This document shows positions 1-64,000 of a DNA stretch of 64,000 nucleotides, piece after piece (position 1 is the first letter of the stretch; each line of letters begins with the position of its first letter). Position numbers and translations under genes: made by a program. The DNA comes from Variovorax sp. OV329 (GTDB lineage: Bacteria; Pseudomonadota; Gammaproteobacteria; Burkholderiales; Burkholderiaceae_C). Under the pieces are notes generated by a model. It saw only the letters and a program-made list of their open reading frames with translations, had not been told where the DNA came from and searched no databases. The stretch covers positions 372,001-436,000 of the forward strand of contig NZ_FOUG01000004.1 of NCBI RefSeq assembly GCF_900114785.1. The letters run 5' to 3'.

Positions 1-512
1 ATCCAGTCGCGCAGCAGGCGCGAGCGGCCCAGGTGCGCGGCGCACAGCGCGATGCCGTCCACCGGCGGCAGGTCGGAGGGATGCAGGTGCGTGGGGTCGC
101 CGTCCGCGAAATGCGTGGCCGTCAGTTTCTCGGCCTGCGCCTGGTAGAAGCTCGCCAGCGCCGCGCCGCCGGAGTTGCCGACCAGGAAGACCTTCTCGTA
201 GCCCTGGCTGCGCAGGTGCTGCACGCCGGAGCCCAGGTCCTGGATGGCGCGCTCCATGAGCAGCACCGTGTCGTTGCCCGCGTAGCGCGAGTTCAGGCCC
301 ATGCAGCAGATGCCGCGCTCGGCCAGCGGCGCGATCAGGTAGTGCCCCATGAAGTTGCTGGTGGGGTGCATCACGATGCAGGCGACTTTCTTCGGCCCGC
401 TCGGCGCGCGGTACGCGCCGTAGATGCGCGGGCGCAGCATCTGCAGGCCCGACTGGCTTTCCAGCACGGCGCCCGGCTTCACGTCGATGACGGCCAGTTG
501 CAGCTCAGCCAT
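1..512 (-). CDS. alpha/beta hydrolase, 3' end cut off by the window edge
   Basis: The reading frame starts at the ATG complementary to 510-512 and runs open to base 1, so about 170 N-terminal residues are visible. The product reads like a cytosolic alpha/beta hydrolase: an early strand with KKVACIVMHP, and later a GNSGGA elbow in which serine would be the nucleophile. There is no signal peptide. The start overlaps the stop of the upstream VOC gene by 8 bases, so the two are translationally coupled and probably form a small degradation operon. The substrate cannot be told from the sequence, and the acid and histidine of the triad lie outside the window. Confidence 0.72.
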   Translation of the reverse strand, partial: MAELQLAVIDVKPGAVLESQSGLQMLRPRIYGAYRAPSGPKKVACIVMHPTSNFMGHYLIAPLAERGICCMGLNSRYAGNDTVLLMERAIQDLGSGVQHLRSQGYEKVFLVGNSGGAALASFYQAQAEKLTATHFADGDPTHLHPSDLPPVDGIALCAAHLGRSRLLRDW

Positions 513-1056
513 GCCGGGGCGCCTTTTCGTCGGCGATCAGCTTCGCCTTGTCCTGCGTCCATTGCGCCAGTTCGCCGTGCGCGCGCAGCGCATGGGCGTC
601 CATCGTGGCCTTGGGCACCGTGGGCGTGGTCAGTTCCAGCCGGATGCCGTTGGGGTCGAAGAAGTAGATCGACTCGATGATGTGGTGGTCGGTGATGCCC
701 AGCACCTCCACGCCCGCCGCCTCCAGCCGCGCCTTGGCTGCCAGCAGCGCGTAGACCGAGTCCACGCGCAGGGCCAGGTGGTTCACCCAGGCAGGCGTGT
801 TGGGCGATGGCTCGGCGCCGACGTTGTCGCCCAGGTCGAAGAAGGCCACGTAGGAGCCGTCGGCCATCTGGAAGAAGATGTGGACGTAGGGGCAGTACTC
901 GCCGGTGCTGGGCACATGGTCCGACTTGATCACGTGCACCAGCGGCAGGCCCAGCAGGTCTTCGTAGAAGTGCCGGGTCTCCTCGGCGTCGCGGCAGCGC
1001 CAGGCGAAGTGGTGCAGGCCGCGCACCGGCACCGGGCTGGGAGTGGGGGTGTTCAT
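505..1056 (-). CDS. VOC family (glyoxalase/extradiol dioxygenase fold) protein
   Basis: A protein of 183 residues starting MNTPTPSP. It has the VOC pattern: GLHHFAWRCRD near the N-terminus, then HFYEDLLGLPLV, NHLALRVDS in the second half and YFFDPNGIRLEL near the end. These supply the His and Glu positions usually used for a divalent metal. A longer open frame reaches 1146, but its extra 30 residues are basic and run through the palindromes upstream, so I place the start at 1056. It is coupled to the downstream hydrolase by an overlap. Members range from ring-cleavage dioxygenases to isomerases; the specific reaction is not determined. Confidence 0.75.
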   Translation of the reverse strand: MNTPTPSPVPVRGLHHFAWRCRDAEETRHFYEDLLGLPLVHVIKSDHVPSTGEYCPYVHIFFQMADGSYVAFFDLGDNVGAEPSPNTPAWVNHLALRVDSVYALLAAKARLEAAGVEVLGITDHHIIESIYFFDPNGIRLELTTPTVPKATMDAHALRAHGELAQWTQDKAKLIADEKAPRHG

Positions 1057-1082
1057 GGGCGGCATTGGACGGCGATGTGGCT

Positions 1083-1132
1083 CATGAATCAAACGAAATC
1101 GATTCATGAATTCATAAAAAATCCATATGGAT
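1083..1132. promoter_or_regulatory. two palindromes in the divergent gap between the VOC gene and pgk
   Basis: An AT-rich stretch holds CATGAATC at 1083-1090 and its exact complement GATTCATG at 1101-1108, separated by 10 bases. A perfect 12-base palindrome ATCCATATGGAT follows at 1121-1132. They lie 27-76 bases upstream of the VOC start, where a repressor or activator of the VOC-hydrolase pair would bind. No regulator gene is visible on this side of the window. Confidence 0.5.
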
Positions 1133-1238
1133 CGCGCCAATGGCACTGGGCCAAGGCCGGATTGGTTACGCCCGAAGCCTCAAACCTAAAATCAGGGTTG
1201 TCTTTCTCTTGCAGGGCCTTGCGCCCGCCCCTCACAAC

Positions 1239-2438
1239 ATGAACGTCATCCGCTTCACCGATCTGTGTGCCCAGGGCAAAGTCGCCGGGCAACGCGTGTT
1301 CATCCGCGCCGACCTCAACGTGCCGCAGGACGACACCGGCCGCATCACCGAGGACACGCGCATCCGCGCCTCGGTGCCCTGCATCCGCCAGGCGCTGGAC
1401 GCCGGCGCGGCGGTGATGGTCACCTCGCACCTGGGCCGTCCCACCGAGGGCGAGTTCAAGCTGGCGGATTCGCTGGCGCCCGTGGCCACCCGCCTGGGCG
1501 AGTTGCTGGGCCGCGAGGTGCCGCTGGTCTCCAACTGGGTGGAAAACGGCGTGGACGTGAAGCCCGGCCAGGTGGTGCTGCTGGAGAACTGCCGCCTGAA
1601 CAAGGGCGAGAAGAAGAACGACCCGGCGCTGGCGCAGAAGATGGCCGCCCTGTGCGACATCTTCGTGCATGACGCCTTCGGCACCGCGCACCGTGCCGAG
1701 GCCTCCACCTACGGCATCGCGCAGTACGCCAAGCTGGCCTGCGCCGGCCCGCTGCTGGCGGCCGAGATCGACGCCGTGACCCGCGCCCTGACCGACCCCA
1801 AGCGCCCGCTGGTGGCCATCGTGGCCGGCTCCAAGGTCAGCACCAAGCTCACCATCCTCACCAGCCTGGCCGACAAGGTGGACCAGCTCATCGTGGGCGG
1901 CGGCATCGCCAACACCTTCATGCTGGCCGCGGGCCTGCCCATCGGCAAGTCGCTGGCCGAGCCCGACCTGCTCGACCAGGCCAAGGCGGTGATCGAGGCC
2001 ATGCGCGCACGCGGCGCGGCGGTGCCGATCCCGGTGGACGTGGTCTGCGCTAAGACCTTCGCCGCCGACGCGCCCGCCACGGTGAAGGACGCGACGGACG
2101 TGACCGAGGACGACCTGATCCTGGACATCGGTCCCAGGACGGCTGAAATGCTGGCCGCGCAACTGCGCCAGGCCGGCACCATCGTGTGGAACGGCCCGGT
2201 GGGCGTGTTCGAGTTCGACGCCTTCGCCAAGGGCACCGAGGCCATCGCCCGTGCCATTGCCGAGAGCAGCGCCTTCTCCATCGCCGGCGGCGGCGACACC
2301 CTGGCTGCCATCGCCAAGTACGGCATCGAGGACAAGGTGGGCTATATCTCCACCGGCGGCGGCGCCTTCCTGGAAGTGCTGGAGGGCAAGACGCTCCCGG
2401 CCTTCGAGATCCTGAGCCGCCGCGCGCAGGAGCAGTGA
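1239..2438 (+). CDS. pgk: phosphoglycerate kinase
   Basis: A cytosolic glycolytic enzyme that transfers phosphate between 1,3-bisphosphoglycerate and ADP. The 399-residue length is normal for the family. Visible signatures are RADLNVPQD near the N-terminus, [11 protein letters not shown], the hinge-side VAGSKVSTK and GGGDTLAAI near the C-terminus. The frame stays open upstream to 1140, but the family starts at MNVIRFTDL, so 1239 is the start. It is followed 161 bases later by pyk in the same direction, a linkage common in Burkholderiales. Confidence 0.97.
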
Positions 2439-2532
2439 AGAAGTCCCGGGCCGTGCGCCTCGTTCCGCAGGAAGAATCGCGCCCGGGCCGGAGCCTATTC
2501 GGTCCCGGAATTTCAGTTATTCGTCACGAATA

Positions 2533-2563
2533 TCACATGGTGCAATGATATATTCCCATGTGA
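2533..2563. promoter_or_regulatory. inverted repeat upstream of pyk
   Basis: TCACATGG at 2533-2540 is matched by its exact complement CCATGTGA at 2556-2563, with a 15-base AT-rich spacer that includes ATGATATATT. It sits 36-67 bases before the pyk start in the only AT-rich part of the pgk-pyk gap. It could be an operator or a 5'-leader hairpin; the sequence does not decide which. Confidence 0.45.
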
Positions 2564-2599
2564 GATAAGCATAACGACTCACCCAGGAGACCCTGCACC

Positions 2600-4048
2600 A
2601 TGGCCGCTGTCCGCCTTCCCCGCCACGCCACCAAGATCGTCGCCACCCTCGGCCCGGCGACCAACACGATGGAAATCATCGAGCAGATGATCCATCACAA
2701 GGTGAGCTGCATGCGGCTGAACTTCAGCCACGGCACCGCGCAGGACCACATCGACCGCGCCGCCATGGTCCGCGAGGCCTCGCGCCGCGCCGGCCGCGAG
2801 ATCGCCATCATGGCCGACCTGCAGGGGCCCAAGATCCGCGTGGGCAAGTTCGCCGAAGGCCGGGTGCAGCTGGACGCGGGCGCCAAGTTCGTCCTGGATG
2901 CCGCCCGCACCGAGCTGGGCGACATCAGCGCCGTGGGCCTGGACTACAAGGACCTGCCGCGCGACGTGAAGCCGGGCGACCGCCTGCTGCTCAACGACGG
3001 CCTGATCGTGCTGAGCGTGGATGCGGTGCGCGGCGACGCGGTGCACACCACCGTTCGCCTGGGCGGCGTGCTGTCCAACAACAAGGGCATCAACAAGCAG
3101 GGCGGCGGCCTGACGGCCCCGGCGCTGACGGCCAAGGACATGGAGGACATCAAGACCGCCATGAGCTTCCAGGCCGACTACGTGGCCGTGAGCTTTCCCA
3201 AGAGCGCCACCGACATGGAGATGGCCCGCCAGCTGTGCAACGTGGCGGCGGCCGAGTTCGGCCACCGTCCCGCGCTCATCGCCAAGATCGAACGCGCCGA
3301 GGCCATTCCCAAGCTGGAAGAAATCCTGCGCGCCAGCGACGGCATCATGGTCGCGCGCGGCGACCTGGCGGTGGAGGTGGGCAACGCGGCCGTTCCGGCG
3401 CTGCAGAAGAAGATGATCCGCATGGCGCGCGAGATGGACAAGGTCGTCATCACCGCCACGCAGATGATGGAATCCATGATCAGCAACCCGGTGCCCACCC
3501 GCGCCGAGGTGAGCGACGTGGCCAACGCGGTGCTGGACGGCACCGACGCCGTCATGACCTCGGCCGAGACCGCCTCGGGCAAGTATCCGCTGGAGACGGT
3601 GCAGGAGATGAGCCGCATCTGCGAAGCCGCCGAACTCGCCGAGGACAAGCGCCTGGACGCCGACTTCAGCGGCCAGGACTACAGCCGCATCGACCAGTCC
3701 ATTGCCATGGGCGCGCTCTTCGTGGCGCACCACCTGGGCGCCAAGGCCATCGTGGCGCTGACCGAATCGGGCTCCACTCCGCTGTGGATGAGCCGCCACC
3801 GCGCCCACATCCCCATGTACGCGCTGACCTCGCGCCTGGCGACGCAGCGCAAGATGGCGCTGTACCGCAACGTGCGCCCGCTGCTGATGGACACCGAGAC
3901 CGATCGCGACACCGCCCTGGCGCAGGCCGAGGCGCACCTGAAGCGCCGGGGCATCGTGCAGAGCGGCGACGTCTACGCCATCACCTGCGGCGAGCCGATG
4001 GGCGAGCCGGGCGGCACCAACATGCTGAAGATCTGCAAGGTGGCCTGA
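2600..4048 (+). CDS. pyk: pyruvate kinase
   Basis: Converts phosphoenolpyruvate and ADP to pyruvate and ATP. The protein has 482 residues with the full family layout: TKIVATLGPA at the N-terminus, MADLQGPKIR, the active-site AKIERAEAI, ARGDLAVEVG, TATQMMESMI and the PTRAEVSDVANAVLDGTDA segment, then the C-terminal regulatory-type domain. The start has a good ribosome site (AGGAGA) about 11 bases upstream. It lies behind pgk but has its own 161-base leader containing an inverted repeat, so independent control is possible. Confidence 0.97.
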   Translation: MAAVRLPRHATKIVATLGPATNTMEIIEQMIHHKVSCMRLNFSHGTAQDHIDRAAMVREASRRAGREIAIMADLQGPKIRVGKFAEGRVQLDAGAKFVLDAARTELGDISAVGLDYKDLPRDVKPGDRLLLNDGLIVLSVDAVRGDAVHTTVRLGGVLSNNKGINKQGGGLTAPALTAKDMEDIKTAMSFQADYVAVSFPKSATDMEMARQLCNVAAAEFGHRPALIAKIERAEAIPKLEEILRASDGIMVARGDLAVEVGNAAVPALQKKMIRMAREMDKVVITATQMMESMISNPVPTRAEVSDVANAVLDGTDAVMTSAETASGKYPLETVQEMSRICEAAELAEDKRLDADFSGQDYSRIDQSIAMGALFVAHHLGAKAIVALTESGSTPLWMSRHRAHIPMYALTSRLATQRKMALYRNVRPLLMDTETDRDTALAQAEAHLKRRGIVQSGDVYAITCGEPMGEPGGTNMLKICKVA

Positions 4049-4071
4049 GGGCCACGCCTGCGGCGTCCTGC

Positions 4072-4392
4072 TCAGCCGTTGCGGAACAGGAAGCTGTAGG
4101 CGTTCAGGGCGGGCACGCCGCCCAGGTGTGCATACAGCACCTTCGAGCCGGGCGGGAATTCGCCCAGGCGCACCTTCTCGATCATCCCGTGCATCGACTT
4201 GCCCTCGTACACGGGGTCGGTCAGCATGCCCTCAAAGCGCGCGCTCAGGCGGATCGCCTCCAGCGTGCCCTCGTTGGGCAGCCCGTACTCGGGGCCGCCG
4301 AAGCGGGTGTCCAGGACCACGTCCTTTGCGGTGATGTCCTGCTCCAGCTCCACCAGTCCGGCCGTGTTCTTCGCGATGCGCATGCCGATCAA
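4072..4392 (-). pseudogene. acdS: 3' remnant of the ACC deaminase gene
   Basis: The last ~105 residues of 1-aminocyclopropane-1-carboxylate deaminase are recognisable: [40 protein letters not shown] and [19 protein letters not shown]. The intact PLP enzyme has about 338 residues; the N-terminal two thirds, with the PLP lysine, are missing. No ATG opens the fragment; it could only begin at a TTG. The family sequence stops abruptly near RIAKNTAG, where sequence of another gene begins on the opposite strand. This is a deletion remnant and cannot be active. Confidence 0.85.
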
Positions 4393-4395
4393 CTG

Positions 4396-4476
4396 CTTTA
4401 CCTGCCCGGCGTGCGGCAGATCCGGACCTTCGTGGTGCTCAAGGAAGTGCTGTCGACCACGCAGTTGCCGCTTTAG
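4396..4476 (+). pseudogene. acdR: 3' remnant of an Lrp/AsnC-type regulator gene (acdR-like)
   Basis: The plus-strand frame ending at the TAG at 4474-4476 reads [19 protein letters not shown] followed by TQLPL and stop. This is the typical C-terminus of Lrp/AsnC-family regulators, about 25 residues out of roughly 160. The DNA-binding domain is absent. In intact loci acdR is divergent from acdS, and the orientation here agrees with that. It abuts the acdS remnant with only a few bases between, so one deletion removed both promoters and both 5' ends. Confidence 0.7.
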
Positions 4477-4590
4477 ACCACTCAGGGCGTGGGTCTTTGG
4501 AGGCTTGACAGGGGTCCAGTCCTACGCCCCCCCTCGGTAGAATCGAGACAGTTTTTCACCGTCTCCCCACTATTCCCGCGAGGTAATCCC

Positions 4591-5655
4591 ATGGCTCTCG
4601 TCTCGATGCGCGAACTGCTCGACCATGCCGCCGCCAACGGCTACGGCATCCCGGCCTTCAACGTCAACAACCTCGAACAGGTGCAGGCCGTGATGGAAGC
4701 GGCCAAGGAAACCGGCGCGCCGGTGATCCTGCAAGCCAGCGCGGGCGCCCGCAAGTACGCCGGCGAAGCCTTCATCAAGCACCTGATCCAGGCGGCCGTC
4801 GAGATGTACCCCCAGATTCCGCTGGTGATGCACCAGGACCACGGCCAGACCCCCGAGATCTGCCAGGGCGCGATCGACCTGGGCTTCGGCTCGGTGATGA
4901 TGGACGGCTCGCTGCGGGCGGACGGCAAGACGCCGGCCGATTTCGCCTACAACGTCGACGTCACCCGCCGCGTGGTCGACATGGCCCACAAGGTGGGCGT
5001 CACCGTCGAGGGCGAACTGGGCTGCCTGGGCAACCTCGAGACCGGCGACGCCGGCGAGGAAGACGGCATTGGCGCCGAGGGCAAGCTCAGCCACGACCAG
5101 ATGCTGACCGACCCCGAGGAAGCGGCGCAGTTCGTCAAGGCCACCCAGCTGGACGCGCTGGCCATCGCCATCGGCACCAGCCACGGCGCCTACAAGTTCA
5201 GCCGCAAGCCCACCGGCGACATCCTGGCGATCTCGCGCGTGAAGGAAATCCACAAGCGCATCCCCAACACCCACCTGGTGATGCACGGCTCCTCGTCGGT
5301 GCCGCAGGAACTGCTGGCCATCATCAACCAGTACGGCGGCAAGATGAAGGAAACCTACGGCGTTCCCGTCGAGGAGATCCAGGAAGCCATCAAGTACGGC
5401 GTGCGCAAGATCAACATCGACACCGACATCCGCCTGGCCATGACCGGCGCGGTGCGCAAGTTCCTGGCCGAGAACCCCGACAAGTTCGACGCGCGCGAAT
5501 GGCTCAAGCCGGCGCGCGAGGCCGCCAAGCAGGTCTGCAAGGCGCGCTACATCGAGTTCGGCTGCGAAGGCCAGGCCGGCAAGATCAAGGGCGAGAGCCT
5601 GCAGGTCGTCGCCGCCAAGTACGCCAAGGGCGAACTGGCGCAGGAAGTGGTCTGA
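4591..5655 (+). CDS. fba: class II fructose-bisphosphate aldolase
   Basis: Cleaves fructose 1,6-bisphosphate (or, in Calvin-type members, also sedoheptulose bisphosphate) using zinc. The protein has 354 residues, the size of the Calvin-cycle (CbbA-like) subtype. Visible are [10 protein letters not shown] with the catalytic and zinc residues, [10 protein letters not shown], the zinc-binding [18 protein letters not shown] and the phosphate-binding [11 protein letters not shown]. The frame is open from 4489, but the family start [10 protein letters not shown] is at 4591. A -10-like TAGAAT lies at 4538-4543. A strong terminator follows. Confidence 0.96.
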
Positions 5656-5686
5656 GCCCCTCGCCTGATTCCGCCTGAGTTCACCC

Positions 5687-5711
5687 AGCCACCGTTCGCG
5701 GTGGCTTTTTT
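5687..5711 (+). terminator. intrinsic terminator after fba
   Basis: An 8-base-pair stem AGCCACCG/CGGTGGCT closes a TTCG tetraloop and is followed directly by six T (5706-5711). It ends fba transcription before purC. Confidence 0.9.
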
Positions 5712-5756
5712 CCGCGCGCACAATCCGCATTCCCGCCTGTCACACGTTCCAGCCCC

Positions 5757-6662
5757 ATGACCACTGTCCACACCTCCTCCATCCAGAGCCTGCCCCTCCT
5801 TGCGCGCGGCAAGGTGCGCGACAACTACGCGGTGGGCAACGACCGCATCCTGATGGTGGCGAGCGACCGCCTCTCGGCCTTCGACGTGATCATGGGCGAG
5901 CCGATTCCCGGCAAGGGCGAGATCCTGACGAAGATGGCGCTGTGGTGGTTCGACCGCCTGGGCCACCTGTGCCCCAACCACCTGACCGGCGAGGCGCCCG
6001 AGAGCGTGGTCACGCCCGCCGAGGTGCCGCAGGTGCAGGGCCGCTCCATGCTGGTCAAAAGGCTGCGCCCCGTGCCGGTGGAGGCGGTGGTGCGCGGCTA
6101 CCTGGCCGGCAGCGGCTGGAAGGAATACCAGGACAGCCGCTCGGTGTGCGGCGTGCCCCTGCCCGAGGGCCTGACCAACGCGGCCAAGCTGCCGCGCCCG
6201 ATCTTCACGCCGGCGGCCAAGGCCCAGGCCGGCGAGCACGACGAGAACATTCCCTATGAGCGCGTGGTCGAGATCGTCGGCCCGGCGATGGCCCAGCAGA
6301 TCCGCGAGACCAGCATCGCCATCTACGAGACGGCGGCGGCCATCGCCCTGCAGAAGGGCATGATCATTGCCGACACCAAGTTCGAGTTCGGCCTGGACGA
6401 GAACGACCAGCTGGTGCTGATGGACGAGGTGCTCACGCCCGACAGTTCGCGCTACTGGCCGGTGGAGGGCTACGAGCAGGCCCTGGCCAACGGCGAGAAC
6501 CCGCCCAGCTACGACAAGCAGTTCGTGCGCGATTGGCTGGAGGCGGTGCGCATCCACGGCAAGCCCTGGGACAAGACGCCGCCGGCGCCGCGCCTGCCGG
6601 CCGAGGTGATCGAGAAGACGGCAGCCAAGTACCGCGAGGCCCTGGAGCGGCTGACCGCCTGA
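5757..6662 (+). CDS. purC: phosphoribosylaminoimidazole-succinocarboxamide synthase
   Basis: SAICAR synthase of purine biosynthesis joins aspartate to CAIR using ATP. The 301 residues are typical of the longer proteobacterial/yeast-like form. Motifs seen: [11 protein letters not shown] (nucleotide loop), [33 protein letters not shown] and [14 protein letters not shown]. In related genomes purE and purK often follow closely; here about 11 kb of unrelated genes lie in between. A hairpin without a T-tract lies just downstream at 6696-6713. Confidence 0.97.
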
Positions 6663-6825
6663 TCCGCCTGGGGCGGCGGCCCGGGGAAGCGGCCAGGGCC
6701 CGGGAACGGGCCCACCGCGGCGCTCGCGGAATGTGAATAGATCACAAAACTCGCGGCAATACTCACTGCCTACTAGAACAGCAAATTTCCATACTTGCCT
6801 CATCTGGATGGATGAGGAGTACGAG

Positions 6826-7503
6826 ATGGAAATGAACAGCGTGATCGAGGTTTCACGTGCTGCTTTCGGCCTCGGCAGGGTCAGCGCGCCGCCTCCCGAC
6901 AGCCTGCAGGCCGCCATGCTGGCCCGCGTGCTCGACGAGATCGACCATGGCCTGATCCTGGTCGACCTCACCGGCCGCATCCTGCATGTGAACCATCCGG
7001 CGCGCTGCGAGCTGGGCTCGGCCCAGGCCTTGTGCGAGCGCGACGGCATGCTGTGGGGCAGCGACGACAACCGCCATCGCCAGGTCCGCCAGGCGCTCAA
7101 GGACGCTGCCCATGACGGCCGCAGCATCGTCGAGCTGGAGCACCAGGACACTTCGCTGTCGCTCGCCTTCATTCCCATGGCCTCGCTGCCCGGCGGGCGC
7201 GTCGACACGGTGCTGATCATGTGCAGCAAGCGCCAGAACTGCGCCACGCTGACCATGCAGATGTTCGCCCGCGCCAACCGCCTGACCCGCGCCGAGCAGA
7301 ACGTGCTGCGCCAGCTGTGCGACGGCCACCGCGCCGAGGAGATCGCCGGCCTGCAGGGCATCCGCGTGTCCACGGTGCGCACCCACATCAAGAGCGTGCG
7401 GGAGAAGACCGGCTCCAACAGCGTGCGCGAGATCGTGCACCGCCTGGCACGCATGCCGCAGGTGGTGTCGGCCGTGCGCATGGGCGTGCACGAGCAGGCC
7501 TGA
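6826..7503 (+). CDS. PAS-LuxR family transcriptional regulator
   Basis: A 225-residue protein. Residues about 25-120 look like a PAS-type sensor (VLDEIDHGLILVDLTGRIL, then HVNHPARCELG). The C-terminal ~65 residues are a LuxR/GerE helix-turn-helix: LTRAEQNVLRQLCDGHRAEE, STVRTHIKSVREKTGSNS. There is no receiver domain. ATGs occur at 6733, 6808 and 6826; only 6826 has a well-placed AGGAG (6815-6819), so I start there. It precedes the Crp/Fnr and cyclase genes and may control that block; ligand unknown. Confidence 0.82.
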   Translation: MEMNSVIEVSRAAFGLGRVSAPPPDSLQAAMLARVLDEIDHGLILVDLTGRILHVNHPARCELGSAQALCERDGMLWGSDDNRHRQVRQALKDAAHDGRSIVELEHQDTSLSLAFIPMASLPGGRVDTVLIMCSKRQNCATLTMQMFARANRLTRAEQNVLRQLCDGHRAEEIAGLQGIRVSTVRTHIKSVREKTGSNSVREIVHRLARMPQVVSAVRMGVHEQA

Positions 7504-7549
7504 GACGTGACGGCCGCCGGCGCGACAGCGCCGTGCAAGGCATGGGCCT

Positions 7550-7555
7550 TATAGT
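7550..7555 (+). promoter_or_regulatory. -10-like hexamer TATAGT, possible leaderless start of the Crp/Fnr gene
   Basis: TATAGT ends 7 bases before the ATG at 7563 and no Shine-Dalgarno sequence is present, so transcription may begin at the start codon itself. A recognisable -35 element is lacking. Confidence 0.45.
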
Positions 7556-7562
7556 CGGGCGC

Positions 7563-8231
7563 ATGCCGTCGTCCGCCTTGCGTCGTCCGGCGCCGAATCC
7601 GCCGGCGCACCTCACCCTCCTCACCCCCGCGGTCGACCGGCTCGCGGCATTGGGCACCCAGCGCCGCTACCGCAAGAACACGGTGCTGATCGAGGAGGGC
7701 GACTCCGGCGACTCGATATACATCGTCCTGTCCGGGCAGCTGCGCGCCTATGTTTCCGACTCGCGTGGCCGCGAGATCACGCTGGGCCTTCACGGCCCCG
7801 GCGAATACGTGGGCGAGATGTCGCTCGATGGCGGCCTGCGCTCGGCCAGCGTTCAGGCGGTAGAGCCCACGGTGTGCGCCGTGGTGACGCGCGAAACGGT
7901 GATGCGCCACATCGCCGACGACCCCGATTTCACTCAGGCGCTCATCCAGCGGCTGATCCGCCGCGCGCGCCTGGCCACCGAGAGCGCGCGCAGCATTGCC
8001 CTGCTCGATGTCTACAGCCGCCTTCGCGCCATGCTCGAGCGCCGCGCCCAACCCCAGGGCGACGGCACCCGCCAGATCGCCGAGCGCCTGACGCACCAGG
8101 CCATCGCCAGCGAGATCGGCTGCTCGCGCGAGATGGTGAGCCGCCTCCTCAAGGACCTGGAGGAGGGCGGCTACCTGGCCGTGATCGACCGCCACCTGGT
8201 GCTGATGCGCGACCTGCCGGCGCGCTGGTAG
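7563..8231 (+). CDS. Crp/Fnr family transcriptional regulator
   Basis: A 222-residue regulator with an N-terminal cyclic-nucleotide-binding-type beta barrel (YRKNTVLIEEGDSGDSIYIV, then GPGEYVGEMSLDGGLRSASV) and a C-terminal winged helix (LTHQAIASEIGCSREMVSRL). The segment GEMSLDGGLRSASV resembles the cAMP phosphate-binding cassette (GE...RSA) of Crp proteins, and there are no Fnr-type iron-sulfur cysteines. An alternative ATG lies at 7542, but the -10-like hexamer at 7550 argues for 7563. It sits next to a class III nucleotide cyclase gene, so it is a natural candidate receptor for that enzyme's product. Confidence 0.88.
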   Translation: MPSSALRRPAPNPPAHLTLLTPAVDRLAALGTQRRYRKNTVLIEEGDSGDSIYIVLSGQLRAYVSDSRGREITLGLHGPGEYVGEMSLDGGLRSASVQAVEPTVCAVVTRETVMRHIADDPDFTQALIQRLIRRARLATESARSIALLDVYSRLRAMLERRAQPQGDGTRQIAERLTHQAIASEIGCSREMVSRLLKDLEEGGYLAVIDRHLVLMRDLPARW

Positions 8232-8233
8232 CC

Positions 8234-8425
8234 TCAAGAAAAGCCCGGCCTGCCGCTCAGGCCGGTGAAGGCGAAGCGCATCAGGTCGCCGATCGCGCCG
8301 GCGCTGAATGCCCCGCACGACACCCCGCCGGCCAGGGACAGGCCTAGCTCGAAAGTCGTGCTCGCCGTGCCTGTCTCGTCAGAGGCACCTGCGCTCAAGG
8401 CTGGCTTGCGCGGACAATCGACCAT
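8234..8425 (-). pseudogene. short ORF with a patatin-like N-terminal motif, probably a truncated remnant
   Basis: A 63-residue frame contains FELGLSLAGGVSCGAFSAGA, which matches the glycine-rich oxyanion-hole segment at the start of patatin-like phospholipases. The usual GxSxG nucleophile and Asp-Gly dyad that follow in the family are absent because the frame ends at 8234. The end coincides with a hairpin plus T-rich tract on the same strand. It could be the remnant of a deleted lipase gene or an unrelated small peptide. The remaining bases of the 8232-8562 gap show nothing else I recognise. Confidence 0.4.
8236..8265 (-). terminator. hairpin with T-rich tract on the minus strand
   Basis: Read on the minus strand, CCGGCCTG pairs with CAGGCCGG around a 5-base loop (8245-8265) and is followed by GCTTTTCTT. 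It can terminate leftward transcription of the short patatin-like frame and may also protect the end of the convergent Crp/Fnr gene. Confidence 0.55.
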
Positions 8426-8562
8426 CTGGCATTCTTGTGGCTATTTGAAACAATTTACCTAGGCCCGAGTATCTGTTGGCACCGGCCTTGCGGGAACAAG
8501 AAGAACATGAAGAATCCGGTGCCCATCCTGTGCTCACACGGCGCCCATCCAAGGATCAGGCC

Positions 8563-11500
8563 TTGAGCTCCTGCCCCAATTGCGGCGCCCCGCGCGAGGC
8601 GAACCACCGCTTTTGCCCTAGCTGTGGCGCGCGACTGGATGCGCAGCGTGAACTCAAGCAGGTGACGGTGCTGCTGGCCGACCTGTGCGGCTCCACCGAG
8701 CAGGTGGTGCGCACCGACGCCGAGGGCGGGCAGGCCTACCTGGACCAGGCGCTGCGCCTCATGTCCGAGGCCGTGAGCGCCTACGGCGGCACGCAGGTGC
8801 AGTGGCGCGGCGACGAGCTGCTGGCGCTGTTCGGCGCGCCGGTGGCGCAGGAAGACCACGCGCTGCGCGCTTGCCTGGCTGCTGTTGCCATGATCGATGC
8901 GATGAAGGCACGGAGCTCGCCCGACTCGCCCATGGCGGTGCGCATCGGCATCGATTCGGGCGAGGTGATTGCCGGCCCGGGCAGCGGCGACCTGGCCACC
9001 AGCTACCGCGTCGACGGTGCACCAGTGCACCTGGCCTCACGCCTGGAGAAGCTGGCGCCGCCAGCCAGCGCCTACATCAGCGGCAACACCCAGCAGATGG
9101 TGCGCGGCCAGGTCGACGCGCGGGCGCTGGGCGAGCGCGTGCTGCGCGGCTTCAGCACGCCGGTGGAGCTGTTCGAGCTTGCCGGCGGCCTGCAGGATTC
9201 GGCCGCCGGTCCGCTGGCGCGGCGGCGCTTCCTGGGTCCGATGGTCGGGCGCACGCGCGACTTCGACGCGCTGGCCCGGCTGGCCGACGAGGTGCGCCGC
9301 ACCGGCCTGCGCACGGTGGGCGTGCGCGGCGACGCCGGCATCGGCAAGTCGCGGCTGCTGGCCGAATTGCTGGCCCAGCTGGGCCAGACGGGCTTCACCA
9401 CCGTGTCGGTGACGGCGCGCAGCTACGCCAGCCAGGCGCCCTACAGCCTGGTGGCCGACATCGTTCGCGCGCTGCAGGCCACGGTGCCCGCTGGCGCCGG
9501 GGCCTCCCAGACAGCCACCGATGCAGCCGTCAGCGATCCTCAGGCCGACGCCCTGCATGCGGCCGCCCTGGCCGACCTGCTGGGCACCGGCCAGTCCGGC
9601 GAAGCCTGGAAGACGCTCACGCCCAACCAGCGCCGCGAGCACCTGGCCAGCACCTTCGTGCGTCTGGTCCATGCCAGCGTGGGCGGTGCGCCGGCGGTGC
9701 TGCTGCTGGAGGACATCTTCCTGGCCGATTCGAGCAGCCTGCGCTTGCTCGAATCGCTGCCGCGCCGCCTGAAGGCCCAGCCCCTGCTGATCCTGATGAG
9801 TTACCGCCCCGACTTCAGCCACCGCTGGAACGAGGCGCCCTGGTTCGTCGAGCATTGCGTCGCGCCGCTGGCGGCCGCCGACCTGTCCAGCCTGGCCGAC
9901 GAGTTGCTGGGCGGCGACCCCAGCCTGGCCGACACCCGGGCCGCGCTGCTGGAGCGCGCCGGGGGCAACCCGCTCTTCCTGGAACAGCTGGTGATGACGC
10001 TGGTGGATGCCGGCAGCCTGCTGGGATCGCCCGGCGCCTACCGCCGTGCGCCTGCGGAGGTGCTGCTGCGCGTGCCGGCCTCCATCCAGACCATCATCGG
10101 CGCGCGGGTCGATCGCCTGCCCGAAGGAGTCAAGGCGAGCCTGGAGGCGGCCGCGGTCATCGGCGAGCCCATCGATGCAGACCTGGTGGCCGCGGTGCGC
10201 GACGTTCCGCGGGCCGATGCCGAGCGTCACCTGCGCCACGCCATGTCCGGCGGGCTGGTGGCCAGCGATGCCTCGGGCAGCGACTACGCCTTTCGCCACG
10301 GGCTGGTGCAGGAATCGGTGCTGGCCAGCCTGACGCGCATCCGCCGCCGCCAGCTGCACCAGTCGGCCTTCGAGGCCTACCAGGGCCGCGCCACTGCGCA
10401 GGCGCCGGTGCAGGCCGCGGTGCTGGCCCACCATGCCTTCCACGGCGAGCAGTGGCAGCCGGCGGCCGAGTACGCGCTGCGGGCGATGGCGCGCTCCATC
10501 GAGCGCTCGGAGAACAAGGATGCGTTGCGCGTGTTCGAGCTGGGCCTGGACGCCGCGCGCCGCATCGAGGCCGAGGACACCATGCTGTCCTGCGAACTGG
10601 CACTGCGCGTGGAAGCGCTGGGCGCGCAGATGGCGCTGGGCCAGTTCGACGCCATCGTCTCCAACCTGGAGCGTGCCGAGAGCATCACGCTGGCGCTGGG
10701 CGATACGCGCCGGCAGGCGGCGGTGTCGCTGCAGCTGGCGGTCACGCTGTGGGCTCGCGGCAGCTACGAGCAGGGCCTGTCGGTGGCCACGCAGGCCGGC
10801 CAGGCAGCCGAGGCGGCCGGCAGCCGCAGCCTGCACATGGCCGCCACGCAGGCGCGCATGATGCTGCACCACGGGCTGGGCCGTTATGTCGAAGCCACCG
10901 AGGACGCAATGGCGGTGGCGCGCGACTTCGAGGTCGAGCTGCAGGCCCGGCGCCTGTTCCCCGGCTGGGCCGTGATGGCCTCCACCAACCTGCACGCCTT
11001 CATCGCCGACATCATGACGCTGCGCGGCGATTTGAAGGCGGCGCAGATGTCCTGCGATGCGGGCTATGCCGAGCTGGAGGAGCAGGACCACCCCTTCTCC
11101 CGCGTGCTGCTCGACTTCTCGCAAGGCGAACTGCTGTTGGCTGCAAAGCGCCCGGCCGAGGCCGCTGCCCTCTTCCAGACCGCGCTGGAGATGTGCCGCA
11201 CGCACGAGATCTCCAACATGTATCCCGCCATCCTGGCCCACCTGGGCGGCGCGCTCGCCTTGGCCGGCCGCCCGGCCGAGGCGCTGGCGCTGCTGGAGCC
11301 CGCGGTGGCGCAGAAGCTCTCGCGCGCGGGCGGGCGCTACAACGAGTACTACTTCCCCTATTTCCACGGCATCGCCCTGCAGGCGGCGGGTCGCCTCGAC
11401 GAGGCGCTGGCGGCGGCGCGGCAGGCCTGCGAAGCGGCGGCCTCCTTCAAGCAGCGCGGCCACGAGGCGCGCTCGCTGCTGCTGCTGGCCACGCTGGAGC

Positions 11501-11616
11501 AGCGCACCGGCCGCGAGCACGAATCACAGCAGCACCTGGCGCAGGCGCTGGCGCTGGCCCGGGCCTGCGGCATGGAGGACTTCATGGACCAGGCGGCGCA
11601 GGCCCACCATGCGTGA
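8563..11616 (+). CDS. zinc-ribbon / class III nucleotide cyclase / AAA ATPase / TPR signalling protein
   Basis: A protein of about 1017 residues. Domains in order: a double CxxC zinc ribbon (CPNCG...CPSCG, residues 4-24), a class III adenylate/guanylate cyclase domain (TVLLADLCGSTEQV, RGDELLALFGAP, VHLASRLEKLA), a STAND/AAA-type ATPase (Walker A GDAGIGKSRLL, Walker B VLLLEDIF), and a long helical TPR-like C-terminal half. The metal aspartates of the cyclase (ADL and GDE) are present, but the position before GD that is often lysine is glutamine. The frame is open from 8476; I choose the TTG at 8563 because AAGGA lies 7 bases upstream and homologues begin at the zinc ribbon. Its 3' end overlaps the P450 gene. 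Confidence 0.85.
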   Translation: MSSCPNCGAPREANHRFCPSCGARLDAQRELKQVTVLLADLCGSTEQVVRTDAEGGQAYLDQALRLMSEAVSAYGGTQVQWRGDELLALFGAPVAQEDHALRACLAAVAMIDAMKARSSPDSPMAVRIGIDSGEVIAGPGSGDLATSYRVDGAPVHLASRLEKLAPPASAYISGNTQQMVRGQVDARALGERVLRGFSTPVELFELAGGLQDSAAGPLARRRFLGPMVGRTRDFDALARLADEVRRTGLRTVGVRGDAGIGKSRLLAELLAQLGQTGFTTVSVTARSYASQAPYSLVADIVRALQATVPAGAGASQTATDAAVSDPQADALHAAALADLLGTGQSGEAWKTLTPNQRREHLASTFVRLVHASVGGAPAVLLLEDIFLADSSSLRLLESLPRRLKAQPLLILMSYRPDFSHRWNEAPWFVEHCVAPLAAADLSSLADELLGGDPSLADTRAALLERAGGNPLFLEQLVMTLVDAGSLLGSPGAYRRAPAEVLLRVPASIQTIIGARVDRLPEGVKASLEAAAVIGEPIDADLVAAVRDVPRADAERHLRHAMSGGLVASDASGSDYAFRHGLVQESVLASLTRIRRRQLHQSAFEAYQGRATAQAPVQAAVLAHHAFHGEQWQPAAEYALRAMARSIERSENKDALRVFELGLDAARRIEAEDTMLSCELALRVEALGAQMALGQFDAIVSNLERAESITLALGDTRRQAAVSLQLAVTLWARGSYEQGLSVATQAGQAAEAAGSRSLHMAATQARMMLHHGLGRYVEATEDAMAVARDFEVELQARRLFPGWAVMASTNLHAFIADIMTLRGDLKAAQMSCDAGYAELEEQDHPFSRVLLDFSQGELLLAAKRPAEAAALFQTALEMCRTHEISNMYPAILAHLGGALALAGRPAEALALLEPAVAQKLSRAGGRYNEYYFPYFHGIALQAAGRLDEALAAARQACEAAASFKQRGHEARSLLLLATLEQRTGREHESQQHLAQALALARACGMEDFMDQAAQAHHA

Positions 11617-12853
11617 GCGCTGCCCCATGCGGGCCCTGGGCGCGCGCCTGCGCTACCGCGGCGTCGCCGCCATCATCCACCAGCCCGACCTGCTGCGGCT
11701 GCTGGCCTGGGTGGCCCGCAAGCAGCCCTGGTTCGGCCGCCTCATCCAGGCGGCGGCGACCCGCGCCGACGTGGTCAGCACCTTCGAGCGCTCGCTGGCC
11801 TTTTCCAGCGTCTCGCACCGCCCCAACCTGATCGCGGGCGACTTCGTCATCGGCATGGAGACCGGCGTGCGCCACGCTGCGGAGCGGGCGCTGCTGCAGG
11901 CGCAGTTTCCGCCCGCGCAGGACTTCGGCGCGCATGCCGCGGCCGAGGCGCGACGGCGCAGCGACGCGCTGCTGGCCGGCCCGGCGCGCGTCTTCGACCT
12001 GATCGACGACTACATGGTGCCGCTGGCGTGGCAGGGGATCAGCGGCGCCTTCGGCGCGCGGCTGCCGCACCTGGAACCCGGCGACCCGATGCTGATGAAC
12101 CTGCGCTACCTGGGCGCGCATCTCATCGTCGGCCCGGTGGCCACCGAGGCGGTGCAGAAGCGCGCGCGAGAAAGTGCCGCCGAGGTCAACGCCTGGGTGC
12201 GTTGGCACATCGAGCCGCTGCGCGAGGCGTGGACGCACGACGGCTTCGCGCCGGACCGCGAGGCGGTGGCGCGCAACGTCGTGGGCATGCTGTGGGTCGG
12301 GCACCCGGCCACGACGCAGAGCGGGGCCCTGGTCATGCAGGAGCTGCTGCCGCGCTGGCGCCATCCGGAGGTGGCCGAGTTCGTGGAACGCGTGCGCCGC
12401 CACGACGACCCCTGGAGCGATCCCTCGCTGCGCCAGCAGGCCAGGGACCAGGTGCTCGAAGCCCTGCGCATGCGGCCGCCCTTTCCCATCCTCACCCGCG
12501 CCGTGAAGCGCGACACCCTCACCGGCGCCCACGGCGAAGGCAGTGCGAAAGGCGGCGGGCGCTACACCGTGATGGGCATCGGCGCCATGTCCGACCCGGC
12601 CGCTATGCAGGACCCGGAAGCCTTCCGCCCCGGCCGCCAGTTCAAGGACCCGCGCGACCGCTTCCTCATGTTCGGCTGGGGCGCGCGGCAGTGCCCGGGC
12701 CGCGACCCGGTGGTGGAGATCCTGGCCAGCGCGCTGCTGGGCATCGTGCGCTTGCCGGGCCTGGACTGGGCCGATCCGCCGTGGCGACGCGTGCAGTTCG
12801 ACGGGCCGATCATCTCGGGCCTGCGGCTGCGCTTGCGCCCCGGGAAAGGCTGA
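11609..12853 (+). CDS. cytochrome P450 with non-canonical I-helix
   Basis: A 414-residue haem-thiolate protein. The haem loop is FGWGARQCPGRD with the cysteine ligand at residue 362 (codon 12692-12694), and the K-helix ExxR is EALR. The I-helix region reads GMLWVGHPATTQS and lacks the usual acidic-Thr pair that delivers protons for O2 activation. Families without that pair include peroxygenases and isomerases that act on peroxides. The start overlaps the cyclase gene by 8 bases, so the genes are translationally coupled. No ferredoxin or reductase gene is nearby. There is no membrane anchor. Confidence 0.85.
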   Translation: MRERCPMRALGARLRYRGVAAIIHQPDLLRLLAWVARKQPWFGRLIQAAATRADVVSTFERSLAFSSVSHRPNLIAGDFVIGMETGVRHAAERALLQAQFPPAQDFGAHAAAEARRRSDALLAGPARVFDLIDDYMVPLAWQGISGAFGARLPHLEPGDPMLMNLRYLGAHLIVGPVATEAVQKRARESAAEVNAWVRWHIEPLREAWTHDGFAPDREAVARNVVGMLWVGHPATTQSGALVMQELLPRWRHPEVAEFVERVRRHDDPWSDPSLRQQARDQVLEALRMRPPFPILTRAVKRDTLTGAHGEGSAKGGGRYTVMGIGAMSDPAAMQDPEAFRPGRQFKDPRDRFLMFGWGARQCPGRDPVVEILASALLGIVRLPGLDWADPPWRRVQFDGPIISGLRLRLRPGKG

Positions 12854-12860
12854 GCACGCC

Positions 12861-14789
12861 ATGGCCATCCAGCAGATGATCTGCTTCGTCACGCCCGACG
12901 CACCGCCGCAGGTGCCCCGGAGCGTGACGCGCCGCATCGACGCCATGTGCACGGCGATCGGCCGCATCCACTTCGCCACGCTGGCCTTGCTGCCGCCCGC
13001 GCCCGGCGCCTCGGCCCTGGCGCCGGGCTCGCTGATGCTGGAGATCGTGGTCGACGAGGACCTGCTGCTGCCCGACCTGGTGGACCTGATGCTGGACCAC
13101 GCCTTCGGCGCCCTGTGGCAGGTCTACAAGGGCGGCTGGAGCGGCCCGCCGCAGGCCGACCCGGGCACCAAGAGAACATGGCTGAAGGCCTTCCTGCTCG
13201 ACCATGCCTACGTGGCGGACGGCGGTTTCGTCGGCGCGCGCGACCGCAGCGTGGCGCAGGTGCTTGCCGAAGACGAGCTGTTCAGGGCCGCGCGCAAGGA
13301 CCTGCATGCCTTGCCGACAGCCGAGCGGCCCGGCGATGCGCGCGCGCTGGGCGAGCGCATGGCGCGCTGGGCCCGCGACAAGGGCTTCAAGTGGGTGGCC
13401 GGCCCGGCGCCGCGCTCGCGCTGGCGCAAGGGGCCCGGATTCGGCGCGGCGGACTGGGTGTCGCTCATGGTGCGCCTAGTGGTGCCGGTGTTCGCGCTGC
13501 TGGGCTTCCTGTATGCGCTGGGCTGGGCCACGCTGTTCTCGGCCGACCTGCTGCACGGCATGGGCCTGTCGATGCCGCGCGAGCTTTCGTCGGCGGTGGT
13601 GCTGGCCGGCATCACCATCGTGCTGGCGCTGGTGCCGCTGCTGGCTGCGCTGCTCACCGGCAGCGGCATCGTCGCCCTGGCGGGGCTGTTCGCCGGCTAC
13701 GCGGTGGTTGCGGTGTGGATCCTGGTGTCGGGCACCTTCAAGGCCATCGGCGAGGGCAACCTGCTGTGGCCCACCTGCTCGACCAACCAGGGCCTGCTGG
13801 GCTTCCTGGGGGTGCTGGCCTTCGCCTTGTCGGCGGCGATGGTGGCGCTAGTGCCGGTGCTGCTGAAATTGCGCGCGCCGCCCTTCTTCCCCTGGCTGGC
13901 GACGGGCGTCGCCATACTGGTGCTGCTGGTCCTGTCGTGGGCCTCCAGCCAGCTCATGTTCGGCGCCATGGAGGCCTACCGCAGCTGCAACGGCCAGCCC
14001 GCGCAATGGCAGCTGGTGCGGGACGCATCGACCTCCGCCCGGCTGGCCTGGTCGCTGGTCGCGCTGCTGCTGGTGGTTGGCGTGTCGGGCCTGATCCTGG
14101 TCTTCGCGACGCGGCTGGGACCCTGGCTGCTGCGCCGCTCCGACAGCCTGAACCGCCCCGGTCCGCTGCCGCCGCTGCCCGCTCACCAGGTGCATCCCAG
14201 CATCCAGGAATGCGAGGCGGCGCTGGCGGCGAAGACCAGCCACATGATCAGCCTGACCGAGATCCGCCGGCCCTACTGGCTGTTCCGCTGGGTGCTGCGC
14301 TTCTGGCTGTGGTTCTTCAGCGTGCTGGGCGACCTGGTGTTCACCGAAGGCGTGCTGGGCCGGGCGCACGGCATCAAGTTCGGCCACTGGCACATCATCG
14401 ACGACGGGCGGCGGCTGCTGTTCTGCAGCAACTTCGACAGCGCCTTCGGCGGCTACCTGGACGAGTTCATCCAGGGCGCGACCGAGGGCGTGAACCTGAT
14501 CTGGCGCAACAGCGAGCTGCGCCCGCGCGAGGCAGCGCGCGAAGACCAGCCGACGGTGGAGCTCGCACGCAGCTTCCCGCCCACGCGCCTGGGCATCTTC
14601 CGCGGCTGCAAGGCCGAGCAGGCCTTCAAGGCCTACACGCGGGCCAGCATGCTGCCGCACCTGCACCGCTTCGAGGCCTACACCCTGTCCAACCAGGACA
14701 TCGAGCGCGCCACCCGCCTGCACGAGGCGCTGCGCGGCACCCGCACCGCGCTCAAGGACGACCAGATCGCGAGGGCACTGGAATCATGA
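12861..14789 (+). CDS. unrecognised multi-pass membrane protein of the P450/peroxidase operon
   Basis: 642 residues of unknown function. The N-terminal ~190 residues are soluble. Hydrophobic segments lie near residues 199-220, 242-263, 266-291, 311-336, 342-366 and 395-417, with a further one near 474-498. The soluble ends share a faint theme: IGRIHFATLALLP with LMLEIVVD near the N-terminus, and FGHWHIIDDGRRLLFCSNFD after residue 506. Both resemble the strand pattern of dimeric alpha+beta-barrel proteins such as Dyp-type peroxidases. I infer a membrane partner of the next gene product; no enzyme family can be named. It starts 8 bases after the P450 gene and overlaps the Dyp gene by 4. Confidence 0.7.
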   Translation: MAIQQMICFVTPDAPPQVPRSVTRRIDAMCTAIGRIHFATLALLPPAPGASALAPGSLMLEIVVDEDLLLPDLVDLMLDHAFGALWQVYKGGWSGPPQADPGTKRTWLKAFLLDHAYVADGGFVGARDRSVAQVLAEDELFRAARKDLHALPTAERPGDARALGERMARWARDKGFKWVAGPAPRSRWRKGPGFGAADWVSLMVRLVVPVFALLGFLYALGWATLFSADLLHGMGLSMPRELSSAVVLAGITIVLALVPLLAALLTGSGIVALAGLFAGYAVVAVWILVSGTFKAIGEGNLLWPTCSTNQGLLGFLGVLAFALSAAMVALVPVLLKLRAPPFFPWLATGVAILVLLVLSWASSQLMFGAMEAYRSCNGQPAQWQLVRDASTSARLAWSLVALLLVVGVSGLILVFATRLGPWLLRRSDSLNRPGPLPPLPAHQVHPSIQECEAALAAKTSHMISLTEIRRPYWLFRWVLRFWLWFFSVLGDLVFTEGVLGRAHGIKFGHWHIIDDGRRLLFCSNFDSAFGGYLDEFIQGATEGVNLIWRNSELRPREAAREDQPTVELARSFPPTRLGIFRGCKAEQAFKAYTRASMLPHLHRFEAYTLSNQDIERATRLHEALRGTRTALKDDQIARALES

Positions 14790-16345
14790 TGATGCTGACG
14801 ACGAAGAAGGACGAGGCGCAGGAAAGCTTCCGGCAGGGCTTCGACGACATCCCGGCCATCGTGGGCACCGGGCTGCCGCAGCTGCGCCGGGCGCGCTACC
14901 TGCTGGTGCAGGTGCAGGAAGCGCGCGCGGCTCGCCAGTGGCTGCGCGAGCTGATGAACAGCGCCGTCGTGCACAGCCTGGCGCGCGTGCGCGCCCGCGC
15001 GGCGCCGCGCAGGAAGCCCAAGGAAGGCCCCGGTCCCAAGCCTTCGCGCGACGTGCGCGAGATGGTCACGCTGGCCTTCAGCCACGCCGGCCTGGGCGTG
15101 CTGGGCCTGAAGGAGGACAAGCGCTTTCCCTTCCCCACCGCCTTCGCGGCCGGCGGCGCCAGCGCGCTGCGGCGACGCCTGCTGGGCGACGCGCAGGAGC
15201 CGGCCTGGCAGTGGGGCGACGTGGCCTCGGACGCTGCCTTCCAGGCCCACATCTTCGTGGCCCACTACTGGAGCGAGACGGATGTGCCTCAGCCGCTGGC
15301 GTTGCTCGACCCGGCGCGCCTGCCGGCTGGCCTGCGTGCCCTGAGCGTGGCCAGCTGTCCCAGCTACATTGCCGCACCCAGCGCGGATCCGGCCGTGTTC
15401 GAGCCCTTCGGCTTTCGCGACGGCATCGGCCAGCCGGTGATCGAGGGCATGGGGCTTTCGCGGGCGGAGAAGAAGGCCCGGGACGAGTCCGCCGGGCTCT
15501 TCGACGACCGGCTGATCCAGCCCGGCGAGTTCGTGCTCGGCCAGGTCAACGAATACGGCGAGCGTGCCTACTGCCCCAACGTGGAAGGCTGGCCGCGCAG
15601 CGCCTCGGCCGAGTCGGGCTTCGCCCGCAACGGCACCTACCTGGCGGTGCGCCAGATCGAGCAGCACGTGGCGGTGTTCAACCGCTTCACCGCCGATCAT
15701 TCGGTGCCCATGATCGGCAACCTGATGGTGGGCCGGCGCAAGCCGGACGCGAGCTGCCCGCACGAGGCCGGCTACTCGGTGCTGGGCAGCACGGTGCCGC
15801 CTTCGGAGATCGACGCCTTCCGCTACCTCACGCTGGACGCCAACGGCCTGGAGTGCCCGCGCGGCGCCCATGCGCGGCGCGCCAACCCGCGCGACGCGCT
15901 GGGCCTGCGGGTGGAAGACGGCATCGCCGGGGCCAAGCTGCATCGGCTGCTGCGGCGCGGGCGCGTGTACTCCGAAGGCTGCACGCAGGCTTCGGGCGCC
16001 GATGCCTGCGAAGGACACCCGGCGGGCCGCGAAGGCGACACGCCCTGCGGCCGCGGCCTGATGTTCGTGGCGCTCAACACCGATTTCGAGCGGCAGTTCG
16101 AGTTCGTGCAGAAGAGCTGGCTCGCCGGCTCGCGCTTCGGCGACCTGTCCGACGAGCAGGACCCGCTGCTGGGCACCGACCCGCAGCGCAGCTTCAGCGT
16201 GCAGGGCTGCCCGGTGGGCGAGCGCATCGGCCCGCTGCCGCGCTTCACCACCGTGCGTGGCGGCGGCTACTTCTTCGCGCCCAGCCTCACGGCCCTGCGC
16301 TGGATGGTGCAAGAGAAGGAAATGGCGGCGCTGCAGCCCGCCTGA
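14786..16345 (+). CDS. Dyp-type haem peroxidase
   Basis: A 519-residue dye-decolourising-type peroxidase. The distal GxxDG motif is seen as FGFRDGIGQP, and the proximal haem histidine lies in CPRGAHARRANPRD. There is no Tat or Sec signal at the N-terminus, so it is cytoplasmic or bound through the preceding membrane protein. It is longer than the EfeB/YfeX types and resembles the larger Dyp subfamilies. The ATG overlaps the TGA of the membrane protein gene (ATGA). It is the last gene of the cyclase-P450-membrane protein-peroxidase operon. Confidence 0.9.
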   Translation: MMMLTTKKDEAQESFRQGFDDIPAIVGTGLPQLRRARYLLVQVQEARAARQWLRELMNSAVVHSLARVRARAAPRRKPKEGPGPKPSRDVREMVTLAFSHAGLGVLGLKEDKRFPFPTAFAAGGASALRRRLLGDAQEPAWQWGDVASDAAFQAHIFVAHYWSETDVPQPLALLDPARLPAGLRALSVASCPSYIAAPSADPAVFEPFGFRDGIGQPVIEGMGLSRAEKKARDESAGLFDDRLIQPGEFVLGQVNEYGERAYCPNVEGWPRSASAESGFARNGTYLAVRQIEQHVAVFNRFTADHSVPMIGNLMVGRRKPDASCPHEAGYSVLGSTVPPSEIDAFRYLTLDANGLECPRGAHARRANPRDALGLRVEDGIAGAKLHRLLRRGRVYSEGCTQASGADACEGHPAGREGDTPCGRGLMFVALNTDFERQFEFVQKSWLAGSRFGDLSDEQDPLLGTDPQRSFSVQGCPVGERIGPLPRFTTVRGGGYFFAPSLTALRWMVQEKEMAALQPA

Positions 16346-16363
16346 AGGCGTGCGCCGGCTGCG

Positions 16364-16816
16364 CTACTTGTTGCTGCCGTCCAGCTTGGCCAGGGTCTGG
16401 CCTCGGGCATCGAGCAGGATCAGTTCATTGCCTGCCAGGCTGTAGCTGGCAGTGGCCTGGAGCGCGGCGAGGAAACGGGTCTCCAACTGGCCACGCGAGG
16501 GGTCCAGGCAGGCCATGCGGGTGGAGGCCAGTGGCCCGATCTTCAGCTGGGTGCCGCTGCGCTGGAAGCTGCCCGAGATGCGGTTGCAGCCGCCCGAGCC
16601 GCTCACACGCTGGCTGCCGCCGTCGAACATCACCTGCACCGCCTGCCGCGGGTCATCGCTGGGGATCACCGGCTGCGAGTCGATGCTCGCCAGCTTCCAG
16701 GTGCGCGCCTCGATCGGCTGGTCCAGGCTCACGCTGGCGCATCCGGTGGCCGCGACTGCCAGCAACACAAGGGGCAGGGCCAGCCGGCCGGCGGCAAGTC
16801 GCGCAAGAAATCGCAT
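16364..16816 (-). CDS. META domain lipoprotein (HslJ-like)
   Basis: A 150-residue envelope protein. It has a signal peptide ending in a lipobox-like AATGC near residue 25, then a META domain: WKLASIDSQPV, VSGSGGCNRISGSFQ, IGPLASTRMACLDP. The glycine-rich CNR segment and the ACLDP segment are typical of HslJ-like proteins linked to stress or antibiotic tolerance. The frame could start 6 codons earlier, but MRFLARL gives a normal signal peptide. It is convergent with the Dyp gene. Confidence 0.85.
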   Translation of the reverse strand: MRFLARLAAGRLALPLVLLAVAATGCASVSLDQPIEARTWKLASIDSQPVIPSDDPRQAVQVMFDGGSQRVSGSGGCNRISGSFQRSGTQLKIGPLASTRMACLDPSRGQLETRFLAALQATASYSLAGNELILLDARGQTLAKLDGSNK

Positions 16817-16880
16817 GGCGGGTCCTCGGTCCAAAGTTGGGCCGATGGTAGCCGCACTCCGTGCAGCGGCGCGCGGGGCC

Positions 16881-17801
16881 TCAGCTCAGGACGACGCTCG
16901 ACAGGCGGCGGCGGTAGGTGGCCACCGTCGGATCGTCCGGCGGGATCTGGCCGTCGGCCACCTTGGGCCTGGGCGGCTCGATGATCTCCAGGATCGCGAT
17001 GTAGGTCTTGCGCGCCAGGTCCTCGTTCCAGGCCTTGTCGCGCATCAGGATTTCCAGCAGCTCGTCCATGGCCTCGGTCCAATGCTGCTGCGCCATCAGC
17101 ACCTGGGCGCGGCCGAAGCGGGCCTCGAAGTCGCGCTTGGCGGCGGCGATCTTCGCGTCGAAGTCCGCCAGCTGCGGGGCCTTGCCGGCCGGCGGCTGCG
17201 CGAAGTCGATGGCGTTCATCCAGCGCTGCAGCGCGTCCAGGCGGCGCACGCCGGGGGCCTTGGCGATCACCGGCGCGAAAGCCACCTTGGCGTCGTCGCT
17301 GCGGCCCTGCTGGAGCAGGAGCTTGATGTAGTCGAAGCGGGCGTCGTCGTTGGCCGGGTCGGTGGCCACGGCGTGCTGGAGCTTTTCCAGCGCGCCTTCG
17401 GTGTCGCCCTCGGCCAGGGCGGCACTGGCTTCCTCCTCGCTCTGCGCTGCTTCGGCCTCTTCGGCGCCGGGCACGTGCTTGTCCAGGAACTGGCGGATCT
17501 GGTCGGCCGGAATGGCGCCGACGAAGCCGTCCACCGGCTGGCCGCCGGAGAACATCACGCAGAAGGGGATGCTGCGCACGCCGAACATCTGCGAGAGCTG
17601 CTGCGAGATCTGCGGCACCTTGTCGGCGTCCAGCTTGGCCAGGGTGAAGCGGCCGGCGTACTCCACCTCGAGCTTCTCGAGCACCGGGCCGAGCTGCTTG
17701 CAGGGGCCGCACCACTCCGCCCAGATGTCCAGCAGGACCGGCTGGTTCATGGAGGCGTCGATGAGATCGGCCTGGAAGTTGTCGAGGGTGATGTCGATCA
17801 T
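16881..17801 (-). CDS. cnoX: CnoX/YbbN-like thioredoxin with TPR domain
   Basis: 306 residues: an N-terminal thioredoxin fold (about 1-110) with the redox motif WAEWCGPCKQLGP, an acidic linker with AEEAEAAQSEEEASAALAEG, and C-terminal tetratricopeptide-type helices. E. coli CnoX (YbbN) lost the first cysteine of its CxxC; this one retains WCGPC and is probably redox-active. The family protects clients from oxidative aggregation together with chaperones. The frame continues upstream through the divergent purE region, but MIDITLDNFQ is the family start. Only 36 bases separate it from purE. Confidence 0.88.
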   Translation of the reverse strand: MIDITLDNFQADLIDASMNQPVLLDIWAEWCGPCKQLGPVLEKLEVEYAGRFTLAKLDADKVPQISQQLSQMFGVRSIPFCVMFSGGQPVDGFVGAIPADQIRQFLDKHVPGAEEAEAAQSEEEASAALAEGDTEGALEKLQHAVATDPANDDARFDYIKLLLQQGRSDDAKVAFAPVIAKAPGVRRLDALQRWMNAIDFAQPPAGKAPQLADFDAKIAAAKRDFEARFGRAQVLMAQQHWTEAMDELLEILMRDKAWNEDLARKTYIAILEIIEPPRPKVADGQIPPDDPTVATYRRRLSSVVLS

Positions 17802-17825
17802 CTGATGAAGCTGAAGAGCGAAACG

Positions 17826-17831
17826 TAAAAT
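17826..17831 (+). promoter_or_regulatory. -10-like hexamer TAAAAT, possible leaderless start of purE
   Basis: TAAAAT ends 6 bases before the purE ATG and no Shine-Dalgarno sequence is present. This spacing fits transcription starting at the start codon. A convincing -35 is not visible. Confidence 0.5.
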
Positions 17832-17837
17832 TCGAGC

Positions 17838-18392
17838 ATGAACCAACTGATTCAGGTCGGCGTCGTGATGGGCTCGAACTCCGATTGGGAGACGATGCGC
17901 CACGCGGTCGAGATTCTCCAGCAATTCGGTATCGCCCACGAAGCACGGGTGGTGTCGGCCCACCGCATGCCCGACGATCTCTTCGCCTACGCCGAAAACG
18001 CCGCCCCGCGCGGCCTGGCCGCGATCATCGCCGGCGCAGGGGGCGCGGCCCACCTGCCGGGCATGCTGGCGTCCAAGACGCCGGTGCCGGTGCTGGGCGT
18101 TCCGGTGGCCAGCCGCCACCTGCAGGGCGTGGATTCGCTCTACAGCATCGTGCAGATGCCCAAGGGCGTGCCGGTCGCCACCTTCGCCATCGGCAACGCC
18201 GGCGCGGCCAACGCGGCCCTGTTCGCGGTGGCCATGCTGGCGGTCAACAACCCCGGCCTGCGCCGCCAGCTCGACGAGTTCCGCGCCCGCCAGACCGAGG
18301 CCGCCCGCTCCATGGTGCTGCCGCCGCCCGCCGAGGGCGAGGCGCAGCCGCCGGTATCGCCCTTCACGCCCCAGGGCGGAGGCGCGCTGTGA
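17838..18392 (+). CDS. purE: 5-(carboxyamino)imidazole ribonucleotide mutase
   Basis: Rearranges N5-CAIR to CAIR in purine biosynthesis. It has 184 residues with the class I PurE motifs [22 protein letters not shown] and [14 protein letters not shown], and a proline-rich C-terminal tail. It is the first gene of purE-purK-Sua5, whose genes overlap by 4 bases each. It is divergent from the CnoX-like gene, and the short leader suggests a leaderless mRNA. Confidence 0.97.
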
Positions 18393-19573
18393 GCGCTGCC
18401 ACCGTCCGCAAGGCCCTGCTGCCCGGCGCCACGCTGGGCGTGATGGGCGGCGGCCAGCTGGGCCGCATGTTCGTCCACGCCGCCCAGCAGGCCGGCTACT
18501 TCACCGCCGTGCTGGACCCGGACGCCGACAGCCCGGCCGGCCGCGTGAGCCACCACCACGTGCATGCGGACTACCTCGACGGAGACGGGCTGGCCCGGCT
18601 GTCGCGCCTGGCCGACGCCATCACCACCGAATTCGAGAACGTGCCCGCCCGCGCCCTGGCCTCGCTGGCCGGCGACCGGCCGGTGGCCCCGGGGGCCGAC
18701 GCCGTGTCCATCGCCCAGGACCGCATCCGAGAGAAGGCGCATTTCGTGAGCTGCGGCGTGGCCTGCGCCCCTTACGCCGTCATCGAGACGGCGGAGCAGC
18801 TCGCGGCGGTGGGCGACTACCTGCTGCCCGGCATCCTCAAGACCGCCAGCCTGGGCTACGACGGCAAGGGCCAGCAGCGCGTGACCACCCGCGGCGAACT
18901 GGGCGCCGCCTGGGCGGCCGCCGGCCAGGTGCCCTGCGTGCTCGAGAAGAAACTGGACCTGGCTTTCGAATGCTCGGTGATCGTGGCGCGCGGCCAGGAC
19001 GGCAGCGCCGTCCACTTCCAGCCGCAGCGCAACCTGCACCGCGACGGCATCCTGGCCGTGACCGAGGCGCACGACGAGGCGCTGCCGGCGCCGGCCGCGC
19101 AGCAGGCCGTGGCCTCGGCGCTGGCCATTGCGCATGGCCTGAAGTACGTGGGCGTGCTGTGCGTGGAGTTCTTCGTGCTGCAGGACGGCTCGCTGGTGGT
19201 CAACGAGATGGCGCCGCGCCCGCACAACAGCGGCCACTGCACCATCGACGCCTGCGATTTCTCGCAGTTCGACCTGCAGGTGCGCACCCTGGCCGGCCTG
19301 CCGCTGGTCACGCCGCGCCAGCACAGCCCGGCCATCATGCTCAACCTGCTGGGCGAGCTGTGGCTCACCCGCGGCGCCAAGCCGGTCGAGCCCGACTGGC
19401 CCGCGGTGCTGGCACTGCCGGGGGCGCAGCTGCACCTGTACGGCAAGCTGGAGGCGCGTGCCGGTCGCAAGATGGGCCACCTCAACATCACCGGCCCCAG
19501 CGTGGCGGCGGTGCGCGACACCGCCGCCAAGGCGGCCGCCGTGCTGGGCCTGCCCTCGCCCTTCGCCGCATGA
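18389..19573 (+). CDS. purK: 5-(carboxyamino)imidazole ribonucleotide synthase
   Basis: An ATP-grasp enzyme that carboxylates AIR to N5-CAIR for PurE. It has 394 residues with the dinucleotide-like loop [34 protein letters not shown] and the metal site [12 protein letters not shown]. The start is a GTG that overlaps the purE stop (GTGA), so the pair is translationally coupled. Confidence 0.97.
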
Positions 19574-20571
19574 TCCTGGACGGACATTCGCGCGAGGCGA
19601 TCGAGGAGGCCGCCACCCGGCTGCGCGCCGGCCAGCTGGTGGCCTTCCCGACCGAGACGGTCTACGGCCTGGGCGCGGACGCGGCCAACGACGACGCCGT
19701 GGCGGGCATCTTCGCCGCCAAGGGCCGGCCGGCGGACCACCCGCTGATCGTCCACGTCTGCGCCGGCACCAAGGGCGACGAGGCGCTGTCGCGCTTCGCC
19801 CTGCCGCTGCCCGAGTTCGCGATGAAGCTGGTGCATGCCTTCTGGCCCGGCCCGCTCACGCTGATCGCGCCGCGCCAGCCCGGCGTGGCGAGCGCCGCCG
19901 CCGGCGGTCAGGACACCATCGGCCTGCGCTGCCCCTCGCACCCCGTGGCGCAGGCGCTGCTGACGGCCTGCGCCGAGCACGGCGTCGCCGGCCTGGCCGG
20001 CCCCAGCGCCAACCGCTTCGGCCGCGTGAGCCCCACGACTGCGCAGCATGTGCAGGGCGAATTCGACGACGCGCTGCTCATCATCGACGGCGGGGCCTGC
20101 GAGGTGGGCATCGAATCGACCATCGTCGACTGCAGCCGCGGCGTGCCGGTGCTGCTGCGCCCCGGCGTGATCACCCGCGCGCAGATCGAGGCCGCCTGCG
20201 GCGAGAAGCTGCGCGACCGGCACGACCTGTCCGCCCCCGACCCGCGCGCCTCGGGCACGCTGGAGGCGCACTACGCGCCCAGCGCCAAGGTGCGGCTGAT
20301 GGACGCCAAGGCGATCCGGACCGCGCTGGAGCTGCTGGGCGCGGACGCGGCGCACATCGCCGTGTGGTCGCGCACCGAGCTGAAGAGCCGCTCCTCGAAG
20401 GTGCTGCTGCGCCGCATGCCCGACGACGCGGCCGCCACCGCGCAGCTGCTCTTCGCCACGCTGCGCGACTTCGATGCCCAGGGCGTGAAGCTGATCTGGG
20501 TGGAGACGCCGCCGGACGACCACGACTGGGAAGGCGTGCGCGACCGCCTGCAGCGGGCCGCTGCCTCCTGA
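19570..20571 (+). CDS. tsaC: L-threonylcarbamoyladenylate synthase (Sua5 type)
   Basis: Makes threonylcarbamoyl-AMP for the t6A37 tRNA modification. The 333 residues comprise the YrdC domain (FPTETVYGLGADA, KGRPADHPLIVHV, FWPGPLTLIAP, GLAGPSANRFGRVSPT) and the extra C-terminal Sua5 domain after the linker LEAHYAPSAKV. It overlaps the purK stop by 4 bases. Two other genes linked to tRNA or ribosome modification, tsaB and rimI, lie 3 kb downstream. Confidence 0.94.
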   Translation: MILDGHSREAIEEAATRLRAGQLVAFPTETVYGLGADAANDDAVAGIFAAKGRPADHPLIVHVCAGTKGDEALSRFALPLPEFAMKLVHAFWPGPLTLIAPRQPGVASAAAGGQDTIGLRCPSHPVAQALLTACAEHGVAGLAGPSANRFGRVSPTTAQHVQGEFDDALLIIDGGACEVGIESTIVDCSRGVPVLLRPGVITRAQIEAACGEKLRDRHDLSAPDPRASGTLEAHYAPSAKVRLMDAKAIRTALELLGADAAHIAVWSRTELKSRSSKVLLRRMPDDAAATAQLLFATLRDFDAQGVKLIWVETPPDDHDWEGVRDRLQRAAAS

Positions 20572-20587
20572 GCCGCGCGGCGCCGCC

Positions 20588-22036
20588 TCAGTCCTGCGCC
20601 GTCCAGTCCACCAGCGCGTCGAAGGCGGCGCGTGCCGCCGCGGCATTGGCATGGTTGGCGATGGCCACCAGCACGTAGCGCCGGCCGCTGGCGCCGTCCA
20701 CGTAGCCCGCGAGGCCGGCCACGCCGTACTCGGGCATGGTCCCCGACTTGAGGTGCGCCGCCGCGCCCGAGCGCAGCTGGCGCCGGCGCAGCGTGCCGTC
20801 CACGCCGGCGATGGGCAGCGACGACATCAGCTCCGGCATCACCGGCGAACGCCAGGCCACCTGCAGCATGCGGCCCAGCCCCGCGGCGGTGACGCGCGCC
20901 TCCATCGACAGGCCCGAGCCGTTGTCGAAGACCGGCTGGCCCTCGCCGGTGCCGATGCGCTCGTTCCACCACTGGCGCATGGTGGCGCGGGCGTTGGGGA
21001 AGCTGCCGCGGCGCTTCTGCACGAGGCCCAGCGTGAGGAAGAGCTGATCCGCCATCACGTTGTTGCTGTACTTGTTGATGTCGCGGATCACCTCGGCCAG
21101 CGGCGGCGAGGGCAACTCGAAGGCCGGCGCCAGGCCCGCAGGCACACGGCCCTCGCGCACCGTGCCCTGCAGCTGCCCGCCCATCTGCGCCCACAGCCCG
21201 GCAATGGCGCGGGCGGCGAAGCTGTCGGGGTCGGGGTAGGCCACGATCCACGTGCCTTCGCCGCAGCCGGCCGGATAGGCGCCGCCGAAGCTGAATTGCG
21301 TGGCCTGGAAGTCGCCGCGCATCGGCGTGCGCCAGTCGCCGCAGGCCTTGCCCTCGCCGCCCAGCGGCACCGACGTCGGGATGGCCACGCCGGCCAGCGG
21401 CGGCATCACGTCGATGCGCGCGACCTGGTTTGCCGTGTCGGGCGTGAAGCTCAGCTGCACCGACTTGAAGTTGACCAGCAGCGCATCGGCACCCGCGTTG
21501 TAGGCCCGCAGCGGCCGGCCGTCGAATGCGCCCGGGTCGTGCGCGCCGGTGTCGAAGGCACTGCGGTCCAGCACGATGTCGCCGGCGATGCGCTGGATGC
21601 CCAGCGCCTGCACCTTGCGCAGCAGCAGCCACAGGCGCTCGATCACCAGCTTGGGGTCGCCCTGGCCCTGGATGTAGAGGTTGCCCTCCAGCACGTTGCC
21701 GCGCACGGCGCCGTCGGTGTAGACCGGCGTGCTCCAGGTGAAGGCCGGGCCCAGGATGTCCAGTCCGGCGTAGGTGGTGACCAGTTTCATCACCGAGGCC
21801 GGGTTCACCGGCTCCTGGCTGCGCCAGGCCAGCCGCGGCGGGCGCTGGCCCTCGGCGTCGGCCACCAGCAGGGTCACGGCCTCGCGCGGCACCTTGGCGC
21901 GCACCAGGGCGGCCTCGACTTCGCGGGGCAGCGTGCCGTCGCCGGGCGCCGCGACGGCGGCCAGCGAGACGGAGAGAAGAAGGGGGGCGAGAAGCGCGGC
22001 CATGCGGCGCGCAGCGGTCTGAAAGGCCGTGGGCAT
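20588..22036 (-). CDS. dacB: D-alanyl-D-alanine carboxypeptidase/endopeptidase (PBP4 type)
   Basis: A periplasmic low-molecular-weight penicillin-binding protein of 482 residues with an N-terminal signal peptide (LLLSVSLAAVAAP). The catalytic motifs are all present: SxxK as SVMK in NPASVMKL, SxN as SNN in KYSNNVMAD, and KTG as KSGT in HLKSGTMPE. The long insert between the first two motifs is typical of class C PBPs. It is divergent from the EamA gene, with 34 bases between the two start codons. Longer open frames upstream run through that gene and are not used. Confidence 0.95.
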   Translation of the reverse strand: MPTAFQTAARRMAALLAPLLLSVSLAAVAAPGDGTLPREVEAALVRAKVPREAVTLLVADAEGQRPPRLAWRSQEPVNPASVMKLVTTYAGLDILGPAFTWSTPVYTDGAVRGNVLEGNLYIQGQGDPKLVIERLWLLLRKVQALGIQRIAGDIVLDRSAFDTGAHDPGAFDGRPLRAYNAGADALLVNFKSVQLSFTPDTANQVARIDVMPPLAGVAIPTSVPLGGEGKACGDWRTPMRGDFQATQFSFGGAYPAGCGEGTWIVAYPDPDSFAARAIAGLWAQMGGQLQGTVREGRVPAGLAPAFELPSPPLAEVIRDINKYSNNVMADQLFLTLGLVQKRRGSFPNARATMRQWWNERIGTGEGQPVFDNGSGLSMEARVTAAGLGRMLQVAWRSPVMPELMSSLPIAGVDGTLRRRQLRSGAAAHLKSGTMPEYGVAGLAGYVDGASGRRYVLVAIANHANAAAARAAFDALVDWTAQD

Positions 22037-22043
22037 GCCCCGA

Positions 22044-22063
22044 ATTATCCGGCCCTGGATAAT
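22044..22063. promoter_or_regulatory. symmetrical divergent -10 elements between dacB and the EamA gene
   Basis: GATAAT occurs on the plus strand at 22058-22063, 7 bases before the EamA ATG, and on the minus strand at 22049-22044, 7 bases before the dacB ATG. Together they form the inverted repeat TTATCC-N6-GGATAA (22045-22062). Neither gene has a Shine-Dalgarno sequence, so both mRNAs may be leaderless. No -35 consensus is visible for either. Confidence 0.5.
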
Positions 22064-22070
22064 CCGGCCC

Positions 22071-23096
22071 ATGTCCCCGCCTGCCGTGCCCGCCCATCCG
22101 CCACCTCGTTTCTCTCCCCGGGCGATGGGCATGACGGCAGCCGTCGTCACGGTGACAGTGTGGACGGCCTTCATCATCATCGCCCGGGCCTCCGCAGGGC
22201 GCTCGCTCACGCCCTTCGACATCACGCTGGCCCGCATCCTGGGCGCGAGCGTGGTGCTGGTGCCGTGGGGCGCCTGGCTGGTGGCCAAGGCACGGCGTGG
22301 CGGCAAGCGCGATTTCGGCTCTCTCTTCGGCCTGTCGCCGCTGCCGCTTCGCATCACGGCGCTGATCGGCGTCTTCGCGGGCGTCGCCTACGCCACGCTG
22401 GCCTACGCCGGCTTCTTCTACGCGCCGGCGGCCCATGCCTCGGTGCTGATGCCCGGTAGCCTGCCGCTGTGGACCGCGCTGCTGGCCGCCTGGGTGCTTC
22501 GCGATCGCATCACGCCGCTGCGCGCGGCCGGCCTGGCGCTGATCGTGGCCGGCGACCTGCTGGTGGGCGGGCGCAGCCTGCTGCATGCCTGGAGCGGCGG
22601 CAGCGAGGTGTGGAAGGGCGACCTGCTCTTCATGAGCGCCGCCTTCTGCTGGGGCTGCTACAGCGTGGTGGCCCGCAAGCACGGGCTCGACGCGGTGCGC
22701 GCCACCATCGCGCTCACCGTGTTCGCCTTCATGAGCTTCGTGCCGGTGTACGGGCTGCTGTGCCTGGCCGGCTGGGTGCACTCCAACATCGGCACCGCGC
22801 CCTGGGGCGAGTTCGCCTTCCAGATGCTGTTCCAGGGCCTGGGCTCGGTCGTGATCTCGGGCATCAGCTTCACCCGCATGGTCCAGCACTTCGGGCCGGT
22901 GCGCACCACCATGATCACGGCGCTGGTGCCGGGCCTGTCGGCATTGGGCGCGGTGCTGTTCCTGAACGAGCCGCTGTACTGGAACCTGATCGCCGGCCTG
23001 CTGCTGGTGACGGCCGGCATCCTCTTCGGCGTGCAGCGCACGGCGGCGGCCCGGCCGCAGGCGCCGGTGGCGGCGCGCGGGGCCTCGGGCGCATGA
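22071..23096 (+). CDS. EamA/DMT family inner-membrane transporter
   Basis: A 341-residue membrane protein with about ten hydrophobic segments in two EamA repeats. Examples are AAVVTVTVWTAFIIIAR near the start, VFAGVAYATLAYAGFFY and PGSLPLWTALLAAWVL in repeat one, and ITALVPGLSALGAVLFLNEP near the end of repeat two. Such exporters move amino acids, nucleosides or drugs; the substrate is not evident. An in-frame ATG further on (MGMTAAVV) is an alternative start. The last codons overlap the tsaB start (ATGA). Confidence 0.9.
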   Translation: MSPPAVPAHPPPRFSPRAMGMTAAVVTVTVWTAFIIIARASAGRSLTPFDITLARILGASVVLVPWGAWLVAKARRGGKRDFGSLFGLSPLPLRITALIGVFAGVAYATLAYAGFFYAPAAHASVLMPGSLPLWTALLAAWVLRDRITPLRAAGLALIVAGDLLVGGRSLLHAWSGGSEVWKGDLLFMSAAFCWGCYSVVARKHGLDAVRATIALTVFAFMSFVPVYGLLCLAGWVHSNIGTAPWGEFAFQMLFQGLGSVVISGISFTRMVQHFGPVRTTMITALVPGLSALGAVLFLNEPLYWNLIAGLLLVTAGILFGVQRTAAARPQAPVAARGASGA

Positions 23097-23776
23097 TGGC
23101 CCGCCTGCTTGCCTTCGACACCAGCACCGAGACGCTCTCGGTGGCCGTGCGCCACGGCGACGCGCTGCTCGAGCGCAGCGGCGAGGGCGGGGCGCAGGCT
23201 TCATCCACGCTCATCCCGCTGATCCAGTCGCTGCTGGCCGAGGCCGGCCTCACGCTGCGCGAACTCGACGCCATCGCCTTCGGCCGCGGGCCGGGCTCCT
23301 TCACCGGGCTGCGCACCGCCTGCTCGGTGGCGCAGGGCCTGGGCTTCGGCGCCGGCGTGCCGCTGCTGCCGGTGGACACGCTGCTGGCCGTGGCCGAGGA
23401 AGCGCGCGAGCGCTTCGGCGCGCAGCAGGTGCTGGCGGTGCTGGACGCGCGCATGGAGCAGGTCTACAGCGCCGCCTACGACTTCGCCGCCAGCCCCGCC
23501 CCCGAGGTCGAGCCGCAGCTGACGGCGCCTGAAGAACTGGTGCTGACGCCCGGCTACGTGCTGGCCGGCAACGCCTTCGATGCCTATGGCGAGCGGCTGC
23601 CAGCCGGGGCCGCACGCCACCCGGCGCTGCCGACCGCGGCCGCCATGCTGCGCCTCGCCCCCACCATGCTGGCGGCGGGTCGCACGGTGTCGCCGGCGGA
23701 CGCGTGGCCGCTCTACGTTCGCGATAAAGTGGCGCAGACCACGGCCGAACGGGCCGCGGCCAAGCAAGCCAACTGA
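23093..23776 (+). CDS. tsaB: tRNA threonylcarbamoyladenosine biosynthesis protein TsaB
   Basis: An ASKHA-fold partner of TsaD in t6A37 formation. It has 227 residues with LLAFDTSTETLSVAV at the N-terminus and FGRGPGSFTGLRT, the usual TsaB signature. Two adjacent ATGs (23093 and 23096) are possible. It overlaps the EamA gene by 4 bases and is followed by rimI, the common tsaB-rimI pair. Confidence 0.95.
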   Translation: MMARLLAFDTSTETLSVAVRHGDALLERSGEGGAQASSTLIPLIQSLLAEAGLTLRELDAIAFGRGPGSFTGLRTACSVAQGLGFGAGVPLLPVDTLLAVAEEARERFGAQQVLAVLDARMEQVYSAAYDFAASPAPEVEPQLTAPEELVLTPGYVLAGNAFDAYGERLPAGAARHPALPTAAAMLRLAPTMLAAGRTVSPADAWPLYVRDKVAQTTAERAAAKQAN

Positions 23777-23792
23777 CACCCTTCCTTTTCTC

Positions 23793-24302
23793 ATGAGCGC
23801 GGTACTGCATTCCTTCGAAGCGCGGCTGGAGCCCCTCACGCCCGAGTGGGTGGATGCGGTCGTGGCCGTGGAGCAGCGCGCCTACACGCATCCCTGGACG
23901 CGCGGCAACTTCATCGATTCGCTGGCCGTGGGCTACCACTGCCAGATGCTGGTGGCGGGCCATACGCTGCTGGGCTACTTCGTGGCCATGAAGGGCGTGG
24001 ACGAGGTGCACCTGCTCAACATCACCGTGGCGCCGGAGTACCAGCGCCAGGGCTGGGCGCCGCTGATGCTGGAGGCGCTGTGCGGCTGGTCGCGCGGCCA
24101 GGGCGCGCAGTGGCTGTGGCTGGAAGTGCGTGCGAGCAACCAGCGCGCCATGGACGTCTACGCCCGCAAGGGCTTCCGCCGCGTGGGCGTGCGCAAGGGC
24201 TACTACCCGGCATTCGACAACCGGCGCGAGGACGCCATCGTCATGAGCCTGCGCCTGGACGAGAGCGACACCGCCTGGGGCGGCGTCCACGCATTGAAAT
24301 GA
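23793..24302 (+). CDS. rimI: ribosomal protein S18 alanine N-acetyltransferase
   Basis: A GNAT acetyltransferase of 169 residues. Seen are VEQRAYTHPWTRGNF at the N-terminus, the acetyl-CoA strand and loop LLNITVAPEYQRQGWAP, and EVRASNQRAMDVYARKGF near the end, all typical of RimI. The usual QrrGxG/A acetyl-CoA loop appears here as QRQGWA. It acetylates the N-terminal alanine of ribosomal protein S18. It lies 16 bases after tsaB and overlaps the next gene (ATGA). Confidence 0.94.
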   Translation: MSAVLHSFEARLEPLTPEWVDAVVAVEQRAYTHPWTRGNFIDSLAVGYHCQMLVAGHTLLGYFVAMKGVDEVHLLNITVAPEYQRQGWAPLMLEALCGWSRGQGAQWLWLEVRASNQRAMDVYARKGFRRVGVRKGYYPAFDNRREDAIVMSLRLDESDTAWGGVHALK

Positions 24303-25051
24303 ACGACGCCGTGGCCGACGACGACATCGACGACAGCGCCCAGGCGCGCGAGGTGCTGCAGCTGGACGCCCGCCGGCGCGAGATGCTGGAGCTGATGGGC
24401 GTGCGCCTGTGGTGGCCCGAACCCAAGGCGGCGCCGCCGTCCGGGGCTGCGGTCAGGGCGTCGATGCGCGAGGCCGCGCCGAGCGCGGCGCCCGCCCGTT
24501 CCGCACCTCCACGAAGCACCGCGGCCGCCACCGACGGCTTGCTGGCCGATCTCCCGCGGCGCCTCTTCGGCGGGGAAGCCGCCACCGGCGGCTGGCTGAT
24601 CGTGGCCGACCTGCCGCCCGACATGCTGGGCGGCTACGGCGATGCGCTGGCCGGCGACGAAGGCCGGCTGCTGGCGAACATGCTGCGCGCCCTGCGCGTG
24701 GACGGCGGCGAAGTGCCGGTCCACCTGGTGCGCGTGCACCGCGGCGGCAGCGTGCAGTCCGGCGAGGGGATGCCGCGCCCGCTCGATGAGGTGCTTGGCA
24801 ATGGATGCGCGCCGTTGGCGCCACGCATCGTCCTGACGCTCGGCCCGCTGGCCGCCCAGGCGCTGCTGCGCCGCGCCGGCCCCATCGGCAAGCTGCGCGG
24901 GCAGGCCCAGTCGCTGCCGGAGGACGGCCCGATGGCCGGTGCGCCCGCCCTGGCCAGCTATCCGCTCACCTACCTGCTGCGCAACGGCGCCGAGAAGGCC
25001 AAGGCCTGGGCCGACCTCTGCCAGGCCGCTGCACTGGCCGCCGGCCGGTAA
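24299..25051 (+). CDS. uracil-DNA glycosylase-like protein lacking catalytic motifs
   Basis: A 250-residue protein in the position (after rimI) where Burkholderiales carry a family 4 uracil-DNA glycosylase-like gene. Fold markers remain: [25 protein letters not shown] and [16 protein letters not shown]. Motif A, normally GEAPG, reads ADLPP, and the HP of motif B is replaced by YP in [10 protein letters not shown]. No set of four cluster cysteines is visible. It is probably inactive as a glycosylase, or has another role. The first ~95 residues are acidic and then Ala/Pro-rich, likely disordered. Confidence 0.75.
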
Positions 25052-25078
25052 CGCCCCTGGGCGGCGGGGCGGCCCAAC

Positions 25079-25084
25079 TAAAAT
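25079..25084 (+). promoter_or_regulatory. -10-like hexamer TAAAAT, possible leaderless start of pyrF
   Basis: TAAAAT ends 8 bases before the pyrF ATG and the intervening CCAGCCCC is not a ribosome site. The upstream sequence is GC-rich without a recognisable -35. Confidence 0.45.
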
Positions 25085-25092
25085 CCAGCCCC

Positions 25093-25917
25093 ATGACTTT
25101 CCTCGACCAGCTGCAAAGGGCGGCCCGGACAAACCGCTCGCTGCTGTGCGTGGGCCTCGACCCCGAACCCAAGCGCTTCCCCGGCGCCATGCAGGGTGAC
25201 GCAAGCCGCATCTACGACTTCTGCGCCCGCATCGTCGACGCCACGGCCGACCTGGCCATCGCCTTCAAGCCGCAGATCGCCTACTTCGCCGCCCACCGTG
25301 CCGAGGACCAGCTGGAAAAGCTGATGGAGCACATGCGCCGCAACGCGCCCCACGTGCCCACCATCCTGGACGCCAAGCGCGGCGACATCGGCTCCACCGC
25401 CGAGCAGTACGCGGTGGAGGCCTTCGAGCGCTACGGCGCCGATTCGGTGACGCTGTCGCCCTTCATGGGCTTCGATTCGGTGTCGCCCTACCTGCAGTAC
25501 CACGGCAAGGGCGCCTTCCTGCTGTGCCGAACCAGCAACCCCGGCGGCGACGACCTGCAAGCGCAGCGCCTGGCCAGTGTCGACGGTGAGCCGCTGCTGT
25601 ACGAGCACGTGGCGCGCCTGGCCCAGGGGCCGTGGAACCTCAACGGCCAGCTGGGCCTGGTGGTGGGCGCCACCTACCCGGCCGAGATCGAGCGGGTGCG
25701 CGCCCTGGCGCCCACCGTGCCGCTGCTGATCCCCGGCGTGGGCGCCCAAGGCGGCGATGCGGTGGCCACCGTCAAGGCCGGCTGGCGCGAGGACGCGCCG
25801 ATCATCGTCAACTCCTCGCGGGCCATCTGCTACGCCTCTTCGGGCGACGACTTCGAGGCCGCGGCGCGCCGCGTGGCCACCCAGACGCGCGACGCGCTGG
25901 AGCAGGCCAAGGGCTGA
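25093..25917 (+). CDS. pyrF: orotidine 5'-phosphate decarboxylase (type 2)
   Basis: The last step of UMP synthesis. It has 274 residues, the size of the type 2 family found in Burkholderiales and mycobacteria. The catalytic core is [18 protein letters not shown]; other markers are [24 protein letters not shown] and [12 protein letters not shown]. It follows the UDG-like gene by 41 bases but appears to have its own -10 element. The 240 bases downstream, up to the DUF1800 gene, hold no gene that I recognise. Confidence 0.96.
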
Positions 25918-26157
25918 TCCGCTGGCCCGCCGACGCGGCCAATGGATCGGATTGGGCCTGAAGCTCCGCAAGGCGCTTCGACAATTCCTGTCAGTCCGCT
26001 GGCCCACTTGTGCCCGCAAAAGCCATAAAAAGTCACACTTTTCGGGCCCAGCGCATACCTTCTTCCGTCATTTGAGCTGCCGGCCTGCCGCGCGGCGGTG
26101 CGGCATGGGGCTTGCCTTCCATGCCCCAGGCGCGCCTGCGCCGAGGAGCGAGGAAAC

Positions 26158-27987
26158 ATGGTCGAAGAAGAAATCATGGCCGGCCCGGCGGGCTTGGCCG
26201 AGCAAGCCGTGCCCGCCCGCACGGCAGCCACTGCGGCAACTGCTGCGTCTGCGGCCACACCGGACGCCACCGGCGCGACCGGGCCCGCAGCCGCTGCGGC
26301 CCTCGCTGCCGCTGCCCTGCTGGCCGCCTGCGGAGGTGGTGGCGGAGGCAGCGACAACGGCGGCGGCGCAGCGCCCGGCGGCAGCACGTCCGGCTCGCTG
26401 GCGCCGCTGGCGAATTCGCCCACTGGCAGCAGCTATGCCTACACCAGCGCCAAGAGCGATGCCGAGGCGGCGCGCTTCCTGATCCAGGCGCAGGGCTACG
26501 CCACCGACAGCGACATCGCGGCCGTGCGCTCGCAGGGCTACCTGCCCTGGCTTGCCGGGCAGTTCGATGCCGCGCCCACGCAAAGCGGCTGGGACTGGTT
26601 CAACGGCAAGTACCAGGCCGTGACCAACCTGAGCTTCGACAACATGATCTGGGCGCAGCTCATGGGCTCGAGCGACGGCATGCGCAAGCGCATGGCGCTG
26701 GCGCTGTCGGAGATCTTCGTGGTCTCGGGCAACGACATCGGCTCCAGCTTTCCCCATCACATGATGGCGCAGTACTGGGACACGCTGGTAGCCGGCGTCA
26801 CCGGCAACTTCCGCACCCTGCTGGAGGACATCAGCCTCAACCCGGCGATGGGCCACTACCTCAACACCAAGGGCAACCAGAAGGAGAACAGCCAGGGCCG
26901 GCAGCCGGACGAGAACTATGCGCGCGAGGTCATGCAGCTCATGACCATCGGCCTGGTGCAACTTGACAGCAAGGGCCAGCCGAAGACCGCCGGTGACGGC
27001 ACCCGGTTGGACTCCTACACGCAGGACGACGTGACCAACCTGGCGCGCGTCTTCACCGGCTACGACCTGAACGTGGCGGCCGGCGAGGAGAACGCAGGCG
27101 TCAGCACCCTGTGGACCACGCGGCCGATGGCGCTGTTCGCGGCGCGCCACTCGACGATGGCGGCCAACTTCCTGGGCGCCTCGGTGCCGGGCGGCACCGA
27201 CGGCAAGGCGGCGCTGAAGATCGCGCTGGACACGCTGCACGGCCATCCCAATGTCGGCCCCTTCATCGGCAAGCAGCTGATCCAGCGCCTGGTCACCAGC
27301 AACCCCAGCCCCGACTACGTGGGCCGCGTGACCGCGGTGTTCGAGAACAACGGTGCCGGCGTGCGCGGCGACATGCGCAGCGTGTTCGCCGCCGTGGTGC
27401 TGGACAACGAGGCACGCGGCCCGGCAGGCCTGTCGGACGCCAACTTCGGACGGCTGCGCGAGCCGATGCTGCGGCTGGTGCAATGGGGCCGCACCTTCGG
27501 CATCGGTTCCGCGCTGGGCACCTGGGGCATCGGCAACACGAGCGACAACGCGAACGGCCTGGGCCAGAGCCCGCTGCGCTCGCCCTCTGTGTTCAACTTC
27601 TTCAGGCCGGGCTACGTGCCGCCTTCCACCGCGATCGCCGGCAACGGCATGGTGGCGCCGGAGTTCCAGCTGGTGAACGAGACCACGGTCGGTGGCTACC
27701 TCAACTTCCTGCAGAACCGCATCTCGATCGGCAGCGGCTTCAACAAGGACGTGATCGCCAGCTACAACAGCGAGAAGGCCATCGTGCTCGACGCCTCGGC
27801 GCTGGTGGATCGGCTCAATCTGCTGATGTGCGGCGGCCAGCTCTCCAAGGCCAGCACCGACCTCATGAAGGGCGCGCTGGCCACGCCGGCCCTGACCGCA
27901 GCCAGCACCGACGCCAACAAGATGAACCGCATCTACGCAGCGGTCCTGATGGTGATGGGCTGCCCCGAATACCTCGTCCAGAAATAA
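26158..27987 (+). CDS. DUF1800 family exported protein
   Basis: 609 residues. The first ~57 are an unusual Ala-rich extension (PARTAATAATAASAATPD region) that ends in a lipobox-like LLAAC, followed by a glycine tract and a Ser/Asn/Gly linker. The DUF1800 domain then runs to the end, with LALSEIFVVSGNDIG, PDENYAREVMQLMTIGL and SPSVFNFFRPGYVPP. The family is of unknown function and almost always precedes a DUF1501 gene, as here. GAGGA stands 6 bases before the ATG. Open frame upstream to 26098 is not needed. Confidence 0.85.
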   Translation: MVEEEIMAGPAGLAEQAVPARTAATAATAASAATPDATGATGPAAAAALAAAALLAACGGGGGGSDNGGGAAPGGSTSGSLAPLANSPTGSSYAYTSAKSDAEAARFLIQAQGYATDSDIAAVRSQGYLPWLAGQFDAAPTQSGWDWFNGKYQAVTNLSFDNMIWAQLMGSSDGMRKRMALALSEIFVVSGNDIGSSFPHHMMAQYWDTLVAGVTGNFRTLLEDISLNPAMGHYLNTKGNQKENSQGRQPDENYAREVMQLMTIGLVQLDSKGQPKTAGDGTRLDSYTQDDVTNLARVFTGYDLNVAAGEENAGVSTLWTTRPMALFAARHSTMAANFLGASVPGGTDGKAALKIALDTLHGHPNVGPFIGKQLIQRLVTSNPSPDYVGRVTAVFENNGAGVRGDMRSVFAAVVLDNEARGPAGLSDANFGRLREPMLRLVQWGRTFGIGSALGTWGIGNTSDNANGLGQSPLRSPSVFNFFRPGYVPPSTAIAGNGMVAPEFQLVNETTVGGYLNFLQNRISIGSGFNKDVIASYNSEKAIVLDASALVDRLNLLMCGGQLSKASTDLMKGALATPALTAASTDANKMNRIYAAVLMVMGCPEYLVQK

Positions 27988-27997
27988 GGCGGCCCAC

Positions 27998-29509
27998 ATG
28001 CACTACATCGATCCCAAGGGCCACACCCGCCGCGCCTTCCTGCGACGTTCCGGCGCGCTGGCCATGGCCGGCACCGCCACGCCCTTCGCGCTGAGCCTGT
28101 CGGCCATGAGCGATGCCGCCGCGCAGACGGCCACCGACTACAAGGCGCTGGTCTGCGTCTTCCTGTATGGCGGCTGCGACTATTCCAACACCGTCATTCC
28201 CTACGACGACCTGAGCTACAACCAGTACAGCACCATCCGCGTGCCGCAGGCCTCGGGCGGCATCGCCATCGCCAAGGACACGGCGCTGGCCGCCACGGCG
28301 CTCAATCCGACCGTGGCCCTTCCCAATGGGCGGCAATTCGCGCTGCACCCGCAGATGACCGCGCTCAAGGGCCTGTTCGATGCCGGCACGGCGGCCGTGC
28401 AGCTCAACGTGGGCCCGCTGGTGGTTCCGCTGTCGCGCGCGCTCTACAACAACAGCAACAAGAAGCTGTACCCGGCGCCGCCCAAGCTCTTCTCGCACAA
28501 CGACCAGCAGTCGACCTGGCAGTCGTCCTCGCCCGAGGGCTCCACCATCGGCTGGGGCGGCAACATCGGCGACCTGGTGATGGGCGGCAACGGCAACTCG
28601 CTGTTCACCTGCATCTCGGTGTCGGGCAACGCCGTCTTCCTGTCGGGCGACAACGCGCTGCAATACCAGGTGAGCACCGGCGGTGCGGTGAAGATCAACA
28701 GCGTGAGCGGCACCGGCAGCGTGTTCGGCTCCAACACGGTGAAATCCGCCATGGCGCAGCTCGCGCAGCAGGCGCGCAGCCACAACCTGGAGAACGAATA
28801 CAACAAGGTGACAAAGCGCGCGGTGGACGCCGAAGGCCAGATCACCAGTGCCATCAGCGGTGTCACCTATCCCATCAACAACACCGGCGCAGCCGGCTCC
28901 TTTCCCGACACGGGCCTGGGCCGCCAGCTGGCGATGGTGGCGCGCCTGATCCGCGGACAGGGCGCGCTGGGTGCCAGGCGGCAGGTGTTCTTCGTCTCCA
29001 TGGGCGGCTTCGACCTGCACGACAACCTTATCGGCAGCCAGGGGCCGCTGCTCAAGCAGCTCAGCGATGCGATGTCGGCCTTCCAGGGCGCCATGGCCAC
29101 CGCCGGCCTGGGCGACAAGGTCACGACCTTCACTGCCTCCGACTTCGGCCGCACGCTGGCGTCGAACGGCGACGGCACCGACCACGGCTGGGGCAACCAC
29201 CACTTCATGGTGGGCGGCGCGGTCAAGGGCAACGCCATCTACGGCTACGCGCCGCCGGTGAGCATCATCAACGACAGCAAGCTCGCGGGCTACGAGGGCC
29301 ACGTGGGCCAGGGCCGCCTTATTCCCACCACCTCGGTGGACCAGTACGGCGCCACCATGGGCAAGTGGTTCGGCCTGAACGACGCGCAGCTGGCCGAGAT
29401 CCTGCCCAACCTGAAGAACTTCGGCGGTTCGCTGACGGCGAACGAAACCGCGGGCGCCAGCGTGACCTACGACTATCCGAAGGACGTGGGGTTCATGAAG
29501 CCGGCCTGA
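27998..29509 (+). CDS. DUF1501 family protein with Tat-type signal
   Basis: 503 residues. The N-terminus carries the twin-arginine pattern RRAFLRRSGALAMAGTATP followed by a hydrophobic stretch and AAAQ, so export by Tat is likely. The rest is DUF1501 (sulfatase-like fold): VCVFLYGGCDYSNTV, VFFVSMGGFDLHDN and TASDFGRTL with DHGWGNHHF near the C-terminus. Gly-Gly-Cys-Asp replaces the usual GG(N/G)D. It follows the DUF1800 gene by 10 bases; the two probably act together outside the cytoplasm. Its 3' end overlaps the convergent IclR gene by 17 bases. Confidence 0.87.
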   Translation: MHYIDPKGHTRRAFLRRSGALAMAGTATPFALSLSAMSDAAAQTATDYKALVCVFLYGGCDYSNTVIPYDDLSYNQYSTIRVPQASGGIAIAKDTALAATALNPTVALPNGRQFALHPQMTALKGLFDAGTAAVQLNVGPLVVPLSRALYNNSNKKLYPAPPKLFSHNDQQSTWQSSSPEGSTIGWGGNIGDLVMGGNGNSLFTCISVSGNAVFLSGDNALQYQVSTGGAVKINSVSGTGSVFGSNTVKSAMAQLAQQARSHNLENEYNKVTKRAVDAEGQITSAISGVTYPINNTGAAGSFPDTGLGRQLAMVARLIRGQGALGARRQVFFVSMGGFDLHDNLIGSQGPLLKQLSDAMSAFQGAMATAGLGDKVTTFTASDFGRTLASNGDGTDHGWGNHHFMVGGAVKGNAIYGYAPPVSIINDSKLAGYEGHVGQGRLIPTTSVDQYGATMGKWFGLNDAQLAEILPNLKNFGGSLTANETAGASVTYDYPKDVGFMKPA

Positions 29510-30308
29510 CGGCCAGCGCCCCGAGCCGCTGCGAGACCTCGCTGGCGCAGCCCGACAGGGCACGCGCCAGCGGGCCATCCCAGGCCGTGTCCAGCACGCC
29601 CGCCGGACCGATCACCGTGAGCGCCAGCACGATCGCCCCGGTGTGGTCGAACACCGGCGCCGACATCGCATTGATGCCCGGGATGACCTCGCCCTCGGAG
29701 CGGCTGAGGCCGTGCTTGCGCACCTCGTCCAGGCTGGCCTCGAACTCGTTCCAGGGCGGAACCGCCGGGGCCGGCGGCATGCCGGGCTCGTCGCCGGCAC
29801 CGCCTCGACGGCGCTCTTCCTCCAGCATCTTCTTCACCACCTCGCTGGCCAGGTAGGCACCGAAGATCCGGCCCGACGCGGTGCTGGTGAGCGAGAACAC
29901 CGTGCCGTGCCGCATGTTCACATGCACCGGCGAGGGCGACTCCGCCACCCGAACGATGGTCGAGCCGCGCGCCCCCCACACCGCGATCGCCACCGTCTGC
30001 CCGATCTGCTGCGACAGCTCGGCGATCAGCGGCGTGGCCACGTGCACCGGGTTGGCCTGCTGCAGGCTGATCAGCCCCAGCTGCAGCGCCAAGGGCCCAA
30101 GCTGATAGTGGCCATTGCTGCGGTCTTGCTCGATGAGCCCCAGCCGACCGAAACTGACCATGTACGGGTGCGCCTTGGCGGGCGCCATGTCGGCCTCGCG
30201 GGCCAGGTCCTTGAGCGCCATGGGGCGGCCGTGGTGCACCAGCGCCTTCAAGAGCTGGCCGCCCACCTCGATGCTCTGGATGCCGCGCTGGTTGGAGTCA
30301 GTGGCCAC
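29493..30308 (-). CDS. IclR family regulator of the homogentisate operon
   Basis: 271 residues starting at a GTG with an AGGGG 8 bases upstream. The N-terminal winged helix reads IQSIEVGGQLLKALVHHGRP and LARE...MAPAKAHPYMVSF, and the C-terminal ligand-binding domain includes HGTVFSLTSTASGRIFGAY and EVIPGINAMSAPVFDHTG. An insert EEERRRGGAGDEPGMPPAPA lengthens the effector domain. It is divergent from the MBL-hydroxylase-hmgA-fahA operon and most likely controls it, with an aromatic intermediate as effector. The gap holds three copies of an AATTCGTT repeat. Confidence 0.9.
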   Translation of the reverse strand: MATDSNQRGIQSIEVGGQLLKALVHHGRPMALKDLAREADMAPAKAHPYMVSFGRLGLIEQDRSNGHYQLGPLALQLGLISLQQANPVHVATPLIAELSQQIGQTVAIAVWGARGSTIVRVAESPSPVHVNMRHGTVFSLTSTASGRIFGAYLASEVVKKMLEEERRRGGAGDEPGMPPAPAVPPWNEFEASLDEVRKHGLSRSEGEVIPGINAMSAPVFDHTGAIVLALTVIGPAGVLDTAWDGPLARALSGCASEVSQRLGALAVRPAS

Positions 30309-30327
30309 GGTATTCGCCCCTCAGGAG

Positions 30328-30409
30328 AAATTCGTTGATACAAAAAGCATTAGACATTATCTGATTGCGGTCCTACACTCCGGCAAAATTCGTTCAATGC
30401 GAATTCGTT
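30328..30409. promoter_or_regulatory. triple AATTCGTT repeat in the IclR/MBL divergent gap
   Basis: AAATTCGTT occurs at 30328-30336, and AATTCGTT recurs at 30387-30394 and 30402-30409, all in the same orientation; the last copy includes the palindrome CGAATTCG (30400-30407). The whole gap is AT-rich against a GC-rich background. The copies lie 27-108 bases upstream of the MBL start and are the likely binding sites of the adjacent IclR regulator. Confidence 0.55.
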
Positions 30410-30435
30410 TACCTTAGACGAACAGGAGACACACG

Positions 30436-31401
30436 ATGAGCCAGCAGCCCACCAAGGCATTCGCCAGCCAGGCCGACCTCGAAGAGAAGAAGGTCACGTT
30501 CAGCCAGATCTCGGAGCACGCCTGGGCGTACACCGCCGAGGGCGACCCGAACACCGGCATCATCATCGGCGACGACGCCGTGCTGGTGGCCGACACGCAG
30601 GCCACGCCGGCCATGGCCGCGGACGTGATCCGCCGCATCCGCGAGGTCACCGACAAGCCCATCAAGTACGTCGTCCTGACGCACTACCACGCGGTGCGCG
30701 TGCTGGGCGCCAGCGCCTACCAGCCCCAGCAGATCATCGCCAGCCAGGACACCTACGACCTGATCGTGGAGCGCGGCGAGCAGGACAAGGCCAGCGAGAT
30801 CGGCCGCTTCCCGCGTCTGTTCTCCAACGTGGAGACGGTGCCCCCGGGGATGACCTGGCCCACCATGACCTTCACCGGCAAGATGACGCTGTGGCTGGGC
30901 AAGCTGGAAGTGCAGCTGCTGCAGCTGGGCCGCGGCCATACCAAGGGCGACACCATCGTGTGGCTGCCCGGCGAGAAGGCCCTGCTGTCGGGCGACCTGG
31001 TGGAGTTCGGTGCCACGCCCTACGCGGGCGACGCCTACTTCAAGGACTGGCCGCAGACGCTGGACAACCTCGCCGCGCTCAAGCCAAAAGTGCTGGTGCC
31101 CGGCCGTGGCGCGGCGTTGACCACGCCGGAGGAAGTGAGCAAGGGCCTGAGCGAAACGCGCGACTTCATCGCCGACATGCACGCCTCGGTGAAGGCCGGC
31201 GTGGCCGCGGGCAAGGACCTGAACGCGGTCTACAAGGACACCTACGCGGCGCTCAAGCCCAAGTACGGCCACTGGGTCATCTTCGACCACTGCCTGCCCT
31301 TCGACGTGACGCGCTGCTACGACGAGTCGACGAAGCACGTCGACCCGCGCATCTGGACGGCCGAGCGCGACGTGGAGATGTGGAAGGCGCTGGAAAACTG
31401 A
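30436..31401 (+). CDS. metallo-beta-lactamase fold protein with a reduced metal site
   Basis: 321 residues, MBL fold. The signature HxHxDH appears as THYHAVRVLG, so the Asp and the last His are replaced by Val and Arg. GRGHTKGD supplies the next His and LLSGDLVEF the bridging Asp, while the last histidine (usually GHG) is Arg in PGRGAAL. One metal site could still form; the second appears lost. It is the first gene of the homogentisate operon, preceded by AGGAGA. It may hydrolyse a thioester or lactone of the aromatic pathway, but this is a guess. Confidence 0.82.
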   Translation: MSQQPTKAFASQADLEEKKVTFSQISEHAWAYTAEGDPNTGIIIGDDAVLVADTQATPAMAADVIRRIREVTDKPIKYVVLTHYHAVRVLGASAYQPQQIIASQDTYDLIVERGEQDKASEIGRFPRLFSNVETVPPGMTWPTMTFTGKMTLWLGKLEVQLLQLGRGHTKGDTIVWLPGEKALLSGDLVEFGATPYAGDAYFKDWPQTLDNLAALKPKVLVPGRGAALTTPEEVSKGLSETRDFIADMHASVKAGVAAGKDLNAVYKDTYAALKPKYGHWVIFDHCLPFDVTRCYDESTKHVDPRIWTAERDVEMWKALEN

Positions 31402-31426
31402 GTCGAGGCGGGAAGGCCGCATCGCC

Positions 31427-33121
31427 ATGAACCTGAAGGACTTCGCCGCCGCTGCCGCCGCCGACGCGGCCGGCCCACTCGACTATCAGCAAGTCGCGTT
31501 CGACTACGTTCGCCACGCCGACCAGGACGCCGCCGTGCCGGGGCGCCGCCCGGTGGTCGTGGTGGGCGCCGGCCCGGTGGGCCTGGCCCTGGCCATCGAC
31601 CTGGCGCAGAAGAAGGTGCCGGTGCTGGTGCTGGAAGGCGGCAGTGCGCTGTCCACCGGCTCGCGGGCCATCTGCTTCGCCAAGCGCACGCTGGAGGTCT
31701 TCGACCGGCTGGGCTGCGCCGACCGCATGGTGGACAAGGGCGTGTCGTGGAAGGTGGGCCGGGTCTACTTCGGCACCGAGGAGGTGTACCGCTTCGACCT
31801 GCTGCCCGAGGCAGGCCACGAGCGCCCGGCCTTCATCAACCTGCAGCAGTACTACGTCGAAGGCTACCTGGTGCAGCAGGCGGCACAGCTTCCAAACATC
31901 GAGCTGCGCTGGCACAACAAGGTGACCGGCCTGGTGCAGCAGGACGACGGCGTGCGCCTGACCATCGAGACGCCCGAGGGCCGCTACGAGCTGGACGCCG
32001 ACTACGTGGCGGCCTGTGACGGCTCGCGCTCGCAGCTGCGGGCGCTGCTGGGACAGGAGGCCAAGGGCCGCGTGTTCCGCGACCGCTTCCTGATCGCCGA
32101 CATCTCGATGGACGTGGAACTGCCGACCGAGCGCCGCTTCTGGTTCGCGCCGCCCTTCCATCCTGGCCAGAGCGTGCTGCTGCACAGGCAGGCCGACGGC
32201 ATGTGGCGCGTGGACTTCCAGCTCGGCTGGGACGCCGACCCGGTGGCCGAGCGCCAGCATGAGCGCATCCGGCCGCGGGTGCGGGCCCTGCTCGACAGCA
32301 TCGGCCACCCGCAGGCGCAGTTCGAGATCGGCTGGGCGAGCGTCTACACCTTCGCCTGCCAGCGCATGGAGCGCTTCCGCCACGGCCGCGTGCTCTTCGC
32401 CGGCGACAGCGCGCACGGCGTGTCGCCCTTCGGTGCGCGCGGCGCCAACTCGGGCGTGCAGGACGCGGAGAACCTGGCGTGGAAGCTCGCCGCCGTGCTG
32501 CGCGGCGAGGCCCCGCCCACGCTGCTGGACAGCTACGGCAGCGAGCGCGAATACGCGGCCGACGAGAACATCCGCCACTCGACCCGTGCCACCGACTTCA
32601 TCACGCCCAAGAGCGAGGTGAGCCGGCTGTACCGCGACGCGGTGCTGGCGCTGTCGAACAAGCATGTGTTCGCGCGCACGCTGGTCAACAGCGGACGGCT
32701 CTCGACCGCCACCGTGCTGCGTGGCTCGCCGCTGAGCGCGCCGGATGCGGATGCCTTCGCCGGCGCCATGGTCCCCGGCGCCTCGGCCGCCGATGCGCCG
32801 GTGCTGCGCGCCGATGGCAGCACGGGCTGGCTGCTGCGCTCGCTCGCGCCGCACCAGTTCAACCTGCTGGTCTTCGGCGAGGGCGATGGCAAGACGCGCG
32901 TGGACGCGCTGGGTGCCCAGGTGAACGTGGTGCGGATTCCGCTCGACGAGGCCCACACGGTCGCCGCTCAGCGCTTCGACGCGCAGCCCGGCACCGCCTA
33001 CCTGCTGCGCCCCGACCAGCACGTGTGCGCGCGCTGGCGCCATGCCGATGCACAGGCGATCGGCGCCGCACTGGAGCGCGCGCTGGGCCGCGTGCCCGCG
33101 CCCGAGCGCGCAGCCGCTTGA
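31427..33121 (+). CDS. MhpA-like FAD-dependent aromatic hydroxylase
   Basis: 564 residues of the group A flavoprotein monooxygenases. The FAD dinucleotide motif is VVGAGPVGLALAIDLAQKK and the second FAD motif is VLFAGDSAHGVSPFGARGAN, followed by SGVQDAENLAWKLAAVL. A C-terminal thioredoxin-like domain is present, as in MhpA/phenol hydroxylase relatives. Placed directly before hmgA and fahA, it could form homogentisate by para-hydroxylating a 3-hydroxyphenylacetate-type substrate. That is inferred from context. It starts 25 bases after the MBL gene. Confidence 0.88.
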   Translation: MNLKDFAAAAAADAAGPLDYQQVAFDYVRHADQDAAVPGRRPVVVVGAGPVGLALAIDLAQKKVPVLVLEGGSALSTGSRAICFAKRTLEVFDRLGCADRMVDKGVSWKVGRVYFGTEEVYRFDLLPEAGHERPAFINLQQYYVEGYLVQQAAQLPNIELRWHNKVTGLVQQDDGVRLTIETPEGRYELDADYVAACDGSRSQLRALLGQEAKGRVFRDRFLIADISMDVELPTERRFWFAPPFHPGQSVLLHRQADGMWRVDFQLGWDADPVAERQHERIRPRVRALLDSIGHPQAQFEIGWASVYTFACQRMERFRHGRVLFAGDSAHGVSPFGARGANSGVQDAENLAWKLAAVLRGEAPPTLLDSYGSEREYAADENIRHSTRATDFITPKSEVSRLYRDAVLALSNKHVFARTLVNSGRLSTATVLRGSPLSAPDADAFAGAMVPGASAADAPVLRADGSTGWLLRSLAPHQFNLLVFGEGDGKTRVDALGAQVNVVRIPLDEAHTVAAQRFDAQPGTAYLLRPDQHVCARWRHADAQAIGAALERALGRVPAPERAAA

Positions 33122-33132
33122 AGGACATCGAG

Positions 33133-33333
33133 ATGAGCAGCACCCAGCACCTGATCACCGACGCGCACCTGGAGTCGCCCGACGACTTCTACGAGGCATT
33201 GATCGAGGCCCACCAGGGCCTGAGCACCGAGCAGAGCCATGCGCTCAACGCGCGCCTGGTGCTCCTTCTGGCCAACCACATCGGCGCGCTGCCGGTCCTG
33301 CGCGAGGCGCTGGCCGCCGCGCGCGAGGCCTGA
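33133..33333 (+). CDS. DUF2783 small protein
   Basis: A 66-residue acidic, helical protein beginning MSSTQHLITDAHLESPDDFY and containing LNARLVLLLANHIG. Proteins of this family (DUF2783) are usually encoded next to an FAD-dependent hydroxylase, as here, and may be a small subunit or assembly factor. It begins 11 bases after the hydroxylase stop. No catalytic residues are evident. Confidence 0.8.
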   Translation: MSSTQHLITDAHLESPDDFYEALIEAHQGLSTEQSHALNARLVLLLANHIGALPVLREALAAAREA

Positions 33334-33366
33334 ATCCATCATCCATTCGACGACGAGAGCACCGCC

Positions 33367-34683
33367 ATGAGTTCTTCCCACACCACGGAGCGCCGCTACC
33401 AGAGCGGCTTCGGCAACGAGTACGCCACCGAGGCGGTGGCCGGTGCGCTGCCGCAGGGCCGCAACAGCCCGCAGCGCGCGCCCTTCGACCTGTACCCCGA
33501 GCTGATCTCCGGCACTGCCTTCACCGCGCCGCGGCACGAGAACCGCCGCAGCTGGGTGTACCGCCGCCAGCCCTCGGTGGTGGCCGGCCGCTACAAGCCT
33601 TATGCGCAAGCGAGCTGGCGCACCGGCGGCGACCGCGAGGTGGCCGTGCCGCCCGAGCCGATGCGCTGGCACCCGGCGCCGCTGCCGGCCAATGTCGCCG
33701 ACATCGACTTCGTCGACGGCGTGCACACGCTGGCCGCCAACGGTGATGCCGACGCGCAGCTGGGCATCGCGGTCCACATGTACCTGGCCGGCCGCTCGAT
33801 GGAGAAGCGCGCCTTCGTCAATGCCGACGGCGAGATCCTCTTCGTGCCGCAGCAGGGCCGCCTGGTCATCACCAGCGAGATGGGCGTGCTGGAGGTGAAG
33901 CCGGGCGAGATCGCCCTGGTGCCGCGCGGCGTCGTGTTCAAGGTGGCGCTGCCCGACGGCCCCTCGCGCGGCTACCTGTGCGAGAACTACGGCGCGCAGT
34001 TCCGCCTGCCGGAGCTGGGCCCCATCGGCTCCAACGGCCTGGCCAACGCACGCGACTTCCAGGCGCCCGTGGCCGCCTACGAGCACGAGGGCGAGGTCGC
34101 CTACGAACTGGTGAAGAAGTTCGGCGGCCGCTTCTGGACCGCGCCCACCAGCCACTCGCCTTTCAACGTGGTGGCCTGGCACGGCAACCTCTCGCCGGTG
34201 AAGTACGACACGGTCAACTTCATGACCATCGGCTCGATCAGCTTCGACCATCCCGATCCGTCCATCTTCACCGTGCTCACCTCGCCCAGCGACACGCCCG
34301 GCACGGCCAACTGCGACTTCGTCATCTTCCCGCCGCGCTGGCTGGTGATGGAGAACACCTTCCGTCCGCCCTGGTACCACCGCAACGTGATGAGCGAGTT
34401 CATGGGCCTGGTGTATGGCGAGTACGACGCCAAGCCGGGCGGCTTCAAGCCCGGCGGCGCCAGCCTGCACAACGCCATGGTGCCGCACGGCCCCGACGAG
34501 GAAGCCTTCGACAAGGCCAGCCACATGGACCTCAAGCCGCAGAAGCTGGACAACACGCTGGCCTTCATGTTCGAGAGCCGCTATCGCTTCATTCCCACCG
34601 AGGCCGCGCTGAACAGCCCGGTGCTCGACGACGACTACGCCGACTGCTGGGCTGGCCTCAAGGACCAGTTCAAGCCCGCCTGA
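33367..34683 (+). CDS. hmgA: homogentisate 1,2-dioxygenase
   Basis: Cleaves the ring of homogentisate to maleylacetoacetate with non-haem Fe(II). The 438-residue length is normal. Recognised segments: [14 protein letters not shown] near the N-terminus, [40 protein letters not shown] and the iron-ligand region [17 protein letters not shown]. It lies 33 bases after the DUF2783 gene and 31 bases before fahA. Confidence 0.97.
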
Positions 34684-34714
34684 GCCAGAGCCTGCCCAAC
34701 ACGAAGAGATCCAC

Positions 34715-35983
34715 ATGTACGACATCGACGCCACCCACGACCCCGAGCTCAAGAGCTGGGTTGCCTCCGCCAACGAGACCGGCGCGGAATTCCCCATCCA
34801 GAACCTGCCCTTCGGGCGTTTCCGTCCGGCCGGCAGCAACGGCGGCTGGCGCATCGGCGTGGCCATCGGCGACCAGGTGCTGGACCTGCGCGTGGCCGGC
34901 GTGATCGACACCGACGACATGAACGCCCTGATGGCGGCGAAGCCCGAGGAGCGCCAGGCCCTGCGCCGTCGCATCTCCGAAGGCCTGCGTGAAGGCAGCG
35001 GCGACAAGGCTGCCTGGTCCGAGGCGCTGCTGGCGCAGGCCCAGTGCGAGTTCACCGTGCCCTGCAAGGTCGGCGACTACACCGACTTCTACACCGGCAT
35101 CCACCACGCCACCACCATCGGCAAGCTCTTCCGCCCCGACCAGCCGCTGATGCCCAACTACAAATGGGTGCCCATCGGCTACCACGGCCGCGCCAGCTCC
35201 ATCGTGGTGAGCGGCCAGGACTTCAAGCGCCCCAAGGGCCAGACCAAGGCGCCTGACGCAGCCGAGCCCAGCTACGGCCCCTGCAAGCGCCTGGACTACG
35301 AGCTGGAGCTGGCCTTCTACGTCGGCGCCGGCAACGCGCTGGGCGAGCCGGTGCCCATGGCCGAGGCCGAGTCGCACCTGTTCGGCGTGGGCCTGATCAA
35401 CGACTGGTCGGCGCGCGACATCCAGGCCTGGGAATACCAGCCGCTGGGCCCCTTCCTGTCGAAGAATTTCGCCTCCACCGTGTCGCCCTGGATCGTGACC
35501 ATGGAAGCGCTCGCTCCCTTCCGTTCCGCTTTCACGCGCGCCGAAGGTGATCCGCAGCCGCTGCCCTACCTCGACTCGCCCGGCAACCGCGAGCGCGGCC
35601 AGCTGGACATCACGGTCGAGGTGCTGCTGCAGACCGCGAAGATGCGCGAAGCAGGCACGGCCCCGCATCGGCTGACCAAGGGCAGCGTCGCCGAGGCGGC
35701 CTACTGGACCGCCGCGCAGCTGGTGGCGCACCACACGGTGAACGGTTGCAACCTGCAGCCGGGCGACCTGCTGGGCTCGGGCACGCTGTCGGGCCCCACG
35801 CCGGATGCCTGCGGCTCGCTGATCGAACTCACGCTGGGCGGCAAGCAGTCCATCGAATTGCCCAACGGCGAGAAGCGCACCTTCCTGGAAGACGGCGACA
35901 CGCTCATCCTGCGCGGCTGGTGCGAGCGCGACGGCGCGGTGCGCATCGGCTTCGGCGAAGCGCGCGGCACGGTTCGCGAATAA
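34715..35983 (+). CDS. fahA: fumarylacetoacetase
   Basis: Hydrolyses fumarylacetoacetate to fumarate and acetoacetate, the last step of the homogentisate pathway. 422 residues with an N-terminal SH3-like domain (FGRFRPAG region) and a C-terminal FAH domain: DFYTGIHHATTIGKLFRP, PIGYHGRASSIVVSG, LINDWSARDIQAWEYQPLGP. A maleylacetoacetate isomerase gene is not in the operon, so that step would rely on a gene elsewhere or a non-enzymatic reaction. Confidence 0.96.
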   Translation: MYDIDATHDPELKSWVASANETGAEFPIQNLPFGRFRPAGSNGGWRIGVAIGDQVLDLRVAGVIDTDDMNALMAAKPEERQALRRRISEGLREGSGDKAAWSEALLAQAQCEFTVPCKVGDYTDFYTGIHHATTIGKLFRPDQPLMPNYKWVPIGYHGRASSIVVSGQDFKRPKGQTKAPDAAEPSYGPCKRLDYELELAFYVGAGNALGEPVPMAEAESHLFGVGLINDWSARDIQAWEYQPLGPFLSKNFASTVSPWIVTMEALAPFRSAFTRAEGDPQPLPYLDSPGNRERGQLDITVEVLLQTAKMREAGTAPHRLTKGSVAEAAYWTAAQLVAHHTVNGCNLQPGDLLGSGTLSGPTPDACGSLIELTLGGKQSIELPNGEKRTFLEDGDTLILRGWCERDGAVRIGFGEARGTVRE

Positions 35984-36042
35984 GCCGCCCGATAGTCGCC
36001 GTCAGCGGGGCTAACCCTAGCTGGCTGCGACTTCCTTCACAC

Positions 36043-36129
36043 TATATAAAACTGGCGGCGAGCCTTTCGCAGCCGGCTTGTTGGTCAGTGCTCCTGCTGC
36101 GGTCAGAACAACCCCAAGACTTTGGTCAG
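36043..36129 (+). promoter_or_regulatory. promoter-like region with spaced GGTCAG repeats upstream of the exported hydrolase
   Basis: The fahA-hydrolase gap of 155 bases contains an AT-rich TATATAAAA from 36043 and three same-strand GGTCAG copies at 36083-36088, 36101-36106 and 36124-36129; the outer two are extended to TTGGTCAG. The last copy overlaps the ribosome-binding region of the next gene. They may be activator sites; there is no regulator gene beside them. Confidence 0.3.
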
Positions 36130-36138
36130 GAGACATCG

Positions 36139-38313
36139 ATGCAAGTTCGAGCGTTCGTGCGGCGCGCGCGCCGCCTGCTGCCGCTGGCCGCGCTGGTCGC
36201 GGTTCCCGCCCTGTCGCTGGCCGCAGGCGTCAGCGTGAAGATGGACTTCGACAGCCCGTCCACCAGCCCCTTCCCCAGCGACCGCTTCACGGTGCCGGAC
36301 TGGACGCAGAACACCTTCCGGCGCGTGAAGCTGCCCAAGCCGGACTGCGCGGTGCGCGTGTCCGACTGCCAGGACATCGACGTCATCAACACGCTGGACG
36401 GCTTCAACACCCAGCCGCGCATCACCGTCCCCTTCACCGGCGACATCGACCCGGCCACCGTCAACAGCGACACGCTGTACCTGCTGAACCTGGGCGACAC
36501 GCTCTCGGGCCGCGGCTTCGGGCAGGAGGTGGGCATCAACCAGGTGTCGTGGGACGTGGCGAGCAAGACGCTGGTGGCGGAATCGGACGAGCTGCTGCAG
36601 GAGCACACCCGCTACGTGCTGGTGATCACCAACGGCATCCGCGACGCACAGGGCAAGCGCATCGAGGGTGGCCGCTACGGCAACCTGGGCAAGGACAACG
36701 ACCGCGACCGCGATCGCGATCACGACCGTGACCGCGACACCATGGACTACCGCCGGCAGCTGCAGGAGGCCGACCGCTGGGTCCGCCCCGAGCGCAACGC
36801 CGTGGTGGGCCTGAGCCTGTTCACCACGCAGAGCATCAGCGCGGACCTGCGCAAGATCCGCGACCAGATCCGCCGCTCCAACCCCGCGCCGCTGAACTTC
36901 ATGATCGGCAACTCGGGCAGCGTGCGCGCGGTGTTCCCGGTGGCCGGCCTCACCGGCATCCAATGGAACCGCCAGACCGGCACGGCGCCGGCCTTCACGT
37001 CGTCCTTCGTGCCGACGCCGGCGCTGCAGGTGGTGCCGGGGGCCGTCGGCCGCGTGGCCTTCGCCACCTTCCGTTCGCCCGACTACATGAACGCGGAGCG
37101 GGTCATCCCCGCCACCGGCACCCTGCTCGGGCAGCCTTCGCCGCAAGGCAGCAACGACCTGCTGGTCGAGATCTTCCTGCCCAGCGGCGCGCGCCCGGCG
37201 GGCGGCTGGCCAGTGGCGCTCTTCGGCCACGGCTTCACCGACAGCATGTACGGCGCGCCGTGGACGGTGGCCTCGGTCTTCGCCTCGCGCGGCATCGCCA
37301 CCATGGCGATCAGCGTGGTGGGCCACGGCGGCGGCGCGCAGGGCACGCTCAACGTGCTGCCGACCGGGGGCGCGCCGGTGGTGCTGCCTTCGGGTGGCCG
37401 CGGCTTCGACCAGGACGGCAACGGCACCATCGATTCCACCGAGGGCGTGGGCGCGGTGGGCGCGCAGACCATCGTCTCCAGCCGCGACGGCCTGCGCCAG
37501 ACGGTGGTGGACCTGATGCAGCTGGTGCGCCAGATCCAGGCGGGCATCGACGTGGAGGGCGACGGTTCGGTGGACATCGACCGCAACCGCATCTACTACG
37601 CGGGCCAGTCCTTCGGCGGCATCTACGGCACCATCTTCCTGGGCGTGGAAGGCGCGGTGCGTGCCGGCGTGCCCAACGTGCCGGGTGGCTCCATCACCGA
37701 GGTGGCGCGCCTGGGCGCCTTCCGGCCGCTGACCGGCCTGGCGCTGGCCACGCGCCAGCCGCAGCTGCTGAACCTGCCGCCGACGCAGGCGCTGCCGATC
37801 CCGGTGAATTTCAACGAGAACATCCCGCTGCGCAATGTGCCGCCGCTGGTCAACAACGTGCCGGGCGCGGCCGCGATCCAGCTGGTGCTGGAGAACAACG
37901 AGTGGGTGCAGCAGACCGGCAACCCGGTGAGCTACGCGCCCTACATCCGCAAGCAGCCGCTGCCGGGAAACGTGGCCAAGCCGGTGATCCTGCAGTTCGC
38001 CAAGGGTGACCAGACGGTGCCCAACCCGACCACCACCGCGATCCTGCGGGCGGGGCAGCTGCAGGACCGGGCGCTGTTCTATCGCAACGACCTGGCCTTC
38101 GCGGCCAACGCAGGGATTCCGAAGAACCCGCACACCTTCCTGACCAACATCGGTGTCGCGGCGGCTGCGCCGCTGGCGGTGGCGGCGCAGACGCAGATTG
38201 CGCTGTTCTTCGCGACCGATGGCGCGACGGTGATCGACCCGGATGCAGCCGGCCCGCTGTTCGAGATGCCGGTCGTGCCGCCGCTGCCGGAGACGCTGAA
38301 CTTCCTGCCTTGA
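36139..38313 (+). CDS. large exported alpha/beta hydrolase (lipase-like)
   Basis: 724 residues with a basic start and a signal peptide (RRLLPLAALVAVPALSLAA). The N-terminal part has a beta-rich domain with an Ig-like RITVPFTGDIDPATVNSDTL strand pattern. A charged DRDRDRDHDRDRD insertion lies at about residues 193-205. The C-terminal half is an alpha/beta hydrolase: ALFGHGFTDSMYG, an EF-hand-like calcium loop DQDGNGTIDSTE, and the nucleophile elbow YYAGQSFGGIYG. Probably an extracellular or periplasmic lipase or esterase related to the virulence-factor lipase family. AGGAGA precedes the ATG; open frame upstream belongs to fahA sequence. Confidence 0.82.
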   Translation: MQVRAFVRRARRLLPLAALVAVPALSLAAGVSVKMDFDSPSTSPFPSDRFTVPDWTQNTFRRVKLPKPDCAVRVSDCQDIDVINTLDGFNTQPRITVPFTGDIDPATVNSDTLYLLNLGDTLSGRGFGQEVGINQVSWDVASKTLVAESDELLQEHTRYVLVITNGIRDAQGKRIEGGRYGNLGKDNDRDRDRDHDRDRDTMDYRRQLQEADRWVRPERNAVVGLSLFTTQSISADLRKIRDQIRRSNPAPLNFMIGNSGSVRAVFPVAGLTGIQWNRQTGTAPAFTSSFVPTPALQVVPGAVGRVAFATFRSPDYMNAERVIPATGTLLGQPSPQGSNDLLVEIFLPSGARPAGGWPVALFGHGFTDSMYGAPWTVASVFASRGIATMAISVVGHGGGAQGTLNVLPTGGAPVVLPSGGRGFDQDGNGTIDSTEGVGAVGAQTIVSSRDGLRQTVVDLMQLVRQIQAGIDVEGDGSVDIDRNRIYYAGQSFGGIYGTIFLGVEGAVRAGVPNVPGGSITEVARLGAFRPLTGLALATRQPQLLNLPPTQALPIPVNFNENIPLRNVPPLVNNVPGAAAIQLVLENNEWVQQTGNPVSYAPYIRKQPLPGNVAKPVILQFAKGDQTVPNPTTTAILRAGQLQDRALFYRNDLAFAANAGIPKNPHTFLTNIGVAAAAPLAVAAQTQIALFFATDGATVIDPDAAGPLFEMPVVPPLPETLNFLP

Positions 38314-39495
38314 TCAGGCCTGCTTGAGGAAGCGCTCGGCCAGCAGCACCCAGTAGGCTGCCCCGAGCGCGACGTTGTCGTCATTGAAGTCGTAGCCGGG
38401 GTTGTGCACCATGCAAGCGCCGGCACTGTCGCCGTCGCCGTTGCCGATCAGCAGGTAGCTGCCCGGCACCTTCTCCAGCATGAAGGCGAAGTCCTCGCTG
38501 CCGGTGAGCGGCGGGCCCTGCAGCGTGACGCGCTCGGCGCCCACCAGTTCCAGCGCCACCTCGCGCGCGAAGGCGGTTTCCTGCGGCGTGTTGACCAGCA
38601 CCGCGTAGCCCTTGCGCCAGTCGATCTCCGCCTCGCAGCCGAAGCTCTCGGCCTGCGCGGCGATGATGGCCTTGATCCGCTGCTCCAGCAGGGCGCGCAC
38701 ATCGCGGTCGAGCGCGCGCAGGCTGATCTCCAGCGTGGCGCTGGCCGGAATCACGTTGTTGGCCTTGCCCGCGTGGATGGCGCCTACCGTGACCACCGCC
38801 ATCTGCAGCGGATCGATGTTGCGCGAGACCACGCTCTGCAATGCCATCACGGTGCTGGCAGCGGCCACCACCGGGTCGGCGGTGCGGTGCGGCATGGCGC
38901 CGTGGCCGCCGACCCCGCGGATGGTGACGGTGGCGTAGTCCGACGAGGCCATGGCCGCGCCCTCGCGCAGCGAGAAGCGGCCCTGCGGGATGCCGGGCAT
39001 GTTGTGCATGGCGAAGACCGCTTCGCAGGGGTACTTGTCGAACAGGCCGTCGTCGATCATGCGCACGGCGCCGCCCCCGCCTTCCTCGGCCGGCTGGAAG
39101 ATCAGGTTGAGCGTGCCGGTGAAGCGCCCGCGCGTGGCCAGGTGGTGCGCGGCGGCCAGCAGCATGGCGGTGTGGCCGTCGTGGCCGCAGGCGTGCATCA
39201 CGCCATGGTGGCAGCTGGCATAGGGCAGGCCGGTGGCCTCGTCGATGGGCAGGGCGTCCATGTCGGCGCGGATGCCCAGGTGCCGCTTGCCGTCGCCGCG
39301 CACCAGGCGGCCCACCACGCCGGTGCCGCCCAGGCCGGTCTCCACCTGGTAGCCCCAGGCCTCGAGCTTCTGGGCCACCAGCGCCGCGGTGCGGTGCTCG
39401 CCGAAGGCCAGCTCGGGGTGGCGATGGATGTCGCGGCGGATGCCGATGAATTCCGCGGACTGCTGCTGCAGGTCTTCAAGCAGGGTGCTCATCAT
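38314..39495 (-). CDS. M20 family amidohydrolase (hippurate hydrolase-like)
   Basis: A 393-residue zinc amidohydrolase. Seen: DIHRHPELAFGEHRTAALV at the N-terminus, MHACGHDGHTAMLL with metal ligands, the PAEEGGGGAVRMIDDGLF Glu-Glu pair and GSEDFAFMLEKVPG near the C-terminus. Such enzymes cut N-acyl amino acids such as hippurate, releasing aromatic acids. It is transcribed with the downstream reading direction of the Bug receptor gene 11 bases upstream, so the two may form an import-and-cleave unit. Its stop codon shares TGATCA with the convergent hydrolase gene. Confidence 0.93.
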   Translation of the reverse strand: MMSTLLEDLQQQSAEFIGIRRDIHRHPELAFGEHRTAALVAQKLEAWGYQVETGLGGTGVVGRLVRGDGKRHLGIRADMDALPIDEATGLPYASCHHGVMHACGHDGHTAMLLAAAHHLATRGRFTGTLNLIFQPAEEGGGGAVRMIDDGLFDKYPCEAVFAMHNMPGIPQGRFSLREGAAMASSDYATVTIRGVGGHGAMPHRTADPVVAAASTVMALQSVVSRNIDPLQMAVVTVGAIHAGKANNVIPASATLEISLRALDRDVRALLEQRIKAIIAAQAESFGCEAEIDWRKGYAVLVNTPQETAFAREVALELVGAERVTLQGPPLTGSEDFAFMLEKVPGSYLLIGNGDGDSAGACMVHNPGYDFNDDNVALGAAYWVLLAERFLKQA

Positions 39496-39506
39496 TCGAT
39501 CGATGC

Positions 39507-40499
39507 CTATTGGGGTTGCAGGTTGATGGATCTCGCGATGTCACGGTAGCGGGCGGTCTCGTTCTCGAAGAACTTCTGCGCCTCTTCCAGCGACATGGGG
39601 GCCGATGCCAGCTGCGTCTGCGCAGCCAGTTGCGAGCGTACCCCAGGGTCCGCCAGCGTGGCGCCGATGGCCTTGTGCAGGCGCTGCACCGCTTCCTCGG
39701 GCGTCTTGCGGGGCACCATCAGGCCGCTCCAGGTCTTGTAGTCGAAGTCCTTGAGCTCCCTGGTCTCGCTCATCGCAGGCACGTTCTTCAGCAGCTCCGA
39801 GCGCTTCGCGCCCAGCTGGCCGATCACCTTCAGGCGCCCCTGCTCGGCCATGGTGCCCATGGCGGTGCTGTAGACCAGCACCGCGAAGTCGACCTGGCCG
39901 CCGGCGATGTCCTGCAGCAGCGGGGCGTTGCCCTTGTAGGGCGCGTGGTTGAGCTTGATGCCCGTCTGCAACTGCACCTTCTCCAGCAGCAGGTGGTAGA
40001 GCGAGCCGATGCCCACGCTGCCATAGTTCAGCGGCGCGGCCGGATTCTTGCGTGCCAGGGCGACGAGTTCGTCCACGCTGTTGGCCGGCAGGTCCTTGCG
40101 CGTGACGAAGACCATCACCGCCTCGGCCACCGGCGCCACCAGCCGGAAGTCCTCGGCCTTGAGCTTCACCGCCGCGTTGGCCAGCGGCGAGAGGATCACC
40201 TCGTTGGGCGAGCCCTGGAACAGGTAGTGACCGTCGGCCGGCGCGGCCAGCACCTTCTGGGCCGCGATGGCGCCGCTGGCGCCGCCCAGGTTCTCCACGA
40301 TCAGCGGCTGGCCCAGCTCCCGGCCCAGCGGCGTGGCGAAGATGCGCCCGATGGCATCGGAGGGACCGCCGGCCGGGTAGGGAACCATCAGGCTGACCGG
40401 CTTGGCGCCGGAGATCTGCTGGGCGGACGCCACGCCGGCCGCGGCCAGCAGGCCGCAGGCGAGAAGGGCGCGCCTGCGCAGGAACAAGGACTTCGTCAT
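39507..40499 (-). CDS. Bug family (TctC-type) periplasmic solute-binding protein
   Basis: 330 residues with a signal peptide (RRRALLACGLLAAAGVASAQ). The Bug hallmarks are VPYPAGGPSDAIGR near residue 40, VENLGGASGAIAA and YGSVGIGSLYHLL. Such receptors bind carboxylates or amides for tripartite TctABC-type uptake. No TctA/TctB membrane genes are here, as is common for Bug orphans in Burkholderiales. It is first in a two-gene unit with the M20 hydrolase and divergent from a LysR gene. Confidence 0.93.
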   Translation of the reverse strand: MTKSLFLRRRALLACGLLAAAGVASAQQISGAKPVSLMVPYPAGGPSDAIGRIFATPLGRELGQPLIVENLGGASGAIAAQKVLAAPADGHYLFQGSPNEVILSPLANAAVKLKAEDFRLVAPVAEAVMVFVTRKDLPANSVDELVALARKNPAAPLNYGSVGIGSLYHLLLEKVQLQTGIKLNHAPYKGNAPLLQDIAGGQVDFAVLVYSTAMGTMAEQGRLKVIGQLGAKRSELLKNVPAMSETRELKDFDYKTWSGLMVPRKTPEEAVQRLHKAIGATLADPGVRSQLAAQTQLASAPMSLEEAQKFFENETARYRDIARSINLQPQ

Positions 40500-40592
40500 G
40501 GGTCGGTCGCTTTCCGTGGGTTGTGAGCGCGCCGCATGGGTGAATAGGAAGTGGGCGCCGTTTCATCGTAGGAGCGGCCCAACAGGCCGTCC

Positions 40593-40612
40593 AATGCATT
40601 GTTCTATGCATT
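40593..40612. promoter_or_regulatory. LysR-type operator: AATGCAT inverted repeat
   Basis: AATGCAT (40593-40599) and its exact complement ATGCATT (40606-40612) are separated by 6 bases, between the divergent Bug and LysR genes. Size and position, 32-51 bases before the LysR start, suit a LysR-type recognition site that controls both genes. Confidence 0.65.
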
Positions 40613-40643
40613 AGCATGAGTCGAACTCATCCGAACCGACGCC

Positions 40644-41528
40644 ATGACCCTGGTGCAGATCCGCCACTTGATCTCGCTGGCCACCACCGGCTCCTTCAGC
40701 GCCTCGGCGCAGGCCATGCACCTGACGCAGCCCGCGCTCAGCCGCAGCATCCGCGCGCTGGAGGACGAACTGGGCGTGCCGCTGTTCGACCGCATCGGCC
40801 GGCGCAACGAGCTGACGCCCTTCGGCAGGCAGGTGCTGGAGCGTGCCCGGCAGCTGGCGCTGGATGCCGACGAACTTCACGACAGCGCACGCCTCATGGG
40901 CCAGGCCGAGGGCGGCGAGCTGCGCGTGGGCATGGGCTCGGGGCCGGGCGCCATGCTGATGACCCCACTGCTGATGCGCATGGCCGAGCGCCATGCCCGG
41001 GTGAAGGTGGTGGTGGCGCGCGGCCAGACCGATCTGCTGCTGCAGGCCCTTCGGGCGCGCACGCTGGACGCGCTGGTGGTGGACGCGCTCTCGCTCAAGC
41101 CCGCTCCCGACCTGAAGATGGACACGGTGCGCGAGATGCGCGGCGTGTTCATGTGCCGGCCCGGGCATCCGCTCGCGCGCAAGCGCAGCGGCGTGCGCTT
41201 TGCCGACGTGCAGCGCTATCCCATCGCCTCCACGCCGCTGAGCGACCAGGTCGCCGGCGCCCTCGTCGAAGCCTATGGGCCGCAGGCGCACCCGGATGCC
41301 TGCGTCACCCTGCAATGCGAGGAGCTGCAAAGCCTGGTGGACGTGGCCCGCCGAAGCGATGCCGTGCTGTTGGCCATCCGCGCCGCCGCGCCAGAGCTGG
41401 TCGAACTCGACATGCGCCCGGCCCTCAAGCGCGTGGCGCGCTTCGCGCTGGTCACGCTGGCGCGGCGCACCGAGGCGCCCTCGCTGCGCATCCTGCGCGC
41501 GCTGATGGACGAGCAGCTGCGCGATTGA
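40644..41528 (+). CDS. LysR family transcriptional regulator
   Basis: 294 residues with an N-terminal winged helix (LVQIRHLISLATTGSFSASA, LTQPALSRSIRALEDELGVP) and a periplasmic-binding-like effector domain (GELRVGMGSGPGAM). It is divergent from the Bug receptor/M20 amidohydrolase genes across a 144-base gap holding a perfect inverted repeat, so it probably controls uptake and hydrolysis of an acylated aromatic or amino acid. Convergent with the thioesterase gene, 6 bases apart. Confidence 0.93.
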   Translation: MTLVQIRHLISLATTGSFSASAQAMHLTQPALSRSIRALEDELGVPLFDRIGRRNELTPFGRQVLERARQLALDADELHDSARLMGQAEGGELRVGMGSGPGAMLMTPLLMRMAERHARVKVVVARGQTDLLLQALRARTLDALVVDALSLKPAPDLKMDTVREMRGVFMCRPGHPLARKRSGVRFADVQRYPIASTPLSDQVAGALVEAYGPQAHPDACVTLQCEELQSLVDVARRSDAVLLAIRAAAPELVELDMRPALKRVARFALVTLARRTEAPSLRILRALMDEQLRD

Positions 41529-41534
41529 AGCGTA

Positions 41535-41981
41535 CTAGGGAGAGTTCGATCGGCTGGCCGCGAGGTGGGCCCGCACCCGCTCGGCCAGCGCCATGGCGTG
41601 CGGCGTCTCCGGCGTGAAGGTGTCTACCGGCACCGGCTTGCCCTCGGCGTCGACCGCGACGAAGACGATCAGGCATTCGGTGGTCTTCTGCAGCTCGGCG
41701 CCGGACTTCATGTCGCCGCTGCGCACCTCCACCGAGATGTTCATGCTGGTGCTGCCGGTGAAGACCAGCCGGGCCTCCACTTCGACCAACTCGCCGATGT
41801 GGATCGGCCGGTGGAAGCGGATGCTGCCGATGAACACGGTGACGCAGTAGCGCTTGGACCAGCTGGTGGCGCAGGCGTAGCCGGCCTCGTCGATCCATTT
41901 CATGACGGTGCCGCCGTGCACCTTGCCGCCGAAGTTGACGGTGCTGGGCTCGGCCAGGAAGCGCAGGATGATGCTGGACAT
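41535..41981 (-). CDS. acyl-CoA thioesterase, YciA-type hotdog protein
   Basis: 148 residues with a single hotdog domain: VNFGGKVHGGTVMKWIDEAG gives the helix and the active-site Gly and Asp, then FIGSIRFHRPIHIGELVEVE and TECLIVFVAVDAEGKP. It would hydrolyse short or medium acyl-CoAs in the cytosol. The frame continues upstream to 42971, but MSSIILRFLAEPSTVNFGG is the family start. It lies 83 bases downstream of the LysR gene that controls the gentisate operon. Confidence 0.9.
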   Translation of the reverse strand: MSSIILRFLAEPSTVNFGGKVHGGTVMKWIDEAGYACATSWSKRYCVTVFIGSIRFHRPIHIGELVEVEARLVFTGSTSMNISVEVRSGDMKSGAELQKTTECLIVFVAVDAEGKPVPVDTFTPETPHAMALAERVRAHLAASRSNSP

Positions 41982-42064
41982 GGCGAAGAACTCCTCCGAA
42001 AGGCGGGCTGTGGTTTTTCCAGGGATTATGAGAGCGCCCCGGCGCCTGGGAACTATCAGATTTG

Positions 42065-42964
42065 TCAGCCACCGCCAAACAGCTGCGCCATCGTCCGGCG
42101 CAGCCACGCGTTGCCGGCGTCGGCATGGAAGCGCTCGTGCCAGTGCTGCTTGACGGCGTAGCTGGGCAGGGCGAAGGGCGGCTCCACCATCTTCACCGCC
42201 TCCTGCGTCGCCAGCACCTCGCCCAGCACGCGCGGCACGATCACCAGGAGCTCGGTGCGCGCCACGATCCGCGCCACGCCCAGGAAGCTCGAAAGGTGCG
42301 CCACCACCCGCCGCTCGATGCCCTGGCGGGCGATGGTCTTGTCCACGATGGCATGCCCCGTGCCCGACGAGCTGACCACCGCATGCGCCTCGGCCGAGAA
42401 GCGCTTGACCGTCATGCGTCCGCCGGTAATGCGCGGATGGTCCCTGGCCACCAGGCAGACGAAGTTCTGCTTGAACAAGGTCTGCTGATAGAAGCCGGCG
42501 TCCAGCTGCGGCATGAAGCCCACCGCCAGGTCCACCTCGCCATCCTCCAGCCGTCGCGCGCTGGCGGTGGAGACGATCTCGGTCTCGATGCGCACGCCCG
42601 GCGCGGCCTGCCGCAGGTGGCCCAGCAGGGCGGGCAGCAGCACCACCTCGCTGATGTCGGTCAGGCAGATGCGGAAGCTGCGCTGCGCCGTCGCCGGGTC
42701 GAAGGCCACGCGGCTGCCGCGGGCGATCTCCAGCTGGGCCAGCACCTCGCGCAGGGCGGGGTAGAGCTCCTGCGCCCGCGGCGTGGGCAGCATGCCCTGG
42801 GCGGTGCGGGTGAACAGGCGGTCGTCGAAATGCAGGCGCAGCTTGTTCAACGCCGTGCTGGCCGCCGACTGCGCCAGGCCCAGGCGCTCGGCTGCCTTGG
42901 AGACGCTGCCGCCCTGGTAGACCTCGTCGAATACATGGATCCAGTCCAGGTCCAGTCCGGCCAT
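42065..42964 (-). CDS. LysR family regulator of the gentisate operon
   Basis: 299 residues with a helix-turn-helix WIHVFDEVYQGGSVSKAAER and LAQSAASTALNKLRLHFDD, followed by an effector domain of the NahR/NodD-like kind (SFRICLTDISEVVLLPALLG). Regulators with RICLTDI are typical of aromatic catabolism. It is divergent from the gentisate dioxygenase gene across 124 bases and most likely responds to 3-hydroxybenzoate or gentisate. The longer open frame to 43099 enters that gap and is not used. Confidence 0.92.
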   Translation of the reverse strand: MAGLDLDWIHVFDEVYQGGSVSKAAERLGLAQSAASTALNKLRLHFDDRLFTRTAQGMLPTPRAQELYPALREVLAQLEIARGSRVAFDPATAQRSFRICLTDISEVVLLPALLGHLRQAAPGVRIETEIVSTASARRLEDGEVDLAVGFMPQLDAGFYQQTLFKQNFVCLVARDHPRITGGRMTVKRFSAEAHAVVSSSGTGHAIVDKTIARQGIERRVVAHLSSFLGVARIVARTELLVIVPRVLGEVLATQEAVKMVEPPFALPSYAVKQHWHERFHADAGNAWLRRTMAQLFGGG

Positions 42965-43088
42965 GGCGCACTCCTTCTGCTTGGGAATGCCATTATCCGA
43001 AAACGAGATTTGGCTTATTGGACAACTCGTCTTGAGGAAATAGTGGGGGAGGCGAACAATCCGCCCAACCCCGCCAAGGAGACACGCC

Positions 43089-44165
43089 ATGAGCAGCACT
43101 GCCAGCCTGCAGAAGAAGAGTCCGGCCCACAGCAGCGACGAGCGCGCCGCCTACTACGAGCGCATCCGCCCGCTGAACCTTGCACCGCTGTGGGAGTCGC
43201 TGCACGCCCTTGTGCCGCGCGAGCCGCAGACGCCTTGCGTACCCGCTTTGTGGCGCTACGACGAGGTCGTCAAGCCGCTGCTGATGCAGTCGGCCGATCT
43301 CATCACAGCGGAAGAGGCGGTGCGCCGCGTGCTGGTGCTGGAGAACCCGGCGCTGCCCGGCCGCGCCAGCATCACGCAGTCGCTCTACGCGGGCCTGCAG
43401 CTGATCATGCCGGGCGAGGTGGCGCCTTCGCACCGCCACGTGCAGTCGGCGCTGCGCTTCATCGTGGACGGCCGCGGCGCCTACACCACGGTGGAAGGCG
43501 AGCGCACCACCATGTCCCCCGGCGACTTCATCATCACGCCCTCCTGGGCCTGGCACGACCACGGCAACGAGGGCATCGAGGGCGTGAGCGAACCGGTGGT
43601 GTGGCTGGACGGCCTGGACATCCCCATGCTGCGCTTCTTCGATGCCGGCTTCGCCGAGAACGACGAGAAGCGGGTGCAGACCGTGGCCCGCCCCGAGGGC
43701 AACAGCTTCGCCCGCTTCGGCCACAACATGGTGCCGGTGCGGCATGACCACGGCACGCCCACCTCGCCCATCTTCAGCTACCCCTATGCCCGCAGCCGCG
43801 AGGCGCTGGCGGCGCTGCAGCGGCAGGAGGCGCCCGATGCGTGGACCGGCCACAAGCTGCGCTACACCAACCCGCTGACCGGCGGCGCACCCATGCCCAC
43901 CATCGCCACCTTCCTGCAGCTGCTGCCCAAGGGCTTCGCGGGCAAGGTGCATCGCGGCACGGACGGCAGCGTCTACAGCGTGGTCGAAGGCCGCGGCACC
44001 GCGCACATCGGCGGCGAGGCCTTCGAGTTCGGTCCGCGCGACACCTTCGTCGTGCCCTCGTGGGCGCCGCTGCGCCTGGATGCGAGCGAGGACGCGGTGC
44101 TGTTCAGCTTCTCCGACCGGCCCGTGCAGCAGGCCATGGGCGTGCTGCGCGAAGCCTTTCTCTGA
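43089..44165 (+). CDS. gentisate 1,2-dioxygenase
   Basis: A bicupin Fe(II) ring-cleavage enzyme of 358 residues that converts gentisate to maleylpyruvate. Cupin one has [20 protein letters not shown] with the metal histidines and [14 protein letters not shown]; the second, degenerate cupin has [15 protein letters not shown] and [11 protein letters not shown]. The N-terminus [20 protein letters not shown] is characteristic. AAGGAGA precedes the start. First gene of the gentisate operon. Confidence 0.95.
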
Positions 44166-44218
44166 ATTCCTTTTGACCCCGATGAGCCGCGGCTGAACAA
44201 GCGCGGCAGGAGACTTCC

Positions 44219-44923
44219 ATGGCCTATGTCGTCGACCCGCCGAAAGTGGTGGGCCTTCCCGTGGTCGGCAGTGCCGACCAGTTCCCGGTGCGCCGCGTGT
44301 ACTGCGTGGGCCGCAACTATGCGGCGCATGCCCGCGAGATGGGCTTCGACCCCGACCGCGAGCCGCCGTTCTTCTTCTGCAAGCCCAATGACGATGCATC
44401 CGTCGTGCCGGTGGCTGCGGGCGAGACGGCCACCATTCCCTACCCGGGCCTGACCAGCAACTACCACTTCGAGGCCGAGCTGGTGGTGGCCATCGGCAAG
44501 GGCGGCAAGGACATCGCCGCCGAGGCCGCGGCCAATCACATCTACGGCTATGCCGTGGGCCTGGACATGACCCGCCGCGACCTGCAGATCAAGATGCGCG
44601 AGCAGGGCCGGCCGTGGGAGATCGGCAAGGCCTTCGACCATTCCGCGCCCATCGGCCCGGTGCGCCGCCGCGCCGACATCGGCGAGCTGAACCACGGCGC
44701 CATCACGCTGGCCGTGGACGGGCAGACGAAGCAGAAGAGCGACATCACGCACCTGATCTGGTCGGTCGACGAAGTCATCGCCAACCTGTCGACCCTGTTC
44801 GAGCTGCAGCCCGGCGACCTGATCTTCACCGGCACGCCCGAAGGCGTGGGCGCGGTGCAGCGCGGCCAGCAGATCGAGGTGCGCGTGGACGGCCTCGACG
44901 CGCTGTCCGTGCGCATCGCCTGA
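44219..44923 (+). CDS. fumarylpyruvate hydrolase (FAH family)
   Basis: 234 residues, single FAH domain: RRVYCVGRNYAAHAREMGF, FFFCKPNDDASVV, YHFEAELVVAIGKGGKDI (metal Glu residues) and IFTGTPEGVGAV. It would split fumarylpyruvate to fumarate and pyruvate, like NagK. A glutathione-dependent maleylpyruvate isomerase, needed between it and gentisate dioxygenase, is absent from the operon, so some members' direct maleylpyruvate hydrolysis is an alternative. Confidence 0.93.
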   Translation: MAYVVDPPKVVGLPVVGSADQFPVRRVYCVGRNYAAHAREMGFDPDREPPFFFCKPNDDASVVPVAAGETATIPYPGLTSNYHFEAELVVAIGKGGKDIAAEAAANHIYGYAVGLDMTRRDLQIKMREQGRPWEIGKAFDHSAPIGPVRRRADIGELNHGAITLAVDGQTKQKSDITHLIWSVDEVIANLSTLFELQPGDLIFTGTPEGVGAVQRGQQIEVRVDGLDALSVRIA

Positions 44924-44940
44924 AGCAAGGGAGCAAGGCC

Positions 44941-46170
44941 ATGAACACGCCTTCCTCATCGACTTCCGTCCTGCTGGTGGGCGGCGGCATCGGCGGCCTG
45001 GCCTCGGCCCTGGCGCTGGCGCGCCTGGGCATCCAGGTCGAGCTGCTGGAGCAGAGCGCCCACATCGGCGAGATCGGCGCCGGCCTGCAGCTGGGCCCCA
45101 ATGCCTTCGCAGCGCTGGACGCACTGGGCGTGGGCGAGGCGGTGCGCAGCAAGGCGGTGTTCACCGAGCGCTTGGTGATGATGGACGCGGTGGACTGCAG
45201 CGAGGTCGCCTCGGTCGAGGTGGGCGAGGAATTCCGCCAGCGCTTCGCCAACCCCTATGCGGTGAGCCATCGCGCCGACCTGCACGGCGCCATCTTCGAT
45301 GCGGTGAAGCAGCATCCGCTGATCCGCTTCCACACCTCCGCCGCCGTCGAGCACCTGGAGATCGGCGAGGACGGCGTGCTGGCCGTGACCCGCGACGGCC
45401 GCCAGTTCCGTGCGCAGGCCGTGGTGGGCTGCGACGGCGTGAAGTCGGTGGTGCGCGCGGAGTTGCTGGGCGATGCGCCGCGCGTCTCGGGCCACGTGGT
45501 GTATCGCGCCGTCGTGCCGGCCGAGCAGATGCCTGCCGACCTGCGCTGGAACGCGCCGGTGGTCTGGGCCGGCCCCAACTGCCACCTGGTGCACTACCCG
45601 CTGCGCGGTGGCGAGCAGTACAACCTGGTCGTCACCTTCCACAGCCGCGACAAGGAAGAGTGGGGCGTGAGCGAGGGCAGCCAGGAAGAGGTGCTCTCGT
45701 ACTTCGAGGGCATCCACGAGTGCCCGCGCCAGCTGCTGAGCCTGCCCACTTCTTGGCGCCGCTGGAGCACCGCCGACCGCGACCCGGTCGAGCAGTGGGG
45801 CCGCGGCCCCGCCACGCTGCTGGGCGATGCGGCCCATCCGATGATGCAGTACCTGGCGCAGGGTGCCTGCATGGCGCTGGAAGACGCGGTGACGCTGGGC
45901 GAGGCGATCGGGCGATGCCGCCGCGAGGACGGCAGCCACGACCTGCCGCGTGCCTTCCGCCTGTACGAGTCGGCCCGCGTGGCGCGCACGGCCCGCGTGG
46001 TGCTGTCGGTGCGCGAGATGGGGCGCATCTACCACGCCAAGGGCGTGGAGCGCCTGGTGCGCAACAGCCTGTGGCCGGGCCGCTCGCAGCAGCGCTTCTA
46101 CGATGCGGTGGAATGGCTCTACGCCTGGCGCCCCGAACATTGCCTGGACGACGCGCGCGCCCCGGCCTGA
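44941..46170 (+). CDS. 3-hydroxybenzoate 6-monooxygenase
   Basis: 409 residues, a single-component FAD hydroxylase of the salicylate/3-hydroxybenzoate 6-hydroxylase type. FAD motifs: LLVGGGIGGLASALALARLG and TLLGDAAHPMMQYLAQGACM with the LEDAVTLG helix. Between gentisate dioxygenase/fumarylpyruvate hydrolase and two carboxylate receptors, para-hydroxylation of 3-hydroxybenzoate to gentisate is the best assignment. Salicylate 5-hydroxylases are multicomponent and do not fit. Starts 17 bases after the hydrolase gene. Confidence 0.92.
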   Translation: MNTPSSSTSVLLVGGGIGGLASALALARLGIQVELLEQSAHIGEIGAGLQLGPNAFAALDALGVGEAVRSKAVFTERLVMMDAVDCSEVASVEVGEEFRQRFANPYAVSHRADLHGAIFDAVKQHPLIRFHTSAAVEHLEIGEDGVLAVTRDGRQFRAQAVVGCDGVKSVVRAELLGDAPRVSGHVVYRAVVPAEQMPADLRWNAPVVWAGPNCHLVHYPLRGGEQYNLVVTFHSRDKEEWGVSEGSQEEVLSYFEGIHECPRQLLSLPTSWRRWSTADRDPVEQWGRGPATLLGDAAHPMMQYLAQGACMALEDAVTLGEAIGRCRREDGSHDLPRAFRLYESARVARTARVVLSVREMGRIYHAKGVERLVRNSLWPGRSQQRFYDAVEWLYAWRPEHCLDDARAPA

Positions 46171-46210
46171 ACACCCATCCAAACCGAAGAGAAAGACGGA
46201 GACAAAGACC

Positions 46211-47188
46211 ATGAACGCATGCCATCTCGCCGCCGGCCTTGCTGCCGCGCTGTCCCTGGGCACCGCCTGGGCGCAAAGCCCCGCCGCCTACCCGACCCGG
46301 CCGGTGACCATCGTCACGCCCTTCGCAGCGGGCAGCGGGCCGGACGCCGTGCTGCGCCTGGTCAGCGACAAGCTGGGCAAGCTGTGGGGCCAGACGGTCA
46401 CCATCGACAACAAGCCGGGTGGCGGCGGCTTCATCGCCATCGACCAGGCCAGGAGAGCGGCGCCCGACGGCTACGTCCTGCTGCAGCTGGACAGCGAGCA
46501 CGTGGCCGCGCTGCCGCACCTGTACAAGTCGAAGAACTTCAAGACCCTGGACCACTTCGACCCGGTCGCCTCGCTCTTTCGCACGCCCTTCTTCGTGGCG
46601 GTGAGCAGCCAGTCGAAGTGGAACAACATGAGCGACCTGATCGCCGCCGCCAAGGCCAGGCCGGGGCAGGTGAGCTACGGCTCCTGGGGCGTGGGGAGCC
46701 CGGGCCACCTGGGCGGGCAACAGCTGGACGCGCTGTCCGGCCTGCAGATGAACCACATCCCCTACCGCGAGGTCTCGCAACTCTACGCCCACGTGGGCAC
46801 GGGCGAGGTGGACTGGGCCTTTGCCAGCATTCCTTCCAGCCAGGGCATCTACAAGGCGGGCAAGCTGAAGTACCTGGCGGTGGCCGCGGCCAAGCGCGTG
46901 CCGCAGATGCCCGACGTGCCCACCATGGCGGAGGCCGGCGGTCCTGCGGCGCTGGAAGTGAATTCCTTCGTGTCGCTATTGACCCCCAAGGGCGTGCCGG
47001 CCGCGATCAAGGCGAAAATCAACGCCGATGTCGCCAAGGTGATCGCCGACCCGGAGATCCGCGCCCGCTTCGATACCTTCGCGTTCGAACCGCTGGCCTG
47101 GTCGCCCGATGAGATCACTCGCAACGCCGAAGCCAAGTCCAGGATCTATGGCGAGCTGGTGCAGCGGGGCAACATCAGCCTTGACTGA
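46211..47188 (+). CDS. Bug family (TctC-type) solute-binding protein
   Basis: 325 residues with signal peptide (LAAGLAAALSLGTAWAQ). Bug motifs: VTPFAAGSGPDAVLRLV, IDNKPGGGGFIAI and GSWGVGSPGHLGGQQ. It probably presents 3-hydroxybenzoate or a related acid to an uptake system encoded elsewhere, because it sits in the gentisate operon 40 bases after the hydroxylase gene. A second Bug gene follows 22 bases later with only distant resemblance, so the pair may bind different acids. Confidence 0.92.
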   Translation: MNACHLAAGLAAALSLGTAWAQSPAAYPTRPVTIVTPFAAGSGPDAVLRLVSDKLGKLWGQTVTIDNKPGGGGFIAIDQARRAAPDGYVLLQLDSEHVAALPHLYKSKNFKTLDHFDPVASLFRTPFFVAVSSQSKWNNMSDLIAAAKARPGQVSYGSWGVGSPGHLGGQQLDALSGLQMNHIPYREVSQLYAHVGTGEVDWAFASIPSSQGIYKAGKLKYLAVAAAKRVPQMPDVPTMAEAGGPAALEVNSFVSLLTPKGVPAAIKAKINADVAKVIADPEIRARFDTFAFEPLAWSPDEITRNAEAKSRIYGELVQRGNISLD

Positions 47189-47210
47189 TTCCATTACCAA
47201 CTACCACCAC

Positions 47211-48200
47211 ATGCGAACCAACAAGACCAAGAGAGCCCTTCTTCTTTCCGCCCTCGGCCTGGCCGCCGGCACCCTGGTGCCCGCGACCGGTGCCTTCGCG
47301 CAGCAGGCGGCCTGGCCGACCAAGCCTTTGCGCATCCTGGTGGGCTTCCCGGGCGGCTCCACGCCCGACATCGCGGCCCGCACCATCGCCGAGCCGCTGT
47401 CCAGGGCGCTGGGGCAGCCGGTGGTCATCGACAACAAGCCGGGTGCCTCGGGCAACATCGCGGCCGACACGGTGGCCAAGGCCACCGACGATCACACGCT
47501 GGGCGTGGTCATCAACGGCAACCTGACCTCGTCGAAGATGCTCTACCCCAACCTGCCCTACGACCCGGCCAAGGACTTCACCTACCTGTCGCTCCTGACC
47601 ACCGCGCCGCTGATCCTGGTGACGCCGGCCAACGAGCCCTCGGGCGCCGCCTTCCTCGACGCGGCGAAGAAGGCTGGCGACAAGTGGAACTATGGCTCGG
47701 TGGGCGTGGGCTCGGTGGGCCACCTGGGCATGGAGCAGCTGCAGGGCCGCGTGAGCGGCATGGCCTCGCAGCACATCCCCTACCAGGGCAATCCGCAGGT
47801 GGTCACCGCCATGATCGGCGGCCAGGTGCAGATGGCGCTGATCCCGCCGGGCGTGGCCATGCCGCAGATCAAGGCCGGCAAGCTCAAGGCCGTGGGCCTG
47901 ACCAGCGGCCGCAGCACGCTGGTGCCCGAGATCCCCTCGCTGGGCGACGTGGGCGTGAAGGACTTCAACCTGGAGGTGTGGACCGCGCTGCTGGGCCCGG
48001 CCAATCTCTCGAAGGCCGCGCAGGACCGCATCGCCAAGGAGCTGGCCATCATCATGAAGGACCCTGCCGTGCGCCAGCGCCTCTTCGACCAGGGCTGGCA
48101 GGCGGTGGGCACCTCGCCCGAGGGCATGCGCACGCGCGTGAAGGAGGAGTCGGCCATCATGTCCAGGATCATCTCCACCAAGGGCATCAAGCTGCAGTAA
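47211..48200 (+). CDS. Bug family (TctC-type) solute-binding protein
   Basis: 329 residues with a basic signal peptide (TKRALLLSALGLAAGTLVPA region, ending AFAQ). Bug motifs: VGFPGGSTPDIAARTIAE, IDNKPGASGNIAADTVAK and YGSVGVGSVGHLGMEQ. Last gene of the gentisate operon as judged from the strong terminator that follows. Substrate not determined. Confidence 0.92.
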   Translation: MRTNKTKRALLLSALGLAAGTLVPATGAFAQQAAWPTKPLRILVGFPGGSTPDIAARTIAEPLSRALGQPVVIDNKPGASGNIAADTVAKATDDHTLGVVINGNLTSSKMLYPNLPYDPAKDFTYLSLLTTAPLILVTPANEPSGAAFLDAAKKAGDKWNYGSVGVGSVGHLGMEQLQGRVSGMASQHIPYQGNPQVVTAMIGGQVQMALIPPGVAMPQIKAGKLKAVGLTSGRSTLVPEIPSLGDVGVKDFNLEVWTALLGPANLSKAAQDRIAKELAIIMKDPAVRQRLFDQGWQAVGTSPEGMRTRVKEESAIMSRIISTKGIKLQ

Positions 48201-48212
48201 GCCTGCCCTCGC

Positions 48213-48249
48213 GCCGCCGGTCTTCGCGGGCCGGCGGCTTTTCTTTTTT
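48213..48249 (+). terminator. intrinsic terminator of the gentisate operon
   Basis: GCCGCCGG pairs with CCGGCGGC around a 10-base loop and is followed by TTTTCTTTTTT. It separates the operon from the next FAD oxidoreductase gene. Confidence 0.9.
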
Positions 48250-48259
48250 CGTTTCACGG

Positions 48260-49636
48260 ATGAAAGCGTTCCAGAACATGAGTGAGCAACTGATCGAGCC
48301 AGCCCGCCCCTTGCCGGTGTTCGGTGAATTCGACGTGGTGGTCATCGGCGGCGGGCCGGCGGGCATCGCGGCCGCGCTGAGCGCCGCGCGCCACGGTGCG
48401 CGCACGCTGCTGGTGGAGCGCTACGGCTTCCTGGGCGGCATGGGCACGGCCGGCGGCGTGACCAACTTCGCCGGCCTGTACGGCCGCGTGAAGGGCGAGA
48501 TGCGCCAGGTGGTTCATGGCGTGGTCGACGAACTGCTCGAGCGGCTCGAAGCGGCCGGCGGCCTCAACAAGCCGCAGGACGGCATGGGCGGGCGCATCCG
48601 CGTGCGCTCCTACGACATCTCGGCGTACAAGTGCGCCGTTGATCCGCTGCTGATCGAGAGCGGCGTGCACCTGCTCTTCCACGCCTGGGCTGCGTCGGTG
48701 ATCCGCGAAGGCTCGCGCATCAGCGCGCTGGTGGTGGAGACCAAGTCGGGCCGCCAGGCGATCCGCGCCAATGCCGTCATCGACTGCTCGGGCGACGCCG
48801 ACGTGGCCGCCTTCGCCGGCGTGCCCTTCGAAGTGGGCGACGGCCAGGGCAGCGGCCTCTTTCCCACCACCATGTTCCGCGTCGGCCAGGTGGACGCGCC
48901 GCGCGCCCTGGCGGCGGTGGGCGAGTTCAAGGCCATCAACGACCTCATGGACCGCGCGCGCCAGGAACGTCCCGGCGCGTACGACTTCCCCCGGGAAGGC
49001 GCCATCCTGCGGCCGCAGATCGACCCGCGCGAATGGCGCGCCAACGTCACGCAGATCCGCAACGCCAAGGGCGGCGCGATGAACGGTGTGGACGCGCAGG
49101 AACTGAGCGACGGCGAGATCGAGGGCCGGCGCCAGATCCGCGAGTACTTCCGCTTCCTCAAGGCCGAGGTGCCGGGCTTCGAGCAATCCTCCATCGTGGA
49201 CATCGCGCCGCAGGTGGGCATCCGCGAGACGCGGCGCATCCACGGCCTGTATGCGCTGACGGGCGAGGACATCCTGTCTTCCGCCCGCTTCGACGACCGC
49301 ATCGGCGTCAACGCCTGGCCGATGGAGCTGCATGCCGACGGCCGCATCGACTGGGGTTTCCCGCGCGATGCGGACAATGCCATCAACGAACTGCCCTGGC
49401 GCATGCTCGTGCCGCAAGCCGTGGACAACCTGCTGGTGGCCGGCCGCTGCGCCTCGATGACGCACGAAGGCCAATCGGCCGCGCGCGCGAGCGGCGGCTG
49501 CTTCGTGATGGGGCAGGCCGCCGGCACCGCGGCCGCGACGCTGGGCAACGCCCGCTTCGCCAATGTGGACGTGAAGGCATTGCAGAAGACGCTGGTCGCC
49601 GACGGCGTGTGGCTGGGCGAGGCCAGGCCGGACTGA
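48260..49636 (+). CDS. FAD-dependent oxidoreductase (FAD_oxidored family)
   Basis: About 458 residues. The FAD-binding Rossmann motif is VVIGGGPAGIAAALSAARHG, followed by GFLGGMGTAGGVTNFAGLYG, and the C-terminal FAD segment is NLLVAGRCASMTHEGQSAAR. This family contains mainly uncharacterised flavoproteins. Two in-frame ATGs, 48260 and 48278, are possible; neither has a good ribosome site. The gene begins 11 bases after the T-tract of the upstream terminator, so it needs its own promoter or read-through. Confidence 0.85.
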   Translation: MKAFQNMSEQLIEPARPLPVFGEFDVVVIGGGPAGIAAALSAARHGARTLLVERYGFLGGMGTAGGVTNFAGLYGRVKGEMRQVVHGVVDELLERLEAAGGLNKPQDGMGGRIRVRSYDISAYKCAVDPLLIESGVHLLFHAWAASVIREGSRISALVVETKSGRQAIRANAVIDCSGDADVAAFAGVPFEVGDGQGSGLFPTTMFRVGQVDAPRALAAVGEFKAINDLMDRARQERPGAYDFPREGAILRPQIDPREWRANVTQIRNAKGGAMNGVDAQELSDGEIEGRRQIREYFRFLKAEVPGFEQSSIVDIAPQVGIRETRRIHGLYALTGEDILSSARFDDRIGVNAWPMELHADGRIDWGFPRDADNAINELPWRMLVPQAVDNLLVAGRCASMTHEGQSAARASGGCFVMGQAAGTAAATLGNARFANVDVKALQKTLVADGVWLGEARPD

Positions 49637-49734
49637 GTCCAGCGGAGATTTCAGTCCGCGCGGCAGACCTGCGGCATTGACCGTCCGCGTTGCGGGGGGC
49701 AGATTCATTCCCGATCAACAGGGAGAACTGCCGC

Positions 49735-50310
49735 ATGCTCTACGTCTACCGCTATCTGTTTCCGGCCTTGTGGTTCGGCTGGGCCGCCTACTGGTGGGCG
49801 CGCTCGCGCGACGTCAAGGCGACGGTACGCCAGGAGCCGGTCCTTTCCCGGGTCCTGCACATCGGCCCGTTGGCGCTGGCCATGGCGCTGGTGTGGGCGC
49901 CAAGCGTTCCGTGGATTCCAGCGTTGCAGCTGCGCCTGCTCCCGCGTGGCCCCGCGGCCTTCTTCGCGGGCGCTGCGCTCACCTTGGCGGGCCTGCTCTT
50001 CACCGTGTGGGCGCGCGGCTACCTGGGCCGCAACTGGAGCGGTACGGTCACGCTGAAGTCGGATCACGAACTCGTCACCACCGGCCCCTACGCCATCGTG
50101 CGCCATCCGATCTACACGGGACTGCTGCTGGCATTCGTTGGCGGCGCCGTGGGCCGGGGCACGCTGGCCGGCGTGCTGTCGGTGCTGGTCGCCGTGCTGG
50201 CGCTGTGGCGCAAGCTGCGCATGGAAGAGCGCTGGATGCGCGAGCAGTTCGGCGAGACGTACGTGGCCTACAGCCGGCACGTGCCGGCATTGATTCCGTT
50301 CCTTCCCTGA
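49735..50310 (+). CDS. isoprenylcysteine carboxyl methyltransferase-like membrane protein
   Basis: 191 residues with four to five membrane segments, such as YLFPALWFGWAAYWWA near the start and FFAGAALTLAGLLFTVWARG. The C-terminal catalytic region carries VTTGPYAIVRHPIYTGLLL, the SAM-binding signature of the ICMT/PEMT family, and EERWMREQFGETYVAY. Bacterial members methylate unknown small or lipid substrates. GGGAGAA lies before the ATG at 49735; an open frame from 49690 is longer but unsupported. Confidence 0.85.
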   Translation: MLYVYRYLFPALWFGWAAYWWARSRDVKATVRQEPVLSRVLHIGPLALAMALVWAPSVPWIPALQLRLLPRGPAAFFAGAALTLAGLLFTVWARGYLGRNWSGTVTLKSDHELVTTGPYAIVRHPIYTGLLLAFVGGAVGRGTLAGVLSVLVAVLALWRKLRMEERWMREQFGETYVAYSRHVPALIPFLP

Positions 50311-50386
50311 GCCGGTGACTGGGGCGCTCGCTCGTCAAACGCCCGTGCGGTGGCTACCATGGCCGACTCCCCTGGAGCCGAACACC

Positions 50387-51208
50387 ATGAACTCTCCCAG
50401 TGGCGATCGCGTGTTTTCCGGATCCATTGCGCAGCTGTACGAGCAGTACATGGTCCCCATGATCTTCGAGCCCTATGCCATCGACCTGGCCGGGCGGGTC
50501 GCTGCGGTGCAGCCGTCTTCGGTGCTGGAGATCGCAGCGGGAACAGGTGCGGTCACACGTCATCTTGCGAACCGGCTCCCCGCGGACGTCCCCATCACGG
50601 CGACCGACCTCAACCAGGCCATGATCGACCATGCCGCGGGCATCGGCACCAGCCGCCCGGTGACGTGGCGCCAGGCCGACGCCATGCGCCTGCCCTTGGA
50701 GGACGGCAGCTTCGATGCCGTGGTGTGCCAGTTCGGCAGCATGTTCTTTCCGGACCGCGTGGCGGGCTATGCCGAGGCGAGGCGGGTGCTGCGTGAAGGC
50801 GGGACGCTGCTGTTCAATGTCTGGGACCGGATCGAGGACAACGAATTCGCCGACGTCGTGACCCAGGCCATGGCGCGCTTGTTCCCGGACGACCCACCGC
50901 GCTTTCTCGCGCGGCTGCCGCACGGCTACCACGACAGGGCCGCCATCACGGACGATCTGCTTCGCGCCGGATTCGCCGGAGCCAACCGGATCGACACGCT
51001 TGCGATGCAGAGTCGGGCCGACTCGGCCCGCACCGTGGCGATCGCCTACGTCCAGGGCACGCCGCTTCGCAACGAGATCGAGGCACGCGACGCCAGCCGC
51101 CTGGACGAGGCCACGGGGGCCGCCACTGCAGCCCTCGAGCAGCGCTACGGCATAGGCCCGGTCAGCGCGAGGATCCAGGCCCACGTGATCGTCGCGCCGC
51201 GCGGCTGA
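50387..51208 (+). CDS. class I SAM-dependent methyltransferase
   Basis: 273 residues. The SAM-binding glycine loop is SVLEIAAGTGAVTRHLA, followed by ITATDLNQAM (acidic ribose-binding Asp), DAMRLPLEDGSFDAVVCQFG and ARRVLREGGTLLFNVWDR. It belongs to the UbiE/ArsM-like group; the substrate is unknown. The frame is open from 50315, but MNSPSGDRVF at 50387 is the likely start, with TGGAG a few bases ahead. Confidence 0.88.
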   Translation: MNSPSGDRVFSGSIAQLYEQYMVPMIFEPYAIDLAGRVAAVQPSSVLEIAAGTGAVTRHLANRLPADVPITATDLNQAMIDHAAGIGTSRPVTWRQADAMRLPLEDGSFDAVVCQFGSMFFPDRVAGYAEARRVLREGGTLLFNVWDRIEDNEFADVVTQAMARLFPDDPPRFLARLPHGYHDRAAITDDLLRAGFAGANRIDTLAMQSRADSARTVAIAYVQGTPLRNEIEARDASRLDEATGAATAALEQRYGIGPVSARIQAHVIVAPRG

Positions 51209-51381
51209 TCCAGGGCCGGAAAAACGCACGCAGGTCAACGCCGGAGCCTGCAAGCGCGCCATTCGTCTTTTCCGAGTAATCCCAAAGTTCGCTTAGTGCA
51301 AGCGCGCAACGCCACTGCATTTCCAAGTAACAGGACGTGTGTTGAAATCGCTGCCCCGCTTCCGATGGAGCATGAGCAACG

Positions 51382-52038
51382 ATGGGCAGAAAGCTGGCGC
51401 TTCTCGTCTGTGCGACGGCGCTGATTGGCGGTTGTGCCACCCCGCCGGCCACCACGCCGGGCACGGGGTCGGGCGCGGCCTACCTGCCGCTGGTCGACAT
51501 GCAGGGCGTGGACCCGCACGCGCTCGCTGCCGACGTCGCGGCCTGCCGCGACACGGCTTCCAGCGTGCAGGTGATTCCCATCAAGGGCGAAAGCAGCGAT
51601 GTCACGGACGCCCTGGTGCTCGGCGTCGGGCTGGTGGTGCCCTTCGGCTTCGTCGGCATGGCGGTGATCTCCGGCATCGCCTCGGGCATCGTCGACCCGA
51701 ACAGGCCGCGCCTGGCCGATGACCCGCTGCAGCAGAAGACCCTGGTCAACTGCATGGCCCGCAAGGGCTACCGCAACCTCGACCCCAACGTGAGCGTGGC
51801 CTACGCGGCCCGCCTGGCCGAGCCCGTGGCTGCGCCGCGCAACGGCCGCGACACCTACATGGCCGAGAGCTTTGCCAAGGCGAACATGTGCGAGGGATCG
51901 GTGCGCACCGTGCTGGAAGGCAAGGGCCCGGGCTTCGAGCGATACAGCGTGGCCTGCGGCAACGGCAAGCGCTTCATGCTGCGCTGCGAATTCGGCAACT
52001 GTGCGCCTGAATCGCTGGCGGTGGCTTCCGGCGAATGA
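51382..52038 (+). CDS. predicted lipoprotein of unknown function
   Basis: 218 residues. A signal peptide ends in a lipobox (ALIGGC) near residue 18, so the protein is lipid-anchored. The central part has a Gly/Val-rich hydrophobic segment (GVGLVVPFGFVGMAVISGIA) resembling glycine-zipper proteins. The C-terminal third has paired cysteines (MCEGS...VACGN...LRCEFGNCAP). No enzyme motif is seen. The 173 bases upstream hold no other gene that I recognise. Confidence 0.78.
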   Translation: MGRKLALLVCATALIGGCATPPATTPGTGSGAAYLPLVDMQGVDPHALAADVAACRDTASSVQVIPIKGESSDVTDALVLGVGLVVPFGFVGMAVISGIASGIVDPNRPRLADDPLQQKTLVNCMARKGYRNLDPNVSVAYAARLAEPVAAPRNGRDTYMAESFAKANMCEGSVRTVLEGKGPGFERYSVACGNGKRFMLRCEFGNCAPESLAVASGE

Positions 52039-52054
52039 CGCAGGACGGGGCGCT

Positions 52055-52498
52055 TCAGCGGCCGCCGGTGCCGGTCCAGTTGGCGGCCTCCGTGGGCGCC
52101 ATGAGTTCTTCCAGCCGCTCGCGAGGCAACGCGGCTTCCGGCGTCATCGCCAGCTGCTGAAAGCACTCGCCCACCTCTCTTCGCACATGCGGCGGCAGCC
52201 GCATCAGCGCACTGGCCAGCGCTTCGAGCTGGTCGGAGACGGTGGGCCGTGCGCCGTCGTGGCCCAGAGCCGGGTGAAGCAGCTTCCACGGCACCACGCC
52301 GAAGACTTCGGCCAAGGCTTCCAGGTGGGCGAGGGTGGGATTGCCTGCGCCGCCGGCATAGCGGCCGATGCTGGTGCGGCCGATGCTCAGGTTCTTGGCG
52401 TCGGCCGCGCGTTCCACCGCCAGTGCGGTCGCAGGGCCCTTTTCGCGCATCAGGCGATTGAGGTTCGAAGAGAAGGTTTGGAGCGATCGATGTGTCAT
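52055..52498 (-). CDS. XRE-type helix-turn-helix protein
   Basis: 147 residues. The N-terminal half is a lambda-repressor-like helix-turn-helix: SNLNRLMREKGPATALAVER, KNLSIGRTSIGRYAGGAGNP, LAHLEALAEVFGVVPWKLLH. The C-terminal part is helical without a known effector fold. It resembles phage or chromosomal Cro/CI-type regulators, but no phage genes surround it. The start MTHRSLQT fits the family; open frame up to 52594 is not used. The 186 bases between it and the next IclR gene appear empty. Confidence 0.82.
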   Translation of the reverse strand: MTHRSLQTFSSNLNRLMREKGPATALAVERAADAKNLSIGRTSIGRYAGGAGNPTLAHLEALAEVFGVVPWKLLHPALGHDGARPTVSDQLEALASALMRLPPHVRREVGECFQQLAMTPEAALPRERLEELMAPTEAANWTGTGGR

Positions 52499-52684
52499 GT
52501 CCCGTCGACGAGCCGCATGGCGATTTCGCCGTCGTCTCTCGCAAGCATTCCATGGCGGCAAGCATCCGGCGGGTAGGAAAGCTTCCCGGCGCATTGGAAG
52601 AAGGCACCGCCAATCCGGGCGCCTTCACACGATGGTTTTCAACCCGAATCGAACGGGTCCACGTTGCGTCGAGTAGCGCCCCGG

Positions 52685-53506
52685 CTACCCCGAGCGGCGC
52701 AGCGTGAACAGCGGCGAACTCCCGCCGGCCAGCGCCAGCTCGTGCGCCGCCTGCAGCAGCGGGCGACCCAGCTCCTGCATGCGCAGCGCGCTCAGGCGCA
52801 GCAGCGGCCCGGCGATGGTGATGACGGCGATGGTGCCCTGGTGCCGGCGTGTCACCGGCGCGGCCATGGCGGTCATGCCGGGCGCGTAGGACTCCACGAT
52901 CATGCTGAAGCCGCGCTTGCGATCCTCCTCCAGCGTCTTCATCAGTGCCTTGAAGGTGGTGGGCGCCTTGGGGCCGAACTGCGCCGGCTGGCCGAAGCCC
53001 TGGCGCGCCACCAGCTCGGTGGCGCGCTCCTCGTCCAGCGTCATCAGCCAGGCATGGCCCCCCGCGCTGCAGGACAGCCGCACGTCGATGCCCATGTCCG
53101 GGTCGTAGCGCAGCCCGGTCCGCGCGCCCTGCGCCTTGGCCACGAAGATCAGGCTGTCCCCATCGACCAGCGCCAGGCGCACCAGCTCGCCCGAGACCTC
53201 GGCCAGCCGGTCGATGATGGGCTGCGCGATGTCGACGATGCCCGCGCCGCCCAGGAAGTTCAGGCCCAGCGCGGGCATCTTCGTGGTCAGCGCGTAGTCG
53301 CCCTGCTCGCGCAGCTGGCGCACGTAGCCGCAACGTGAAAGCTCGGCCAGCAGGCGGTGGCAGGCGCTGCGCGGCAGGGCCAGTTCGTCCGCCAGCTCGC
53401 CCAGGGCGATGCCCTCGGGCTGGTGCGCGAGGCATTCGAGAATGGCCAGCACGCGCTCCACGGTGCCGCTGGGTGTGACGGGGGACGGTGTCTTGTTCTT
53501 CTGCAT
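52685..53506 (-). CDS. IclR family regulator of the TRAP/aroQ cluster
   Basis: 273 residues with an N-terminal winged helix (TVERVLAILECLAHQPEGIA, LALPRSACHRLLAELSRCGY) and an IclR effector domain (VRLALVDGDSLIFVAKAQ, SCSAGGHAWLMTL). Upstream in-frame ATG at 53557 is possible, but it would place the IclR-like operator inside the coding region, so I choose 53506. Divergent from the TRAP receptor gene, with a 15-base IclR-consensus-like box right before its own start, which suggests autoregulation. Confidence 0.9.
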   Translation of the reverse strand: MQKNKTPSPVTPSGTVERVLAILECLAHQPEGIALGELADELALPRSACHRLLAELSRCGYVRQLREQGDYALTTKMPALGLNFLGGAGIVDIAQPIIDRLAEVSGELVRLALVDGDSLIFVAKAQGARTGLRYDPDMGIDVRLSCSAGGHAWLMTLDEERATELVARQGFGQPAQFGPKAPTTFKALMKTLEEDRKRGFSMIVESYAPGMTAMAAPVTRRHQGTIAVITIAGPLLRLSALRMQELGRPLLQAAHELALAGGSSPLFTLRRSG

Positions 53507-53508
53507 GG

Positions 53509-53532
53509 TGGAATGAGATTCCAGGCTGGAAT
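53509..53532. promoter_or_regulatory. IclR-type operator TGGAAT-GAG-ATTCCA plus a third half-site
   Basis: TGGAATGAGATTCCA (53509-53523) is a perfect palindrome around GAG and matches the established IclR consensus TGGAAATNATTTCCA in size and outer bases. A further TGGAAT at 53527-53532 adds a third half-site 3 bases away. It lies 2 bases upstream of the IclR start and 79-102 bases before the TRAP receptor start. Confidence 0.75.
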
Positions 53533-53610
53533 GGTGTTCTGGCTTGCTTCCTATCATGCCGCAGCACGTTCTCTCGAACGCCAGCCGATCATCAACAAGG
53601 AGACAAGCCA

Positions 53611-54618
53611 GTGAAGACTTTCATGCGCAGCGCCATCGTGAGCGCCGCCCTCGCCACCGCCACCTGCCTGGCGTTCGCGCAAGACGTGCAGGAGCGCGTC
53701 ATCAAGTTCGGCCACCTCAACAACACCGATCACCCGGTGAGCATGGGCGTGAAGAAGTTCGCCGAGCTGCTCGCGGCCAAGAGCGGCGGCAAGCTGAAGG
53801 TGCAGGAATTCCCGTCCAACCAGCTGGGCAACGAACTGCAGCAGCAGTCGGCGCTGCAAGGCGGCGTGCAGGAGATGTCGGCACCGGCTACCACCTCGCT
53901 GGCCGGCATCGTCAAGGAGTTCGGCCTGGTCGACTTCCCCTTCTCGGTGAGCAACTATGCGCAGGCCGATGCGCTGCTCGACGGCCCGCTGGGCCAGGCG
54001 CTGATCGCCAGGCTGCCCGAGAAGGGCCTGGTCGCGCTGGGCTACTGGGACCTGGGCTTTCGCAACGTCACCAACAGCCGCCGCCCCATCACCAAGGCCG
54101 AGGACCTGGACGGCCTGAAGATCCGCGTCATTCCCAACCCCGTGTTCCTCGACACCTTCAAGGCCTTCAAGGCCAACCCGGTGCCCATGCCCTTCGCCGA
54201 GCTGTACGGCGCGCTGGAGTCGAAGGCGGTGGACGGCCAGGAGAACCCCTTCGCGGTGATCCTGTCGAACAAGTTCTTCGAGGTGAACAAGTTCGTGAGC
54301 GCCACCAACCACGTGTACGCGGCCAACATCGTGCTGGTCAGCAAGCGCTTCTGGGACAAGCTCTCGCCCGCCGAGCAGAAGATGATGCACGAGGCCGCCG
54401 ACGAGGCGCGCGGCTACCAGCGCAAGGTCAGCCGCGAGGCCGCGGCCAAGGCGGTGGGCGAGCTGCAGGCCAAGGGCATGCAGTACAACGAGGTGTCGCC
54501 GGCCGAGCAGGCCCGCATGCGCACCGTGGCCAAGCCGGTCACCGAGAAGTTCGCCGCGGCCTACGACCCGGCCATCGTGAAGCTCTACAACGACGAGCTG
54601 GCGCGTCTGTCGAAATGA
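53611..54618 (+). CDS. TRAP transporter substrate-binding protein (DctP family)
   Basis: 335 residues with a signal peptide (IVSAALATATCLAFAQ). DctP motifs: IKFGHLNNTDHPVSMGVKKF at the N-terminus, the carboxylate-binding arginine region LKIRVIPNPVFLDTFKAF, and YGALESKAVDGQENPF. The start is a GTG with AAGGAGA 7 bases upstream. The permease genes are 1.3 kb away beyond aroQ and tetR, together with a second DctP, so this receptor may share that permease. Confidence 0.93.
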   Translation: MKTFMRSAIVSAALATATCLAFAQDVQERVIKFGHLNNTDHPVSMGVKKFAELLAAKSGGKLKVQEFPSNQLGNELQQQSALQGGVQEMSAPATTSLAGIVKEFGLVDFPFSVSNYAQADALLDGPLGQALIARLPEKGLVALGYWDLGFRNVTNSRRPITKAEDLDGLKIRVIPNPVFLDTFKAFKANPVPMPFAELYGALESKAVDGQENPFAVILSNKFFEVNKFVSATNHVYAANIVLVSKRFWDKLSPAEQKMMHEAADEARGYQRKVSREAAAKAVGELQAKGMQYNEVSPAEQARMRTVAKPVTEKFAAAYDPAIVKLYNDELARLSK

Positions 54619-55079
54619 GCGGTTCCATGACGAAGATCCTGGTCCTGCACGGACCCAACCTCAACCTCTTCGGCCGCCGCGAGCCGCACATCTACGGCAC
54701 CACCACGCTGGCGCAGATCAACGAGCGGCTGGGCGTGCTGGCAAACGAGCTGCAGGTGGAACTGGAGATCTTCCAGTCCAACCACGAAGGCGCGCTGATC
54801 GACAAGTTCCACGAGAACATCGACATCGCCGCCGGCGCGCTGCTCAACCCCGCCGGGCTCACGCAGCACGGCGTGCCGCTGCACGACGCGATCAAGGCCA
54901 TGCCCTTCCCGGTGCTGGAGATCCACATGTCCAACATCGCGGCGCGCGAGACCTGGCGGGCGCACTCCATCATCTCGCCGGCGGTGAAGGCCACCATCCA
55001 GGGCCTGGGCTGGCGCTCGTACACCGCGGGCCTGCGCGCGCTGGTGGAGACGGTGCGCGAGGACAAAGCCGCGGCCTGA
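54615..55079 (+). CDS. aroQ: type II 3-dehydroquinate dehydratase
   Basis: 154 residues. Motifs: ILVLHGPNLNLFGRREPHIY with the catalytic Tyr, the flexible arginine loop, FQSNHEGALIDKFHE and VLEIHMSNIAARETWRAHS. It interconverts 3-dehydroquinate and 3-dehydroshikimate. Coupled by a 4-base overlap (ATGA) to a TRAP receptor in an IclR-controlled cluster, it is more likely catabolic (quinate or shikimate use) than biosynthetic. ATG 54627 is an alternative start. Confidence 0.94.
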   Translation: MSGSMTKILVLHGPNLNLFGRREPHIYGTTTLAQINERLGVLANELQVELEIFQSNHEGALIDKFHENIDIAAGALLNPAGLTQHGVPLHDAIKAMPFPVLEIHMSNIAARETWRAHSIISPAVKATIQGLGWRSYTAGLRALVETVREDKAAA

Positions 55080-55104
55080 AGAAGTCCGGACGCCGCAAGG
55101 CTCC

Positions 55105-55110
55105 TATACT
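55105..55110 (+). promoter_or_regulatory. -10-like hexamer TATACT, possible leaderless start of tetR
   Basis: TATACT ends 6 bases before the tetR ATG at 55117, with no ribosome site in between. This again fits a transcript starting at the start codon. A clear -35 is not visible. Confidence 0.45.
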
Positions 55111-55116
55111 TCATGA

Positions 55117-55806
55117 ATGAACGAACTGGTACACGCCGGCACGCGCAAGAAGGTCGGACGCAGCGCCGCGCCTGCGCGCAAGGCGCCGGGCCGCACCAAC
55201 GACCCGGAACGCACCCAGGCCAACATCCTGGAAGTGGCCGAGGCGGAGTTCGGCGAGAAGGGCCTGGCCGGCGCGCGCATCGACGAGATCGCAGAGGCGA
55301 CCAAGACCAGCAAGCGCATGATCTACTACTACTTCGGCAGCAAGGAGGGCTTGTACCTCGCGGTGCTGGAGGAGTCGTACCGGCGCGTGCGCGACGTGGA
55401 GTCCGAACTCAACCTGCAGGACCTGGAGCCCGAGGACGCCCTGCGGCGCCTGGTGGCCTTCACCTTCGACCACCACCTGCACCACGAGAACTACATCCGC
55501 CTGGTGATGTCCGAGAACATCAATCGCGGCCAGTACATGGCGCAGAGCCAGCGCATCCAGGACCTGAACGTGCCGGCCATCGCGGCCATACGCAACCTGT
55601 ACGAGCGCGGCGTCAAGTCCGGCGCGTTCCGCAAGGGCCTGGACCCGGTGGACATCCACGCCTCGATCTCGGCGCTGAGCTTCTTCAACGTGTCCAACCG
55701 CCACACCTTCGGCACCATCTTCAAGCTGGACATGCTCTCGCCCATCTACATCGCACAGCGCCGCGCCAACGTCACCGAGATGGTGGCGCGCTTCGTGCGC
55801 AAGTAG
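55117..55806 (+). CDS. TetR family transcriptional regulator
   Basis: 229 residues. A basic, probably flexible N-terminus precedes the TetR helix-turn-helix: ERTQANILEVAEAEFGEKGL, IAEATKTSKRMIYYYFGSKE, GLYLAVLEESYRR. The C-terminal domain resembles that of regulators of TRAP-linked aromatic pathways (HHENYIRLVMSENINRG). It lies between the first TRAP receptor/aroQ pair and the permease genes. An AC-AC-GT-GT type site follows 79 bases downstream, just before dctQ, suggesting it controls the permease/receptor/aroE-like unit. A short hairpin AGCCGC-CTC-GCGGCT after the stop may be a weak terminator. Confidence 0.92.
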   Translation: MNELVHAGTRKKVGRSAAPARKAPGRTNDPERTQANILEVAEAEFGEKGLAGARIDEIAEATKTSKRMIYYYFGSKEGLYLAVLEESYRRVRDVESELNLQDLEPEDALRRLVAFTFDHHLHHENYIRLVMSENINRGQYMAQSQRIQDLNVPAIAAIRNLYERGVKSGAFRKGLDPVDIHASISALSFFNVSNRHTFGTIFKLDMLSPIYIAQRRANVTEMVARFVRK

Positions 55807-55884
55807 AAGCCGCCTCGCGGCTCCTTTCGGAAACACCCGCTGCAGTCTTCGGACGGCGGGCATGGGTTTTCCCGAAATTGAAAA

Positions 55885-55898
55885 ACTAACCAGTCCGT
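55885..55898. promoter_or_regulatory. TetR-type operator before the TRAP permease genes
   Basis: ACTAACCAGTCCGT fits the dyad layout AC-N2-AC-N2-GT-N2-GT seen for several TetR-family repressors. It lies in an AT-rich leader 30-43 bases upstream of the dctQ GTG and directly downstream of the tetR gene. Confidence 0.6.
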
Positions 55899-55927
55899 AC
55901 AAAATTTATATAACAGGAGACTTTCCC

Positions 55928-56485
55928 GTGATACAGCGCTTGATCGACGGCATCTGCCGTTTGTTTGTCGTCCTGATGGTCGTGAGCCTGGGGCTCATGG
56001 TCGTGATGGTGTTCGGCAACGTCGTGCTTCGCTACGGCTTCAATTCCGGCATCACCGTGTCGGAGGAGCTGTCGCGCTGGATGTTCGTGTGGATGACCTT
56101 CCTGGGTTCGGTGGTGGCGCTGCGCAACCACGCGCACCTGGGCACCGACACGCTGATCAAGCGCCTGCCGGTCGCGGGCCGCAAGGCCTGCTTCGTGATG
56201 TCGCACCTGCTCATGCTGTTCATCTGCTGGCTGATGTTCCGTGGCGCATGGGAGCAGACGCTCATCAACTACGGCACCACCAGCGCGGTGATGGAGGCCT
56301 CGATGGCCTGGTTCTACGTCAGCGGCGTCGTGTTCGCCGTACTGGCGGCGCTGATCATTGCGCACAACCTCTGGAAGCTGCTCACCGGCAAGCTGGCCGA
56401 AAGCGATCTCGTCACGGTTTCCGAGTCGGAAGACGACGTGCCCCACCAACAACAAGCCCCCGCCGCCGCGAAGGAGCAGGCATGA
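55928..56485 (+). CDS. TRAP transporter small permease (DctQ family)
   Basis: 185 residues with four membrane helices, for example FVVLMVVSLGLMVVMVFGNV near the start, then YGFNSGITVSEELSRWMFVW and ALRNHAHLGTDTLIKRLP, the usual DctQ signature. The frame is open from 55862, but the GTG at 55928 has AGGAGA at 55915-55920 and starts directly before the first helix, so it is chosen. It overlaps dctM by 4 bases. Confidence 0.92.
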   Translation: MIQRLIDGICRLFVVLMVVSLGLMVVMVFGNVVLRYGFNSGITVSEELSRWMFVWMTFLGSVVALRNHAHLGTDTLIKRLPVAGRKACFVMSHLLMLFICWLMFRGAWEQTLINYGTTSAVMEASMAWFYVSGVVFAVLAALIIAHNLWKLLTGKLAESDLVTVSESEDDVPHQQQAPAAAKEQA

Positions 56486-57762
56486 CCATCACCATCTTCC
56501 TGGGCGCGCTGCTGGGCGCCATGGCGCTGGGCGTGCCGATTGCCTTCTCGCTGCTCATCTGCGGTGCCGCGCTCATGTGGCACATGAACATGTTCGACGC
56601 GCAGATCCTGGCGCAGAACACCATCGAGGGCGCCAACAGCTTCCCGCTGCTGGCCGTGCCCTTCTTCATGCTGGCCGGCGAAATCATGAACGCCGGCGGC
56701 CTGTCCAAGCGCATCGTCAACTTCGCGATGACGCTGGTGGGCCACATCAAGGGCGGCCTGGGCTACGTGGGCATCATGGCGGCCGTCATCATGGCCGCCC
56801 TGTCGGGCTCGGCCGTGGCCGACGCTGCCGCGCTGGCCGCGCTGCTGCTGCCCATGATGAACCGCGCCGGCTACGACACCGCGCGCTCGGCCGGCCTGCT
56901 GGCCTCCGCCTCCATCATCGCGCCCATCATCCCGCCGAGCATCGGCTTCGTGATCTTCGGCGTGGCCGCCAACGTGTCGATCTCCAAGCTCTTCCTGGCC
57001 GGCATCGCCCCGGGCCTGATGCTGGGCGGCGCCCTGTGGCTCACCTGGTGGTGGCTGGTGCGCAAGGAGAAGATCGAGGCCGCCCCGCGCGCCAGCCGCG
57101 CGGAGGTGCTGCGCTCGCTGAAGGACGCCGCCTTCGCGCTGGTGCTGCCGCTCATCGTGGTGGTGGGCCTGAAGTTCGGCGTGTTCACGCCGACCGAGGC
57201 GGCGGTGGTGGCCGCGGTGTATGCGCTGTTCGTGTCCACCGTGATCTACGGCGAGCTCAAGCTCAACCAGCTCTTCGGCCTGTTCGCCTCGGCGGCGCAG
57301 ACCTCGGCGGTGATCATGTTCCTGGTGGCCGCGGCCATGGTCTCGGCCTGGATGATCACCGTCGCCAACCTGCCGGCAGAGATCGTCACGCTGCTCAAGC
57401 CGCTGCTGGACAACCCCACGATGCTCATGTTCGCCATCATGGTCATCACCATGCTGGTGGGCACCGCGATGGACATGACGCCCACCATCCTGATCCTCAC
57501 GCCGGTGTTCATGCCGCTCGTCAAGGCCGCCGGCATCGACCCGGTGTACTTCGGTGTGCTGTTCATGATCAACAACGCCATCGGCCTCATCACCCCGCCG
57601 GTGGGCACCGTGCTCAGCACCGTGGCCGGCGTCGGCAAGGTCAGCATGGACGACGTGACCAAGGGCGTGTGGCCCTTCATGGTCGCGCAGTTCCTGCTCA
57701 TGTTCCTGCTGGTGTTCTTCCCCAGCCTGGTGACCGTGCCCGCGCGCTGGCTGGCCGGCTGA
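56482..57762 (+). CDS. TRAP transporter large permease (DctM family)
   Basis: 426 residues, about twelve hydrophobic segments. DctM markers: GALLGAMALGVPIAFSLLIC, AALSGSAVADAAALAALLLP, SIIAPIIPPSIGFVIFGVAA and NNAIGLITPPVGTVLSTVAG. It forms the sodium-driven channel with DctQ. The ATG overlaps the dctQ stop (ATGA), so the subunits are made together. Confidence 0.95.
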   Translation: MTITIFLGALLGAMALGVPIAFSLLICGAALMWHMNMFDAQILAQNTIEGANSFPLLAVPFFMLAGEIMNAGGLSKRIVNFAMTLVGHIKGGLGYVGIMAAVIMAALSGSAVADAAALAALLLPMMNRAGYDTARSAGLLASASIIAPIIPPSIGFVIFGVAANVSISKLFLAGIAPGLMLGGALWLTWWWLVRKEKIEAAPRASRAEVLRSLKDAAFALVLPLIVVVGLKFGVFTPTEAAVVAAVYALFVSTVIYGELKLNQLFGLFASAAQTSAVIMFLVAAAMVSAWMITVANLPAEIVTLLKPLLDNPTMLMFAIMVITMLVGTAMDMTPTILILTPVFMPLVKAAGIDPVYFGVLFMINNAIGLITPPVGTVLSTVAGVGKVSMDDVTKGVWPFMVAQFLLMFLLVFFPSLVTVPARWLAG

Positions 57763-57810
57763 GCACCCAACCGCTTTTCAACGACGACAACGACGAAACG
57801 GAGACCCACC

Positions 57811-58815
57811 ATGAAACGCCTCTTCCTCAAGTCCGTGCTGGCGGCCGCGGCCCTGTGCACCCTGGGCGGCATCGCCCAGGCGCAGCAGGCGCGCACCATC
57901 AAGTTCGCCAACCAGAACGCCGAGGGCCACCCCATCGTGCTGGGCATGCAGAAGTTCGCGCAGATCGTCGAGGCCAAGTCGGGCGGCAAGATGAAGGTCA
58001 ACGTCTACCCCGGCGGCGCGCTGGGCAGCGACCAGGCCAACGTGTCGGCCCTGCAGGGCGGCACGCTGGAGATGGCCTCGATGAACTCGGGCATCTTCGC
58101 CAGCATCGTCAAGGACTTCGCCATCTACGACTTCCCCTTCCTTTTCGGCAACGCGAAGGAAGCGGATGCGGTGGTCGACGGCCCCTTCGGCGCCGGCCTG
58201 CACAAGAAGCTGGAAGACAAGGGCCTGGTGGGCCTGACCTACTACGAGCTGGGCTTTCGCCAGCTGACCAACAGCAAGCGCCCGGTGGCCAAGGTGGAGG
58301 ACATCGCCGGCCTGAAGCTGCGCGTGATCCCCAACCCGATCAACGTGGACTGGGTGAACGCCCTGGGCGCCAACCCCACGCCACTGCCCTTCCCCGAGCT
58401 GTACGCCGCGCTGGAGCAGAAGGCGGTGGATGGCCAGGAGAACCCGGTGGCCACCATCCGCGGCGCCAAGCTGTACGAGGTGCAGAAGTACATGACGCTG
58501 ACCAACCACCAGTACAACCCGCAGTCGGTGGTCATCAGCAAGCGCTTCTGGGACTCGCTCTCGGCCGACGAGCAGAAGGTCCTGCAGGACGCCGCCGTCG
58601 AATCCGCGAAGTACGAGCGCGAGCAGTCGCGCGCGCAGGCCGCCAGCATCATGGACGAGCTGAAGAAGAGCGGCATGCAGGTCACCGAGCTGACTCCGGC
58701 CGAGGTGACCAAGCTGCGCGACAAGATGAAGCCGGTCATCGCCAAGCACAGCGCCTCGGTGGGCGAAGCCACCGTCACGGCCGTGATGGCCGAGCTGGAA
58801 AAAGCCCGCAAGTAA
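57811..58815 (+). CDS. TRAP transporter substrate-binding protein (DctP family)
   Basis: 334 residues with a signal peptide (SVLAAAALCTLGGIAQAQQ). It is a paralogue of the receptor at 53611: both share IKF near the start, the LKxRVIPNP arginine motif (here GLKLRVIPNPINVDWVNALG) and ALEQKAVDGQENPV. It immediately follows dctM and is the permanent partner of the permease. Having two receptors for one permease suggests two related carboxylates. Confidence 0.94.
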   Translation: MKRLFLKSVLAAAALCTLGGIAQAQQARTIKFANQNAEGHPIVLGMQKFAQIVEAKSGGKMKVNVYPGGALGSDQANVSALQGGTLEMASMNSGIFASIVKDFAIYDFPFLFGNAKEADAVVDGPFGAGLHKKLEDKGLVGLTYYELGFRQLTNSKRPVAKVEDIAGLKLRVIPNPINVDWVNALGANPTPLPFPELYAALEQKAVDGQENPVATIRGAKLYEVQKYMTLTNHQYNPQSVVISKRFWDSLSADEQKVLQDAAVESAKYEREQSRAQAASIMDELKKSGMQVTELTPAEVTKLRDKMKPVIAKHSASVGEATVTAVMAELEKARK

Positions 58816-58828
58816 AGGAAGCGCGCAC

Positions 58829-59665
58829 GTGCAGATCGATGGCCGGACCGAGGTGATCGCGCACCTCGGCTACCCCACCCATGCCTTCAAGGCACCGATG
58901 ATCTACAACCCGTACTTCGAGGCGGACGGGATCAACGCGGTGGTGGTGCCCTTCGCCTGCCGTGCGGAGCACTTCGCGGACAGCCTGCGCACGCTGTTCA
59001 GGATGGACAACGTGCGCGGCGCGCTCGTCACCATGCCGCACAAGGTCAGCGTGGTCGAGTTGCTGGACGAGGTCACGCCGACCGTGCGCGTGGCGGGCGC
59101 CTGCAACGCCGTGCGGCGGCTGCCCGACGGGCGCCTGGTGGGCGACCAGTTCGACGGCGCCGGCTTCGTGCGCGGCATGCAACGCAAGGGCCTGCAGCTG
59201 GCGACCACTCGCGCGCTGGTGGTCGGCTCGGGCGGCGTGGGCTGCGCCATCGCGGCCTCGCTGGCGCAGGCCGGCATCGCCGAACTGGCCCTGTACGACG
59301 TGAACGATGCCGCCGCCCGGGCCCTGGCTGGGCGCCTGCGGCAGGAATACCCGCAGCTGCCGGTGGGCACCGGCAGCGCCGACCCGAAGGGCTTCGGCCT
59401 GGTGGTGAACGCCACGCCGCTGGGCATGAACCCGGGCGATCCGCTGCCCTTCGACGTCGAGCGCCTGGACGAAGGCGCAATGGTGGGCGAGGTGGTGATG
59501 CGCAGCGAGACCACCGCGCTGCTCGCCGCCGCCCAGGCCCGCGGATGCCGGGTGCAGGTGGGCACGGACATGCTCTTCGAGATGATCCCGGCCTACCTGG
59601 AGTTCTTCGGCCTGCCGAGCACCACGGCCGAGCGGCTGCGCTCTCTCGCGCGGCTGCAGTACTGA
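58829..59665 (+). CDS. shikimate dehydrogenase-like protein lacking the SxS substrate motif
   Basis: 278 residues, GTG start 13 bases after dctP. The AroE fold is clear: VTMPHKVSVVELLDEVTPT with the catalytic Lys, GDQFDGAGFVRGM with the Asp, the nucleotide loop VVGSGGVGCAIAASLA and VVNATPLGMNPGDPLPF. The shikimate-binding SxS of GNPIAHSKSP-type sequences is replaced: GYPTHAFKAP has Phe20 and Ala22 at the two serine positions. It therefore likely oxidises a related ring acid such as a quinate analogue, and supplies aroQ or protocatechuate formation. Inference from context. Confidence 0.85.
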   Translation: MQIDGRTEVIAHLGYPTHAFKAPMIYNPYFEADGINAVVVPFACRAEHFADSLRTLFRMDNVRGALVTMPHKVSVVELLDEVTPTVRVAGACNAVRRLPDGRLVGDQFDGAGFVRGMQRKGLQLATTRALVVGSGGVGCAIAASLAQAGIAELALYDVNDAAARALAGRLRQEYPQLPVGTGSADPKGFGLVVNATPLGMNPGDPLPFDVERLDEGAMVGEVVMRSETTALLAAAQARGCRVQVGTDMLFEMIPAYLEFFGLPSTTAERLRSLARLQY

Positions 59666-59774
59666 GCCGCCCGGCAAGAAGCAGCCGCGGGCCCAGCGGC
59701 TGACCGCCGCGGGACAGGGGCAGGGCGCAGGATTTGCTATGTTCCTGCGTTCCCCTTCCCGCGATGCCCGCCCC

Positions 59775-60671
59775 ATGAACTCCACGCCCAACCCCACCCC
59801 CGATGCCGCCACGGCGGCGCGCCATGTCACCGACCTGGTCGCCCTGATGAAGCTGGAGGCCACCGGCGAAGACCGATTCCGCGGCCAGAGCGAGAACATC
59901 GGCACGCCGGCGGTGTTCGGCGGCCAGGTGCTGGGCCAGGCCCTGGTGGCCGCCAGCCTCACGGTGCCGGCGGACCGCCCGGTGCATTCCATGCACGCCT
60001 ATTTCCTGCTGCCGGGCAAGCATGCGCCCATCGACTACACCGTGCACCGTGCGCGCGACGGCCGCAGCTTCACCACCCGCCATGTCATCGCCAGGCAGGA
60101 AGGCCGTGAGATCTTCGAGATGGCGGCCTCCTTCCAGACGCTGGACGAAGGCATCGACCACCAGGACGCCATGCCGCAGGCATCCGATCCGCTGTCGCAG
60201 CCCAGTGAACTTGAGCGCCGCATCGCGCTGGGCGAGCGCGTGCCGGCCGACTACCGCTTCCGCGGCCTGATCTCGCCGGGGCTGGAGGTGCGGGTGATGG
60301 ATGCGCCCGACCTGCTCTCGCCCCAGCCCAGCCCGCCACAGTCGATGATCTGGCTGCGCGCCATCGCGCCGCTGCCCGACGATCCGATGGTGCACCGCGC
60401 CCTGCTGGCCTACGCCTCGGACAACGGCCTGCTGCGCGCCGCGATGAACCCGCACGGACTGACCTTCTTCAGCACCCGGTTGCGCGCCGCCAGCCTGGAC
60501 CATGCCATGTGGTTCCACCGCGATTTCCGACTGGACGACTGGCTGCTCTATGTCGTGGATTCGCCCAGTGCCCAGGGCGCCCGCGCGCTGTGCCGCGGCA
60601 GCATCTTCACGCGCGACGGCCGCCTGGTGGCCTCGACCGCGCAAGAGGGCATGCTGCGGGTCAAGACCTGA
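59775..60671 (+). CDS. tesB: acyl-CoA thioesterase II
   Basis: 298 residues, double hotdog of the TesB family. Seen: [20 protein letters not shown] with [45 protein letters not shown] in the first half and [20 protein letters not shown] with the catalytic-region Asp in the second. It hydrolyses medium and long acyl-CoAs in the cytosol. ATG 59739 is an alternative start 12 codons earlier. AAAGGAG after its stop belongs to creA. Confidence 0.93.
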
Positions 60672-60684
60672 AAGGAGCCACTGG

Positions 60685-61158
60685 ATGAAGTCCGCAGTGA
60701 CCGCGCTGTCCCTTTCCCTGCTGCTTGCCGGCGCCGCGCATGCCGAGCGCGTGGGCGCCGTCGACACCGTCTTCAAGCTCATCGGGCCGGACCACAAGGT
60801 GGTGGTCGACGCCTACGACGACCCGAAGGTGCAGGGCGTGTCCTGCTACGTGTCGCGTGCCGTCACCGGCGGCGTGTCCGGTGCGCTGGGCCTGGCCGAG
60901 GACAAGGCCGAGGCCGCCATCGCCTGCCGCCAGGTGGGCCCGATCCGCATCGCGCAGCCGCTGCCGCGTCAGGAAGAGGTGTTCAGCGAGCGGCAGTCCA
61001 TCCTCTTCAAGCGCCTGCGCGTGGTCCGCATGGTCGACAGCAAGCGCAACACGCTGGTCTACCTGAGCTACTCCGACAAGCTGATCGAGGGCTCGCCGCA
61101 GAACGCCGTGGCGGCCGTGTCGGTGGACGCGGCTTCGCCGATTCCGCTCAAGCCGTGA
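60685..61158 (+). CDS. creA: CreA family periplasmic protein
   Basis: 157 residues with a signal peptide ([15 protein letters not shown]). The conserved CreA body follows: [40 protein letters not shown] and [11 protein letters not shown], with two conserved cysteines that could form a disulfide. The function of the family is unknown. AAGGAG stands 7 bases before the ATG. It is likely co-transcribed with tesB, 13 bases upstream. Confidence 0.92.
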
Positions 61159-61235
61159 ACGGCCGCGCCCGGCGGATGCGGCGTCCATTGGCACGGCCTG
61201 CGCGCGGTTTCTTCTGAGACGAGGCGCGACCCGGC

Positions 61236-61712
61236 ATGGCCTCGCCCCTTCCCCTGCAGACCCCCGAACTCCTGCGCCGCCTGCTGCGCGCGAAGGACCG
61301 CATGGACGCCGCCTCGCACGAGGACTGGCCGGTGGAGCGCCTGGCGCGCGTGAGCCACGTGTCGGAGGCGCATTTCGCGCGCTCCTTCAAGCAGGCCTTC
61401 GGCATTCCGCCGCACCGCTACCTGCTCACGCGGCGCATCGAGCGGGCCAAGACGCTGCTGCGCGACACGGATCTCCCGATCACCGACATCGCCTTCCAGA
61501 CCGGCTGGGCCAGCCTGGGCACCTTCGGCCGCACCTTCCGCGACATCACCGGCGAGAGCCCCGGCAGCCTGCGCGAGCGCGAGCAGGCCGTGGCGAGCCA
61601 GCTGGGTCGCGTGCCCGCCTGCTTCCTGAGCGCGGCCGAGCGCCCGAAGCTCACCAGCGCAGTTTCGGAGAAGCGCCGCCGCGCCTCGGACGATACAAAC
61701 GAGACCCGATGA
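61236..61712 (+). CDS. AraC family regulator, DNA-binding domain only
   Basis: 158 residues consisting of a single double helix-turn-helix domain: WPVERLARVSHVSEAHFARS, FKQAFGIPPHRYLLTRRIER, ITDIAFQTGWASLGTFGRTF. No N-terminal sensor domain is present. The C-terminal ~45 residues are basic and unordered. Its stop overlaps or abuts the next VOC gene (ATGA at 61709), the usual AraC-glyoxalase pair, so it may regulate or be coupled with that gene. Confidence 0.9.
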   Translation: MASPLPLQTPELLRRLLRAKDRMDAASHEDWPVERLARVSHVSEAHFARSFKQAFGIPPHRYLLTRRIERAKTLLRDTDLPITDIAFQTGWASLGTFGRTFRDITGESPGSLREREQAVASQLGRVPACFLSAAERPKLTSAVSEKRRRASDDTNETR

Positions 61713-61726
61713 ACAAAGGAGTTTCG

Positions 61727-62140
61727 ATGACCCAGAAGCAAGGTGTGGAAATGATCGGCCTGTACGTGCGCGACCAGGACGAGGCGCTGGCCTTCTACGT
61801 GGACAAGCTCGGCTTCAAGGTGCACACGGATGTGCGCAACGGCGACTTCCGCTGGCTGACGGTGCAGCATCCCGAGCAGCCCTCGTTCCAGCTCGGCCTC
61901 TTCGTGCCCGGCCCGCCCACGCTGGACGCGCAGTCGGCGCAGGCGCTCAAGGCGCTGGTCGCCAAGGGCGCAATGCCGCCGATGCTGCTGACGGTGACGG
62001 ACTGCCGCGCGGCCTACGAGCGCATGCGCGCCCTCGGCGTGGAGTTCACGCAGGAGCCGGCGGAGCGCTATGGCTCGGTGGACGCGAACTTCCGCGATCC
62101 TTCCGGCAACGGCTGGAAGATGTCCCAGCCGCGCGGTTGA
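61727..62140 (+). CDS. VOC family protein (glyoxalase-like)
   Basis: 137 residues, one VOC domain: MIGLYVRDQDEALAFYVDKL, GDFRWLTVQHPEQPSF and ANFRDPSGNGWKMSQP at the end. An ATG at 61709 overlaps the AraC stop, but AAAGGAG at 61715-61721 lies 5 bases before the ATG at 61727, which I choose. Related proteins include dihydroxybiphenyl-type dioxygenase relatives and stress-linked glyoxalases; the substrate is unknown. Confidence 0.88.
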   Translation: MTQKQGVEMIGLYVRDQDEALAFYVDKLGFKVHTDVRNGDFRWLTVQHPEQPSFQLGLFVPGPPTLDAQSAQALKALVAKGAMPPMLLTVTDCRAAYERMRALGVEFTQEPAERYGSVDANFRDPSGNGWKMSQPRG

Positions 62141-62162
62141 ACGCCGCCGCTTCGGTTGCGGC

Positions 62163-62429
<267 letters not shown>

Positions 62430-62523
62430 TCATGCGTGGCGGCCCGGTTGCTGCCGTCACCCCCTTGGTTCCGGCTGGCTCCACTGTCGCCGCCGCACCG
62501 CATGGCGTCCATGACCTCCCAGG

Positions 62524-63588
62524 TCATGAAAGCAGTGGCGCCTGCTGCGGTGCCAACGGGGTGCCGGCAAGCGCCGCCCGCATGCCGCCGAAGCGCCGCC
62601 GGTACTGCGCCGGCGAGAGGTTCACGCTGCGCTTGAACAGGCGGCTGAAGAAGGCCGCGTCGTCGTAGCCCACTTCCTCTGCCACGGCTTCCACCGGCTC
62701 TTCGGTGGTCTCCAGCAGGTGCTTGGCTTCCTCGATGCGCAGGGTCTGCGTGTACTCCATCGGCGTCATCCCGGTGGCCAGCTTGAAGCGGCGCTGGAAG
62801 GAGCGCTCGGCCAGGCCGCTGAACTGTGTCATCGCCGACACGGGCGCAGGGTGGGTGTAGTGCTCGGCCACCCAGGCCTGGCAGCGGCCGATGACGGCGT
62901 CTTCCACCTGGCGCGAGCGGGCCATGCGGGCAAAGGGCTGCTGGCCGACGTGGTGCCAGTCGATCAGGTTCAGGCGCGCCACCTGCATCGCCGCCTCGAT
63001 GCTGGTCAGCCGCGCGATCAGGTACAGCGCCAGGTCCATCCATGAGCTGCCGCCGCCGGCCATCACCAGGCGCTGGCCTTCGCCGGCCGTGACCATGGCG
63101 CGCTGCGGCCGCACGCGCGCCAGCGGATAGCGTTGCTGCAGCATGTCGCAGAAGGCCCAGTGCGTGGTGGCGTCCTCGCCGTCGAGCAGGCCGGCCTCGC
63201 CCAGCAGCAGGGCGCCGGAGCAGGCGGTGGCCAGCAGCGCGCCCTGCGCGTGGCAGCGGCGCAGCCACGCCACTTCGGCGCGGTACAAGCCGTCGATCGG
63301 CCTGGCCGGCGACACCATCAGCTCGGGCACGCACACGGCGGTGGGCGCGCCCAGTTGTTCGAGCGAGCAATGCGCCTCGATGGGCACTTCGTTGGCCACG
63401 CGCACCACACCCGCTCGCGTGCTGACGATCACCGGCTCGAGCAAGGCAGGCCCCGGGTCGCCGCCTTCGACCATCGGCCAGTCGCGGCCCGCGCACTTGA
63501 ACAGGTCGTACATGCCATAGACCACCGACGCAGCGGTTTCCTGCGTGACCAGGATGGCAAGGACGGGGAGCGACGGGCGGCTGGACAT
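62524..63588 (-). CDS. GlxA-type AraC family regulator with DJ-1/PfpI domain
   Basis: 354 residues. The N-terminal ~190 residues are a DJ-1/PfpI-like domain (VLAILVTQETAASVVYGMYD, GALLATACSGALLLGEAGLL with the Cys-Ser elbow), and the C-terminal part is an AraC DNA-binding domain (MTQFSGLAERSFQRRFKLAT, MEYTQTLRIEEAKHLLET, VGYDDAAFFSRLFKRSVNLS). Such regulators often control amine or aromatic metabolism. No target is evident beyond the orphan subunit c gene 118 bases downstream on the same strand. Confidence 0.92.
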   Translation of the reverse strand: MSSRPSLPVLAILVTQETAASVVYGMYDLFKCAGRDWPMVEGGDPGPALLEPVIVSTRAGVVRVANEVPIEAHCSLEQLGAPTAVCVPELMVSPARPIDGLYRAEVAWLRRCHAQGALLATACSGALLLGEAGLLDGEDATTHWAFCDMLQQRYPLARVRPQRAMVTAGEGQRLVMAGGGSSWMDLALYLIARLTSIEAAMQVARLNLIDWHHVGQQPFARMARSRQVEDAVIGRCQAWVAEHYTHPAPVSAMTQFSGLAERSFQRRFKLATGMTPMEYTQTLRIEEAKHLLETTEEPVEAVAEEVGYDDAAFFSRLFKRSVNLSPAQYRRRFGGMRAALAGTPLAPQQAPLLS

Positions 63589-63711
63589 CGGCGGCCTCCG
63601 TGGGGATGGAGTGGGGCTGGCGGAATCGTCAGGCTTGTTGCGAAAATGGCTGCGGCCCGGCGAACCGGGCGAACTTACGCTTTCCGGACGGCCCGTTCAA
63701 GGAGAGTCCCC

Positions 63712-64000
63712 ATGAGCTTGCAAGACGCCCGCGGCGAGGTCCTGTCCACCGACCAGGATGCGGTGCTCGCCATCTACGAGCAATCGCTCGATCTGTTCAA
63801 CAGCCTTCGAATGGATCCGGTGGCCACGCTGCAGCCTGCCCTGGAGATGGACCCGGACTTCATCTCCGGCCACCTGCTGATGGCCGGACTGATGCTCAGT
63901 GCCATCGACGCGCAGGCACTGCCTCAGGCGCGTGACAGTCTGGCCGCAGCGGCCCACAGCCGCCGCCAGCCCACGGTGCGCGAGCAGTCGCTGCTGGCCG
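63712..64000 (+). CDS. tetratricopeptide repeat protein, 5' part only
   Basis: The frame starts at the ATG with AAGGAGAG 6 bases upstream and is open to the window end, giving 96 residues. The start MSLQDARGEVLSTDQDAV is followed by helices of TPR type (AVLAIYEQSLDLFNSLRMDP, ALEMDPDFISGHLLMAGLML, ALPQARDSLAAAAHSRRQP). No signal peptide. The remainder lies outside the window. Confidence 0.75.
   Translation, partial: MSLQDARGEVLSTDQDAVLAIYEQSLDLFNSLRMDPVATLQPALEMDPDFISGHLLMAGLMLSAIDAQALPQARDSLAAAAHSRRQPTVREQSLLA

Follow-up and report, generated by a model that had tools for sequence, protein, structure and literature searches.

A compact four-gene operon of Variovorax sp. OV329 and its relatives: evidence for a possible membrane-bound P450-DyP enzyme

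The window, a stretch of 64,000 nucleotides from the genome of Variovorax sp. OV329, carries a compact operon of four genes, here called cyc, P450, mem and DyP (Table 1). All four reading frames are present and coding-like, and their arrangement is confirmed. Reading the junctions directly, cyc (stop codon 11614-11616) was found to overlap the P450 gene (ATG at 11609) by 8 bases, and mem and DyP share the 4 bases ATGA (14786-14789), both as given in the original prediction; between the P450 stop codon (12851-12853) and the mem ATG (12861) there is a gap of 7 bases and not of 8. The starts at 8563, 11609, 12861 and 14786 are backed by homologues beginning at or near the same residue, the first being TTG in the window and GTG in the two relatives L011 and L012. 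A LuxR-type and a Crp/Fnr gene are located upstream of cyc on the same strand. The former had been described as a PAS-LuxR regulator, of which the GerE part stands and the PAS match remains below threshold. In the region 8200-16900, a scan for sigma-70 promoters found none and terminator-like sites occur at chance level only.

Table 1. Features of the operon and its upstream region (positions in the window).
Feature	Position	Strand	Basis or remark
LuxR-type regulator	6808..7503	+	GerE HTH; PAS match sub-threshold; resident neighbour, outside module
Crp/Fnr regulator	7563..8231	+	cNMP-binding domain PF00027, 82.9 bits; possible module regulator
Inverted-repeat-like block, candidate regulator or promoter site	8435..8453	+	Alignment of window, L011 and L012
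cyc: protein of 1017 aa with zinc ribbon, class III cyclase-like, AAA_16 ATPase and TPR parts	8563..11616	+	Pfam domains; predicted signalling switch
Atypical cytochrome P450, 414 aa	11609..12853	+	
P450 I-helix Pro-Ala, acid-alcohol position	12305..12310	+	
P450 haem-ligand Cys (FGWGARQCPG)	12692..12694	+	
mem: membrane protein of 642 aa, six TM helices flanked by the two halves (N and C) of a predicted dimeric alpha+beta barrel	12861..14789	+	
mem N-terminal alpha+beta half, residues 1-180	12861..13400	+	Predicted secondary structure
mem six-helix membrane domain, from about residue 196 to 430	13446..14150	+	
mem C-terminal alpha+beta half, residues 457-642, most conserved part	14229..14786	+	
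DyP-type peroxidase, 519 aa	14786..16345	+	
DyP distal GxxDG motif (GFRDGIGQP)	15410..15436	+	
DyP proximal-His motif (GAHARRANPRD)	15863..15895	+	

The four gene identities proposed originally were recovered: Pfam detected a zinc ribbon, Guanylate_cyc, AAA_16 and TPR in cyc, p450 in the second gene (33.7 bits, cut-off 22.8) and Dyp_perox_C in the fourth (26.6 bits, cut-off 20). For mem, neither Pfam (E<=0.1) nor NCBIfam (E<=0.01) gave a match, and six TM helices are predicted, in agreement with its description as a multi-pass protein without a recognised family.

The same gene order is found in Variovorax soli and two MAGs (74-81% identity), in two further congeners (L110 and L111, 49-63% identity) and in other families and classes. 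The set thus recurs outside near relatives, a point on which the original prediction had depended. In all 46 further loci, which were found via the membrane protein, a DyP gene is located within 1.3 kb of the mem homologue. The haem partner is a P450 in 24 of these loci and a catalase-like protein in 14; none has both. Eight have neither within the part covered, two of them (L013 and L115) lying on short contigs. For the weak matches G344 (one internal stop) and G145, mem or DyP was not found. In six loci (L076-L081), P450, membrane part and DyP form a single protein of about 1400 aa in the order of the window. Altogether 117 fused proteins above 1200 aa were listed (1294-1515 aa), from Mesorhizobium, Chelativorans, Nitratireductor and others; where the source supplies a name, it is 'cytochrome P450', 'Cytochrome' or 'Dyp-type peroxidase', and in one case 'cytochrome P450/deferrochelatase/peroxidase EfeB'. 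Recurrence across classes and gene fusion support the view that the genes belong together, and since all three are one protein in Mesorhizobium, P450, mem and DyP are likely to be one enzyme. Among the open-access papers (without preprints) found in searches for the system and its components, no title or abstract describes a DyP-P450 pair or fusion. The 117 tri-domain proteins would represent a widespread, previously unread enzyme.

That parallel operons carry a catalase-like protein where others have the P450 makes the idea of a lipid hydroperoxide as substrate directly testable. To our knowledge, only P450 (plant, fungal) and catalase-related proteins (coral) are haem folds that rearrange fatty-acid hydroperoxides. 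The catalase-like protein has no Pfam family match; against the coral allene oxide synthase structure 1u5u it gave a short and weak match (E 1.7e-4, 60 positions only). The sister loci also carry a GMC oxidoreductase and a c-type cytochrome. The matches of the latter to solved structures are weak and mostly confined to the haem motif (best E 0.016); as a lead, it may be kin to the fatty-acid di-haem peroxidases treated in PMC4496055.

The P450 belongs to its superfamily by the Pfam match, the haem-ligand Cys (56/56 type-A rows) and the nearly invariant E278 and R281 of the ExxR motif. At the I-helix position of the acid that precedes the Thr in O2-activating monooxygenases, Pro is found in 55 of 56 type-A rows (the other being a gap), in all 117 fused proteins and in 23 of the 24 loci with a P450; L087 has Ala, so that the acid is absent from all 24. 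The outgroup P0101 retains Glu-Thr. Because of this loss a peroxide-driven reaction is likely, judging from the residues, and the family would be one of P450s predicted to be independent of a reductase. The alcohol Thr is retained in 117/117 fused proteins, which leaves room for O2 chemistry. An ordinary O2/NADPH monooxygenase for aromatic or terpenoid compounds, with DyP clearing leaked peroxide and mem as transporter or anchor, is nevertheless unlikely, given the missing acid, the fusion of P450 with DyP into one chain and the replacement of the P450 by a catalase-like protein in 14 loci. Moreover, Pfam detected no ferredoxin or reductase domain in the four genes of the window or the L076 fused chain, the neighbours in relatives being annotated in part.

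For DyP, the distal Asp (D212) and the proximal His (H362) are invariant (11/11), which together with Dyp_perox_C places it in the DyP superfamily; the NCBIfam model TIGR01413 scored 80.3, under its cut-off of 100.5. Among the fused proteins, the distal motif is present in 117/117 and the proximal-His motif in 52/117 by a strict and 116/117 by a looser pattern, the remaining one reading GAHIRR. The familiar activity of DyPs is the reduction of H2O2 with dyes or comparable compounds as substrates. As far as we know, their physiological substrates are mostly unknown, and we know of no DyP shown to be a lipid dioxygenase; a natural role for DyP is what this system offers.

The structure model of mem shows two ferredoxin-like halves that close one dimeric alpha+beta barrel, with stretches of pLDDT <50 in the C half. 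According to this prediction, the two ends of the protein pair into a single barrel that is split by the membrane helices, and a membrane protein without any family thereby gains a predicted fold. A Foldseek search with the full model revealed no match at E<=0.001. A likeness to RND pumps, which head its list, was rejected (TM-scores only about 0.15), as was a common ancestry of the mem C half and DyP, for which a profile comparison shows no relation. The L032 homologue lacks a TM-like segment, and membrane anchoring is therefore not universal.

The original prediction had a product of the cyclase returning to the Crp/Fnr protein. Active class III nucleotide cyclases have two metal-binding Asp, a purine-specifying Lys and a transition-state Asn. 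In the alignment, both Asp are kept in the window, L011, L012 and L088, and the Lys is lost in all four (Gln in the window). The Asn is replaced by His in 5/5 close-type cyclases aligned, as seen in the window, and is kept in L034, L035 and L076-L079; L080, L094 and L095 aligned poorly and were not counted, and L087 and L110-L112 were not included. From these residues, cyclic-nucleotide production by cyc is doubtful. A cyclase gene is present in 15 of the 24 P450-type loci, with none in the stretch seen in the other nine, and also in the catalase-type locus L122. It occurs far above chance near 9 of 15 distant P450-type loci, not counting G405 and G371, which were picked after a cyclase had been seen there; with these, the count is 11 of 17 (0.43 expected). 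This control leaves out L116, L118 and L119 (P450-type, no cyclase), near relatives and catalase-type genomes.

Crp genes are likewise enriched: of the 15 distant P450-type loci, 7 have one nearby where 0.69 would be expected, and the one beside the distant locus L030 is 55% identical to that of the window. The window protein is a CRP by its cNMP-binding domain, well above the cut-off, and its Crp HTH (42.1 bits), and it has an Arg-Ser-Ala stretch like that of cAMP-binding CRPs. Part of the crp-cyc intergenic region, with the inverted-repeat-like block, is conserved in L011 and L012. These features speak for a loop in which cyc produces cAMP or cGMP as ligand of the adjacent Crp/Fnr protein, and the latter controls the operon. 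This loop is weakened by the degenerate cyclase site and by the persistence of the LuxR-Crp pair: three congeners that lack the operon still have it between purC and META, and a fourth has it next to purC; P450-type loci L035, L088 and L112 have a cyclase and no Crp in view. Despite the enrichment of Crp genes, we consider this loop improbable. A role in anti-phage defence was rejected: the cyclase domain is only generically similar to Pycsar cyclases (best 30.2 bits), and five other proteins gave no match.

The frequent signalling-type partner (15/24), together with a TPR protein without Pfam cyclase match ahead of the fused gene in L080, would also suit a membrane haem sensor, in which the P450, lacking its acid-alcohol pair, and DyP report peroxide, NO or lipid to cyc and catalysis is secondary. 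Intact catalytic motifs in DyP, the nine P450-type loci without cyclase and the metabolic partners in the sister loci argue against such a sensor, which has a low probability in our view.

The best explanation, held at a little less than even confidence, is that P450, mem and DyP form one membrane-bound enzyme with two haems and a peroxide-driven P450, acting on a lipid or hydroperoxide, with cyc as switch. It builds on the observed recurrence, fusion, P450/catalase-like exclusion and I-helix acid loss and on predicted fold and topology; from there, we infer substrate, reaction order and signalling. A peroxide, in place of O2 and NADPH, would be the oxygen source of the P450. The two ends of mem would form their barrel on the same, probably cytoplasmic, side of the membrane, beside DyP. 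Alpha+beta barrels of this fold often hold hydrophobic substrates, and an unsaturated lipid or its hydroperoxide would be the most likely substrate. By analogy with the fungal dioxygenase-P450 pair, a hydroperoxide would be formed or reduced on the DyP side and then be rearranged by the P450, or presumably by the catalase-like protein that takes its place in the sister operons; cyc would serve as ATP-dependent sensor-switch. The haem-dependent, membrane-linked system of the original prediction is supported, and a peroxide or lipid as its substrate is supported as best guess. A bolder and rather unlikely extension is that bacteria evolved a lipid-mediator synthase of their own, one that is independent of both cyclooxygenases and lipoxygenases: DyP would make or handle lipid hydroperoxides on the membrane-embedded barrel and pass them to a self-sufficient P450 or a catalase-like isomerase, in one chain in Mesorhizobium and under control of the ATPase/cyclase-type sensor. 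Legumes, with which Mesorhizobium lives, use lipid mediators as signals; a link is speculation.

Several known systems share parts of this arrangement. From the cyclase to its end, cyc is similar to TOMM kinase/cyclase-type cyclase-AAA-TPR proteins (TIGR03903, 216.9 bits, residues 24-1013), but it is far below the cut-off of 705.75, and its front part is a zinc ribbon where the TOMM proteins have a kinase. DyP shares the distal Asp, the proximal His and the basic motifs with DyP-type peroxidases (PDB relatives 8re3 and 7anv) and differs from typical ones in that it always lies next to a membrane alpha+beta protein or is fused with it. The catalase-like protein weakly resembles the coral catalase-related allene oxide synthase-lipoxygenase; the match spans 60 residues only, and no lipoxygenase was found among the sister-operon genes scanned with Pfam. 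CYP152 fatty-acid peroxygenases (P450BS-beta, OleT) have Arg-Pro at the acid-alcohol position, whereas the P450s described here mostly have Pro-Ala or Pro-Thr and fall outside the CYP152 motif. No close kinship to CYP152 was seen; general bacterial P450s head the fold comparison with solved structures, and neither CYP152 nor CYP74 is among the best 50 matches listed. Both groups agree in the missing I-helix acid-alcohol pair, as given for CYP152 in PMC10988616.

In fungal DOX-CYP fusions (Ppo, linoleate diol and allene oxide synthases), the dioxygenase is N-terminal and belongs to the peroxidase-cyclooxygenase superfamily. The peroxidase found here is, by contrast, a DyP outside that superfamily and C-terminal, with the membrane alpha+beta domain in between. 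The window genes are merely adjacent, but L076-L081 and the listed fused proteins combine P450 and peroxidase on one chain, as do the DOX-CYP enzymes, for which PMC13049297 describes a haem peroxidase-type domain and a P450 of self-sufficient type in a single chain.

The four genes of the predicted operon, coding for a cyclase/ATPase/TPR protein (cyc), a P450, a multi-pass membrane protein (mem) and a Dyp-type peroxidase (DyP), were all found in the window. The predicted overlaps of 8 bases (cyc-P450) and 4 bases (mem-DyP) are present, and the gap between P450 and mem is 7 bases long, not 8. With Pfam and NCBIfam a family could be recognised for three of the four proteins; mem matches neither database, in agreement with its original description. 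The operon is preceded by pgk, pyk, fba and purC and followed by META, trx-like, purE and purK (META named by Pfam, the others by eye), and these surrounding genes look like housekeeping genes. At 62163-62405, an open frame resembling a lone ATP synthase subunit c was noticed by eye in the sequence.

Features of the operon in the window and of the second locus (L003) in the same genome
Feature	Coordinates	Size or basis
Zinc ribbon/class III cyclase-like/AAA_16/TPR protein (cyc)	8563-11616	1017 aa
P450	11609-12853	414 aa
Multi-pass membrane protein (mem)	12861-14789	642 aa
DyP	14786-16345	519 aa
Conserved inverted-repeat-like block between crp and cyc	8435-8453	alignment with two relatives
c-type cytochrome, GMC oxidoreductase, small protein, shorter mem, DyP, catalase-like protein	L003:3549-12588	

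Locus searches were started with mem alone, which gave seven matches in 200 genomes of the family and seven in 399 of the order. A profile of its C-terminal domain matched in 27 of 398 phylum genomes and 11 of 250 genomes from a second sample of the order; the four samples overlap, and the window's own genome is counted in each. All matching genomes from these searches were opened, and the mem matches in G344 and G145 (L123, L124) turned out to be false. When named loci and those of the genus are added, the set comprises 46 loci in addition to the window (L003, L010-L017, L030-L035, L076-L095, L110-L112, L115-L122), not counting L113, on the same contig as L010, and L114, a control without the operon. 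Using own profiles built from the first loci, a DyP match was detected at most 1.3 kb from the mem match in 46/46 loci and a P450 in 24 (L010-L012, L030, L034, L035, L076-L081, L085, L087, L088, L090, L091, L093, L110-L112, L116, L118, L119); absence of recurrence outside near relatives, named as a refutation of the operon, was not observed. A catalase-like protein was found in 14 loci (L003, L014-L017, L031, L033, L082-L084, L089, L092, L117, L122; weak in L089, L092, L117 and L122, with 33-89 bits and some matches split into two pieces), never together with a P450 (0/46), and eight loci contain neither (L013, L032, L086, L094, L095, L115, L120, L121; L013 and L115 on short contigs). The module is real and conserved and, as far as the literature search reaches, undescribed. 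The 1119-aa mem of L030 (4084-7443) has a hugely enlarged membrane domain with 19 TM-like segments, and in L034 a patatin-like phospholipase gene (4648-5790) abuts a fused mem-DyP gene with its end.

The window's own genome carries a second, catalase-type locus of six genes (L003, G000:C14), whose c-type cytochrome was called a lipoprotein by eye. This set is repeated in L014-L017 and L082 and partially in L013, L083 and L084. Pfam has no match for the catalase-like family, whose profile hits 1u5u, a coral allene oxide synthase (E 1.7e-4, 60 positions). GMC enzymes often produce H2O2.

In 11 loci mem and DyP share a single reading frame, and in six of these (L076-L081) P450, mem and DyP form a single chain of about 1400 aa with the domain order of the window genes. 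In L083 one reading frame (9144-11390) encodes both DyP and the catalase-like protein, and therefore both alternative haem partners occur joined to DyP. P450, mem and DyP very likely act as one unit. A database search with the L076 protein yielded 188 clusters (E<=1e-30), of which 120 were listed, 117 of them exceeding 1200 aa; sources among the listed matches include Mesorhizobium, Chelativorans, Nitratireductor, Pseudaminobacter, Aquamicrobium and a Methylobacterium MAG, and relatives are mostly annotated merely as cytochrome P450 or Dyp-type peroxidase. The fused gene of L076-L079 has a same-strand cyclase/TPR gene immediately in front of it and is followed by a Crp gene in convergent orientation (neighbours of L076 and L078 checked with Pfam). 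In L080, a TPR protein without Pfam cyclase match (4212-5909) occupies the place of the cyclase/TPR gene. L094 (7348-10953) and L095 (4310-8110) show a third kind of fusion, in which mem-DyP is extended by about 450 C-terminal residues without Pfam match, again with a cyclase gene nearby.

Within Variovorax, mem was found in 6 of 61 congeneric genomes (E<=1e-50). Among named genomes, Variovorax soli (L010) and two Proteobacteria MAGs match most closely. In the locus comparison, excluding G1009, the order purC-luxR-crp-cyc-P450-mem-DyP-META is identical to the window in L011, L012, L110 (G1004) and L111 (G986). V. soli agrees from cyc onward, where its contig starts, and L112 (G979) contains the four genes, with purC, crp and luxR absent from the stretch in view. 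The operon is patchy at one genomic site and the LuxR-Crp pair is independent of it, because congeners without a mem match (G957, G960, G954) have purC-luxR-crp-META with no operon between, and purC-luxR-crp is retained in G955.

The cyclase gene was found in 15/24 P450-type, 1/14 catalase-type and 2/8 other loci; the single catalase-type case, an exception to the P450 link, is L122, with an adjoining cyclase/ATPase gene (1290-5572). For the 15 distant loci of P450 type obtained in the first rounds (four genomes from one genus, two from another), cyclase was observed in 9 versus 0.37 expected by chance and Crp in 7 versus 0.69, the figures being approximate as each genome's Guanylate_cyc and HTH_Crp_2 matches were counted by Pfam and locus presence by own profiles. 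With one entry per genus, and two genomes added after the fact, the values are 7/12 versus 0.34 and 4/12 versus 0.46. The cyclases of the window, L011, L012 and L088 retain both metal aspartates and have Gln at the purine Lys and His at the transition-state Asn; His is found in 5/5 close-type cyclases (these and L030), and those of L034, L035 and L076-L079 kept the Asn and not the Lys. Due to the Gln and His replacements, cyclase activity of the window protein is doubtful. The block between crp and cyc reads TTGTG-N9-CACAA in L012, is imperfect in the window and represents a possible regulator site. The proposed return of a cyclase product to the Crp/Fnr protein is the weakest part of the original prediction: the Crp association speaks for it, the degenerate cyclase site and the retention of LuxR-Crp without the operon against it.

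The window P450 has the fold and haem site of its type, with the I-helix LWVGHPATT. When aligned with the canonical outgroup P0101 (Glu-Thr), 55 of 56 type-A P450 sequences carry Pro in the acid column (the remaining one has a gap), as do 23/24 locus P450s (Ala in L087) and 117/117 fused P450s among the matches listed; the alcohol column is Ala in 55/56 type-A rows and Thr in 117/117 fused proteins among these matches. In O2-using P450s protons are delivered by an acid-alcohol pair, which P450 peroxygenases lack (PMC10988616). Pfam detected no redox-partner domain in the four window genes or on the L076 chain. We infer that the P450 would be peroxide-driven or an isomerase. DyP is likely catalytically active, judged from its motifs: distal GxxDG and proximal His are present in the window protein, the distal Asp and proximal His are invariant (n=11), and among the matches listed the distal motif occurs in 117/117 fused proteins and a loose proximal motif in 116/117 (GAHIRR in the last). 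Among solved structures, its closest relatives are an entry named 'Peroxidase, putative' (8re3) and an ancestral D-type DyP.

Concerning the suggested action on a peroxide or lipid at the membrane, a peroxide-driven reaction is likely given the lost I-helix acid, and lipid hydroperoxides are the best guess for the substrate, mainly because P450 and catalase-like protein are mutually exclusive. In its mode of action the module would resemble the fungal dioxygenase-P450 fusions; with a DyP as its peroxidase part, however, it does not belong to their family.
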